Source: Undaria pinnatifida
Taxonomy: Eukaryota > Sar > Phaeophyceae > Laminariales > Alariaceae
Length of the DNA: 64,000 nucleotides
Assembly (NCBI GenBank): GCA_012845835.1
Contig: JABAKD010000028.1
Coordinates: forward strand, 11,375,241-11,439,240
Direction of reading: 5' to 3'
Part shown: positions 1 to 64,000 of the stretch, piece by piece
Layout: each line of letters begins with the position of its first letter
Numbering within the stretch: position 1 is the first letter of the stretch
Notes under the pieces: model-generated
The model's database searches: none
Seen by the model: the letters and a program-made list of their open reading frames with translations, nothing else
What the model was told of the DNA's origin: nothing
Program-made: the position numbers and the translations under genes

Positions 1-1584
1 GCCCAGCAGTACGTGACAGCTAGAATCTGATCGACTTCCCACCCGCCCGCCCTGTCGCTCAAGAGAGGGGGGGAATCAGGTTGCAACAAGTCGTGACGAT
101 TGTTGGCTGTGAGAGTTATTTTGCCCCGCAAGGGAAGGAGCGGGGCATAGGATTTCGGGTTAGCCTGATATATACCGCATGTATTTAGTTTTCGTTCGGG
201 GGGGGTTTCGTAGTTACTTGGGTAAAAACTACGGCGCGCCCCACGGCGGGTTTCGTAAGGCGTTTGCCCGGCGTGCCTCTCTGCACCTGCAGGTTTTGGT
301 GGGCACGGCGGCGAAAACGCGCCGGCATTCGAAAACTACTAATCCAGAAATCTTGAGCTGTAACAAAGCTACATTTTTCTAATAATCACCTGGTACTAAA
401 TTTTCTAAACCACAGGATACCACCAAAATGTAGAAAAAACCAAATCATGGAACCACCATCCACTTGTCCATGACACTCTTCTGTCAACAAGGTATCGCGG
501 TACTCGTATCGGGGGAAGATCGGAGATAGCGCCACACAGCACCACGATCGATTGTCGATCATAGCGATTGGCCACCAGTCAGTGTTCTCTCAGAAGGCAG
601 AGTAGCTGCTGCTACAAATCTATCATCACAGCAGTAGTAGTGCGTGGCGAAAAACACCTGCTGCTGCTGTGTTGAAAAGACAATTAATTGAAGTCATCCG
701 GTATGTACACGGCACTGTTCCGTTCAAGTTTACAACAGCAACAACCGGTAAGCGGTGGGCCACTTCGTTCCCATTGAATTGCGTTGTCGAGTCACCTTGC
801 AGTGGTAGTAGTGCCCACGTCCCACGTGCTCCCGTCGACGTCCCGGAGCACGCTAGCACCCAACCTCAACACACCTCAATGTCCACATTCCACATTCCAC
901 GGAACAGGGAATCTGCAGAAAATTTCTAAAAAATTCCGGCTCGCGGGACGGTCAAAAAGAGCCAATCAGAAACATCAGAATTATCCACACGTAAAGCAAG
1001 TAAGAAGGTAGCAAAACCTGTGACGGTGCACTCTCTGTACACAGCAGCCAGCAGCGGCGAAACACACGGTAGGGGAGGGAGGGAGAAGCAGAAGGAGACC
1101 AGAGGGGGCAAGGGACAAGGGCAGCCCGTTTTATTTGCCTCTTTGTATTTAGTGGAGCCATCCCCGAGGAGAGTGGAGAGGTGAGTCCAGTATTCACGTA
1201 GAATGTTCTTTGTTTAGAGAGACGGTTTGGAAGGACCAGCGGGCGTTTTCATGAAACAAGCGTGGCATGCCGTGACGTCGCACCGGAAAACGCGGAAGAC
1301 AACACGTACCACCACGATAGTAGTAACGCACCCTCTTCGACGGACATTTGAGGGGTGACTTTGTGCGCAACAGAAAGAGTACAAACACCGAGCGATGCGT
1401 GCATGGAATGGTCTCGGTCTTCCCAAAGCCACCGTTTTGGTTGGTTCGGTGTTCCCCTCTTGCTTTTGGAGCTCGGAAAAAAAGCGTCGGATTATTGTCT
1501 TGCGTGTGACGTGGTAGTACCAGGTACTATCAATATTCAAGCAACTGATTAAGTTTTTTCAGCTCAAGAAAAAAAACACCGATT
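1..1584. other. No recognisable gene
   Basis: All six reading frames hold only short, low-quality open frames without recognisable domains. I see no RNA gene, no clear terminal repeats and no long tandem array. A few CAG/CTG-like runs lie near 605-670. The stretch is probably intergenic or very old repeat DNA. Confidence 0.5.
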
Positions 1585-2101
1585 TACATCGGAACGGCGT
1601 TTACGCTATGTTGTCGGAGGGAAAAAATAATAATAACACCACCACCAGACACCAGACCCCCAGTATCATCGATCGCAAGTTGCAGCATGTTGACATGTTG
1701 ACCTGCCGCTAAAGCACCACAACACCATTATTTGCTGAAGATAGCCCTACTTTCGTTCCACCGCAAGCCTGCGCAATCTACGAAACCCCGTCGCATCTTC
1801 AGCGAAAACCAGTACGTTTACCAAAACAGTAACAAACACGCGCAACGTTACTGCGACCGATTAACTCCCCCTCCACTGACTCCCTCAAAAGCACGGGCGG
1901 GTGGGTGGGAACTTAAACTAGTCTGTATCACACCTTGGACCTGTAGCTCTGACTCTGCTCCCCTACGCGCTCCGCGTGCAGGTCGTCGCCTACACAGCTG
2001 GGCCAGGTGTACCCAACGCTATCGCTCATACGACTATGAATTACCGCATTGATCTGATTGGCCAAACTTTTTACGTACGTACAATACCCATATTTTCTCA
2101 T
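1585..2101. repeat. Left repeats of the DIRS-like fossil (outer then inner)
   Basis: Two blocks lie here: an outer block at 1585-1760 beginning near TTACATCGGAACGG, and an inner block at 1911-2101 beginning ACTTAAACTAGTCTGTAT. They are separated by about 150 bp. Both recur in the same orientation at the right end of the element, where they are nearly adjacent. Confidence 0.8.
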
Positions 2102-2403
2102 AATATTCTGCTTTGCACTTTGCTTTCGAAGTTGTATTATATTAATGCGCAACCCCCCGCCCGAAGAGGGGGGTTGGAGATGGGAATACCCCGGGGCTGC
2201 CCCGCCGACAACCCCCCGCTAACATCCGTATACACGAGTCAACTCCCAACCCAACTGGCGACATCGAACTCTCGACGCCAGCCTCCAGCACAAACTGGTA
2301 GTTGACCCGTATTACGAATGTAGTCCCACCCCCCCCGCCCCCCCTACTCGCGAGTCGTAGAGTGCACACGGGATAACACACTTCTTTGTAATTCCGCGTT
2401 TGC

Positions 2404-3003
2404 CTAACTAGTCAACGCCCATCGGCCCTCACGCTGCAACACCGCTGGTGTTGCACCCCCTGCCGACAAGTGCGTTGCGCCTCCAATCCTCAGGGAGTGC
2501 AAGGCGTACTCCTCCGCACGCACACCCGCCAACGCAACCGCTTTCCGCAAAGCTGCCGTTGCTTGATGTTGTGTCCACATGGACCATCTGCCATTACCAA
2601 CGCCAAACGCAACCAAGGGGGCCGAAGAGGGAAGAAGCGAGTAACAAGACATCAATTCGATCATTAGATCGACGGCGCCGCCACCTTCCCCCACGCGTAT
2701 CGACGGACCCTTTCGCACACGCGTGACAACCGCCCCTTTCCGCAGTTGGTCACCCTTCGACCCGCGAAACCGAACCTCAACACGATCCGCGGTTGACCAC
2801 TGCGCAACAGTAAGCTGAATATTTCCGCGAAAGAAGGCAACATCAGCACGCCGCAAACAATAAGTCTCGTGAACTCGTAACCGGGTTTCCGCGAACATTT
2901 CTGACGCGCGAGTCCAGAGACAGAACGAAGCGCACAGGGCCGGCCACAAAACACGACCCCCGGCACGCCACGTGGGGATCAGCTTCTCGCCCGCGAGCAG
3001 CAT
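2404..3003 (-). pseudogene. Tyrosine recombinase of the DIRS-like fossil
   Basis: The frame contains the phage-integrase-type block HSLRIGGATHLSAGG followed by a GRW block, as in the recombinases of DIRS-type retroelements. These enzymes insert a circular DNA intermediate without making target-site duplications. The position downstream of RNase H matches the family. Part of a fossil copy. Confidence 0.75.
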
Positions 3004-3102
3004 ATCCCACGAACAGCACTCATATTAACGAGGACGGAAGCGCGATCCCAGCGTGAGATACCGTCCGCGGCAACGTTAAAAATACCCCGTACGTGTTTCG
3101 CG

Positions 3103-5286
3103 TCAAAGTGCCAACCAAAGGACAAGTCGAGCACACCAAGGAGGCGCATCAACGCGCCCAATCTCGGCTCCTTCCCGCCTCGACAACGCCGCACCCACTC
3201 TACGGCTTCTTGCGTTGTCGCCACGCCACCACACGCCGTCCCCCAACGCGGCCGGGCGCTCGGCGCACGGAGATACGAGGACCCACGCGGAGACGACCAT
3301 ACCTAGCAGTTCGAGGACGTTAATCGATATATCGTTCTCGCCTGCAACTGACTTGCTCGACCCGCAAAAGCGAGATCGTTCCCCGGCGTCAAGATCGTAT
3401 CTCCTGTACACCCCAGTTTCAAGGCAGAAACCCCCGACAGCGGTTTTGGATGCATCCGAAAACAGAGTACGTTGGAAGGGGCGCTCAAGCAAATGATACA
3501 TCGGAGCCGACAAGGTTCCTCCGCGCGCGTCCAATCCTTCCTCAACAAACCACCGCCAAAACTGGAGGTCCCCTTGAAACTCGGGCCCCAAGACGAGGCG
3601 CCGCCCAGGGTTGGCCGTACGAAAACCAAAATCAGCTCCGGCAGATATGCGCGGCATACCCACCGAAGCCAACAAACGGTTCACGAAAAACCGCCCCGGA
3701 CGCACAGCAAAGGAGACATGTATGAGGAAGCCAACGAGCTGCGACACCTGCCTCGCTGAAGCAGCTGTACGAGACGAGGGCCACTCCGCAAGGAGATTTT
3801 GCAGCTTGAGGCGCTTATGGGACGGCAACGTAACCGTAAGCGCCTCCGTGTCAATGATCCAACCCAACACCTCCAGTTGCGTGTCCCAGTCAGTGATTTT
3901 TCTGGCGGACAGGAGGGGCGGATCAGAGACACCACGTTCGCCCAACAAGCGAAAATGGTCCGATGCCAGCGACTGGACAGCGCGCAAACAACGGCGACCG
4001 TCCGGCCACCATTGCAACTCGACGAGAATGCCATCGTCTACGTAATACCTCACAAAGAAGTAGTTGCCGGCGTTGCCACCAGAGCCAGAAACAGGCCCAC
4101 AATCACCCGGGATAGATACAACTGGAACCCCCCGCGGCGGGGAAATTCTGACGTGCGCGACGGCAGCAGCCCCGTGTTGGGAAACATCTGCGCCTTGAAA
4201 CGTAGAGTGGGTGTGAGCATGCTCGAGCGCGGGTGCCATCAACCCCCAAAACCCCGGGCTATTACGCCACCCAAATTGCAAGCGTAAATCCACGACGACG
4301 CGATCACCGAACACGTAACCGAAAACCGGCGCACCTGCCGGGTCAACCAAAACCTGTCGAAACGCATCTTTGACGTCCACACGGCACAAGAGGATTCGAG
4401 CACTACTACCGTAGGTCTGCCTCAAAAACATTACCCGTAGTAAAACCTCACGAAGCACGTGGCCGAGCTCGGACGGTGGCGCGGAATCAAAATCCGTGTC
4501 ACCGTCAACACTGGTCCGACCCCCCGCGCGCGCAAACGTGAGATCGTGACTAATCCGAAATTTGGGTTCGAGAACGACGCTAAGCGGTGAAATACGAAGC
4601 CCCAAACTTTCGCCAGCGAAACGCAGATCAAATACCAATGCGCGGCCGTACACGACGTCCTCGCACATCTTTTTGTGGATCGCGACGTCGTGTTGTGCGA
4701 TTCCCGGGTGATTACCGTAAGCGATTTCAGCGGTCAGATTCCCCCCTCCTGATACCCCCACTGGTGCGCCCGGCGCCAACACGCGATGTAGTAAGGAGAT
4801 AGAGGGAAATTTCTTGACGGATCCAAACCATTGCCGTACGGTAGCCACGTCAATTTGCGGCGGAAACAGTGAAGGGCCGATGGTGGATGTAAGTAGGGCA
4901 ACGCCGCCCTGACACTGTCTCAAGAGGGAGGAGCTTACCGATGCGAGATGACCGAGGCTCGCGGAGCCTTGCTCGGCCATCGACTGCACCACAACCGCCC
5001 GAGCATCCAACCAAGCGTCGACCGTAACGAGTCGCAAGGCATCCGAACGTACGCCATCAACCGCCCCTTGTACACGCAGCAAGTCAGCCGGCAAATCACG
5101 CACACGCACACAAGAAACCGTACATTTCTCTCCGAAGGGGACCGAGCCCGGAGCCACCGCCACGCGAGCACGCCCCACACCCCCATCGCCAGCCAGAGCT
5201 ACCAACGCACGCCCACGCCGCCCCCCCCCTACGCCTTGGGTGGCCGGCCTGTCCCCCGCTCCCCCGCTGGCCCCCGGCACCGTCAC
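3103..5286 (-). pseudogene. Reverse transcriptase/RNase H of the DIRS-like fossil
   Basis: A long frame carries reverse-transcriptase blocks: a catalytic-Asp block near CRVDVKDAFRQVLVD, then RYYVDDG containing the YVDD active-site box. A connection region and an RNase H start (TLFSDASKTAVGG) follow. Further RNase H-like sequence (HVRGIFNVAADGISR) lies at 2979-3224. The order RT, RNase H, then recombinase is that of DIRS-type elements. It is the best-preserved part of this fossil. Confidence 0.8.
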
Positions 5287-5320
5287 CGCTCTACCAACGG
5301 CAAGCTCAGCAGCCGCCCCC

Positions 5321-6834
5321 CTAGGTGTTGGCCCAATCGACAGGAAGGGCCCGTGTCCTCATCCAGAACCCGCGCCGCCACCACCACCCCCGGACCCACC
5401 GCGGGGCTCTGAGCGCAGCGCCAACGCCCGCACCAACAGCCGGCGCCGCCGAACTGCCTCTGTCGCGAAGGGCATCAGGTGAAGTGGCGTCGGCCGGGGG
5501 AGCCGAATGCAAGAATTTGCAGTTGGAGAACCGGTATCGGCCCAGAGAAGCAAACTGCCGGCACTGGCCATCGATTTTTTTCCGTGGTGTACCGGGGCTG
5601 GCCGGGTTGCTTTTTCTCTTGGACGGCCCGTCCTGGCTGTCGCGGGGGACGTGCAATCCTTCGACGATCTTGAGCACGTCGCCGCCGCTAGAGCAAAAGG
5701 CGCTCGTGCGCTTGAACGAAGGCACGGGCGGCATCGAGAACATGAAGTCGGACGGAGGGGGCACCATCGGCGGACGGACTTGCTGTGCAAATCGCATGAA
5801 GTCGTTGACCCACAAGCGAAGATCGTCGTTTACCATCTCGCTCATGACAGCCCGCGCCGCGGAGCCAGAGAGCAAGATAATATTGCTCAGGGTGTGCCGG
5901 CGTCGGCCGACGCTGACGTGAAGGCGGCATCGATCGTTGCCACCCCCTCCCGGCAATGACGGTCGCCGTCGCTGTCGAGGGAAAACCCAACAGACAGGAC
6001 CGCCACAAGAGCCTGGCGCGAGAAATCAAGGCGGTCAGCGACCATCAGCATTTGCTCGACCATCCCTTCCGCCCGTGGCCCGTACGCACGAACGTCAAAG
6101 TCACTGATCGCGCGGAGCTGGGTAGCCCCTGACGTCGTGACGTTGACGGCCTCGCCTACGAAGGACTGGATATCCGCCGCCGAGTCGCCAATGTTGGGAG
6201 GTATGCGCCCGCGGAGCACCCGATGTTTTCAGGACGCCATCTTTTTCCAGAGCGCCGTGTCGTCGGTTAATTGCGACTTTTGGACTTGGCGCTCCCTCAC
6301 GTCCCCACTGTACCGCGGGGCCGGCTGCCGATCGGCAAAGTTGTCCATGAACTGCTGAAGCATGGCCTCGACGTTCTCGATTTTTGACGCGCCACCAGCC
6401 ACCGCATCCTGCAGGGTTTTGAAGGAGGCGAGCAGTCGATCCATCGTCGACTTGAGGCGGAACACGTTTCCGTCTATCCGAGCAAACTCGCCAGACACCT
6501 GCCCTTGCCAGTGCAGCACTTCAGCCGATGTGACCGCCGCAGCCTCGGACACAGCGGGACTGGGGCTGAGCAAAGATGGTGCCGCGGTGGCAGACGCAGC
6601 AATAGCAGCAGCCGAAGCGGCTGCGGCACGGCGACCCTCGGAGTCAGCTTGCACAGCAGCCAGAGCTTCGGCACGGCGAGCGTCGACCCCAGCTTGCACA
6701 GCAGCGACAGCAGCATAAGCCTCTGCCTCGACTCGCGTAGCATCCGAGGCAGCCTGATTAGGACCGCGTACAGCAGCAGCCACGAGAGCTTCAGCCTCCG
6801 GTGATTTGCACTCTTCCATCGTCGGGGAGGGCAC
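5321..6834 (-). pseudogene. Gag-like region of the DIRS-like fossil
   Basis: The 5' part of the fossil encodes an Ala-rich, probably helical N-terminus, then a region with hydrophobic heptad-like spacing. Near 5480-5540 there is a short Cys/His cluster with the pattern CRQF...NCKFLH, which recalls a nucleic-acid-binding zinc motif. Its position upstream of the reverse transcriptase supports a gag-like role. I do not recognise a specific capsid family. It is broken like the rest of the element. Confidence 0.5.
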
Positions 6835-6836
6835 GA

Positions 6837-7222
6837 ACTTAAACTAGTCTGTATTACAGCTTGGACCTGTAGCTCTGACTCTGCTCCCCTACGCGCTCCA
6901 CGTGCAGGTCGTCGCCTACACAGCTGGTCCAGGTGTACCCAATGCTATTGCTCATACGACTATGAATTACCGTATTGATCTGATTGGTCAAACTTCTTAC
7001 GTACGTACAATGCCCATATTTTCTCATACTTCGATAATAATCTGCTTACATCGGAACGGCACCTACGCTGTGTTGTCGGAGGGAAAACATAATAATAACA
7101 CCACCACCAGACACCAGACCCCCAGTATCATCGATCGCAAGTTGCAGCATGTTGACATGTTGACCTGCCATGCTAAAGCACCACAACACCATTATTTGCT
7201 GAAGATAGCCCTACTTTCTTTC
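6837..7222. repeat. Right repeats of the DIRS-like fossil (inner then outer)
   Basis: The inner block (6837-7027) and outer block (7046-7222) are direct copies of the blocks at 1911-2101 and 1585-1760. On the minus strand these form the 5' side of the element. Tyrosine-recombinase retroelements are known to carry split direct or inverted repeats, which fits this arrangement. Confidence 0.8.
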
Positions 7223-7273
7223 CGACGAGGGGGGGCGGTTTTTCACGAGCGTGTCCAGGGAAAGATGTAACAG

Positions 7274-7774
7274 AAAGCGTTTTGGGAGAGCCCAAAAACG
7301 GCATGGAGGTACATGAGGCTAGCTGAAGTGCATTCACCAGGGACAACGGGACACACTAAGGTCCCAGGAATTACGGATGAGCAATATAGGCATATCCTCG
7401 AGGAGGGAGATGGAAAGTTGTTGAAAACAATCACCTATCCAAAGCGTTTTGGGAGAGCCCAAAAACGGCATGGAGGTACATGAGGCTAGCTGAAGTGCAT
7501 TCACCAGGGACAACGGGACACACTAAGGTCCCAGGAATTACGGATGAGCAATATAGGCATATCCTCGAGGAGGGAGATGGAAAGTTGTTGAAAACAATCA
7601 CCTATCCAAAGCGTTTTGGGAGAGCCCAAAAACGGCATGGAGGTACATGAGGCTAGCTGAAGTGCATTCACCAGGGACAACGGGACACACTAAGGTCCCA
7701 GGAATTACGGATGAGCAATATAGGCATATCCTCTAGGAGGGAGATGGAAAGTTGTTGAAAACAATCACCTATCC
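7274..7774. repeat. Three tandem copies of a 167-bp unit
   Basis: Copies lie at 7274-7440, 7441-7607 and 7608-7774. The first two appear identical and the third differs at one visible position (CTCTAGG instead of CTCGAGG). This means very recent duplication, or possibly an assembly artefact. Confidence 0.95.
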
Positions 7775-7832
7775 CCGTCTGGAGGAACGTTTCATCCAGG
7801 AGCAGTCTGTGGGTTTTCAAGGTTCACTCGTG
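7274..7832 (+). pseudogene. Exon-like segment with a triplicated 167-bp unit
   Basis: One unit reads as a good protein segment of about 55 residues, starting KAFWESPKTAWRYMRLAEVH and continuing through GITDEQYRHILEEGDGK to KTITYP. After the third copy the frame continues as RLEERFIQEQSVGFQGSL. The block is preceded by a plausible acceptor (GATGTAACAG) and followed by a plausible donor (GTAAGC at 7833), so it looks like an exon. Because 167 is not a multiple of three, the tandem copies shift frame against each other, and the third copy also has a TAG in the reading frame. I do not recognise the family. It may be a remnant of a host or transposon gene. Confidence 0.45.
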
Positions 7833-7989
7833 GTAAGCTCTGCTTCTTCGCACGAAGTAAGAAGATGAAAAGTTGAGACTCCATCCACCCACCCCACGAG
7901 CATACATGATTCAGCAGGTCAGCAGGATTTATATACCCTGACAACATCCGGGGGAGTCACCGACCTATATCCTTCATGAAAAAAAAGAC

Positions 7990-8293
7990 CGGTCGCCCCG
8001 TTGGCGTATCAAGTTATCCTCGAGCCTGGTATAGGTCGGTTTCGTGAGTTCGAGCCCCGCCTAGTGCATACTCGTATCAATTCGTTGGGAGTTTCTCTTG
8101 CGCACAAATTGACTTGCGGAAAGCGCGAGAGCGTGAGTTAGCAACACTCGATGAAAAACCGACGAGCGGTGGAATTGCTGAACCCTATGCGCAAAAACCT
8201 GGGGGAAGAACCGGGGGGAAGAAAGGACGACACCTGTGACGACGGCTTGTCCAGAGCTGGAAAGTAGAAGTGTGAGAAGAAAGAAAAAAACAC
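7990..8293 (+). mobile_element. tRNA-derived SINE, copy 1
   Basis: The 5' part resembles a tRNA gene: an A-box-like stretch (TTGGCGTATCAAG, about 8000) and a B box matching GWTCRANNC (GTTCGAGCC, 8048-8056), the internal RNA polymerase III promoter. An unrelated body of about 200 bp follows, ending in an A-rich tail. The same sequence recurs at 18800-19097. It does not fold as a full tRNA, so it is a SINE rather than a tRNA gene. Flanking target duplications are not convincing. Confidence 0.75.
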
Positions 8294-8649
8294 TTTCATG
8301 AGGATCAAACATATTGTTGTTGTTCTCACATTAACTCGCATAATCAAGTCCGTGGTCACAGGACAGGCTCCAGTCACTATGGAGCTGAGGAATACACCAG
8401 GGAAAAACACAAACAAACCAAAGGTGGTACACGCATATATCACAGCTGACGCAATTAATGCCTCCGCCAGAAACATACAAAAGTGAAATCGGGAGTCAGC
8501 TTACGATGTGCCAGGTCCATACTTGTGCGTACGTCTCACTACTCGCGCCTGAAAAAACCGACTATCCGGCTTGCTACCCAAGAAAGACTACCACGTATAT
8601 CTTGCACGTAGTACCTATCACTACGCATACGCACGACAGACGCAAGTCA

Positions 8650-8815
8650 ACTGGGAAAATGAAACAAAGAAAATAAAAGAAGATGAACGAAAGGAAAGAA
8701 AAGAGAAAAAAGCGAAAAAAACGAAGAAGGAAAGAAAAGAACAGAAAAGACAAGAAAAACTAGAAAAGATAAGACTAGAAGAGGAAGCAAGGAAAGGAAA
8801 AAAGAAAAAATGTCA
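8650..8815. repeat. Purine (A/G) low-complexity tract
   Basis: A run of AAAGAAAAGAAGA-type sequence that gives a Lys/Glu-rich open frame by composition alone. It lies on the 3' side of the minus-strand LINE and may include its tail. The flanks at 8294-8649 and 8816-9024 hold no recognisable gene. Confidence 0.8.
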
Positions 8816-9024
8816 TACTTTTAATAGCAGACCCTAGGAACTGACTTAAGACTGCATTGGGCTCATAGAGGGTATCAAGTGCATCGTCAATGGCACTGAG
8901 GAGAGAACGCAACATGGCGAAGAAGTCAGGGCGGTCTTACGCTATCTTGTGACGGCCATTGAAAGGCCCACAAATTTCATGACGATGATGGCCAGACCCA
9001 GACTTCAGTCTCTTCGGCATGACG

Positions 9025-9342
9025 CCCCCCCTTCCACCCCCCCCTTCCCCCCTTCCCCCCTCGCCCCCTGCCCTCTTCCCCCCTCCCCCCTCCCCCCTCC
9101 CCACTCCCCCCCTCCCCACTCCCCCCTCCCCCTTCCCCCTCCCCCCCTCCCCCCCTCCCCCCTCCCCCCCTCCCCCCTCCCCCCCTCCCCCCTCCCCCCC
9201 TCCCCCCTCCCCCCTCCCCCCCCTCCCCCCTCCCCCCCTCCCCCCCTCCCCCCCTCCCCCCCTCCCCCCTCCCCCCTCCCCCCTCCCCCCTTCCCCCCTC
9301 CCCCCTTCCCCCCCTCCCCCCTTCCCCCCCTCCCCCCTCCCC
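9025..9342. repeat. C/T-rich microsatellite (CCCCCCTCCCCC type)
   Basis: About 320 bp of almost pure pyrimidine on the plus strand, with runs of five to seven C separated by T. The minus strand has many G-runs and could form G-quadruplexes. It starts directly after the last recognisable LINE codons (VGISMQPWGG), so it may be a repeat expansion in the LINE 3' end. The long Pro-rich and Gly-rich open frames across it come from composition. Confidence 0.9.
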
Positions 9343-9986
9343 ACGGCTGCATAGAGATGCCGACGGTGGATGGCGCTGCCGCAGCCTTTGCGCGTCGCTC
9401 TGCAGCTTTGCATCTCTCCGTTTCATGCCAATTCCGCATGAACAACTCGGCTTCCTCCTCTACTGTCGAAACCATCTGCCGGCCTTCTGAGCAGCCGTTC
9501 GCCACCCTTCGAATTTCATCCCAAAGACCGGCATATCCTCCCTCAGATGAGCCATCCAGTCTTTCTCTTACTCCTCTGAGTAGCCCTTGCCCCCAACGAG
9601 CTCCCCAAACATCACCCTCTGTGGCGGAAGCCCCCATACGTGCTACAAATCCCGCAAACAATATCCTCCGTTTGCGTACTATCGCCTCGATGCTCTCGGA
9701 AGCTGTCTTGGCAAGCGCGTCGGCGTACGATAGGGTGTGGTCGTCACGCTTCCGTTTCCGTCATCCGAGGCATCGGAGGAGCATGGAGTGGTGGACCCGT
9801 CGTAGCCTGTCATAGTCAGGCTTGTTCGGGCTCCACGTCATGCAACCGTAAAGCAGTGTCTCGACCACCTCAGCTTTCAGCAACCGCACCTTCAGCCGTG
9901 AGCGCACACCCGGGCGATAATGGATTTCCACCTTGTACCGCTGGAATCACGCCCAGGCTCTCTGAAGACGCCGCATTATTTCAATG
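9343..9986 (-). pseudogene. LINE C-terminal region
   Basis: The minus strand shows a tail typical of this LINE family, including a block around EVVETLLYGCMTWSP and, in the frame ending at 9343, MFAGFVARMGASATEGDVWG and AELFMRNWHETERCKAAERR. These frames are not in one register. The region ends at the C/T tract. Confidence 0.65.
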
Positions 9987-11396
9987 CTAAGGTCTCTGTC
10001 TGCGGTGATAGCCCCGCTCCAAGTACACAAACTCGATTGTTTGTTTGTATACCTGGCCGGCTGCATTGATGATGAACGACACCTTCCCCCCGCCTTTCGT
10101 TTGCAGGCACATGATCTCTGTTTTCGCCTCAGAGACCGTAAGCCCGAACGCCGAGCACGCAGTCACGATCACCGTCATCATCCTTTCCAACCCTTCTGAT
10201 GATCGCGATATGATGCCCGCATCGTCACCGCACAGCATACCCCACAACCTCTGCACCTCCTCCTCCTCCTTCCCCCCCCCGCCCGTCGACTTTGCCTGTG
10301 CGTGGTGTGCCCTTCTCGTCTCCTTTCTCCTTTCGTTGGAGCTGCACCATGTTGTCCGTAATGGCTGCATCAGAGAGGAAGCCTTTCTCGGCTACACGCA
10401 GTACCGCCGTGAAAAATGTGTTGAACAGCAGTGGCGCGAGCACGCATCCTTGCCTGAGACCTTGCCCCACGAAACTCTCCGTCATCCAGCCGCTCGCATG
10501 CTTGCATGCCGTCGTGGAATTGGCGGATGACGGCGAGCATTCTCGATAGCACGCCAAAACGAGCAAGGACATCCCACAGAAGGGTTCGGTCGACGGAGTC
10601 ACATGTTTTTGTTGCATGCCGTCGTGGAATTGGCGGATGACGGCGAGCATTCTCGATGGCACGCCAAAACGAGCAAGTACATCCCACAGAAGGGTTCGGT
10701 CGACGGAGTCACATGTTTTTGTTGCATGCCGTCTTGGAATTGCCGGATGACGGCGAGCATTCTCGGTGGCACGCCAAAACGAGCAAGGACATCCCACAGA
10801 AGGGCTCGGTCGACGGAGTCATATGGTTTGGTGAGGTCGATAAAGCACAAGTACAAGGGGGTGTCCTTCTTCCGCGCCAGTTCCTGCAGTCGTCGTACTA
10901 CGAACATCATGTCAACCGTCGAGCGTTGGGGTCTGAACCCACACTGTTCCTTCGGCAAATGTTCTCGCGTTCGTAGTAGTCACTCAGGCGACCCGCGATG
11001 ACTTTGAGGAGTACTTTGCCTACGTGAGCCACGAGGGAGATGCCACGATAATTGCCACACTCTATCCGATCTTTTTTCTTGTGCAGCACCTTAATCGTTG
11101 CATCTTTCCATTGTTGCGGCACGACACCTCTCCTCCACACAGCGACGATGATATCGTGGAACTTTCCGTGTGTCCAAGCCTCCTTAGTCGGCCAAGACCT
11201 TCAGGAGCTCGGCCGGGAGGTCATCGGGCCCTACCACCTTTCTGTTTGCCAAAGCACGAATCGTCTCTTCTACTTTGTACCAAGACGGGACATTGTCCAG
11301 TGGTCTGCATGGGGGCCACTGCTTAAGTTCGTCCACAATGCTCGAATCAAGGGTCGGCGACTTGGTGTTAAGCAATAATAAAACCACCTCACCCAC
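9987..11396 (-). pseudogene. LINE reverse transcriptase region
   Basis: Blocks in order on the minus strand: [20 protein letters not shown], then [21 protein letters not shown], then [20 protein letters not shown], then [14 protein letters not shown] (motif A; the Ala usual before YD is Pro here), then [14 protein letters not shown], then [12 protein letters not shown] at about 10211-10245. The last block is the active-site box, but it reads CGDD where YADD is expected. Together with frameshifts between 11184 and 10907 and the 110-bp triplication, this marks an inactive copy. Confidence 0.85.
10502..10831. repeat. Three tandem copies of a 110-bp unit inside the LINE
   Basis: Copies start at 10502, 10612 and 10722, with the same spacing of 110 bp. 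The unit covers reverse-transcriptase codons for the stretch [17 protein letters not shown] through FQDGMQ. Since 110 is not a multiple of three, each extra copy shifts the frame. Copies differ at a few positions, so this duplication is older than the one at 7274. Confidence 0.9.
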
Positions 11397-12905
11397 CGCT
11401 CCCGGATTAGGGCATTATCCCGCAGCAATCGACCTTCCTCGTCCTTGATGTACTGCGAGTTAAACGTCCTCTTCTCTTCAACATCCATCCCCTTTAGATG
11501 TTTGTAGTAGCCAAACTGACCACCTTCTCGGATACGCGCTTCGAGTTGGCTGACGTAATCTTCGAAGAACCTCTGTACAGCTTCCGCCGGCGTGCGTTTC
11601 AGCTGTTTGGTGGTCGCCTTCAAGGCTCGCCGTAGACCACGATCATTTGGGGCAGGACGAAGCCGTTTCCTCGCGTCTTCCCTATCCTGCCATCGTGCAC
11701 ACAACTCCGCTTTCGTCTCCTCGGTCGTACACCAACCCCTCGGTAGTTGCTTGCGCCGAATAGAGGGCGCCATGTCGGCCGCATTCGACAGTAGAGTCTG
11801 GGTTAGTACTGAGGTCGTGTCATCAACGCTTCCGGTATTTGTACCGGGTATCGGGGAGGAATACATGGCGGCTATCGTTTCTTGGAGGTTCATCCGGAAG
11901 TGCGGGTTCGCCTTTAACCTTGGTAGATCAATAGCCCGCCGGTTCTTGATGACTCTCTTTGGGCGATTTGGTGCGATGCGATCCAAAAGGCGAATATTGC
12001 CGAACACGAGATTGTGGCCCAACTCAGCATTCTCCTTCGGTGGGGTCCGCACAAGTGATATTACATACCAATCGTCTATCCACTTGCCGTGTCCGTATGT
12101 AGTCAATCCTGTTCTGGGCTTTTCCTCGGTTAGGACTTGGAAAGTGTACGATATACGACGAGCGAGTGTAGCATAGTACGTGTTAAAGAGGGCGAGTTTG
12201 TTGTGTGTTGCGTGAATCAATAGTCGCTCTCCGTTGCCGTTCAGTTCATCACGTCCGTATGCACCCATTACCTTACTGTCGGTCCATCCAATACCTCTCA
12301 TGCCGGTACGAGCATTCGCGTTCATCAGGACAAGGAGGTAGTCCCCACTGGGTACCCCCTTGACCACCTCATCAAGTGCACTCTAAAAGTGGTATTTTTC
12401 GCTGGTGCTCTGATGGAGAGTGGGAGCATCCTAGCCTACAATAAAAGACATGCCGTTAGATTTCCCTTCAAGTTGGACGCGAATTTTCATCAATCTAGCA
12501 CTGATGCACTCAACCGCGACGTCGCCCTTATCCATCCCTGCCACGATAGACTCTCCAACAGCTAAGCCTACCCCGTGGTTCCCCTTCTTCTCGTGATTTC
12601 CTCCGTCTGCTCCCCGAGCAAAACACTATATACCCCGCCTCCGCAAAAGCAATTTTCCCATCGCGCCTCACCTCCTGCAATCCTATGACGTCACAACCTG
12701 TGTCCTCGGTAGTCTTCAGTATCACCTCGGCGTGGCCTATGCCGTTTGTGCCCTTGGAAGCAAGTATGCGAACGTTGAGCGTATCCACGACGAGTTCCCC
12801 CACTCTGGACCTAGCCCTTGCATCTGTGTGTAGCTTCTGAGCAGCCTTTCGAATCCTCCTACGTCCCCTCCTTTTCTTCCGAGCGTCCGATTTTCTCCCT
12901 TCCAC
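11270..12905 (-). pseudogene. LINE endonuclease region
   Basis: The N-terminal frame (12528-12905) begins with a basic stretch and holds endonuclease blocks VDTLNVR and VIGLQEVRRDG, where the Glu is expected to be catalytic. The second frame (11270-12367) continues with GDYLLVLMNANARTG, the block corresponding to the D-x-N motif of APE nucleases, and a linker with KRVIKNRRAIDLPRLK. This enzyme nicks target DNA to prime reverse transcription. The two frames are out of register near 12370-12530, so the copy is inactive. Confidence 0.8.
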
Positions 12906-14625
12906 CCTCCGTTTTTCCCATACAGAGTATTTCCCTCTCTTTGTCTCCCTTTGCCCAGCCCGTTTCTAGCCTAAATGCCAACGTGAAGGGGGCACCAGTC
13001 CCGACACGCCACGTCCATCTCCTGCCCGACTTTGGTGCTTACTCACGTGGGTTCGATGCTCTATTCTCTGTTCGATACGAGCCCCACGCTGTCCGCGGCG
13101 GTGACGCGACATTACGTCCGCAGGCAAGTCTCATGCGTAAAAAAAATCCGCGAGGAACATTTTTGGCTTGTCGCTGGCTGTCACCGCCGGCCCGGTCATC
13201 CTCGAGGGCTAGTTCAGCGCGCGAGTACGTTCGACGCCACACTCCCACTCAGGGGCTCTGGCACGTGTTGCGGAAGCCTCAGCCCTAGCACCACCTCGGC
13301 CGGGGAGCAGCGGAGGAGAGGACATAGAGTATACTTGCACCTGAAGCAAATCAAATACGAGGTCCCTGGTATAATGCATCATGAATACCCCGGCGAGCTC
13401 TATATACTCCGGAGTATAAGAGTTCAATACTGGCCGTCTGTAGGTGATGACTCTGTTTATACGAGTCTACGAGAATGTATCGAAGTAACCCGACAGCAAT
13501 TCAAACCCTGGCCCTCACTCCCAATCGAGTTGATTTTAGTAGTTTTGCATCCTTGGTACACAAGCACACAGCAGTCGTCCTACATCACGAGCGGAGGTAA
13601 GCCAGGTGGCGGTTCATAAGTCAGAGTGCAGAGCTCAGCCAAAAAACAATATAGACAAAAGACAACGGAAGAATCGGAACCTTTGAGCGCACGGACCATG
13701 AACCATGATGCACATTGATTGGTCGACTGCGCATGCATACCGCAGCAGTGCCACCGGGTTCTACTGAGTGGTGCTGTTTGGCGCGAAATCTAGCCAGCTG
13801 ACATATATGATATCATACGACGGAGCTGTTCACATTTTTTTCGCACGAACACTTGCGACTGAGGGTTCTGGTATTCCGTTCTCGTTACCCTTGAGCATAC
13901 ATACCTGGTACTGGTACTCAGGGTGAGTTTGAACTTATTTCGACCTTGTTGGAACGGTTGGAATGGAACGAGGCTGTTCGCTTTTCGCTCGTTCAATTCC
14001 AACCTGTTTGTGTCCGATATAAGACTGGGCAAGCGACTCGAACAGATGATAGCGCAACTGACTTCTGCGGCGGGACCGTGCAGCCCGAGTCTAAGGAAGA
14101 GGTACCGTCACGTGGGCAGCGATCGCGCCTGATACAGAGAACAACTTGACAAGCAAAATATCTCAATGCAAGCCTCACAGACGACGGTGCTAGCCGTCCA
14201 AGTGGCACCATCGGGACAAATCTGGAAGTTGTGATATTGCCCTCGTGGCTCGACGAAGGCTACTGAAACTTCCACGAACATCGGTTCCACACATTTGCCA
14301 GGATATATATCGCCAGAGCCTCGTTCGCAACCCAGTCTTTTATTTTGCCTCGTGAGCCTCCTGGTCAGGCCATGGTCGTGTCCCGCGGCTCCTAACTAGA
14401 CTAATGTATTAACAAATCACTCCCAACACCTGTAGACATACTACCTGGCTTTTTGCCGTTTACCTGTTGAATGATTGCACGAAATACGGTCGCTGTAGGC
14501 TAATACAAGACGATCACGCTTACAGTATTCCAGGTATCTACCGCCCACACCGTTTGAAAAACTAACATATCAGTAACATCGTTCCGCCGTATGTTCCCAG
14601 TCCCGAGCACCACCAGCGGCCAAGG
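12906..14625. other. Intergenic, no gene recognised
   Basis: Short open frames only. The LINE 5' untranslated region may extend into the first few hundred bases. A good stem-loop sits at 13956-14004. The part just before 14626 would hold the promoter of the sulfotransferase gene, but I cannot point to a convincing core element. Confidence 0.45.
13956..14004. other. 17-bp stem-loop
   Basis: GGTTGGAATGGAACGAG at 13956-13972 pairs with CTCGTTCAATTCCAACC at 13988-14004 with one mismatch, around a 15-nt loop. Function unknown. It could be a remnant of a small inverted-repeat element. Confidence 0.6.
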
Positions 14626-15612
14626 ATGGCAGCAAGCTTATCGACAGCGCGTAGGGCGCCCTCTCCGCTGTGGCTCTGGGCTGTCCTGCTCCTCGGGATC
14701 TTCTCCAGACCGATCGCCGCCGACGTTAGCCGTGAACTCACGGAAGCACAAGGGGACAATACAACATGTTGGATATTCACTCACATGCCAAAGTCAGGGG
14801 GTAGCACCATCAAAAACATCCTAAACGCCCGCTGGGGCAAGAAGAATGTGTTTCTCTACAACTCCGACGCTTGGAAGCTGGGGGAAGAACACGCGGCCAC
14901 TTTCACCCAAGAAAACCCCAAACGGTGGCGAATGGCGGTGGGGGGCTACTCGGAGGTACTGCGGCGACACGGCGGGAACGGCTGCAAGTGGTTCACGCTG
15001 TTTAGACACCCTATCGCTCGTGTGGTATCTGCGTACTACTACTGCCACAAGAAGCCCCAGGACCAGGCGTGTGCTAGCTCGGTGATGCTCGCCTCTGACG
15101 TGGACCTGGTCTCGTTCGCGAGGATGTGGGGGAACTTCGCGGTGCGTCAGTTTAGCCTTGGCGACTTGACTATCGAAACCGTCATGGGCGTCGCCATGTC
15201 TCCCGAGCAGCGAGCGTGGCCCGCGTGGTACATGGCGAAGGAACACTTGGCTCGAACGTATGCAACAAAGCCGAACGTCGATGGTGCGGATGGGGCCTTA
15301 CACGAGAAGATGGATTTCACGCAAGATTTACTGAGAAACGAGTACGCCGCCGTGGGTATACTAGAGGAGTTCAACACCACGATGGCCCTCTTCGACAGCG
15401 TTCTTGACATTCCTGGGCTTGGCTGGGCAGAAATTTTCGAACGCAAAGGGGTGGTTAACAAAAACACGAACTCAGTGAGCGCCAAGGACAAGGCGTTAGT
15501 GGCAGCGCACCGCGATGACCGCATCAAGTATTTTTTACGTCTCGATATCCAGCTGTACGAGTACGCGGTGGGTCTGTTCCACGAGCAGCTCGCAAGCGCG
15601 GGCTTGTCGTAG
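14626..15612 (+). CDS. Golgi-type carbohydrate sulfotransferase
   Basis: A single-exon frame of 328 residues. A hydrophobic stretch at residues 15-26 in a short basic N-terminus suggests a type II signal anchor, as in Golgi sulfotransferases. HMPKSGGST (53-61) is the 5'-phosphosulfate-binding loop for the donor PAPS. RHPIARVVSAYYY (127-139) is the 3'-phosphate-binding block, with the Arg and Ser expected to contact PAPS. These blocks and their spacing fit the Sulfotransfer_2/HS2ST-like superfamily, which transfers sulfate to polysaccharides. In brown algae such enzymes are candidates for making fucoidans. The substrate cannot be read from sequence. The ATG at 14626 follows CAAGG and is the first that includes the anchor. 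It looks intact. Confidence 0.85.
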   Translation: MAASLSTARRAPSPLWLWAVLLLGIFSRPIAADVSRELTEAQGDNTTCWIFTHMPKSGGSTIKNILNARWGKKNVFLYNSDAWKLGEEHAATFTQENPKRWRMAVGGYSEVLRRHGGNGCKWFTLFRHPIARVVSAYYYCHKKPQDQACASSVMLASDVDLVSFARMWGNFAVRQFSLGDLTIETVMGVAMSPEQRAWPAWYMAKEHLARTYATKPNVDGADGALHEKMDFTQDLLRNEYAAVGILEEFNTTMALFDSVLDIPGLGWAEIFERKGVVNKNTNSVSAKDKALVAAHRDDRIKYFLRLDIQLYEYAVGLFHEQLASAGLS

Positions 15613-16985
15613 ACCTCCATGGAGACGCGTGCTGTGACAGAAGTAGCGTTTTTCTGCCAGAATGCATCTGATTGATGAGGCCCTTCAACTCGACTAGCGA
15701 GCTACCCAATGCGGTTGGGAATCCCCTTTGAGCGTTTACTACACTATATTTTTTCGTAAAATACGTTTGGCCGTGGGATTGTTCATGGGGTCGCGCCTTC
15801 GATTTTCTCCAAACTTTTTCTCTTGTTTTGGGTGAGGAGTGTAGAGGCCCTCAACATCAGAGCCTCAGATTTTTTGTGCGCACCCCTCTACCGCCGAAGT
15901 ATGCGCCTAGTGGAAACCCGCACACGGCGTTATAAGTATGCGCCTAGTGGAAACCCGCAAACAGCGTTACAAGCAGTACAGGCGGACATTAGTAGAGAAA
16001 GACATACCGTGCCCGCAATTTCTGGTTGTCAATTGTTTTTTTTATGTTGGAATTTTTGAATGGTGGAAAATTCCTTGGTCGACAAATGTCGTCCGTCCCC
16101 CGGAATCGTGACGTCGCTTTTTTCGGAAGAAAATAAAACAGTTGGTAAATTGGCCGTGGATGATGACGTCATTCTCAAGTTTTGGTATTATAGACGCATG
16201 CTGCCACAGGGGTGCAGTGTCGTTTTTTCGCCAAAATCGATTCTGACTCACGGGGCCCATCAACAAATAGCCAACTATCAAATTTAACCACATCGTTACG
16301 AGAAAATGCTTTCGTTTTTCGTTTTTTTTTTTTCTTTGTTGTGCTGGTGTTCCTATGTATGCTGTGAGATTGTCCGCCGGGTGGTACCTTCGTTTTCGCT
16401 TGAATCTGTGTGTGGGTGAGGTATGGAAGCTTTAGGCGCACCCCTGCCACATAAATAGTAGCACGCTTGTTTACAGTACAGACAGTACCAACGTGTCTTT
16501 TTTTTTTGTTCGTCGTATTATACTAGTATCTTGTAGAGCATTATAGCGTGGCGTTCCAGTGCACAATTTTTGTTCCGAAATATGGCGCGAGGGCCTCTCA
16601 TGTTACAGTAGTTTGAGTTTGTTTATTTTCTCGATTATTTTGAGGAGGCGGTTTTTCTCGCCGTCTCTTGAGTTCAAGGAAGAGGTTGTATTTTTGCTTG
16701 TTTGTTTTTCGCTCGAAGGATGCGAGTATAGTCTGTAAAAAACGTGTTATTTGTACCTGGCAGCCTAGATATTTCCGGTCCGTCTGATTGAGGTGTGCAT
16801 GCGAATTGTTGTACATGATACTTACGGTTTTAAAGCATACGCCGATAGAACTTTAGCATACAGCGGTATCGGTTTCTGAGGCGGAACACCTGCCTATATG
16901 GCGGAGGGGCAGGTCAGCTTTGATGTGTATTTTATTTTATTATAAGCCTTCTCTTCAGGGAAGGTTATTTTTTTTTCTCAGGTCC
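15613..16985. other. Intergenic, T-rich, old repeats
   Basis: No gene recognised. A 37-bp tandem duplication lies at 15898-15971 (AGTATGCGCCTAGTGGAAAC repeated). A segment near 15770 (GGCCGTGGGATTGTTCATGG) resembles the degenerate repeats found at 17-18.2 kb, so this stretch is probably an older part of the same repeat field. Confidence 0.5.
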
Positions 16986-18270
16986 TGCAATTTACGAAAT
17001 ATTTCTTGTTTTGATGTCAAGTAGGTTTGATTCGTTCGTCGATAGACGTGTGCTACGATACTATAGGTATGAATAGGCACTTTTTGGCCAAACAATTTGC
17101 GGACTGGGGCTTTCAAGTAGAGGTCAAATAACGCACTATATCCAAGGTGTCGTTGGAATTGCAGGTGTATTTCAGTATAGTTTTGGTTGTATACCTACTC
17201 GTAGGCCACGGGATTGCTCACCGGATCGATACGGATTGCAGTTGGTAGACTAAAGGTTTGTGAGCGGTTGAGCTCAAGTGAAAGGAACTTGAGATATGTG
17301 TGATTTGACTGCAACTCTGCCGCAGCATGTGCATCGACGAGACTTTAAAACATGTTGACCGTTGCTTCCCGTGGAGTAGATACATACGCGTTTTGCCCGC
17401 AGAAATCGGAGCTGCGAGCAGGTGCGCTCCAATAGCCTATTTAGGGTCGGGCCAACGCTACGGTAGGGAGGCGTGTTTCCGATGGAGGTACTCGTACAAC
17501 TTTTTGGCAAAAAAAAAGCATCTGAATGACGAGGCTCCCCAAACCTTTTCCAACTCCTACAATTATTTCCTAGTATAACTCCATTGTTTTGTCCCCCATG
17601 TCGGGAGTGCGGTGCTAAAAGGGTTCATTAACCCAAGATCGTCGGAATTTAATTATTGTTTTGCAGCATGATTGTTCTTGTATACCTGGGCCACAGGCGT
17701 TGCTCATCGGATGGCACTTTCAGGTTGCTCAAAAATCAGTTTTTGGGCGCGAAGCCATAGAGCTCAGGAGCTCCAAAACAAAAACGGTGCTACCCTCTGC
17801 TACCGTACTGCTGTAGCATGTGTCCACGGGAGGAAACTAGAGTAGGGGATTTTTTTTGCTTCAAGGCCACTCGAGAAGGCTACCCTATATGCAGTTGCAA
17901 GTTTTGAACGTTTTTCTGGGGGGAGGGCGCGATATGCACCGCCTTATGGCATTATTTGCTACACCAAAAGGACGCGTGCTACGATAGAGGTGTACCTTTT
18001 TTTGGCGAAAACGGTTTCTGAATGACGGAAGTCCTTAAAAACCCAAAATTGTCGTCGCCAATTTACGCGCCGTGCTTTTCGCATGATTCTCGTTGTGTAC
18101 CTAGTACATGGGATTCTCCATCCGGGGTAGCGGTTTTATTTTCTCCAAATCAGTTTTTGGGTGTTAAGAAGGACATGTCTTGACCTCCCAAAATTGAGGA
18201 AATCTCAGAAAAAAAGTGGCGCACCTCTTTCGTAGCACGCGTCAAGAATTATTTTCTTGTGAGGTACAGA
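16986..18270. repeat. Degenerate tandem repeat of about 400-500 bp
   Basis: Diverged blocks recur in the same order. One is a CGTGCTACGATA block followed by a TTTTTGGC block and TCTGAATGACG (near 17045, 17495, 17970). Another contains GTATACC...CCAC.GG.ATTGCTCA..GGAT (near 17190, 17680, 18090). A third is AATCAGTTTTTGGG (17735, 18147). Spacing is roughly 410-490 bp. Similarity is low, so the array is old. No coding content seen. Confidence 0.5.
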
Positions 18271-18348
18271 ACCGCTTGCGCTACGTATTGATGCATTACT
18301 AGTGGCCTACACTTGATAGAGAAAATGGTGGGACCCCCCCTTACGCTA

Positions 18349-18446
18349 GCTCGTGTCGTCCCCACTCTATACGAGTCGCGGAGTTTGGTCTGTAGTAGCT
18401 CGTGTCATCCCCACCATATATGAGTGGCGAAGTTTGGTCTCAAGTG
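18349..18446. repeat. 49-bp tandem duplication
   Basis: Two copies starting GCTCGTGTC at 18349 and 18398, each running through AGTTTGGTCT, with several mismatches. The following 18447-18799 holds no recognisable gene. Confidence 0.75.
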
Positions 18447-18799
18447 TTGGCCCTGATCTAGAAGCATCGAGCCTACCCCCCGTCGTTCGGTCTTGTGGGC
18501 CATGGATATATACTTGGTGTTATGTTTGCCCTGAAAGGCGAGCGTCGAGTCCACCCCCTCCCCCTCACCACCTTGACCAAGCGATTTCCCGTTTGCCAGA
18601 AGCAAACACGTCGAAAATTAGATCTGTGGACGATGGTTCAGTAGACTTGCGCCCGATTATAGTTGAGGGGCGTGAAGAAGAGGAGTAGATGTATGCCGGA
18701 ATTTAATTGCAGTTTCCTGCAGCCCACGCTATACGGATGGTAGGGGGATATTGTTGGCCTCAAACTTTCTTCTGGGTGTCGGGGGTTCACGAACCTTGC

Positions 18800-19097
18800 C
18801 GGTCGCCCCGGTGGCGTATCAGGTTATCCTCGGGCCTGGTATAGGTCAGTTTCGTGAGTTCGAGCCCCGTCGAGTGCCTACTCGTATGAATTCGTTGGGA
18901 CTTTTTCTTGTGCACAAATTGACTTGCGGAAAGCGCGAGAGCGTGAGTTAGCAACACGCGATGAAAAATCGACGAGCAGTGGGATTGCTGGACCCTATGC
19001 GCGATAAAAAATGAAGGCAAGAACCGGGGGCGAGAAGGGACGACACCTGTACCACGGCTTGTCCAGAAGCTGGGAAGTAAAAGTGTGAGAAACAAAA
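18800..19097 (+). mobile_element. tRNA-derived SINE, copy 2
   Basis: Collinear with the SINE at 7990-8293: an A-box-like GTGGCGTATCAGG, a B box GTTCGAGCC at 18858-18866, then the same body and an A-rich end. Differences are scattered substitutions and small indels, so the two copies inserted independently. Confidence 0.75.
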
Positions 19098-20268
19098 AAC
19101 TACGAACTACCCAAATATATATTTTAGTGTCATTCGTGCTTTACAAAAAATGTTCGGCGTATACGCGTATATCTAGCCCATGCGATTTTCTAACGGGCTG
19201 AGAGTATAAATTTTCTCGCGTTCATTTTTTTTGGTGAGGTATCGTACGATACGATACGAAGCTTGAGCAAGGGGCCTCAGAAAATTCAGAGAAAATGCAG
19301 GTGCACCGCCTGGTAAAAAAATAGCGGATGAGGCCATTGGCGCTTCTGTGTGGTCCTATCTTCGACGTGTACGCCGGAAACCATCACCGGCGCCACACGA
19401 TTAATTCCACCACATACCTATGGTGTGATATCTAACCACATAACTTCGACGTCACCGTGCTAGCTGTAGCAGGGACCGCCGTGCTAGCTGTAGAAGGGAC
19501 CATCATACGGAAACCAGCCGTCTACAGCCTCGCCAAAGCTTGTATTGGGGTCGCATCGGCGCAGACCGCATCTGATACCACTGTTGCCATCCACTAGTCG
19601 ATATGACGAAAAACAGGTTCCACCTTCGGAGACATCTCGGCTTTCTTTTCGCTGTTGGTTGCCTCGACATGACGAAAGATAGGTTCCACCTGAATATGTA
19701 GTCTTTCGTTTCGCTATTTGTTGCCTATCAAAGCTGCGCAGCAGGGGGTAATATATAACAGTCACACAATGCCGCTTGTCGCAGATTCAACCCCCATATA
19801 CTTCAGCTCTAACTGCCATTCATTTGGCAATGCTGCCTTTCCCGTTCGGTACCCGACGCCGTACTCGGCGTTGTCTACATCACCCCCCTCCAACAAAACA
19901 AAAAGCAAGCCCGGCTACCTTCGACGACCAATCACTCAAAAAATAAATACATCGGAGTTAAGTCGCAACCCAGGCACGCACAGGCCGCGCAAACGAGAAA
20001 TACCGCTCACACCCATTTACTCGAACAGCAGTGTAGTGGTCCCTCTGCAGTGTCGGTACGTGCACTATAGAGGAAAACACCGGCACTACTCCCCATACTG
20101 ACACTACTCGTTGTTCCCATCTGTGCCAACAGTGTCACAGGCACTAAAGCGGGAAATCGGCGCTACTCAATCGGCACTAAAGAGAGACCTCTACTGTAAT
20201 GTAAAACATATTTCACACAAATCCCAAGTAATTTGTCTCCCCCAAAAACGCACGTAGTTCTCAAAGGG
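19098..20268. other. Intergenic with small tandem duplications
   Basis: No gene seen. A 24-bp duplication (CCGTGCTAGCTGTAG at 19455 and 19479) and a 69-bp diverged duplication (ATGACGAAAAACAGGTTCC near 19601 and 19670) lie here. The right end is the 3' flank of the PPR gene. Confidence 0.5.
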
Positions 20269-23200
20269 TTAAACGCCCTGAGGAGCACCCGGCGGTGATG
20301 TCGCAACCTTTTGGGCATTGCGCTCGGCTCTCCGCCGCACGCGCTCACGCGTCTCCTCTACCTCCATAATCTCCCATGCTCTCTCCTTTATCTGCTTGCT
20401 CCCGCAGGCGTTAAACACCCACCACAGCTTCTCTCCCGTCCTGCGCATGCCCATGCCCTCTGAACGCATTTCTTCGAGCAACGACAACGCCCGCTCATGC
20501 TGCTCGGCTTCTCCGCACACCTGAGCACACGACACAGACAAGCGCCGGGCCGACAGGGCGGTGGGGGGGAGGGGGGGAGTCACCATTACACCGTTGCTGA
20601 GATGCTTGCGTTGGTCGCATGTACCCGCGGGCTGTTTTGAAGCGACGATCAAGTTGTGAGTGATCACGAACGCTGGGAACGCGTGCCAAATGATTGCCTG
20701 TACATGGGAACAACGTACGATGGCGGGGAAGTTTTCCAGGGTAGTCCTCGGGAAAATTCCCGAGGTAATTTTCCCGTGCTGTACGTCGGTCCCGGTACTC
20801 GGCGGAATACCGTCATATTTGGGCAAACCGTGTACCGCCGAGGGCGGTACCGTCAAAAATCGAAAACCGTCAACCGTTTAAAAAGTACCGTCATTTTGCA
20901 GCACCGCCATAAAAGTACCGTCAAATAAGCGAAGTACCGTTTCCCGTTTAGAAAAACCGTCATATTCAGAACCGTCAAAGATTGTAGGGTGATGGTTTTC
21001 ATTGAATGTTTTCATGTTTTAGGTTTTATTGTTTTATTGTTTACAGTAGTAGTATTGTTTTATTGTCTTATTTTGGTGCTAAATGTCTAAATGTTGTTTC
21101 GCGTGAGGCTGGTGAGTTTGTCAGCTTGACGGTTCGACGATTAGTCTAGCCTCTATTCGTCCGTTATATATAGGTATGCAGGAACATCAGCGGGGTGGTG
21201 CCGGCATGCTTGATCGCCGCCCGGCAGGTACTGTCAAGTATTTCGTCATTCGTCATTCTATATTTCTCAGTGGCGGAACCGTCATATTTCAGTACCCTCA
21301 AAAAAGTACCGTCAAATTTGGCAGTACCGGGACCGGTACCGTCGTTTTGCAGTACCGCCAAAAAAGTACCGTCAAATATAAAAAAACCGTCTACCGTCTA
21401 GAAAATACCGTCACTTTTCGATACCACCGAAAAAGTACCGTCAAATTCGGCGATACCGTGTACCGTTAAAAGTGGTACCGTGAGAAATCGAAATACCGTC
21501 AACCGTTTGAAAAGTACCGTCATTTCGCAATACCGTCCGATCTGGTACCGTAAAAAAAAACGGTACCGAGGACTACCCTGAAGTTTTCTCGGTACAAAAA
21601 AAAGACACTCTGAGGGTACACGGCGAATCCAAGCTGGCTGGGGCGGGAAGTGGAGCAGTAAGTATCTACCGAGTGCCTCGAGTTGCAAAAAGACAAAACA
21701 CCAACTAAAGGAACTTCTGGGGTGGGTATGGAAATGACACAGGGAGACGCAATTGTCAGAAGAACGCTGGCATCCAGGCTATATATACACGGGAAGACCA
21801 CTCTGGTCCTTACAGGACAAACTCAATGTAAATCGACGAGCAGTGCGAACGCTAAACCCTCTCGCGATAGAACGAATGTACGTACCGGCGGGCAGACTGG
21901 GCGACACCTGTCACTATGGCTTGGCCAGAAGATGGAAGTAAAAGTGAGATAAAAACGCAAAACTAAACGCTAGAAGCTGACGCGTCGTTCTATTTTCACA
22001 AAAACACACAGAAGTAAACCTTTAAACGGCCTATTACCTGTACCAAGGTGCGCAGGTCTCCCGTAGTCGGCTGCAGCTCCTCCCTTCGAGCGTCCTCTAA
22101 AAGCCCCAGAGCCGAAGCCCAGTCTCCAGCCCTGCTGTACGCGTACATGACCGCGCGGTAGCTGGCCATGTTTGTACGAACGCCCTGTGCGGCGCGCATT
22201 TCTCGCAGGAGCGACAACGCCTTTTCCGTCTGTTGTAACCCAGGAAGCGCGGAAGGGAGTTGATGGTGGGCGGGAGGGAAAGGGTGGTCGGTCGGGGTAA
22301 ATCTATACGTGCCCTCGTTAATATTTGTTCCGAATAGCTGCATCTTCGATCCCCTTTCCGATATCTGGATGCTGTTGCCGTTATCCTTGGTCGTCGAATG
22401 ATCTGCATTTGCGACTATTTAGGGCGGACAAATGATACCAAACAACCGTACGTATGATGAAGACCCATCACGAATTGGATTTTTAGCTGACAAACAATGG
22501 ACCATGTGTCAGGACTCCATCCTTGAGAGAGAAAACCAGGAACAGCTATGTATCAGTCCCAAAATCATACCGATGAAATCGCAGCGCAAGGATCGCACGT
22601 ACCAAGAACTGCCCTGGGCGGAAATATAGGGACCTTTGGATTATCAATATGAATATAAACGTTACTCATTTTTCCGTCCATATTGGTAGGGGTTTGAACA
22701 AGAAATCGCTGCGCCCAGTCGCGGGTACACATCCTGGGGAACCCTGGCGTGTCATTGTCTGCCTACGTGTCATTGTCTACCTACCTCATCGGCCTTCGCG
22801 CACGCCTTGATGACGGCGGTGAAGCATAGCTCAGTCGGTGGAATGCCTGTGCCACGCATCTCGTCGAACAGCTCTAAGGCCCGTTTCCATTCGCCAGCGC
22901 TCCCGCACGCCTTCATCTGTAACCACCAATAAAAAAAAAACGGGCACATACAGTAGTTTTTATCACTGCATGAGAGACTACTTTACCACAAACGAAAAAA
23001 AAACAAGGATATAATTACAGCTACGCATTGAGCGCTCAAAAAACGACCAAGTCGGTGTCACTAGGCCTATCAGCGTGGTTGCATTCGTCCCCTACGGTTG
23101 GTTCTGCAGAATTTCCCCAGTAAACACCACCACCCACTACTACCCACCACCCTGATCCCTGTTGTCCCTAACAAAAACTAAAACCGGCGACGGAGAACCA

Positions 23201-26200
23201 GAATCGTACCCTACGTAATATTCCTAGATAATTCCAACGCAACGCCGTGATTGTCAACCCTATTGGTAACCTTACCGTAGAGCATCCTGGTTATTCCGGC
23301 ACAGGAATAATATACCAGGTACATAGTGTACAAAAGTACACAGGGTCGTGTGGCTACAGCACCAGCGGCTTCGGTGCTGAATTTGGTCCACGGGACTGCG
23401 ACCACAGCAGATTTTTTCTCTCATATTTCCGACAGCCGCAACCCTAACCCCGCCGGCTGCCGGTGTTATTTTCTCACCGCGGTGGTGTACGTTGTTTCCA
23501 TCGGCGGCATCCCACCGCGGCGCATGTCGTCCATCAACCCCAACGCTTCCTCCCAGCGTCCAGCATCGCCGCAAGCCTTCATAGCCACGACAAATGAGCT
23601 CTCCGACTGGTTCACACCCGAGGCCCTCATGTCCTCCAGCATCTCCAAAGTTTTCTCCCAGCGGCCTGCGGCGGCACACGCCTTGAGTGCCATCACGTTG
23701 CAGCCCTCCCCGGGCTCGACCCCCTCGGACCGCATCTCGTCCATCAGAGCGAGGGAGTGCTCCCACTTGCCTGCTTTCCCACATGCCCTAATTCGGCGGA
23801 GTCGTGGGGCAGAGTCGAGGAGAGAAAACACAAAACGAGTCCACCGATAAGAGCACATGAAACAAAGCTATTCATGCCACGAACCCGTTTCCAGCCCGCA
23901 AGCTGGAACGAGCATCGAATCCAGTGAGAAGTCGACGCGTGTCTGCCTCCACTTTAAGCACAGCGGGGTCCACATGTGCGTGTTCGCTCTACCATAGGTT
24001 TTGCTGTGAGTCGCCGCTGCTATGCGTGAGTGCAAGGGCAACTTACCTCTTGTGGGATTTAGAAAAAAACAAAAAAAAGCCCACGCAAAATTCGAAGAAT
24101 TTTTTCCTGAAAAAGCGTGGATACAGTTCTAACGGAGTTAACCACAATGCGCCCGCTCAGCTAGATCAGTCGCGGTACGCCACTACAAGAGTCCACCTCT
24201 CACCTGATGGCACAAGCGTAAGCCCCCGGATGTGGCCGGTAGCCGGCCGCGCGCATACCGTCCAGAAGCTGGAGAGCGCGCACAGAGTCTTTCGCAGAGG
24301 CTGCCACCTTCAGCTCCGACAGGAACACTTCGTCTCCCGGTCGAATCCCCGCCGCGAGCAAATCGTCCAAGGACTTTTCGCAGTCTGCCGACGCATCATC
24401 CCCTTCGGGGCTCAACGCCGCGTCGACCCCAGCAGTCAGCGGCGGGTAAGGAATCGCAGAGGCGGCAAAGCCACACGCGGCTGCTGTCCGCTTGTCGGCG
24501 TCGCCCCTGCCTCCCTCGTCTAATAGATCACCACCCTCGTTTGATAAATTACCACCCTCCTGCGCTAAAAGGCCACCACTACTGTCGGGGGGAGGGTGCC
24601 GCGAAACCCGCCCCTCGCCCCTTGGCCCAGTGGCACCGGTTTGCCGATCTCGAAGCCCAACTTTTTGAACGCCACCACTGCTAGGCCTATTATTTAGAGG
24701 CGGGGCGGTTGATTGGAGGAGGTCTAGCAGCTGCAGCACCTTGTCTCGAGCTTCGCCAGCCCCGCCGGGGGCGGTGGTGAACCGGCTGGGTCGTAGGTCC
24801 AGCGGGCGCAGGCCTAAGCGTTTCATCTCCGTTAGCACCCGGTACGCAACGTCCCACCGTTGGCAGCGACAACAGCTCGCCGCTAGGGTAGGGTAGGCGA
24901 AGAGCGGCACGCGATTGAGACGCAGCCTTAGTACATGGAGTAACAATAAATTTGAAATAGTTTAATTGAATTGACTTGAATGGATATTTTGACTGAAATT
25001 TAACATAACGCAATTGACTTGAATGGAAACGCCATTGAAATTTGACATAATTAATTGAACTGAACTAGATGTAATTGAGTAAACGCTGAAGACTCTGCGC
25101 GCCCTCCTTGGGGAGGGTTGGGCCAAGACACAGCAGGGAGGGGGCTCTCGGAACGCCATCGAGTCCAACTTGATTGGACACCCCGTTTTTGCACCAGCAG
25201 GGTTGTCAGCGGAGGAAAGGCTCCCCAAGCAGCGAGCAAGGGTACAACGAAACGGAAACATGAGCCATGTGGTTGGCTGAAGCAGTGTCTTCGTTCAAAA
25301 ACGAGCCTTATGATAATGCGGGGTATAATCTCGCTTGTGGTTGTCGTTGTGCTCGAAATGAATCACAATCAAGCCGCATTAAACAGTACTTGTCATCATG
25401 CAACAATGTTGTAAGTTGAAAAATTATGTTTCGCGTAAAAGTCGAGCAGAAATTTCTTATTTCCCAATTTCTTAAATGCTCTCGCGTACTGTAGACTAAC
25501 ATCTAGGGCTGAGTTCGCTGGGGTTCACGTCTAATAGCATAATTACTTGGTTGGCGGAGTAAAAGCAACTAACTGACTTAGTCTTCAAAAATAAACACTA
25601 CACATCGAGCCACAAACGCGCCAATCCTAGTTACAGACGTGGAATTCCACATGTTACTGCACACAACTAACTTGCACTTCGCAGCAAATATTCGGCGACT
25701 TATAGTATCTTACTATTAGTATAGGCCGTCAACTCACAGCCCAGCCCCACTCATAGCACAAGTTTCTCTGTGATACCGAGCCAACTAACAACTATTCGGC
25801 GACCTTTATTTAGTGAGAAAACTCAGAGTCCCACCAACAGTACAAATTTCCCCGCATCTACATGGCCAACTACAGCACTAGCCAGTGGGCGACTTACCAG
25901 TATAGTCATCCAACTCGCAGCCCTAAAGTAATAGCACAAGCTTCCGTCGTGGCAAAAGGCGACTCACCTATGGCGCTAAGTGTGAAGCGGTCAGGTAACA
26001 CTCCCTCCTCGTTCATCAAAGAAAGAAGCTTGAGCGCGTATCTCCATCCTTCCTTGCAGGGGGCTACGGCAGTGATAGCCACGCTGTCGAAGCCACGAAG
26101 AGGTACACAGAGAGCCGGCCATGACAGTTAGAAAGCATGTCACCCATGAAGCAGCGACGGGCATGTCCGGCACAGAGATTTACCACTCAGATTTTTTGGT

Positions 26201-26985
26201 GAGAGGAACTTGTGTGTTTTCCCCGCGCGGGCTTTTCGTAGCTGTAACTCTAAAGTTTTGTGGGCAATTGTCGGCGAGTTAGACTGGCATCACCTCTGTT
26301 AACAGTCTAAACAATGATGGTGGACTTGGGTTCCATCGCTCAACGCGGGGAGCGTTCAAGCAGTGCTTTTCGCGAGGAAACACGACCTACAATATACTGG
26401 TGTACACGAACCGCCTAGCTACAGGCGGTTGGCACGTTAATATTGGGACCTCTTAAGGACGCACCACAACGTTTCAACGATACCAACACGCATACCCAAG
26501 GGTACCCTTATTGAACATGGTTGCCGAAAATCCTAAAAAACAGCACTAGAGCGCTGCACCGACGTTTTTGGGGAACAATCTACATTGGATTAGTGTGGGA
26601 CAAGGTTTGCAGGAACAAAAAGGTTAACATTGAGGTCTAGAACTCGTGCCATGTACTGGCATGATGCAAGCAGTGTAGGCTATGTGTGGTGCGCAGTCAC
26701 ATACCAAGCGGTACATCAGGTATGCTCGTATCGCTACAAAGGTGGCTTTTCATCTCACTTGAACACTCGGAGGCTGATCAAGCTTCCTCGCCCCTTCGCC
26801 GCCGCTAGAAGCTCAAGAACGTTCTGCGGCTGGCGCACGTGTCCCAGCTTCCTCAGGCCTCGACGCAATCGCCACTCGACAAGCAGGCTCGGATTCTGAC
26901 CACCGTGCGAGTCGACCGGCAGTTTTGCTCTGCTGCCGTTGCCGCTGTGCCGTTCTGTTAGCTGGTCGGTCTCCAGTGCCATCAT
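20269..26985 (-). CDS. Pentatricopeptide-repeat (PPR) protein, seven exons
   Basis: Exons on the minus strand: about 26985-26759, 26083-25968, 24882-24204, 23787-23478, 22916-22785, 22229-22038 and 20520-20269 (stop). Every junction has GT...AG and the phases agree across all six introns, giving about 635 residues from the ATG at 26985. The joined exons show roughly ten PPR units, for example AMKACGSAGEWKRALELFDE spanning the exon 4/5 junction and ACGKAGKWEHSLALMDEMRS spanning exon 3/4. PPR proteins bind organellar RNA base by base in editing, splicing or stability. The large third exon has a Gly/Pro/Ser-rich, repeat-poor linker. An acceptor-like CAG lies just before the first ATG, so the true start may be further upstream. 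It looks intact. The organelle target is unknown. Confidence 0.82.
20737..21580. mobile_element. Non-autonomous hAT-like element in a PPR intron
   Basis: The ends are perfect 15-bp inverted repeats (CAGGGTAGTCCTCGG and its complement). Both sides carry the same 8-bp duplication, AAGTTTTC, at 20729-20736 and 21581-21588. A CAGGG terminus with an 8-bp duplication is the signature of the hAT superfamily. About 18 copies of ACCGTC lie in two blocks, 20800-20990 and 21270-21540, near the two ends, as expected for subterminal transposase-binding motifs. There is no transposase frame, so it would depend on another copy. It lies in the last intron of the PPR gene. Confidence 0.88.
21820..21962 (+). 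mobile_element. 3' fragment of the tRNA-derived SINE
   Basis: AATCGACGAGCAGTG, then GGCGACACCTGTCAC, GGCTTGGCCAGAAG and a GGAAGTAAAAGTGAGA tail match the second half of the SINEs at 7990 and 18800 in order. The tRNA-like half is missing. It lies in the same PPR intron as the hAT-like element. Confidence 0.65.
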
Positions 26986-27652
26986 CTGAGACAGCGGTTA
27001 CGATGTTACGATTGCCCGGGGAAGTGGTGTGAATCTATTGTGCTGTCGTGTGGACTACTTGCAACTTTTGCCGGTACACCGTTATAGGACGGGTTGGGAC
27101 GATCAGTTCTTCGATATCCCCACGTTCTACATACTTGGTACGACTCGTTGCGAAGTTGGGTGCAGGCTGCTGCTGTGGCAAACCAGCAGCGACCTTTCCC
27201 TTCGGGGCGACGTTTCCCTCAGGCTACTAAAAAAAAAGCATGATACCGGTATATGGGTACTTGGGATCAATCTTGTATTCGCGTTCGCAGGTAAAATTGC
27301 GTTGGGGTTAATTCGTACTGACATGCAGGACGAGTGCTTGTATTAATATCAATAGTGATGTAATCATGCTCATGAACCATGAACAAACGCGAAATGTTCG
27401 TACATGTACCATTAATACTCGTAGAATCAGTATCAAGTCTCTCACGCCTTGCGAGTTGCTGCTGAGTGCGGTTTTTCTTGCTTGCCGACTCGATCAATAC
27501 GGCGCCGAACACGTGATAGCGATAGCAACGCACGTGACAACCGAACTTCAAGAAGTAACAGCATGGTACATGTTTCCGCGTCGGCTTGGCCGTGAGCATT
27601 GGACATTGAACATGTCAACATGAAAAGTGAAGCGAAGTACTAGTACGCATAC

Positions 27653-28143
27653 CGTCACGAGTACGTTTGGCAATGCACTGGCCAAATCTCCTTCCGGTAT
27701 TTGCCATGTGCATCTCTGTCTCGCAGTCTGCGACCACAGAGGTTGTCTCTCTCTGGGTTGAAGAATCATCACGGACACTGGGTGTGCGGGATGCACATTG
27801 GTACGAGTAGAAGAACGCACGCAACGCGCACGCCCATTATCATATCATGTCATACCTGCATCACAACGCTATCTTGGGCTCCTCTTCGCATTTCCGCTTG
27901 CGCACGCTGTAACCTCAAAGCGACGCGATTTCCAACCCTATAACCGCAGTCTTCTTCTGGCCCATGATCACACAGATGTCGCGACCTGAGCAGCATCCTG
28001 GGAGTCATGGCTCCCGGGGAGACTCGTAGTGAAGTCGCCGTCAGCGCTGACATCACAACGGTGAGCGCCCCTCCCATAGGCATCGATAAAAAGGCCAAAG
28101 GGAGCGCCCCGGATAGCTTCCTCTCCCGCTTGCAACCAGGCAT
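27653..28143 (-). CDS. Possible 5' exons of the PPR gene
   Basis: Two candidate exons: 28143-27856, starting with an ATG and giving 96 codons that end VVMQ before a GTATGA donor, and 27752-27653, starting after an AACCCAG acceptor and reading RETTSVVADCETEMHMANTG before a GTATGC donor. The first begins MPGCKRERKLSGALPLAFLS, a basic then hydrophobic start that could be a targeting sequence. Joining to the PPR exons needs an acceptor near 26955 (CTAACAG) rather than at 26986. This is tentative and may be a separate gene or chance. Confidence 0.35.
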
Positions 28144-28282
28144 AGCTTTTGGCGGGACGATGCCACCTAATACAGGTAAAGTAGTAGGTGCATAAAGCGG
28201 CGTAAGGCAGGAGCTACTCTACTGCTTCGTCCGCTGTGTGCTGCTGCGGCGGGTGCTGCGATGCTTGCGAGAGCGCATGCTT
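28144..28282. other. Spacer between the PPR gene and the R1 repeat complex
   Basis: No gene. This stretch would contain the PPR promoter if the upstream exons are real. Confidence 0.4.
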
Positions 28283-31200
28283 GGCACGGATCCTATACAT
28301 AGGGACACTTTTGTAAGGCATTAAAATAATCGCGCGAAGCGCGAAAAAAAATTGGAGGCGTTTCGGAAAATGGAAAAACATCATAAAAAAAATCGCGCAT
28401 GCCTCCCTCTTATAAGAACGGGGCTCACGCAAGGTTCTTACGGAGAAATAAGAACTTCGGTAATTTTTATACTGAAGTTAGTGTGGGGCACATCATTTTC
28501 ATAAAAATACCTGGTACGAAATTCAGCCTAAAAAACAACAAAACCTCGGTTTCTTATCAGAGGACCGGCGGCACAACACTCTAAAAGTAGTACGGGACGT
28601 AAGAATAGCAAGCTGATACTTCTAGGAAGACAAGAAATCCGGAAGCTGAAGTTAGTGCAGATGACACCCTCTCCGAAATAAGAAACCCGAAGCCACAACC
28701 AGGATTCCTGCTTCTCGCTATCAAATAGGTGGCTGATTCTTGTACAAGTAGGTGTAGTGCAGATAGATTATTCTAGGCTGTTACAGCAGCAGCGGTAGTA
28801 GAAATGAAATAATAATAGGAAAAAAAGGAAGAAATCGGGATGATTCTGGCCGAGGCTGAATTTCTTATTTGAGAAAAGGTGAGTTCTACACACTATCTTC
28901 AGCACAGCGCCTCTCAGTTGTCTTCCTTTCCTGGTAAGGTATCGGCCTTGCTTTCCTATATCCCTGTTCGTTTTTTTTAATTTATGTTGTGCACTACTAC
29001 TGCAACAAGTAAGTAGTGCTGCTGTATCACATAATATGTACCAGGTACCTGGTACAACGGCAAGCATCACCAACCAGCCGCAGAGCAGTGATTTTGTCAT
29101 GCGTTTGTGATACAAACGTTGTCGTTGCTATACAACGTGTTTATTTTGCATTGAACTCCTTGGTGTGTATCGAATGAATGAAGTAGGGCTTTCGGTGACA
29201 ATATTCGACTGGGAAGCGATGCGGGTGGTTCCGCCAAAATAGACGACAACACCACAAAAAATAGGACCCATGTATAACTCCAGTTCAACCAAATGATTGG
29301 CGATGCTTTTGAAAAATCTTCGTTCTTCCAATTAGACACTCTTGCATGGTGTATGTCTTTGCACTGAACCATTCTTGCCGCCCGGCGACATCTAGCACCC
29401 CCATCATGCCCGGCGAAGCATGAGAAATAACAGGGGGTGGGGAATAGCTTCGAGTAGGTACCAGGTAACCCCCCCCCCCTCTTCTTTCCCTCTCCCCAGG
29501 GATGGCAAAAAGGAAAACATGGGAATGGAAAAACAAAACAAATGTGCGTCACGATTTTGTCGACGACGGTGGTAGTATCGCTGTTGACTCCCCCCCCCCC
29601 CCCCCCGAGATGAAACAGACAATCAATCCCAGGGCCACACAAAACGAAACGGCCGGCTCGCAAACGAAAGTAAAAACATAATAAACTCGTACGGTATTTA
29701 TTCTCTGGGAATTAACAAAACGCAAACTCGACCCGACACTGCAGACGCTAACCTACCACACCAAGATGGGCCGGAGTATAAAGCGACGATCAGGTGCGTA
29801 GACCCTACGGTGCACTTTTCACATTCACACCACGACCACCACCGCTTTTCGTCTGATTTAGTTTCCCAGGTCTGCGGGCCTCGGGCCGGTGGTTTTCTCG
29901 CGACACATTGCATTGGGGCCGCCCCTTCTTCCCACGCGGGGCAGGGTGAGCCTCCTGGTACGCGCCTTCTTGTCGACTGTGGCCGCGGTGAAAGAAAATC
30001 TGAGGGCCCCGGAGTGGGCCCTTGGGCCTCTTGGGCGTCGGTTGGCGGCGCCAAACTACCCAGCCTCATCCCCGCCGCCGCTAAACGCCAACATCTCCGC
30101 AGCTGACGCCGACACGCCTGCACCTGCCGCTGCGCCCCCCCTTTTACTGCCGCCACAAACGCCAACAATACCTGCCCCATACCAACTCCGCGAAACAGCA
30201 GCGGAAACAGCGCTACCGACAACATCCGCAGTCATCGCGCCCCCGTCAGCTTCCCTCAACCTAGCACGCAATGCAGCATGCCGTTGACTAATAGAGATCC
30301 TCGTATACTTTACGTTGGCGTGCCCTTTGATTTCATCAAATAGTGATTCTGAAGTTGTTGGGAGGTCGACAAGATCAACCGGCCCCTCACCCCCAGCATC
30401 AGGTCCCCACAATCTCTGAGAAAGGTCGCTTCTTTCACCAGTGTCTATCACGTCAAGAGCAGAGACCCACCCAGGAAACATCGGGCTATCCGGTGACCAG
30501 CTGGCCGAGTCGCTTTAGATAATATCAAACTCAAACTGTTCGTAGCACGCTCCAATCTACTTCGGCAGTCCGCGGTTCTTCACAGCCATCCCAATATTCC
30601 AGCGATAATTGAACTCCAGCAGAATCGAGTGGGCCAGCGCAGGAGAAGCGCAATAGTAGCCTGCGGAGGTAACGATGAAAACCCGTAAAAAAAGGACAAA
30701 CAGTTACAGCGGGCGAAAAACATATTGAACAGGTTTACGTCAGGTCCATCATAACACGAATTACCTGGTTGACCACCATGTTACAAACACTGCAACAAAC
30801 GAAACCGTGAGGTATACTTGACGGCAAATACTATGAGCATCGGGTTATGCCGTGAGGCCAATGTTATGGGTGGAAATGGTTGCTGTGCCTGCTAGTGATA
30901 GAAAAGTCACGCAAAACACACACCAAGCCCCTGTACTGCTGGTACCTCTGACACAGCGACGAGTGGTGATCCCCGCTTCACTTTTCCCTTTTGCGTAGTA
31001 CAGCGGCACGCCGTCAGGTTTGCTTAGACAACGAGCTTCGATGTGCTTGCGGAGCAGCTTCACGACCTCCAGGGCTTTTGGGCGCAGGTGATTTTATCCC
31101 GATTTCGCATATATCACGTCGCAGAACCGATCAACCACTGAACCAAAGCGAGTCAACAATCGTGTCCGCTCGGGCACCAACCGCCTACAATTCCGCAAGA

Positions 31201-34200
31201 AACACGTCCAGTTCATCTCTATATACTCTGCCGCCTATTCCGATGCCATTTTTCGCGCTTGAAGAGCACTTCCTACCTGCGGTTGGAAGCGAGATCGGCA
31301 GGAGCGTAATGGCCACGACACATGACCCAGTACAGGCATTGCTTTCGACGACAGCTAAAGTCTCTCCATATCACTGATCCGAACAACGACACAAGTGACG
31401 TCAAAACCACTTGCCTCCTTGTTGTCTTCCAGATTAACGATATAGCAAGCATCTCTCAACCAAGCCATGGAGGGCTTGAAGGCGCCGTGACTCTTCTTCA
31501 CTAGGCGCGAGATACGTGGAAGCGCGTGAAAGGTATCCAAGCGAACCTTGAGCATGTGTGGGCCACCCCCCGATACAGTTGGGCAACAATCAACATGAAT
31601 TCAGAACACTCGAACGGAAAAAAATCGTATTTAAAGCGCACATTGACGCCGAGCAGATTTCAGAAACAAACAAAACATATTTGCCACCTCTACAGCACTC
31701 ACGTCGTCCTGGTCGACATTGCCACCGATCTCGTCTCCGGCTCCTAGGTCGCAAGCGCGGTCGTGACCAGCATCAAAGTCATACCCGTCGCCACCGTCCT
31801 CTTCGCCCTCGTCCGAGTCCGCATCATCTAAAAAAAGAAAAAAAACGAAAACGTTTGGTGTGTTTGGCGAATAATACAACGTCAGCAAGAGAATGAGAAA
31901 CGCCAATGCGGGCAGGGCGTCAGACAACTCAGCTCAATTTCTTCCAAGGACGGTGTAAGGCCTTACCTAGCGAGCCCACCACGTGGCAAGGTGCTTCGGT
32001 GGCGAAGAAGTCGGGGTCATCGTTGTAAGCGGCACTTGCATTCAGGTTCGGCGACGGTGCTGGTGTCGCAGGGGGGGGTGTCCAATCGGCCGCAAGGTGA
32101 ACATGGGTAACGTCCCACAGAACAAGAAGGTACAAGAAATAAGGTCTCGATGAATATGTTACAAAACATCCCAATCGCATCTGTGTTCCCGGCGGCAAAA
32201 TGGTCGGAACCGGGCCGCGTATGGGGTCCTTCAATATCTCGATCTCCACGTAAACGAGAACGGACGCGTAAGCATCCAGGCAGGCATACTCTACCCGTGA
32301 CGGCACCATAAGGATTTTAAAAGGCAGGCATCATCAACATTCCACCTATCAGCAGATTCAAGAGAATGGCGCCAACAATCAAGCTGGCAACAAAGTTCAA
32401 CGAGCGTTAATAGGACACGCGCATAGCTAACTAGAGTAGTATCACCAGTTGGGCGCTGAGGGGAGAACTCCGGCGAGACAAGCGGGAGGTCGGGTACGTG
32501 GGCAACTCTTTCCCAAGCAAACTAGACACTATACCCGCCAGCGAAAAAGATGGCGTTTGCACCCAACAAGCTTTCGCGTGAGTCAGCGCGTCCACAGTGT
32601 TCGCGGCTTTGACCTCATCCAAATACGTCGCGTCTGACTTGGTGTTGACGCCAAGTCTACCATCATGTCCTGGTACCAAATCACGCTGGTTTTTCACCTT
32701 TGGAAACGCAAGCGAGAATTTTCGAATTGAATACGCCTAGTGCCAGCTGCGAACTGCCGAACCAAGAAAACACGACCGCCACAATTGTACCAGGTGCCAG
32801 TTATCATGTACCAGTCATCATATGCTCAGAGCTATACATCACGTGTACGAGTGTACAAGCTGCGACAACAAACAAGCTTCAGCAGAAGCAATAGCTTCAA
32901 AATAGATGGGCCTATTAGCCAGGCTGTTATTTACACGAAAATAAGAAACTCGGGATACTTTATACTGAAGTTAATGTACAATAAGGTAGTGTGCACCCTC
33001 TCCCAAATAAGAAAGCCAGCCTAGGTCACTATATATGTACCTGGTATCTTTTAGATGTCCTGTACTACGTACTGCATCTGGTATCTGGCACGCGATTAAT
33101 CAGAGGCCAGGTATGGTATATACTACGTACCAGGTACCAGGTATCGCATGCTCAGAGCGATGATACCTGGTACCTGGTAGGTTCGAGTACAACCAGCAGC
33201 GCACAAGCAGCAGGAGCAGTAGCCTACAATGACCTGGTACGACTCGTACCTCGTATCCAAATAACATTGCCGCAGACCGACTGCTGATGTATAGCAGTAC
33301 AGGGCACGTAAAAATAAACCTGGTAATAAGAAAGCCAGGGTGATATTTAGCTACAGGAATAAGAAACTCGTTGGTCAATATACTGAAGTTACCTGTGAGA
33401 ACAAACCCTCTGCCAAATACGAAAGCCAACCTACTGCTGTAGGTCAGTATTTCCGTGCCTTATGATATACCTGGTACAGCAGTACTACAGGCGTACAAGA
33501 CACCTACCTGTAATATTTAAGGTGCAGTAATAAGAAAGCCAAGTTGATATTTTCAGGGAAATAAGAAGCTCGGGAGCTGTTGTACTGAAGTCAGTGTAGA
33601 ACGTGTCCCCTCACAAATAAGAAAGCCAGCCTACCGCAGGTACCAAGTATGTATGGTTCTTATCTGGTATCCTGTACTGCTTGACCATGGTACCAGGTAC
33701 CAGGTATAAGAGTACAGCAGCAGGTAACAAACAGAAGTCTACGATAGAACCACTCACATCCGGCCTTGTGTAGCGTAGGTAGAGGGCTGTAAGGGAACTA
33801 CCCCATCCGCTTGCTCCCCCCCTTGAAGTGCTTTCTGCTGGCTTTGGCAGAATGGTGCTCGTGATCTCGATGAATCGACGATGCCCTGGTTCGATGCTGT
33901 CAAAGTAGATGAAGCTGCACTTTGTTGTGGTTCGCTCTCCCGAGCGGATCCATCACCGCTGCCTTCACCGCTACTTCCATCGCTGCCTCCACCGTCACGA
34001 CCTCCGCCGCTGCTGCCTCCAATGCCCACACCGCTGCCTCCGCCATCACTACCGACCTCGTCGCATCGACACATGGCAGGCTCCAAGAAACGAAACTAGT
34101 CACACCACAACCGCTGCTACAGGGAGGCAGGCTCCTTGGCTCGAGACCACGGAAACAAGCCTGGTGGTTGTAGGCTAGGAGAACCGCAATTAGACATACT

Positions 34201-34481
34201 AAAGCGTACATAGCCGCCACACCAGCATGGTGCTGAGGAGCCGGCTGTGGTGCCGGTTGCCAGGTGTCTGCGCTGCGCGCGGTCCCGCTTGCGGTCTCTC
34301 TTCTCTCCCTGAGAGACGCGGCGCGATCACAGCGCGAAGCTCGGTGCAATCATCGCCAATCATAATTGTATATCCTTACAAAATCCTTACAAAACTCGTG
34401 TTTCATTTGTTGAATCTGCTGCCTATAAGCCAATCATATCGCTGGATCCTTACAAAAAATTCCCCAGGTATAGGCGCAAAA
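28283..34481. repeat. R1 repeat unit, copy 1 (older, deleted)
   Basis: The unit begins GGCACGGATCC and ends in a linker containing AATTGTATATCCTTAC. The next unit starts directly after it. Compared with copy 2 it has many substitutions and lacks at least two internal blocks: about 350 bp equivalent to 38826-39173 and about 300 bp equivalent to 36738-37033. The first 1.4 kb is A/T-rich and non-coding. Confidence 0.85.
29749..34086 (-). pseudogene. R1 exonuclease-type gene, copy 1
   Basis: Recognisable pieces: a Gly/Ser-rich first exon (34086-33763) ending at a GTGAGT donor; GVNTKSDATYLDEVKAANTV at 32431-32697; YACLDAYASVLVYVEIEIL near 32200-32290; the acidic exon DADSDEGEEDGGDGYDFDAG near 31720-31830; RISRLVKKSHGAFKPSMAWL near 31450-31530; and the C-terminal Cys-rich region to 29749. 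Two exon-sized deletions and altered frames mean it cannot make the full protein. Confidence 0.7.
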
Positions 34482-36139
34482 GGCACGGATCCCATACATA
34501 GGGACACTTTCGTAAGGCATTAAAATAATCGCGCGAAGCGCGAAAAAAATTTGGAGGCGTTTTGGAACATGGTAAAACATCATAAAAAAAATCGCGCATG
34601 CCTCCCTCTCATAAGAATGGGGCTCACGCAAGGTTGTTGCGGAGAAATAAGAACTTCGGTAATTTTTATACCGAAATTAGTGTGGGGTTGCCCACAGCAT
34701 TTTGCAATTCTCAAAAAAATACAAAATTCAGCCTAAAGCCGAAACCTCGGTTTCTTATCAGAGGGCCGGCGGCACAATAATACTCGTAAAGTAGTACAGG
34801 ACGTACGAATGGCAGGCTGATACTTCCAGAAAGACAAGAAATCCGGAAGCTGAAGTTAGTGCAGATAACACCCTCGCCAAAATAAGAAACCCGCAGGATT
34901 CCTGTTTCTCGCTGTCAATAATAATAATAGGTACCTGATAGGTGTAGTAGTGCAGATAGCTTATTATAGGTACAACGCTGTTCATACAGTAGAAGTAATG
35001 AAACAGGAAAAAGAGGAAGAAACCGGAATAATTCTGGCCGAGGCTGAAGTTCTTATTTGAGAAAGGGTGAGTTCTACACACTATCTTCAGCACAGGGGCT
35101 TCCGATTTTCTTATTAAGTATCAGGCTTGTGCTTACCAGGTATCTGTTTTTTTTTTCTGTTGTATCGCATAAAAGAAATGTAAAACGACGGCAAGCAGTG
35201 TAACAACCGGCCGCAAAGCACAGCAGCAGTGACTTTTTCATACCAGGTACGCTTGTGATACATGTATTATTGTATATTATGTTGCCGTTGCTAATACTCA
35301 AATACAACGCGTTTTTTTGGGTTGAACTCCTTTGTGGCGTATATCGAATGAAGTGGGCGTGCCGGTGACAATATTTGAAGACTGGGAAGTGATGCATGAG
35401 GCTCCGCCAAAAATAGACGACACGAACACCCCAAAAAATAGGACCCGTGTAACAGCAGTTTACTCCACTTCAACCAGATGATGTTTTTGATCATTCTTCC
35501 TTCTTTCAATAGACCAATACAGATTATACTGCAGACTCTTGCGTGGTGAGTTCTTGACACTGAACGGTTCTTGCCCCCCGGCCACGTCCAGCATACGTAC
35601 CGCGCCGATGCTTCACCCTAGCTAGAAGATATCAGCTCTCTCTGTGTTCATAAACTACTAAGTACATACGAGACAGGAAATCGAAACCGTAAATATTAGA
35701 ATAGCCTACGCAACGCAAACGCACAGAAAAACTAAACGATACACAAATCAGAAAACTCGGAGGAAACAAGAAAGCAACATCAAGAAAGCAGAAAATAAAA
35801 TAAAAACGGAGAAGGAAGACAAAGAAAGGGCAGGGGGAGGGGTAGCTACGATTAGGGTGCCAGATAACCCTCCCCCCTTCTCCCCTCCCTCCTCGGGACA
35901 GAAAAAAGGAAGCAGGGGAAAGGAAAAACAAATCAAAACCGGGTCATGCCTTATTTCGTCGACAACGGTGTAGTATCTAGCGTAGTATCTAGCTCGTAGT
36001 ATCGCTGTGAGCTCCCCCCCCCCAGTGCCACACAAAACGAACCGACCGGCTCGCGAACAAAGAAAAACAAAAATGAAACTCGAACGGTCTACCCTCTGTG
36101 AACTGATAAAACGCAAAACTCGACGCGAGACTGCAGACG

Positions 36140-39100
36140 CTAACCTACGACATCAAGATGGGCCGGAGTATCAAGCGACCCTACTGTGCACTGTTCACAA
36201 TCACACCGCGACCACGACCGCTTTCCGTCTGGTCTAATTTTCCCAGTTCTGCAGGCCTCGGGCCGGTGCTTTTCTGGCGGCACATTGCATTGAGGAAGCC
36301 CCCCCCCTCCCACGCGGAGAAGGGTGCGCCTCCTGGTACGTGCCTTCTTGTCGACGGTGGCCGCAGTGAAAGCAGATCTGAGGGCCCCGGGGTGGGCCCT
36401 TGGGCTTCTTCGGCTTCGATTGGGGGGCATCAAACTGCCCAGCCCCATCCCCGCCGCCCCCAAAGTGTAAACATATCTGCAACCCCCGCCGACGCGCCTG
36501 CACCGCCCGGTGCGCCCCCTCCTTCACTGCCGCCACAAACACCACCGCCTGCCCCAGACCGACTCCGCGGAACAGGCGGGGGAACAACGCTACCGACAAC
36601 ACCCTCAAACATCGCCCCCACTTCAGCTTCCTGCAACCTAGCACGCAATGCAGCATGCTGTTTACTGATAGAGCGCATCGTATTCTTAACGTTGGCGTGC
36701 CCTTTGAACTTGTCGTAGTAATTCTGAAGCTGTTGGGCGGTTTTCCGATATACAGGCTCCCATCCCGCCCGGCCAGACTCGATCTTGGCACAGTACTCGT
36801 TCCACTCGATTGCCCACTTATCGAAGTTGACGCGTTGGTGACTCTGAAACCTCCCCATGTCATCGCCTTGGATGAAAAGCTTGTCGTAGACTTCGCTGGC
36901 AAACTTACGTTTCTCTGCTCCATTAGTAACGGGGGCACACGGCATTCCGGAATGCAAGCGCAGCATTCTTGCGTACTGCTTCGCAGAGCGCGTAAGTCGC
37001 GGGAGGGGCACATCGTTCAGGGCCACTGCTGGCTCGTCGACAAGGTCAACCGGCTCCTCTCCCCGAGCGTCAGGTCCCCACAAACTCTGAGAAAGGCCGC
37101 TCCTCTCACCAGTGTCTGCCACGTCAAGCGCAGAAACCCATTCAGGAAACATCGGGCTATCTGGTGACCAGCTGGCCGTGTCGCGTTGGATAATCTCAAA
37201 CTCGAACTGGTCATAGCACGCCCCAATCTCCTTCGGCAGTCCACGGTTCTTCACAGCCATCCTAATATTCCAGCGATGATTGAACTCCAGCAGGATCGAG
37301 TGGGCCAGCGCAGGAGAAGCGCAATAGTAGCCTGCGGAGGTAGCGATGAAAACCCTTTTAAAAAGGACAAACAGTTACAGCAGGCGGAAAACATTTTGAA
37401 CAGGTGTGCACGTCAGGTCCATCATAACGCGAATTACCTGGTTGACCACCAAGCCGAGGAAAAAACTCAACATGTTACAAACACTGCAACAAACGAAACC
37501 GTGCGGTATACTTGACGGCAAATACTATGAGCATCGGGTTATGCCGTGAGGCCAATGGTATGGGTGGAAATGGTTGCTGTACCTGCTAGTGATAGAAAAG
37601 TCACGCAAAACACACACCAAGCCCCTGTACTGCTGGAACCTCTGACACAGCGACGAGTGGTGATCCCCGCTTTACTTTTCCCTGTTGCGTAGTACAGCAG
37701 CACGCCGTCAGGCTTGCTTAGACAACCAGCTTCGATATGCTTGCGGAACAGCTTCACGACCTCCAGTGCTTTCGGGCGCAGGAGAATTTATCCCGATTTC
37801 GCATCGATCACTTCGCAGAACCGATCAATCACTGAACCAAAGCGAGTCAATAATCGTGTCCGCTCGGGCACCAACCGCCGACAATTCCGCAAGAAACACG
37901 TCCAGTTCATCTCTGTATACTCTACAACCTATTCCGGTGCCATTTGTTGCGCGTGAAGAGCACTTTCTACCTGCAGTTGAAAGCGAGATCGGCAGGAGCG
38001 TAATGGTCACGACACATGACCCCAGCACAGGCGTTGTTTTCGACGACAGCAAAAGTCTCTCCGTTATCACTGATCCGAACAACGACACAAGTGACGTCAA
38101 AACCACTTGCCTCCTGGATGGCTTCCAGATTAACGATATAGCAAGCATCTCTCAGCCAAGCCATGGAGGGCTTGAAGGCGCCGTGACTCTTCTTCACCAG
38201 GCGCGAGATACGTGGAAGCGCGTGGAAGGTATCCAGGCGAACCTTGAGCATGTGTGGGCCACCCCCCTGATACAGTTGGGCAACAATCAACATGAATTCA
38301 GAACACTCGAACAGAAAAAAATCGTATACAAAGCGCACATTGACGTCGAGCAGATTTCAGAAACAAACGAAACATATTTGCCACCTCTACAGCACTCACG
38401 CCGTCCTGGTCGACATTGCCACCGATCTCGTCTCCGGCTCCTAGGTCGCAAGCGCGGTCGTGACCAACATCAAAGTCATAACCGTCGCCACCGTCTTCTT
38501 CGCCCTCGTCCGAGTCCACATCATCTAAAAAGAAAAACACCAACGAAAAAGTTTTGTTTGTTTGGCGAGTAATACAAACGTCAGCAAGAAAATGAGGAAC
38601 GCCAATGCGGGCAGGGCGTCACACAACTCAGCTCAATTTGTTCCTAGGACGGGGTGAGGCCTTACCTAGCGAGCCCAGCACGTGGCAAGGTGCTTCGGTA
38701 GCGAAGAAGTCGGCGTCATCATTGTAAGCGGCACTTGCATTCGGGTTCGGCGACGGTGCTGGTGTCGCAGGGGGGGCTGTCCAATCGGCCGCAACGCGAA
38801 CATGGGCAACGTCCCACAGAACAAGCCTGTCACCGCCGCCGCCGCAGATTTCCTTCATCGTCACACGACCCACACCCGCGAAGAAAGGTGCCTCCTTGTG
38901 TGCTGCGTACGTAGCAGGCTTGACCGCGTCGCTCACTTTGACTACGACGCCCTTCTGGCCGCAAGATTGACGTCATTGAGGACGCCACCGAAGCAAGGAT
39001 CCAGCGGTAGTCTCATGGTCCTGTACGTTCCCAACACCAACACAACTGGCATGGTTGTTGCTGTGGAGTCGCACCTAGAGTTCCATCGTAAAATAGACCA

Positions 39101-41097
39101 GGTTTGGGGGATGTTGCCAGGTTTAGTCGCTTGTGATGCGGATGTGCAGTGCATGTTGTTGGTTCAGATGGTGCAAGAAATAAGGCCTCGATGAATATGT
39201 TACAAAACCTCCCAATCGCATCTGTGTTCCCGGCGGCAAAATGGTCGGAACCGGCCCGCGTATGGGATCCTTCAATATCTCGATCTCCACGTAAACGAGA
39301 ACGGACGTGTAAGCATCCAAGCAGGCATACTCTACCCGTGACGGCACCATAAGGATTTTAAAAGGCAGGCATCATTAACATTCCACCTATCAGCAGATTC
39401 AAGAGAAGGCGCCAACAATCAAGCTGGCAACAAGAAACGTTCGATAACCTACAACGAGCGTTAATAGGACACGCGCATAGCTAACTAGAGTAGTATCACC
39501 AGTTGGGCGTTGAGGGGAGAACTCCGGCGAGACAAGCGGGAAGTGGGGTACGTGGGCAACTCTTTCCCAAGGAAACTAGACACTATACCCGCCAGCGAAA
39601 AATATGGCGTTTGCACCCAACAAGCGTTCGCGTGAGTCAGCGCGTCCACAGTGTTCGCGGCTTTGACCTCATCCAAATACGTCGCGTCTGACTTGGTGTT
39701 GACGCCAAGTCTACCATCATGTCCTGGTACCAAATCACGCTGGTTTTTCACCTTGGGAAACGCAAGCGAGAATTTTCGAATTGAATACGCCTAGTGCCAG
39801 CTGCGAACTGCCGAACCAAGAAAACACGACTGCCACAATTGTACCAGGTGCCAGTTATCATGTACCAATCATCGTATGCTCAGAGCTATACATCACGTGT
39901 ACGAGTGTACAAGCTGCGACAGCAAACAAGCTTCAGCAGACGCAATAGCTTCAAAATAGATGGGATAATTAGCCAGGCTGTTATTTACACGAAAATAAGA
40001 AACTCGGGATACGTTATACTGAAGTTAATGTACAATAAGGTAGTGTGCACCCTCTCCCAAATAAGAAAGCCAGCCTAGGTCACTATTTATGTACCTGGTA
40101 TCTTTTAGGTTCCCTGTACTACTGCATCTGGTATCGGGCACACGATATATCAGAGGCCAGGTATGGTATACACTACGTACCAGGTACCTGGTAGGTTCGG
40201 GTAGCAGCGCACAAGCAGCAGGAGCAGTAGCCTACAATGACCTGGTACGACTCGTACCTCGTGTCCAAATAACATTGCCGCAGACCGACTGCTGATGTAC
40301 AGCAGTACAGGGCACGTAAAAATAAACCTGATAATAAGAAAGCCAGGGTGATATTTAGCTACCGGAATAAAAAACTCGTTGGTCAATATACTGAAGTTAC
40401 CTGTGAGAACAAACCCTCTGCAAAATACGAAAGCCAACCTACTGCTGTAGGTCAGTATTTATTTCCGTGCCTCATGATATACCTGGTACAGCAGTACTAC
40501 AGGCGTACAAGACACCTACCTGTAATATTAAAGGTGCAGTAATAAGAAAGCCAAGTTGATATTTTCAGGGAAATAAGAAGCTCGGGAGCTGTTGTACTGA
40601 AGTCAGTGTAGAACGTATCCCCTCACAAATAAGAAAGCCAGCCTACCGCAGGTACCAGGTATGTATGGTTCTTATCTGGTATCCTGTACTGCTTGACCAT
40701 GGTACCAGGTACCAGGTGTAAGAGTACAGCAGCAGGTATCAAACAGAAGTCTACGATAGAACCACTCACATCCGGCCTTGTGTAGCGTAGGTAGAGGGCT
40801 GTAAGGGAACTACCCCATCCGCTTGCTTCCCCCCTTGAAGTGCTTTTGCTGGCTTTGGCAGAAACGTGCTCGTGATCTCGATGAATCGACGATGCCCTGG
40901 TTCGATGCTGTCAAAGTAGATGAAGCTGCACTTTGTTGTGGTTCGCTCTCCCGAGCGGATCCATCACCGCTGCCTTCACCGCTACTTCCATCGCTGCCTC
41001 CACCGTTACGACCTCCGCCGCTGCTGCCTCCAATGCCCACACCGCTGCCTCCGCCATCACTACCCACCTCGTCGCATCGACACATGGCAGGCTCCAA
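36140..41097 (-). pseudogene. R1 gene, copy 2: RNase D/WRN-type 3'-5' exonuclease multidomain
   Basis: Likely exons, minus strand: about 41097-40770 (Gly/Ser-rich), about 39750-39500, from 39329, 38954-38666, 38524-38400, from 38266, about 37850-37590 and about 37332-36140. GVNTKSDATYLDEV fits exonuclease motif II (N-x3-D) and QL+YACLDAYTSVLVY across a splice fits motif III (Y-x3-D). Motif I was not found. Three neighbouring exons join in phase. Later blocks are LDTFHALPRISRLVKKSHGA, GCLSKPDGVLLYYATGKSKA and HSILLEFNHRWNIR, then a C-terminus with CFHCGH and CDCEQC, probably zinc-binding. I recall similar architectures in algal and fungal proteins of unknown role but cannot verify this. In-frame breaks near 37770 and in C/G runs suggest decay. 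Confidence 0.65.
39835..40740. repeat. GGTACC-rich stretch in the R1 gene (copy 2)
   Basis: Dense CAGGTACC, GTACCAGG and CCTGGTA words alternate with AATAAGAAAGCCAGCCTA-type modules. Equivalent stretches are 32780-33720 in copy 1 and 57951-58856 in copy 3. This lies between the Gly/Ser-rich exon and the exonuclease exons, so it is probably intronic. The missing exonuclease motif I would be expected on this side. Confidence 0.7.
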
Positions 41098-41383
41098 GTC
41101 TTGAAGAAACGAAACTAGTCACACCACAACCGCTGCTACAGGGAGGCAGGCTCCTTGGCTCGAGACCACGGAAACAAGCCTGGTGGTCGTAGGCTAGGAG
41201 AACCGCAATTAGACATACTAAAGCGTGCATAGCCGCCACACCAGCATGGTGCTGAGGAGCCGGCTGTGGTGCCGGTTGCCTGGTGTCCGCGCTGCGCGCG
41301 GTCCCGCTTGCGGTCTCTCTTCTCTCCCTGAGAGACGCGGCGCGATCACAGCGCGGAGCTCGGTGCAATCATCGCCAATCATA

Positions 41384-43589
41384 TGGGTACCTAGGATGAC
41401 GTTTTAGGCTGAGGGCTAACGAGAGAGCAGAACGCGGCTGACCATAGCGAAGCGGCGAAACTTAGCCTACTCTGAAAACAGTATAGTAAAGGAACCCTTC
41501 ACCTCTACGCGCCCTTACAAGTTGAAAGAACTTGAAAGGGCTGGGCGTGCTCTACAAAGTTTTTCCATCACGGCACGGTGTTCAGGCACGCCGACGAGTC
41601 CCAACTCCGCGAGCGCGGGGCATGAGAAGTCTCTCCCGGGGACGGCTAGCGATCTTCCCCGAAAGGTAGAGAATCGTAAAAAAAGTGCAAATCCCACCCA
41701 GCTCCTGGCGTACCACAGGACCACAGGTGTATCGCTGCACTGCCGTATTGATACTCTGTATGCTGCCGTTATAGATTGGTCTGTACGTGCTGCTCCACTG
41801 CTGTTGTACTGCTGTTGTATGTACTGCTGTGATGATGGGGTGCGACCGTCCAATTCGCTCCGTACCGTCTCTTTCCGATAGACATGTGCCTGCATTTTTA
41901 TCTCACCGAGTTTGTGTAATCGTACTCGTTGTCTTACCGAGTTCGGGTCCGAGTCCAACCCGTCGCCTAGCGACACCTTCTTCTTTTTCAGTCAACAGGA
42001 GTTGCCTAGCGACACCTCCTTCCTACGGGCACTGCAGCTTGCAGCAAAAGTTTTCTTCATCGTACTCCTGTACCGTATGAGTCTCAGTTACGGTATAAGT
42101 ACCCGTCGACTCGCGGCCGCTATGGATTGGTCGGTACGTGCTGCTCCACTGCTGCTGTTGTACTGCTGTTGTACTACTGCTGTGATGGTGGGGTGCGACC
42201 GTCCAAGTGGCTCCGTACTGTCTTTTTGCCCGTAGACATGTGCCTTCATTTTTGTCCTACCGAGTTCGTGTCGTACTCATTGTCTTTCCGAGGTCGGGTC
42301 CAAGTCCAACCCCTCGCCTAGCGACACCTTCTTTTTTTCCAGTCAACAGGAGTTGCCTAGCGACACCTCCTTCTTACGGGCACTGCAGTTTGCAGCAAAA
42401 AAAGTTCTCTCCACCGTACTCCTATTACCGTAAGAGTCTCAGTTGCGTGCGGTAAAATAACCCATCGACTCGCGGCAGCTTCTCCTTTCGACTATAGTGT
42501 GCTTTTCTAATTTGGCAGTTTTGCGGTATACCCGTCGACTAGCGGCAGCTTCTTCTCCAGAGTGTTGGGCGGTTCTTCAATTTCGCACACCTCCTTCTCA
42601 CGGGTACTGCAGTTTGCAGCAAAAGTTTTCTGCATCGTACTCGTGTACCGTATAAGTCTATATGTCTACGGGCAAAAAGACAGTACGGAGCCACTTGGAC
42701 GGTCGCACCCCACCATCACAGCAGTAGTACAACAGCAGTACAACAGCAGTGGAGCAGCACGTACCGACCAATCCATAGCGGCCGCGAGTCGACGGGTACT
42801 TATACCGTAACTGAGACTCACACGGTACAGGAGTACGATGAAGAAAACTTTTGCTGCAAGCTGCAGTGCCCGTAGGAAGGAGGTGTCGCTAGGCAACTCC
42901 TGTTGACTGAAAAAGAAGAAGGTGTCGCTAGGCGACGGGTTGGACTCGGACCCGAACTCGGTAAGACAAAGAGTACGATTACACAAACTCGGTGAGATAA
43001 AAATGCAGGCACATGTCTATCGGAAAGAGACGGTACGGAGCGAATTGGACGGTCGCACCCCATCATCACAGCAGTACAACAGCAGTACAACAGCAGTGGA
43101 GCAGCACGTACAGACCAATCTATAACGGCAGCATACAGAGTATCAATACGACAGTGCAGCGGTACACCTGTGGTCCTGACGGAGAAAGGGAAGGGAGAGA
43201 GACGGAGGGGAGGGACAGACATCTTCTTTGTGTTGCGAAGTCAAACTTTCCCTGCTGTCAACTGCTGCAGTACCAGTTCCGTTCATTTTTTCGCGTCTGC
43301 TTGCCTTCGTCTTCAATGCGGTTAATGCAACAGAGTGCATTTATTTAATCAATGTTGTTGCCTACTAATATTTTTTTCTTTTTTCAGGAATCACACTAAA
43401 TTCGGGCGTGATGACGTCCCTGTACGTCACCATCAACCACCACAGCGCCACCCTCTTGGTATCCCCCGATACTGTTCAATACCTTACTACAACCATCTCT
43501 ACTTTCATATATCTCCCACCCTCGCCCTCAGACCAGGGCGCCTCTACTTCAGGACGGGGCCGCCCTCAGGCGGCCCCGTCCGATCCTTG
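41384..43589 (+). mobile_element. R2 unit 1 (2.2 kb)
   Basis: Head of about 320 bp, then an inverted pair: arm 41717-42239 and arm 42662-43176, around a spacer of about 420 bp. The tail has a hairpin at 43552-43581. Unit 5 is its near-identical copy at an offset of 6469. Confidence 0.8.
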
Positions 43590-43591
43590 TA

Positions 43592-44296
43592 TGGGTACCT
43601 AGGATGACGTTTTAGGCTGAGGGCTAACGAGAGAGCAGAACGCGGCTGACCAGAGCGAAGCGGCGCAACTTAGCCTACTCTGAAAACAGTATAGTAAAGG
43701 AACCCTTCACCTCTACGCGCCCTTACAAGTTGAAAGAACTTGAAAGGGCTGGGCGTGCTCTACAAAGTTTTTCCATCACGGCACGGTGTTCAGGCACGCC
43801 GACGAGTCCCAACTCCGCGAGCGCGGGGCATGAGAAGTCTCTCCCGGGGACGGCTAGCGATCTTCCCCGAAAGGTAGAGAATCGTAAAAAAAGTGCAAAT
43901 CCCACCCAGCTCACTGCAGCTTGCAGCAAAGGTTTTCTTCATCGTACTCCTGTACCGTATGAGTCTCAGTTACGGTATAAGTACCCGTCGACTCGCGGCC
44001 GCTATGGATTGGTCGGTACGTGCTGCTCCACTGCTGTTGTACTGCTGTTGTACTACTGCTGTGATGGTGGGGTGCGACCGTCCAAGTGGCTCCGTACTGT
44101 CTTTTTGCCCGTAGAGGTACACAGTCCCCTGTACGTGACCACAAACCACTACAGCCTCACCCTCTTGGTATCCCCCGATACAGCTCAATATGTAACAACA
44201 ACCACCTCTACTTTCACATATCTCCCATCCTCGCCCTCAGACCGGGGCGCCTCTACTGGATGACGGGGCCGCCGTTGAGGCGGCCCCGTCCGCTTG
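43592..44296 (+). mobile_element. R2 unit 2 (0.7 kb, internally deleted)
   Basis: It has the same head, then only about 200 bp corresponding to the end of the first inverted arm, then a diverged tail with a hairpin at 44262-44290. It looks like a deletion derivative. Confidence 0.75.
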
Positions 44297-46012
44297 TGGG
44301 TACCTAGGATGACGTTTTAGGCTGAGCGCTAACGAGAGAGCAGAACGCGGCTGACCAGAGCGAAGCGGCGCAACTTAGCCTACTCTGAAAATAGTATAGT
44401 AAAGGAACCCTTCACCTCTACGCGCCCTTACAAGTTGAAAGAACTTGAAAGGGCTGGGCGTGCTCTACAAAGTTTTTCCATCACGGCACGGTGTTCAGGC
44501 ACGCCGACGAGTCCCAACTCCGCGAGCGGGGGGCATGAAAAGCCTCTCCCGGGGACGGCTCGCGCTCTCCCCTGGAAGCTGGAGAATCGTAAGAAAGTGC
44601 AAATCCCACCCAGCTCCTGCCGTACTGCTGTGTGCTGCCGTTGTGGATTGGTCGGTACGTACTGCTCCACTGCTGTTGTACTGCTGTGGTAGTGCCGCCG
44701 CTGCTGCTGCTGCTGCTGCTGCTACTACAGCTGCTGCTCCTGCTGCTGCTCCTGATGCTGACTACTGCGTTTGTTTCTTAAAATAAAAAATCGACTTTCT
44801 GTGGTCATGACCTCGCCTAGCCTGTGCCAGTGCTGTGTGTGCTCCTCCTCCTGCCGGATGGCCGCTGCTGTAGACAGTACTGTAGACACTACAGCTGCTG
44901 TGCCGCAATTCCTTGCTGGGCTATCGCCCGCCTCTGCGCCCGCCGCCGCCGCTGCTGCTGCTACTGCTGTGTGTTGCTGCTGCTGGTGCTGCTTTCACTC
45001 TCTTCTGTGCATGTTCCAAAACTTTTCCGCCTTTTCTTGTGTTGTTTTTATAACCATGTACCACGCAGCTTGCAAAGTTGAGTTTCAACCATTCAATCGG
45101 TCGTACTCAGAGCTGATGTTTTACACATTCATTTATAGAATCATGTTTTTTTGTGAAGTGTAGCTGCTGTGCTGCTGCTGCCGCTGCTGTTGGTGTCTCC
45201 GGTGAGTACGTTTCGAATAATGAAAAATCAGCTGTCTGCGGTCTTGAGCTCGCGGAGCCAGTGTGTGTGCCCCCTCCCCCTTGCCAGACGACTGCTACTG
45301 TAGACACTACTGCTGCTGTGCCGCACTTCCTCGATGGGCCATCGGCCACCTCTACCCCCGCCGCTGCTGCTGCTAAAAGAAATGAATGGTCTGCCTTCCG
45401 GCGTAGATTTGCATTTTTCGCGTACCTTGGTGCCATGGACTTGGTCTGATTGCTCTAATGAACGTTGTGTTTCTTTCCTGCAGTTAAGTTGGTCTGATTG
45501 CTCTAATGAACGTTGTGTTTCTTTCCTGCAGTTGCGATAGGATTTTTCCACTTGATAAACATACGGAATTCGTCTCCCATTCTTCAGCGCTCGCGGCGCA
45601 TGCCATGCCGTCCGAATCCTTCTCCGGATTCAGCCAAGGTCTGGCTACTACCTTTGCCAATTGAGCTTTCCTTATATATTACGTTTCAGCCACGGTTTAT
45701 TTATTTTTTCAACCGCTGTTTTCTTTCTATTTTTTTCCCGTCTATTTCTCGCCTATCCACAACCTCCTTATTTGGGTTTTGTTTCGTATTTTCAATTCCT
45801 CTATGCAGTGCACCGACACCTACCTTCACAAACGCTGCGCGCAAAACCACTCCCGACAAAACCCACCATTTTTAATGACATATGTTTCAAATACATGTAG
45901 CACCTCAACCTCTTGGTACCGTCCATTACCTTCCCCTTCTCTCAGTCACATCCTTTTTGCGCAACTGTTTCGGAGGGCGGGGCCGCCGATAGGCGACCCC
46001 GCCCAATCCTTG
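44297..46012 (+). mobile_element. R2 unit 3 (1.7 kb, CTG-rich interior)
   Basis: It has the common head, but the interior differs: a CTG/CTC-rich stretch at 44690-44765, a diverged internal duplication (44790-44980 against 45220-45390) and a 48-bp tandem duplication at 45441-45536. Its hairpin is at 45975-46004. It ends CCTTG directly against a headless unit. Confidence 0.75.
45441..45536. repeat. 48-bp tandem duplication carrying splice-acceptor-like ends
   Basis: Two copies at 45441-45488 and 45489-45536, each containing TTTCTTTCCTGCAG, a strong acceptor-like polypyrimidine-CAG. Whether it is used is unknown. Confidence 0.85.
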
Positions 46013-47852
46013 ATACTCTGTATGCTGCCGTTATAGATTGGTCTGTACGTGCTGCTCCACTGCTGTTGTACTGCTGTTGTATGTACTGCTGTGATGATGG
46101 GGTGCGACCGTCCAATTCGCTCCGTACCGTCTCTTTCCGATAGACATGTGCCTGCATTTTTATCTCACCGAGTTTGTGTAATCGTACTCGTTGTCTTACC
46201 GAGTTCGGGTCCGAGTCCAACCCGTCGCCTAGCGACACCTTCTTCTTTTTCAGTCAACAGGAGTTGCCTAGCGACACCTCCTTCCTACGGGCACTGCAGC
46301 TTGCAGCAAAAGTTTTCTTCATCGTACTCCTGTACCGTATGAGTCTCAGTTACGGTATAAGTACCCGTCGACTCGCGGCCGCTATGGATTGGTCGGTACG
46401 TGCTGCTCCACTGCTGCTGTTGTACTGCTGTTGTACTACTGCTGTGATGGTGGGGTGCGACCGTCCAAGTGGCTCCGTACTGTCTTTTTGCCCGTAGACA
46501 TGTGCCTTCATTTTTGTCCTACCGAGTTCGTGTCGTACTCATTGTCTTTCCGAGGTCGGGTCCAAGTCCAACCCCTCGCCTAGCGACACCTTCTTTTTTT
46601 CCAGTCAACAGGAGTTGCCTAGCGACACCTCCTTCTTACGGGCACTGCAGTTTGCAGCAAAAAAAGTTCTCTCCACCGTACTCCTATTACCGTAAGAGTC
46701 TCAGTTGCGTGCGGTAAAATAACCCATCGACTCGCGGCAGCTTCTCCTTTCGACTATAGTGTGCTTTTCTAATTTGGCAGTTTTGCGGTATACCCGTCGA
46801 CTAGCGGCAGCTTCTTCTCCAGAGTGTTGGGCGGTTCTTCAATTTCGCACACCTCCTTCTCACGGGTACTGCAGTTTGCAGCAAAAGTTTTCTGCATCGT
46901 ACTCGTGTACCGTATAAGTCTATATGTCTACGGGCAAAAAGACAGTACGGAGCCACTTGGACGGTCGCACCCCACCATCACAGCAGTAGTACAACAGCAG
47001 TACAACAGCAGTGGAGCAGCACGTACCGACCAATCCATAGCGGCCGCGAGTCGACGGGTACTTATACCGTAACTGAGACTCACACGGTACAGGAGTACGA
47101 TGAAGAAAACTTTTGCTGCAAGCTGCAGTGCCCGTAGGAAGGAGGTGTCGCTAGGCAACTCCTGTTGACTGAAAAAAAAAGAAGGTGTCGCTAGGCGACG
47201 GGTTGGACTCGGACCCGAACTCGGTAAGACAAAGAGTACGATTACACAAACTCGGTGAGATAAAAATGCAGGCACATGTCTATCGGAAAGAGACGGTACG
47301 GAGCGAATTGGACGGTCGCACCCCATCATCACAGCAGTACAACAGCAGTACAACAGCAGTGGAGCAGCACGTACAGACCAATCTATAACGGCAGCATACA
47401 GAGTATCAATACGACAGTGCAGCGGTACACCTGTGGTCCTGACGGAGAAAGGGAAGGGAGAGAGACGGAGGGGAGGGACAGACATCTTCTTTGTGTTGCG
47501 AAGTCAAACTTTCCCTGCTGTCAACTGCTGCAGTACCAGTTCCGTTCATTTTTTCGCGTCTGCTTGCCTTCGTCTTCAATGCGGTTAATGCAACAGAGTG
47601 CATTTATTTAATCAATGTTGTTGCCTACTAATATTTTTTTCTTTTTTCAGGAATCACACTAAATTCGGGCGTGATGACGTCCCTGTACGTCACCATCAAC
47701 CACCACAGCGCCACCCTCTTGGTATCCCCCGATACTGTTCAATACCTTACTACAACCATCTCTACTTTCATATATCTCCCACCCTCGCCCTCAGACCAGG
47801 GCGCCTCTACTTCAGGACGGGGCCGCCCTCAGGCGGCCCCGTCCGATCCTTG
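46013..47852 (+). mobile_element. R2 unit 4 (headless)
   Basis: It starts inside the first inverted arm, at the position equivalent to 41751 of unit 1, directly after the CCTTG of unit 3. From there it matches unit 1 to the tail hairpin at 47815-47844, with one extra base in an A-run. Confidence 0.8.
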
Positions 47853-50058
47853 TGGGTACCTAGGATGACGTTTTAGGCTGAGGGCTAACGAGAGAGCAGA
47901 ACGCGGCTGACCATAGCGAAGCGGCGAAACTTAGCCTACTCTGAAAATAGTATAGTAAAGGAACCCTTCACCTCTACGCGCCCTTACAAGTTGAAAGAAC
48001 TTGAAAGGGCTGGGCGTGCTCTACAAAGTTTTTCCATCACGGCACGGTGTTCAGGCACGCCGACGAGTCCCAACTCCGCGAGCGCGGGGCATGAGAAGTC
48101 TCTCCCGGGGACGGCTAGCGATCTTCCCCGAAAGGTAGAGAATCGTAAAAAAAGTGCAAATCCCACCCAGCTCCTGGCGTACCACAGGACCACAGGTGTA
48201 TCGCTGCACTGCCGTATTGATACTCTGTATGCTGCCGTTATAGATTGGTCTGTACGTGCTGCTCCACTGCTGTTGTACTGCTGTTGTATGTACTGCTGTG
48301 ATGATGGGGTGCGACCGTCCAATTCGCTCCGTACCGTCTCTTTCCGATAGACATGTGCCTGCATTTTTATCTCACCGAGTTTGTGTAATCGTACTCGTTG
48401 TCTTACCGAGTTCGGGTCCGAGTCCAACCCGTCGCCTAGCGACACCTTCTTCTTTTTCAGTCAACAGGAGTTGCCTAGCGACACCTCCTTCCTACGGGCA
48501 CTGCAGCTTGCAGCAAAAGTTTTCTTCATCGTACTCCTGTACCGTATGAGTCTCAGTTACGGTATAAGTACCCGTCGACTCGCGGCCGCTATGGATTGGT
48601 CGGTACGTGCTGCTCCACTGCTGCTGTTGTACTGCTGTTGTACTACTGCTGTGATGGTGGGGTGCGACCGTCCAAGTGGCTCCGTACTGTCTTTTTGCCC
48701 GTAGACATGTGCCTTCATTTTTGTCCTACCGAGTTCGTGTCGTACTCATTGTCTTTCCGAGGTCGGGTCCAAGTCCAACCCCTCGCCTAGCGACACCTTC
48801 TTTTTTTCCAGTCAACAGGAGTTGCCTAGCGACACCTCCTTCTTACGGGCACTGCAGTTTGCAGCAAAAAAAGTTCTCTCCACCGTACTCCTATTACCGT
48901 AAGAGTCTCAGTTGCGTGCGGTAAAATAACCCATCGACTCGCGGCAGCTTCTCCTTTCGACTATAGTGTGCTTTTCTAATTTGGCAGTTTTGCGGTATAC
49001 CCGTCGACTAGCGGCAGCTTCTTCTCCAGAGTGTTGGGCGGTTCTTCAATTTCGCACACCTCCTTCTCACGGGTACTGCAGTTTGCAGCAAAAGTTTTCT
49101 GCATCGTACTCGTGTACCGTATAAGTCTATATGTCTACGGGCAAAAAGACAGTACGGAGCCACTTGGACGGTCGCACCCCACCATCACAGCAGTAGTACA
49201 ACAGCAGTACAACAGCAGTGGAGCAGCACGTACCGACCAATCCATAGCGGCCGCGAGTCGACGGGTACTTATACCGTAACTGAGACTCACACGGTACAGG
49301 AGTACGATGAAGAAAACTTTTGCTGCAAGCTGCAGTGCCCGTAGGAAGGAGGTGTCGCTAGGCAACTCCTGTTGACTGAAAAAGAAGAAGGTGTCGCTAG
49401 GCGACGGGTTGGACTCGGACCCGAACTCGGTAAGACAAAGAGTACGATTACACAAACTCGGTGAGATAAAAATGCAGGCACATGTCTATCGGAAAGAGAC
49501 GGTACGGAGCGAATTGGACGGTCGCACCCCATCATCACAGCAGTACAACAGCAGTACAACAGCAGTGGAGCAGCACGTACAGACCAATCTATAACGGCAG
49601 CATACAGAGTATCAATACGACAGTGCAGCGGTACACCTGTGGTCCTGACGGAGAAAGGGAAGGGAGAGAGACGGAGGGGAGGGACAGACATCTTCTTTGT
49701 GTTGCGAAGTCAAACTTTCCCTGCTGTCAACTGCTGCAGTACCAGTTCCGTTCATTTTTTCGCGTCTGCTTGCCTTCGTCTTCAATGCGGTTAATGCAAC
49801 AGAGTGCATTTATTTAATCAATGTTGTTGCCTACTAATATTTTTTTCTTTTTTCAGGAATCACACTAAATTCGGGCGTGATGACGTCCCTGTACGTCACC
49901 ATCAACCACCACAGCGCCACCCTCTTGGTATCCCCCGATACTGTTCAATACCTTACTACAACCATCTCTACTTTCATATATCTCCCACCCTCGCCCTCAG
50001 ACCAGGGCGCCTCTACTTCAGGACGGGGCCGCCCTCAGGCGGCCCCGTCCGATCCTTG
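47853..50058 (+). mobile_element. R2 unit 5 (2.2 kb)
   Basis: Near-identical to unit 1 without length change. Inverted arms at about 48186-48708 and 49131-49645; hairpin at 50021-50050. Confidence 0.8.
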
Positions 50059-50060
50059 TA

Positions 50061-52470
50061 TGGGTACCTAGGATGACGTTTTAGGCTGAGGGCTAACGAG
50101 AGAGCAGAACGCGGCTGACCAGAGCGAAGCGGCGAAACTTAGCCTACTCTGAAAATAGTATAGTAAAGGAACCCTTCACCTCTACGCGCCCTTACAAGTT
50201 GAAATAACTTGAAAGGGCTGGGCGTGCTCTACAAAGTTTTTCCATCACGGCACGGTGTTCAGGCACGCCGACGAGTCCCAACTCTGCGAGCGCGGGGCAT
50301 GAGAAGTCTCTCCCGGGGACGGCTAGCGATCTTCCCCGAAAGGTAGAGAATCGTAAAAAAAGTGCAAATCCCACCCAGCTCCTGGCGTACCACAGGACAC
50401 AGGACCACAGGTGTACCGCTGCACTGCCGTATTGATACTCTGTATGCTGCCGTTATAGATTGGTCTGTACGTGCTGCTCCACTGCTGTTGTACTGCTGTT
50501 GTACTGCTGTGATGATGGGGTGCGACCGTCCAATTTGCTCCGTACCGTCTCTTTCCGATAGACATGTGCCTGCATTTTTATCTCACCAAGTTTGTGTAAT
50601 CGTACTCTTTGTCTTACCGAGTTCGGGTCCGAGTCCAACCCGTCGCCTAGCGACACCTTCTTCTTTTTCAGTCAACAGGAGTTGCCTAGCGACACCTCCT
50701 TCTTACGGGCACTGCAGCTTGCAGCAAAAGTTTTCTTCATCGTACTCCTGTACCGTATGAGTCTCAGTTACGGTATAAGTACCCGTCGACTCGCGGCCGC
50801 TATGGATTGGTCGGTACGTGCTGCTCCACTGCTGTTGTACTGCTGTTGTACTACTGCTGTGATGGTGGGGTGCGACCGTCCAAGTGGCTCCGTACTGTCT
50901 TTGCCCGTAGACATGTGCCTTCATTTTTGTCCCACCGAGTTCGTGTCGTACGCTTTGTCTTACCGAGGTCGGGTCCAAGTCCAACCCCTCGCCTAGCGAC
51001 ACCTTCTTTTTTTCCAGTCAACAGGAGTTGCCTAGCGACACCTCCTTCTTACGGGCACTGCAGTTTGCAGCAAAAGTTTTCTCCACCGTACTCCTATTAC
51101 CGTATGAGTCTCAGTTGCGTGCGGTATAATAACCCATCGACTCGCGGCAGCTTCTCCTTTCGACTATAGTGTGTTTTTCTAATTTGGCAGTTTTGCGGTA
51201 TACCCGTCGACTAGCGGCAGCTTCTTCTCCAGAGTGTTGGGCGGTTCTTCAATTTCGCAGCCGACAAGAGTTGCCTATAGCTCCAGCTTCTATTGAATAA
51301 GGCTATGTACTGCATATGAAACCGGTTGCAACTTCTGAGTGCCTTTCGCTGTTCCGTACGAGTCTCGGTTTCGGTAGACTATACCCCGTCGCCTAGCGGC
51401 ACCTTCTTCCATGTATTAGGTTGATCCTTAGTATGACGGGCGACCGTCCAAGTCGCTCCGTACCGTCTCTTTCCCGTAGATATGTGCCTGCATGTTTGTC
51501 TTACCGAGTTCGTGTCGTAGTCTTTGTCTTACCGAGATCGGGTCGAAGTCCACCCCGTCGCCTAGCGACACCTTCTTCTTTTTCAGTCAACGGGAGTTGC
51601 CTAGCGACACCTCCTTCTCACGGGTACTGCAGTTTGCAGCAAAAGTTTTCTGCATCGTACTCGTGTACCGTATGAGTCTCAGTTACGGTATAAGTACCCG
51701 TCGATTCGCGGCAGCTTCTCCTTCCAAGGATTGGGTGCCTTTCTAATTTGGCAGTTTTGCGGTATACCCGTCGACTAGCGGCAGCTTCTTCTTCAGAATG
51801 TTGGGTGGTTCTTCAATTTCGCAGCCGACAAGAGTTGCCTAGCGCCAGCTTCTATTTTAGGTCATGTACTGCATATGAAACCGGTTGCAACTTCTGAGCG
51901 CCTTCCGCTGTTCCGCACGAGTCTCGGTTGCGGTAGAATATACCCCGTCGCCTAGCGGCACCTTCTTCTTGCATGTATTAGGTTGATCCTTACAGTAGTA
52001 TCGCGGGCGACCGTCCAACTTGCTCCGTACCGTTTCTCACCCGTAGACATGAGGGTTCGGGTCGACGTCCACTCCGTCGCCTAGCGACACCTTCTTTTTT
52101 GTCAGTCAACAGGAGTTGCCTAGCGAGACCTCCTTCTTACGTGCACTGTAGCTTGCAGCAAAAGTTTTTGCGCTTGCAGAAAAAAGTGTTGGTTTTCTTT
52201 ATGATTGACCTTCTTTAATACATGTTTTTTCAACTTTTGGAGACGACTCCGTCTCCTGCCGGCGTGCCATCCTTCCGAGGTTTGCCCGCTTCGTCAGCAC
52301 CCGCCGACATAGTTCTCTTCCAAAATATCATCTTCTCCGACACAAATTGCACATCAACCTCTTGGTAGGAGTCATTACTTTTCACCTTTCTTTACTCTCC
52401 TCTTCCTCACACCATCTTTAATAACAATCATGAGGGTGGGGCCGCCGAAGGCGGCGCCGCCCGATCCTTG
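50061..52470 (+). mobile_element. R2 unit 6 (2.4 kb, tandem modules)
   Basis: It has the common head and the first arm. In place of the second arm it has repeated modules of about 280 bp (near 50520, 50875, 51435 and a weak one at 52005), each with GTCGCCTAGCGACACCTTC and TTGCCTAGCGACACCTCC. The tail hairpin is at 52434-52462, then CCTTG and the R1 linker. Confidence 0.75.
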
Positions 52471-52597
52471 TAATTGTATATCCTTACAAAATCCTTACAA
52501 AACTGGTGTTTCATTTGTTGAATTTGCTGCCTATAAGCCAATCATATCGCTGGATCCTTACAAAAAATTCCCCAGGTATAGACCTACTATTATGGAA
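52471..52597. repeat. R1 linker with a truncated terminal-repeat remnant
   Basis: It resumes the R1 sequence interrupted at 41383 (AATTGTATATCC...CCAGGTATA). At 52581-52596 it carries GACCTACTATTATGGA, the first 16 bp of the element at 59608, before the next R1 unit. Confidence 0.85.
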
Positions 52598-55500
52598 GGC
52601 ACGGATCCCATACATAGGGACACTTTCGTAAGGCATTAAAATAATCGCGCGAAGCGCGAAAAAAATTTGGAGGCGTTTTGGAACATGGTAAAACATCATA
52701 AAAAAAATCGCGCATGCCTCCCTCTCATAAGAATGGGGCTCACGCAAGGTTGTTGCGGAGAAATAAGAACTTCGGTAATTTTTATACCGAAATTAGTGTG
52801 GGGTTGCCCACAGCATTTTGCAATTCTCAAAAAAATACAAAATTCAGCCTAAAGCCGAAACCTCGGTTTCTTATCAGAGGGCCGGCGGCACAATAATACT
52901 CGTAAAGTAGTACAGGACGTACGAATGGCAGGCTGATACTTCCAGAAAGACAAGAAATCCGGAAGCTGAAGTTAGTGCAGATAACACCCTCGCCAAAATA
53001 AGAAACCCGCAGGATTCCTGTTTCTCGCTGTCAATAATAATAATAGGTACCTGATAGGTGTAGTAGTGCAGATAGCTTATTATAGGTACAACGCTGTTCA
53101 TACAGTAGAAGTAATGAAACAGGAAAAAGAGGAAGAAACCGGAATAATTCTGGCCGAGGCTGAAGTTCTTATTTGAGAAAGGGTGAGTTCTACACACTAT
53201 CTTCAGCACAGGGGCTTCCGATTTTCTTATTAAGTATCAGGCTTGTGCTTACCAGGTATCTGTTTTTTTTTTCTGTTGTATCGCATAAAAGAAATGTAAA
53301 ACGACGGCAAGCAGTGTAACAACCGGCCGCAAAGCACAGCAGCAGTGACTTTTTCATACCAGGTACGCTTGTGATACATGTATTATTGTATATTATGTTG
53401 CCGTTGCTAATACTCAAATACAACGCGTTTTTTTGGGTTGAACTCCTTTGTGGCGTATATCGAATGAAGTGGGCGTGCCGGTGACAATATTTGAAGACTG
53501 GGAAGTGATGCATGAGGCTCCGCCAAAAATAGACGACACGAACACCCCAAAAAATAGGACCCGTGTAACAGCAGTTTACTCCACTTCAACCAGATGATGT
53601 TTTTGATCATTCTTCCTTCTTTCAATAGACCAATACAGATTATACTGCAGACTCTTGCGTGGTGAGTTCTTGACACTGAACGGTTCTTGCCCCCCGGCCA
53701 CGTCCAGCATACGTACCGCGCCGATGCTTCACCCTAGCTAGAAGATATCAGCTCTCTCTGTGTTCATAAACTACTAAGTACATACGAGACAGGAAATCGA
53801 AACCGTAAATATTAGAATAGCCTACGCAACGCAAACGCACAGAAAAACTAAACGATACACAAATCAGAAAACTCGGAGGAAACAAGAAAGCAACATCAAG
53901 AAAGCAGAAAATAAAATAAAAACGGAGAAGGAAGACAAAGAAAGGGCAGGGGGAGGGGTAGCTACGATTAGGGTGCCAGATAACCCTCCCCCCTTCTCCC
54001 CTCCCTCCTCGGGACAGAAAAAAGGAAGCAGGGGAAAGGAAAAACAAATCAAAACCGGGTCATGCCTTATTTCGTCGACAACGGTGTAGTATCTAGCGTA
54101 GTATCTAGCTCGTAGTATCGCTGTGAGCTCCCCCCCCCCAGTGCCACACAAAACGAACCGACCGGCTCGCGAACAAAGAAAAACAAAAATGAAACTCGAA
54201 CGGTCTACCCTCTGTGAACTGATAAAACGCAAAACTCGACGCGAGACTGCAGACGCTAACCTACGACATCAAGATGGGCCGGAGTATCAAGCGACCCTAC
54301 TGTGCACTGTTCACAATCACACCGCGACCACGACCGCTTTCCGTCTGGTCTAATTTTCCCAGTTCTGCAGGCCTCGGGCCGGTGCTTTTCTGGCGGCACA
54401 TTGCATTGAGGAAGCCCCCCCCCTCCCACGCGGAGAAGGGTGCGCCTCCTGGTACGTGCCTTCTTGTCGACGGTGGCCGCAGTGAAAGCAGATCTGAGGG
54501 CCCCGGGGTGGGCCCTTGGGCTTCTTCGGCTTCGATTGGGGGGCATCAAACTGCCCAGCCCCATCCCCGCCGCCCCCAAAGTGTAAACATATCTGCAACC
54601 CCCGCCGACGCGCCTGCACCGCCCGGTGCGCCCCCTCCTTCACTGCCGCCACAAACACCACCGCCTGCCCCAGACCGACTCCGCGGAACAGGCGGGGGAA
54701 CAACGCTACCGACAACACCCTCAAACATCGCCCCCACTTCAGCTTCCTGCAACCTAGCACGCAATGCAGCATGCTGTTTACTGATAGAGCGCATCGTATT
54801 CTTAACGTTGGCGTGCCCTTTGAACTTGTCGTAGTAATTCTGAAGCTGTTGGGCGGTTTTCCGATATACAGGCTCCCATCCCGCCCGGCCAGACTCGATC
54901 TTGGCACAGTACTCGTTCCACTCGATTGCCCACTTATCGAAGTTGACGCGTTGGTGACTCTGAAACCTCCCCATGTCATCGCCTTGGATGAAAAGCTTGT
55001 CGTAGACTTCGCTGGCAAACTTACGTTTCTCTGCTCCATTAGTAACGGGGGCACACGGCATTCCGGAATGCAAGCGCAGCATTCTTGCGTACTGCTTCGC
55101 AGAGCGCGTAAGTCGCGGGAGGGGCACATCGTTCAGGGCCACTGCTGGCTCGTCGACAAGGTCAACCGGCTCCTCTCCCCGAGCGTCAGGTCCCCACAAA
55201 CTCTGAGAAAGGCCGCTCCTCTCACCAGTGTCTGCCACGTCAAGCGCAGAAACCCATTCAGGAAACATCGGGCTATCTGGTGACCAGCTGGCCGTGTCGC
55301 GTTGGATAATCTCAAACTCGAACTGGTCATAGCACGCCCCAATCTCCTTCGGCAGTCCACGGTTCTTCACAGCCATCCTAATATTCCAGCGATGATTGAA
55401 CTCCAGCAGGATCGAGTGGGCCAGCGCAGGAGAAGCGCAATAGTAGCCTGCGGAGGTAGCGATGAAAACCCTTTTAAAAAGGACAAACAGTTACAGCAGG

Positions 55501-58500
55501 CGGAAAACATTTTGAACAGGTGTGCACGTCAGGTCCATCATAACGCGAATTACCTGGTTGACCACCAAGCCGAGGAAAAAACTCAACATGTTACAAACAC
55601 TGCAACAAACGAAACCGTGCGGTATACTTGACGGCAAATACTATGAGCATCGGGTTATGCCGTGAGGCCAATGGTATGGGTGGAAATGGTTGCTGTACCT
55701 GCTAGTGATAGAAAAGTCACGCAAAACACACACCAAGCCCCTGTACTGCTGGAACCTCTGACACAGCGACGAGTGGTGATCCCCGCTTTACTTTTCCCTG
55801 TTGCGTAGTACAGCAGCACGCCGTCAGGCTTGCTTAGACAACCAGCTTCGATATGCTTGCGGAACAGCTTCACGACCTCCAGTGCTTTCGGGCGCAGGAG
55901 AATTTATCCCGATTTCGCATCGATCACTTCGCAGAACCGATCAATCACTGAACCAAAGCGAGTCAATAATCGTGTCCGCTCGGGCACCAACCGCCGACAA
56001 TTCCGCAAGAAACACGTCCAGTTCATCTCTGTATACTCTACAACCTATTCCGGTGCCATTTGTTGCGCGTGAAGAGCACTTTCTACCTGCAGTTGAAAGC
56101 GAGATCGGCAGGAGCGTAATGGTCACGACACATGACCCCAGCACAGGCGTTGTTTTCGACGACAGCAAAAGTCTCTCCGTTATCACTGATCCGAACAACG
56201 ACACAAGTGACGTCAAAACCACTTGCCTCCTGGATGGCTTCCAGATTAACGATATAGCAAGCATCTCTCAGCCAAGCCATGGAGGGCTTGAAGGCGCCGT
56301 GACTCTTCTTCACCAGGCGCGAGATACGTGGAAGCGCGTGGAAGGTATCCAGGCGAACCTTGAGCATGTGTGGGCCACCCCCCTGATACAGTTGGGCAAC
56401 AATCAACATGAATTCAGAACACTCGAACAGAAAAAAATCGTATACAAAGCGCACATTGACGTCGAGCAGATTTCAGAAACAAACGAAACATATTTGCCAC
56501 CTCTACAGCACTCACGCCGTCCTGGTCGACATTGCCACCGATCTCGTCTCCGGCTCCTAGGTCGCAAGCGCGGTCGTGACCAACATCAAAGTCATAACCG
56601 TCGCCACCGTCTTCTTCGCCCTCGTCCGAGTCCACATCATCTAAAAAGAAAAACACCAACGAAAAAGTTTTGTTTGTTTGGCGAGTAATACAAACGTCAG
56701 CAAGAAAATGAGGAACGCCAATGCGGGCAGGGCGTCACACAACTCAGCTCAATTTGTTCCTAGGACGGGGTGAGGCCTTACCTAGCGAGCCCAGCACGTG
56801 GCAAGGTGCTTCGGTAGCGAAGAAGTCGGCGTCATCATTGTAAGCGGCACTTGCATTCGGGTTCGGCGACGGTGCTGGTGTCGCAGGGGGGGCTGTCCAA
56901 TCGGCCGCAACGCGAACATGGGCAACGTCCCACAGAACAAGCCTGTCACCGCCGCCGCCGCAGATTTCCTTCATCGTCACACGACCCACACCCGCGAAGA
57001 AAGGTGCCTCCTTGTGTGCTGCGTACGTAGCAGGCTTGACCGCGTCGCTCACTTTGACTACGACGCCCTTCTGGCCGCAAGATTGACGTCATTGAGGACG
57101 CCACCGAAGCAAGGATCCAGCGGTAGTCTCATGGTCCTGTACGTTCCCAACACCAACACAACTGGCATGGTTGTTGCTGTGGAGTCGCACCTAGAGTTCC
57201 ATCGTAAAATAGACCAGGTTTGGGGGATGTTGCCAGGTTTAGTCGCTTGTGATGCGGATGTGCAGTGCATGTTGTTGGTTCAGATGGTGCAAGAAATAAG
57301 GCCTCGATGAATATGTTACAAAACCTCCCAATCGCATCTGTGTTCCCGGCGGCAAAATGGTCGGAACCGGCCCGCGTATGGGATCCTTCAATATCTCGAT
57401 CTCCACGTAAACGAGAACGGACGTGTAAGCATCCAAGCAGGCATACTCTACCCGTGACGGCACCATAAGGATTTTAAAAGGCAGGCATCATTAACATTCC
57501 ACCTATCAGCAGATTCAAGAGAAGGCGCCAACAATCAAGCTGGCAACAAGAAACGTTCGATAACCTACAACGAGCGTTAATAGGACACGCGCATAGCTAA
57601 CTAGAGTAGTATCACCAGTTGGGCGTTGAGGGGAGAACTCCGGCGAGACAAGCGGGAAGTGGGGTACGTGGGCAACTCTTTCCCAAGGAAACTAGACACT
57701 ATACCCGCCAGCGAAAAATATGGCGTTTGCACCCAACAAGCGTTCGCGTGAGTCAGCGCGTCCACAGTGTTCGCGGCTTTGACCTCATCCAAATACGTCG
57801 CGTCTGACTTGGTGTTGACGCCAAGTCTACCATCATGTCCTGGTACCAAATCACGCTGGTTTTTCACCTTGGGAAACGCAAGCGAGAATTTTCGAATTGA
57901 ATACGCCTAGTGCCAGCTGCGAACTGCCGAACCAAGAAAACACGACTGCCACAATTGTACCAGGTGCCAGTTATCATGTACCAATCATCGTATGCTCAGA
58001 GCTATACATCACGTGTACGAGTGTACAAGCTGCGACAGCAAACAAGCTTCAGCAGACGCAATAGCTTCAAAATAGATGGGATAATTAGCCAGGCTGTTAT
58101 TTACACGAAAATAAGAAACTCGGGATACGTTATACTGAAGTTAATGTACAATAAGGTAGTGTGCACCCTCTCCCAAATAAGAAAGCCAGCCTAGGTCACT
58201 ATTTATGTACCTGGTATCTTTTAGGTTCCCTGTACTACTGCATCTGGTATCGGGCACACGATATATCAGAGGCCAGGTATGGTATACACTACGTACCAGG
58301 TACCTGGTAGGTTCGGGTAGCAGCGCACAAGCAGCAGGAGCAGTAGCCTACAATGACCTGGTACGACTCGTACCTCGTGTCCAAATAACATTGCCGCAGA
58401 CCGACTGCTGATGTACAGCAGTACAGGGCACGTAAAAATAAACCTGATAATAAGAAAGCCAGGGTGATATTTAGCTACCGGAATAAAAAACTCGTTGGTC

Positions 58501-59607
58501 AATATACTGAAGTTACCTGTGAGAACAAACCCTCTGCAAAATACGAAAGCCAACCTACTGCTGTAGGTCAGTATTTATTTCCGTGCCTCATGATATACCT
58601 GGTACAGCAGTACTACAGGCGTACAAGACACCTACCTGTAATATTAAAGGTGCAGTAATAAGAAAGCCAAGTTGATATTTTCAGGGAAATAAGAAGCTCG
58701 GGAGCTGTTGTACTGAAGTCAGTGTAGAACGTATCCCCTCACAAATAAGAAAGCCAGCCTACCGCAGGTACCAGGTATGTATGGTTCTTATCTGGTATCC
58801 TGTACTGCTTGACCATGGTACCAGGTACCAGGTGTAAGAGTACAGCAGCAGGTATCAAACAGAAGTCTACGATAGAACCACTCACATCCGGCCTTGTGTA
58901 GCGTAGGTAGAGGGCTGTAAGGGAACTACCCCATCCGCTTGCTTCCCCCCTTGAAGTGCTTTTGCTGGCTTTGGCAGAAACGTGCTCGTGATCTCGATGA
59001 ATCGACGATGCCCTGGTTCGATGCTGTCAAAGTAGATGAAGCTGCACTTTGTTGTGGTTCGCTCTCCCGAGCGGATCCATCACCGCTGCCTTCACCGCTA
59101 CTTCCATCGCTGCCTCCACCGTTACGACCTCCGCCGCTGCTGCCTCCAATGCCCACACCGCTGCCTCCGCCATCACTACCCACCTCGTCGCATCGACACA
59201 TGGCAGGCTCCAAGTCTTGAAGAAACGAAACTAGTCACACCACAACCGCTGCTACAGGGAGGCAGGCTCCTTGGCTCGAGACCACGGAAACAAGCCTGGT
59301 GGTCGTAGGCTAGGAGAACCGCAATTAGACATACTAAAGCGTGCATAGCCGCCACACCAGCATGGTGCTGAGGAGCCGGCTGTGGTGCCGGTTGCCTGGT
59401 GTCCGCGCTGCGCGCGGTCCCGCTTGCGGTCTCTCTTCTCTCCCTGAGAGACGCGGCGCGATCACAGCGCGGAGCTCGGTGCAATCATCGCCAATCATAA
59501 TTGTATATCCTTACAAAATCCTTACAAAACTGGTGTTTCATTTGTTGAATTTGCTGCCTATAAGCCAATCATATCGCTGGATCCTTACAAAAAATTCCCC
59601 AGGTATA
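52598..59607. repeat. R1 repeat unit, copy 3
   Basis: Matches copy 2 at a constant offset of 18116 bp. The right end is not interrupted by R2, so its linker is intact up to the ATA at 59605-59607. Confidence 0.9.
54256..59213 (-). pseudogene. R1 gene, copy 3: 3'-5' exonuclease-type multidomain
   Basis: Carries the same exons and the same disturbed frames as copy 2, shifted by 18116 bp: the exonuclease motif II exon near 57616-57866, motif III from about 57445, the acidic exon near 56516-56640, RISRLVKKSHGAFKPSMAWL near 56270-56360, and a long last exon from about 55448 to 54256. Since the breaks are shared, they predate the duplication that gave copies 2 and 3. Function is unknown beyond the exonuclease fold. 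Confidence 0.65.
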
Positions 59608-60299
59608 GACCTACTATTATGGAAAATTTTGAGCGATTATTTCTGGCGATTATTTTTGTAGTTTTGAGGCTCCAAAAATAACTGCATCAGAAATAAGGAG
59701 CGTCCATTATGGCTTCTGATTTTTGGAAAGTGGTTTTATTTTGAATTGGTAGGTCTTGTTTTGCCGTTTGCCTTATTTTTGAAATCTGGCACGTACACTG
59801 TCGCCGGCGACGTTAGGTCACCACCGCCTCTGCTGCGGTCTCTTCTGCTGCGCTGCTGCTGTGGTGCTGGTGTGGTGTGCCTGTGGTGGTTTCGATGGTG
59901 GTGGTGCTGCTAGTGTCGCGTTTGTGTGAGGATGAAGCTCTGTCTCGCACACAACAAGCGCAGTATGCTGTCGTAGGTGTGTTTGTGATTCTTTGTGGTG
60001 GGTGATGCGTGACGGTACAGCAGACAGTATCATACAGGTACAGTATGAGCAGTGATGACATGTGATACTTGGTACGAGGTAGTATCCAAAAGTTAAATAA
60101 TCCCAGTTCTGAGAGGTTGGAAGAGCTGTTATTTCTGGGCTCAGAAATCACCAGATCCGCTGATTTCTGGCCTCGATTATTTCTGAACCCAGAAATAACG
60201 ATGATTTCTGGTCCCATAGTGGAAGGTTTTATTTTTGTCGTCGGAGATCCGGTTAAAGAGAGAAATAATCGATGAAAATATTCGCCATAATAGTAGGTC
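59608..60299. mobile_element. 692-bp terminal-inverted-repeat element (MITE-like)
   Basis: The ends GACCTACTATTATGG and CCATAATAGTAGGTC are perfect over 15 bp, and similarity continues imperfectly to about 40 bp (CGATTATTTCT on both). The flanks carry ATA on both sides (59605-59607 and 60300-60302). The empty site, GGTATAGGCGC, is present at 34469-34479. There is no transposase; the interior has repeated ATTTCTGG / CCAGAAAT words. A 3-bp duplication is used by PIF/Harbinger and CACTA-like elements, but these termini are not clearly either. Confidence 0.85.
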
Positions 60300-60308
60300 A
60301 TAGGCGCC

Positions 60309-60324
60309 GTGCCGCATGCGGCAC
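60309..60324. other. 16-bp perfect palindrome at the R1 copy 4 start
   Basis: GTGCCGCATGCGGCAC overlaps the start of the unit. Copy 1 has a related GCATGC just before its start; copies 2 and 3 do not. Confidence 0.8.
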
Positions 60325-62476
60325 GGATCCCATACATAGGGACACTTTCGTAAGGCATTAAAATAATCGCGCGAAGCGCGAAAAAATTTGGAGGGCGTTT
60401 TGGAACATGGTAAAACATCATAAAAAAAATCGCGCATGCCTCCCTCTCATAAGAATGGGCTCACGCAAGGTTGTTGCGGAGAAATAAGAACTTCGGTAAT
60501 TTTTATACCGAAATTAGTGTGGGTTGCCCACAGCATTTGCAATTCTCAAAAAAATACAAAATTCAGCCTAAAGCCGAAACCTCGGTTTCTTATCAGAGGG
60601 CCGGCGGCACAATAATACTCGTAAAGTAGTACAGGACGTACGAATGGCAGGCTGGTACTTCCAGAAAGACAAGAATCCGGAAGCTGAAGTTAGTGCAGTA
60701 ACACCCTCGCCAAAATAAGAAACCCGCAGGATTCCTGTTTCTCGCTGTCAATAATAATAATAGGTACCTGATAGGTGTAGTAGTGCAGATAGCTTATTAT
60801 AGGTACAACGCTGTTCATACAGTAGAAGTAATGAAACAGGAAAAAGAGGAAGAAACCGGAAATTCTGGCCGAGGCTGAAGTTCTTATTTGAGAAAGGGTG
60901 AGTTCTACACACTATCTTCAGCACAGGGGCTTCCGATTTTCTTATTAAGTATCAGGCTTGTGCTTACCAGGTATCTGTTTTTTTTTTCTGTTGTATCGCA
61001 TAAAAGAAATGTAAAACGACGGCAAGCAGTGTAACAACCGGCCGCAAAGCACAGCAGCAGTGACTTTTTCATACCAGGTACGCTTGTGATACATGTATTA
61101 TTGTATATTATGTTGCCGTTGCTAATACTCAAATACAACGCGTTTTTTTGGGTTGAACTCCTTTGTGGCGTATATCGAATGAAGTGGGCGTGCCGGTGAC
61201 AATATTTGAAGACTGGGAAGTGATGCATGAGGCTCCGCCAAAAATAGACGACACGAACACCCCAAAAAATAGGACCCGTGTAACAGCAGTTTACTCCACT
61301 TCAACCAGATGATGTTTTTGATCATTCTTCCTTCTTTCAATAGACCAATACAGATTATACTGCAGACTCTTGCGTGGTGAGTTCTTGACACTGAACGGTT
61401 CTTGCCCCCGGCCACGTCCAGCATACGTACCGCGCCGATGCTTCACCCTAGCTAGAAGATATCAGCTCTCTCTGTGTCATAAACTACTAAGTACATACGA
61501 GACAGGAAATCGAAACCGTAAATATTAGAATAGCTACGCAACGCAAACGCACAGAAAAACTAAACGATACACAAATCAGAAAACTCGGAGGAAACAAGAA
61601 AGCAACATCAAGAAAGCAGAAAATAAAATAAAAACGGAGAAGGAAGACAAAGAAAGGGCAGGGGGAGGGGTAGCTACGATTAGGGTGCCAGATAACCCCC
61701 CTTCTCCCCTCCCTCCTCGGGACAGAAAAAAGGAAGCAGGGAAAGGAAAAACAAATCAAAACCGGGTCATGCCTTATTTCGTCGACAACGGTGTAGTATC
61801 TAGCGTAGTATCTAGATCGTAGTATCGCTGTGAGCTCCCCCCCCCCAGTGCCACACAAAACGAACCGACCGGCTCGCGAACAAAGAAAAACAAAAATGAA
61901 ACTCGAACGGTCTACCTCTGTGAACTATAAAACGCAAAACTCGACGCGAGACTGCAGACGCTAACCTACGACATCAAGATGGGCCGGAGTATCAAGCGAC
62001 CCTACTGTGCACTGTTCACAATCACACCGCGACCACGACCGCTTTCCGTCTGGTCTAATTTTCCCAGTTCTGCAGGCCTCGGGCCGGTGCTTTTCTGGCG
62101 GCACATTGCATTGAGGAAGCCCCCCCCTCCCACGCGGAGAAGGGTGCGCCTCCTGGTACGTGCCTTCTTGTCGACGGTGGCCGCAGTGAAAGCAGATCTG
62201 AGGGCCCCGGGGTGGGCCCTTGGGCTTCTTCGGCTTCGATTGGGGGGCATCAAACTGCCCAGCCCCATCCCCGCCGCCCCCAAAGTGTAAACATATCTGC
62301 AACCCCCGCCGACGCGCCTGCACCGCCCGGTGCGCCCCTCCTTCACTGCCGCCACAAACACCACCGCCTGCCCCAGACCGACTCCGCGGAACAGGCGGGG
62401 GAACAACGCTACCGACAACACCCTCAAACATCGCCCCCACTTCAGCTTCCTGCAACCTAGCACGCAAATGCAGCAT
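60320..62476. repeat. R1 repeat unit, copy 4 (cut by the gap)
   Basis: Collinear with the first 2.1 kb of copies 2 and 3 but with many one-base length differences, mostly in homopolymers. It includes the last part of the exonuclease-type gene (61961-62476, minus strand), where the frame through CFHCGHRRQEGTYQEAHPSP to CDCEQC stays open. The unit ends in the N gap. Confidence 0.85.
61961..62476 (-). pseudogene. R1 gene, copy 4: C-terminal fragment
   Basis: Cys-rich C-terminus of the exonuclease-type gene. Here one frame reads through KPKKPKGPPRGPQICFHCGH, then CNVPPEKHRPEAC and SRCDCEQCTVGS to the stop, which shows that the two Cys clusters belong to one domain: CxxC, a His, then C, CxC and C. 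That pattern suggests zinc binding. The remainder is lost in the gap. Confidence 0.55.
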
Positions 62477-62976
62477 NNNNNNNNNNNNNNNNNNNNNNNN
62501 NNNNNNNNNNNNNNNNNNNNNNNNNNNNNNNNNNNNNNNNNNNNNNNNNNNNNNNNNNNNNNNNNNNNNNNNNNNNNNNNNNNNNNNNNNNNNNNNNNNN
62601 NNNNNNNNNNNNNNNNNNNNNNNNNNNNNNNNNNNNNNNNNNNNNNNNNNNNNNNNNNNNNNNNNNNNNNNNNNNNNNNNNNNNNNNNNNNNNNNNNNNN
62701 NNNNNNNNNNNNNNNNNNNNNNNNNNNNNNNNNNNNNNNNNNNNNNNNNNNNNNNNNNNNNNNNNNNNNNNNNNNNNNNNNNNNNNNNNNNNNNNNNNNN
62801 NNNNNNNNNNNNNNNNNNNNNNNNNNNNNNNNNNNNNNNNNNNNNNNNNNNNNNNNNNNNNNNNNNNNNNNNNNNNNNNNNNNNNNNNNNNNNNNNNNNN
62901 NNNNNNNNNNNNNNNNNNNNNNNNNNNNNNNNNNNNNNNNNNNNNNNNNNNNNNNNNNNNNNNNNNNNNNNNNNNN
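62477..62976. other. Assembly gap of 500 N
   Basis: Exactly 500 N, most likely a placeholder of unknown true length. Sequence to the right is not R1, so the rest of copy 4 is missing or collapsed. Confidence 0.99.
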
Positions 62977-63409
62977 CCACCCTCACAGAGGTTTCCAAAT
63001 AGAACACAGTGCACCGTGAGAGGATTTTATAAAATCGTACCAATATGATATAGTGGGATGTTCGGCATGTAATACCGCCGTTCGCGCATTATGGGGTTGA
63101 AACCCCTAAAAAAAAAATTGCACCGTGACAGAGCACAATCATTGTCAATTGTGTAAGTCAACACCATGTGCAGCGCGTGTTGACGCTCGTGACAAGACGA
63201 TCATGGTTGCACGACCATTTTTGCAAGACGAGACGTGCGCCAGCATGATGAAAGCAACACGTGCGGCATAGAAACGGAGGGGGGGCATTTCCCGTGGTCG
63301 CTCGCAAAATTATTGTCAAGCAACTAACAGCAGAAATGAATGCCTTCAAACCAAAAAAATGAAAGGTAAAAAAAAAAGAAACAGTTATCGACTTTCAAGC
63401 TTGCGCAGC
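62977..63409. other. No recognisable gene
   Basis: Only short frames. TGCACCGTGA occurs twice (63010 and 63120), and GGGGTTGAAACCCC at 63093 is a small palindrome. Confidence 0.5.
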
Positions 63410-64000
63410 AACGTTACAATTTTGAGCAGCATAGACCCTGCTTTATCGTAAAATTGAAGCGAAAAATGCGTTGAAATTTGGGCATCATCTACCCTGTATC
63501 ACCAGAAACGGGGAAAAGTAAACTCGGTCCGGTGACAAAAATCGGGCAAATCTCAGCAGCGTCTACTCCACTTCATCATACGAGATGGGGCAGATGCGAG
63601 GGACTTTGATGCGTTCTGTCGCAAAAAAAAAAAATGTTAGCGTAGAGCCTGCTTTTGTTATGGCGTAAAAAGCTGGCCGAACGCGGGGGGGGGGAATAAT
63701 CCAATATTAGACAGCGTAGAGCTCGGGCACGACAAATATACTGGCAAAATGCTCTTACAGCAGATGCATATGGGCATGATAGAGCCCATATGTGGCTCAA
63801 AACTGGTAAGAGGCACGGTTACTGCAGCATTTCGGACGATGTGAGCAGCATAGGGGGCCGTGCGTGAGACAAAACCGACGGAATTCACATATATGACACC
63901 AGTATCCTGACAAATTAAGGCAGCATAAAGCCTGTGTATGACAGAAGGCTGGCGAGATACACGTACTACAGCAGTATTTTGTCAAATTTTAACAGCGTAG
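63410..64000. repeat. Degenerate tandem repeat of about 70 bp
   Basis: A motif like AGCAGCGTAGAGCCTG recurs at about 63426, 63490, 63556, 63639, 63706, 63776, 63843, 63917 and 63990, mostly 64-74 bp apart, with TTTTGGCA-like words between. Copies are strongly diverged. The array probably continues beyond the window. Confidence 0.65.

Follow-up and report, generated by a model that had tools for sequence, protein, structure and literature searches.

Hairpin-ended units in a head-to-tail array of Undaria pinnatifida are non-autonomous Helitrons with off-consensus termini

In the window, the stretch of 64,000 nucleotides of Undaria pinnatifida DNA analysed here, six units with hairpin ends are arranged head to tail, and the locus raises the question of which class of mobile element they belong to and how they came to be joined. 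The array occupies positions 41382-52470 (Table 1) and is surrounded by a tandem 7-kb repeat of the host. It begins at 41382 rather than 41384 because empty sites assign the TA before TGGG to the element itself. Units 1, 2 and 6 start with TATGGGTACC and units 3 and 5 with TGGGTACC. This head is common to five of the six units, unit 4 being truncated, and a GC-rich hairpin-forming stretch followed by CTTG closes all six. Tails meet heads either directly (CTTG^TGGG, at 44296/44297 and 47852/47853; a caret marks a joint) or through a TA (CTTG^TA^TGGG, at 43589 and 50058), so that four unit types and both kinds of join are combined in one array. Apart from the start position, the head/tail map confirms the initial annotation, which had described six units with a head missing only from the fourth, a 3′ hairpin with CTTG, and joins that are direct at the same two places or made via TA. 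Units U1, U4 and U5 are nearly identical: U5 differs from U1 by one mismatch (both 2206 bp) and U4 is the same type without its first 367 bp, with a 3-base match (TTG) at its join.

Table 1. Positions of the units, their 3′ hairpins and the paralogous empty sites in the window
Feature	Position	Strand	Description	Basis
U1	41382..43589	+	non-autonomous Helitron, 2206-bp type (41384-43589) plus 5′ TA	head/tail map; border from empty sites
U2	43590..44296	+	705-bp type (43592-44296) plus 5′ TA; first half of recurrent 705-bp^1716-bp composite	
U3	44297..46012	+	1716-bp type; direct join to U2, lacking TA (CTTG^TGGG)	
U4	46013..47852	+	1840 bp; 2206-bp (U1) type, 5′-truncated, begins at base 368 of that type	
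U5	47853..50058	+	2206-bp type; join without TA	head/tail map
U6	50059..52470	+	2410-bp type (50061-52470, 2410 bp) plus 5′ TA	head/tail map
U1 3′ hairpin	43552..43581	+	-20.7 kcal/mol; 8 nt before CTTG end	0/200 shuffles as good
U2 3′ hairpin	44262..44290	+	-18.7 kcal/mol	0/200 shuffles
U3 3′ hairpin (core stem)	45975..46004	+	-17.3 kcal/mol	0/200 shuffles
U4 3′ hairpin	47815..47844	+		letters identical to U1 hairpin (family D19)
U5 3′ hairpin	50021..50050	+		letters identical to U1 hairpin (family D19)
U6 3′ hairpin	52434..52462	+	-15.6 kcal/mol	2/200 shuffles
Empty site in neighbouring copy of 7-kb host repeat	34355..34373	+	GCCAATCATAATTG	paralogous
Second empty site of the window array	59490..59508	+		paralogous

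The earlier statement that no unit encodes a protein holds to the extent tested. No ORF in the units is longer than 185 aa, and the 10 of the 24 unit ORFs of at least 100 aa that were submitted to Pfam gave no match over the cut-off, with one sub-threshold match, to FANCE (E 0.0016). Four of the six tails (U1, U2, U3 and U6) were folded as single-stranded DNA, each against 200 shuffles (Table 1), and all four have a hairpin just 5′ of the 3′ end, as in the Helitron superfamily. The core stem lies 8 nt from the 3′ end in U1, U3 and U6 and 6 nt in U2.

Across the 511-Mb genome, exact 30-bp heads occur 114 times and hairpin-plus-CTTGT tails 85 times, contig C63 included, and since reversed-pattern controls for each gave 0 matches genome-wide these are not chance occurrences. 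The hairpin plus CTTG is nowhere in the genome followed by a base other than T, against the 85 cases of CTTGT, the tail search patterns themselves having required CTTG. The array on C63 matches that of the window. At 12 other loci, complete units of the 2206-bp type share 99.6-99.9% identity with U1, a sign of recent movement.

The initial annotation had suspected Helitron-type rolling-circle movement by non-autonomous units and proposed a search for a Rep/helicase between the same ends. Two copies of 8.6-8.7 kb (L060 and L061, on contigs C19 and C29) bear it out, their ends matching those of the units at 93-97% (head 93-94% against U1 over 508 aligned bp; tail 96.6% over about 415 bp, with the same borders). 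They lie at different sites, are 99.96% alike over 7348 bp and contain a single, unbroken ORF of 1721 aa. The protein has Helitron_like_N (E 1e-37), PIF1 (E 8e-55) and OTU (E 6e-8) domains and the motifs GYPHAH at 599, KYLFKY at 753 and GTGKS at 1108, and it aligns with Helraiser (7lcc; E 7e-150 over residues 177-1531). This RepHel unites an HUH/Rep domain, paired tyrosines and a PIF1-type helicase in one protein, a feature of the Helitron superfamily found here in two copies with the same ends. A Replitron reading was set aside once it had been found. Judged by their sequence, L060 and L061 are the apparently intact autonomous partner of the array units. The units are not simple internal deletions of these copies, because their interiors are unlike. 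In a second Helitron family (1713-aa ORF), the 3′ likeness of two copies stops at ACATACCGAGTA beside a repeated stretch.

The array is accordingly read, with a probability of about 0.94, as six non-autonomous Helitrons whose autonomous relative has the same ends and encodes a RepHel, and which insert between A and T without duplication. The relative would supply the Rep/HUH-helicase, presumably the 1721-aa protein, which would nick at A^TATGGG, peel off one strand, stop at the 3′ hairpin and cut after CTTG, the copy then inserting between a target A and T with no bases duplicated.

Empty sites fix the borders: the element is 5′-TATGGG...CTTG-3′, inserted between A and T without target duplication. 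Among the loci read, 61 of 61 outer 5′ flanks end in TA, and the outer 3′ flanks start with T in 58 of 59 cases and with TA in 52 of 59 (border rows L001-L008, which overlap later rows, and L009, L038 and L039, from contig C63 with its array as in the window, are omitted). Paired sites have A at -1 in 43 of 48 and T at +1 in 48 of 48 (L014 and L015, with identical flanks, both counted), and targets prefer A^TA followed 7-9 bases later by another TA. The fixed borders and the empty sites for which the initial annotation had called both exist; eight insertions have empty sites that are clean at the joint (the window array, C24, the C35 trimer, the C22 array, L030, L035, C28 and C32). The window array has one TA at its two empty sites and two at the filled site. 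The C24 empty site is found at 39 places among the matches listed (at least 13 bases past the joint, 99-100%; one was read), that of the C35 trimer once (84%) and that of the C22 array as a tandem copy within the flank of that array (39 of 43 bases). A second tandem copy in the C22 flank reads CGTGAATTT, without AAT there; only the nearer match was aligned. When the joined flanks of 48 insertions were compared with the retrieved genomic DNA, 7 matched across the joint, 4 of them cleanly (L030, L035, C28 and C32). L022 has a fitting match of low complexity, that for C30:7654142 lies within a simple repeat and is uninformative, and L020 has four paralogs lacking some 6-13 bases at the joint, with no exact fit. 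At L017 a nested head has one TA beyond what the rule predicts; the other end of this insertion was sought but not found.

The right-hand side of the C24, C35 and C22 insertions is TC or TT, so the left TA is not a target duplication. It belongs to the element, and the TA at the right border reflects a preference among targets. In U1, U2, U3 and U6 no terminal inverted repeats exceed chance (66, 415, 499 and 493 of 500 shuffles, respectively, score as well), and neither long copy has a DDE transposase between these ends; a DDE transposase with true inverted repeats is what the initial annotation had named as contrary to its reading. A cut-and-paste (DDE) family duplicating a target TA, for example a Tc1/mariner-like or other TA-inserting MITE, is hardly credible: the frequent TA at both outer borders speaks for it, and TA duplication fitted the window's own empty sites until the TC/TT sites refuted it, but TT or TC 3′ flanks co-occur with 5′ TA, the empty sites GTATA^TCG, GGCATA^TC and CGTAA^TTG offer no TA there for duplication, and both long copies contain a RepHel instead.

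Canonical Helitron1 elements have 5′-TC and 3′-CTRR termini and insert at A^T without duplication. The present family shares this insertion without target-site duplication, and it consists of non-autonomous Helitrons with off-consensus termini. It starts with TATGGG (TG if the TA is not counted) rather than TC and ends, by sharp borders and empty sites, with CTTG rather than CTRR. Of the misfit to the textbook class seen in the initial annotation, the CTTG therefore stands, whereas the border TA resolves into the element's 5′ TA and a target T(A) that keeps the A^T rule. Helitron2/Helentron elements have asymmetric terminal inverted repeats and insert at T-rich (TT) sites, neither of which is seen here. 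FoHeli of Fusarium, also a RepHel rolling-circle element with joined-end intermediates, is described with such repeats and with insertion at TT, TTTT^T/C or TNAT^ (PMC5148889).

Both CTTG ends and head-to-tail arrangements have been published for Helitrons before. HELPO2 of Pleurotus ostreatus is reported to insert at A^T, to end in CTTG after a subterminal hairpin and to encode Rep and helicase in one ORF, and the T[C/G] 5′ end stated for both HELPO families resembles the TG start here (PMC4289320). This likeness is one of description; the host is another, and here TA precedes TGGG and travels with the element. The RepHel of bat Helraiser/Helibat1 is alignable with the 1721-aa protein over 1355 residues, and that element likewise shows A^T insertion, a 3′ hairpin and precise head-to-tail circle junctions (PMC4778049). 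Its canonical ends are 5′-TC and CTAG-3′, unlike TATGGG...CTTG, and its protein has 1496 aa, against 1721 aa with an OTU domain here, but some insertions of end-deleted Helraiser vectors end in CTTG, maize also being cited there (PMC4778049). An undescribed rolling-circle class distinct from Helitrons is thus highly improbable. CTTG, the 5′ TA and the joins without TA depart from the textbook, but a RepHel in which HUH, paired tyrosines and PIF1 are combined, the 3′ hairpin and the A^T insertion without duplication are those of Helitrons, for which CTTG ends are also published (PMC4289320, PMC4778049). The non-autonomous part of the earlier proposal stands, while a new class is unneeded, because the element's own 5′ TA, a target T(A) and A^T insertion without duplication follow the Helitron rule.

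The Helitrons of the array may have accumulated as later copies landed at the A^T on a resident copy's 5′ edge or, alternatively, through insertion of joined-end or multimeric intermediates. Outside C63 there are 20 TA-less joins, joins occur on 11 contigs besides C63, and the spacer is always 0 or 2 bases (0-4 searched). These joins contrast with the outer 5′ borders that were read, all 61 of which have the TA. Simple serial insertion of complete TATGGG elements does not account for the TA-less joins, because they have no TA and none is made up for at the empty site of the C35 trimer; serial insertion at TA^TGGG was rejected on the same site, where the extra 5′ TA that it predicts is absent. 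Adjacent maize Helitrons also join tail straight to head, which is explained there by insertion at a host A and resident T, rolling-circle repeats being proposed instead for bats (PMC2267711). The maize case involves two unlike elements, the present one six, several nearly identical, with two join types.

Growth by unequal exchange among the copies in the host, as in the surrounding 7-kb repeat, is unlikely. The tandem repeat suggests such exchange at the locus and the truncation of U4 falls at a 3-base match, but exact CTTG^TATGGG joins of different unit types need pre-existing joins, and joins on 11 further contigs also argue against it. A purely rolling-circle concatemer from a single event is a possibility of some weight, though a doubtful one. 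The near-identity of U1, U4 and U5, the arrays on C27 and C35 with like-sized units and TA-less joins, and the joined-end circles known for Helraiser (PMC4778049) are in its favour. However, four types of unit and both kinds of join occur together in the window array, and a 705-bp unit with one of 1668-1716 bp directly behind it recurs at 8 places among the loci read, the window included, so this composite probably moved in ready-made.

For the Helitron arrays themselves a possible but less likely model is that the RepHel of this family recognises one signal (A^TA followed by another TA some 7-9 bases later) both in targets and at the 5′ end of the element (A^TATGGGTA). If so, new copies would land preferentially at resident ones, self-targeting would build oriented head-to-tail arrays, and a second, offset nick (TA^TGGG) would give TA-less joins. 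The two join types, with 0 or 2 spacer bases, provide a handle on the origin of Helitron tandem arrays. Helitron finders that require TC...CTRR probably miss the present family. The family itself offers a clean worked case, in which an autonomous Helitron that is apparently intact occurs alongside non-autonomous relatives and the off-consensus ends are fixed to the base by empty sites.

Mapping in the window confirms as real the six head-to-tail units that the initial annotation had claimed. The units carry a shared 5′ start, or head (TGGG..., preceded by TA), and a tail consisting of a 3′ hairpin followed by CTTG. Units U1 and U5 are distinguished by a single base, and U4 is a U1-type unit beginning at base 368. 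The genome searched comprises 511,146,479 bases in 68 contigs, with the window at C35:11375241-11439240. The 30-bp head has 114 exact copies genome-wide and the hairpin with CTTGT has 85 exact matches, with 0 for the reversed-pattern control in each case. Both counts include C63, a contig of 67,350 bases (loci L009, L038 and L039) in which the array and its right side match the window at 100% identity in two stretches, of 6776 and 9101 bp. The left part of C63 departs from the window: one segment aligns to 34482-41059 (99.6% identity, 23 gaps), and the sequence beyond it to the left resembles 57497-62476 (98.7%). This contig is a second haplotype, an assembly duplicate or a true duplication, and it is excluded from the border counts.

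Array units and other repeats of the window (unit sizes exclude TA)
Feature	Window position	Size (bp)	Remarks
U1	41382-43589	2206	
U2	43590-44296	705	
U3	44297-46012	1716	
U4	46013-47852	1840	5′-truncated
U5	47853-50058	2206	
U6	50059-52470	2410	
Internal inverted repeat of 2206-bp units	41716-42239 / 42662-43178		long; 97.9% identity in a 524-base alignment; U4 and U5 carry it too
Tandem host repeat, two copies	34363-41383 = 52471-59499	~7 kb	99.8%; holds the array
Partial host-repeat copy	33164-34364		96.5%
Partial host-repeat copy	60320-62476		98.9%
Host-repeat region	33164-62476		
Short tandem array	7274-7774	167 x 3	99%
Short tandem array	10502-10829	110 x 3	95%

The search for a same-ended copy with Rep/helicase, proposed in the initial annotation, was the right test; run genome-wide, it leads to two loci, L060 and L061. 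The genome contains at least 154 Helitron_like_N matches, and those at C19:10722135 and C29:3205561 have the same tail ~4.4 kb downstream. L060 and L061 are 8.7 and 8.6 kb long, beginning with TATGGGTACC and ending in CTTG, with heads 93-94% identical to U1 over 508 aligned bp and tails 96.6% identical over ~415 bp. They share 99.96% identity over 7348 bp and have different flanks. Each contains a single unbroken 1721-aa ORF with Helitron_like_N, PIF1, Pif1 2B and OTU domains, and phmmer matches the L060 protein to the bat Helitron Helraiser (7lcc, E 7.3e-150). The protein contains the HUH motif GYPHAH, the paired-tyrosine motif KYLFKY and the Walker A motif GTGKS; from the alignment to Helraiser and general knowledge of Helitrons, we take the first two to be catalytic. 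A second Helitron family with an open 1713-aa frame and near-equal scores is present in at least 34 places (e.g., C26:17901559 and C25:5940275). It is apparently young, and its 3′ border was not fixed by comparison of two copies.

Among the loci examined outside C63, outer 5′ flanks end in TA in 61/61 cases (56 ATA, 3 GTA, 2 TTA) and outer 3′ flanks begin with T in 58/59 (52 TA, 3 TT, 3 TC), the sole exception being the U3/U4 junction, where U4 is truncated. Because part of the 3′ set was picked by a pattern demanding CTTGT, the hairpin and CTTG were also searched for with any other next base, with 0 matches genome-wide. Of the 48 insertions with both flanks, 43 have A at -1 and all have T at +1. 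Two insertions are preceded, at a distance of a few bases, by other GC-rich sequences ending CCTTG|T (L017:540-585 and L096), which may represent the 3′ termini of a related Helitron family. At L017:584-955 a 370-bp head fragment is split at an internal GATA by a complete copy, with one TA beyond what insertion at A|T would give.

Two neighbouring host-repeat joints read CAATCATAATTG, and the array locus reads CAATCATA[...]TAATTG. Taken alone, these empty sites are compatible both with duplication of TA and with an element starting in TA, and sites with a right flank other than TA decide between the two. For an insertion on C24, 39 of 40 listed places (the best 40 of 2002 initial candidates) match the joined flanks at 99-100%, extending 13 or 18 bases beyond the joint, and the one place read gives GTATA|TCG. 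A trimer on C35 has a paralogous empty site at 84% (GGCATA|TCTG), and the flank of an array on C22 is duplicated in tandem, the other copy agreeing at 39/43 bases (CGTAA|TTGAA). In all three the empty site is restored only by cutting out TATGGG...CTTG, and their TC or TT right flanks rule out TA target duplication. Thus the TA noted earlier at both outer borders is present, but the left one is the element's own 5′ end. Compared with the DNA of the loci examined, joined flanks are matched across the joint for 7 of 48 insertions. L030, L035, C28:403764 and C32:30819923 fit an empty site cleanly; L022, with a TT target, also fits, but in low-complexity flanks. The joint match of C30:7654142 falls within a simple repeat and is uninformative, and L020 has paralogs lacking some 6-13 bases at the joint, with no exact fit. 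On balance, the element is 5′-TATGGG...CTTG-3′, inserted at A|T without duplication.

A second TA begins at +7 to +9 in 42/48 sites, versus 17.9% further out in these flanks (positions 40-139), an excess for which local A+T richness is part of the explanation. TA is also elevated at +3, +5 and +6. The element start, TATGGGTA, has TA at +7; the enzyme may read its own 5′ end and the target alike.

A genome-wide search for CTTG, 0 to 4 bases and the head finds 37 joins, 22 without spacer and 15 with TA, and 0 with any other spacer in that range. Excluding C63 leaves 20 and 13, respectively, and one of the TA-spaced joins, on C31, has no hairpin ahead of CTTG. CTTG|TATGGG would be the expected product if a new copy inserted at the A|T bordering a resident copy on its 5′ side, a route put forward for two maize Helitrons, with rolling-circle repeats proposed for bats (PMC2267711). 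Joined-end circles are described for Helraiser (PMC4778049). The CTTG|TGGG joins, which lack TA, have no proven cause. They recur where a 705-bp unit directly precedes a 1668-1716-bp unit (8 examined places, window included), and genome-wide TG comes next after the 705-type tail in 16 of 28 places (15 without C63). They also occur in arrays of like-sized units on C27 (spacing 2202-2206) and C35 (spacing 1688), and at L022, where units of the 2410-bp and 2206-bp types adjoin. The recurrent 705 + 1668-1716 composite suggests that an internal end may be bypassed, as described for Helraiser (PMC4778049).

The family is not assigned to canonical Helitron1 (5′-TC, CTRR-3′) because its termini differ; so far as can be tested, it has the features of the Helitron superfamily. 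Relevant passages on other Helitrons describe T[C/G] starts in HELPO families of Pleurotus, where HELPO2 has a CTTG end like that seen here (PMC4289320), 13 Helitron families in the brown alga Ectocarpus (PMC12477816), and AT insertion with circles in an active wheat family (PMC13286980). The first proposal was of an undescribed non-autonomous family; the family is real, but as an element it is of an ordinary kind, its ends being slightly unusual, and it provides a good natural array.
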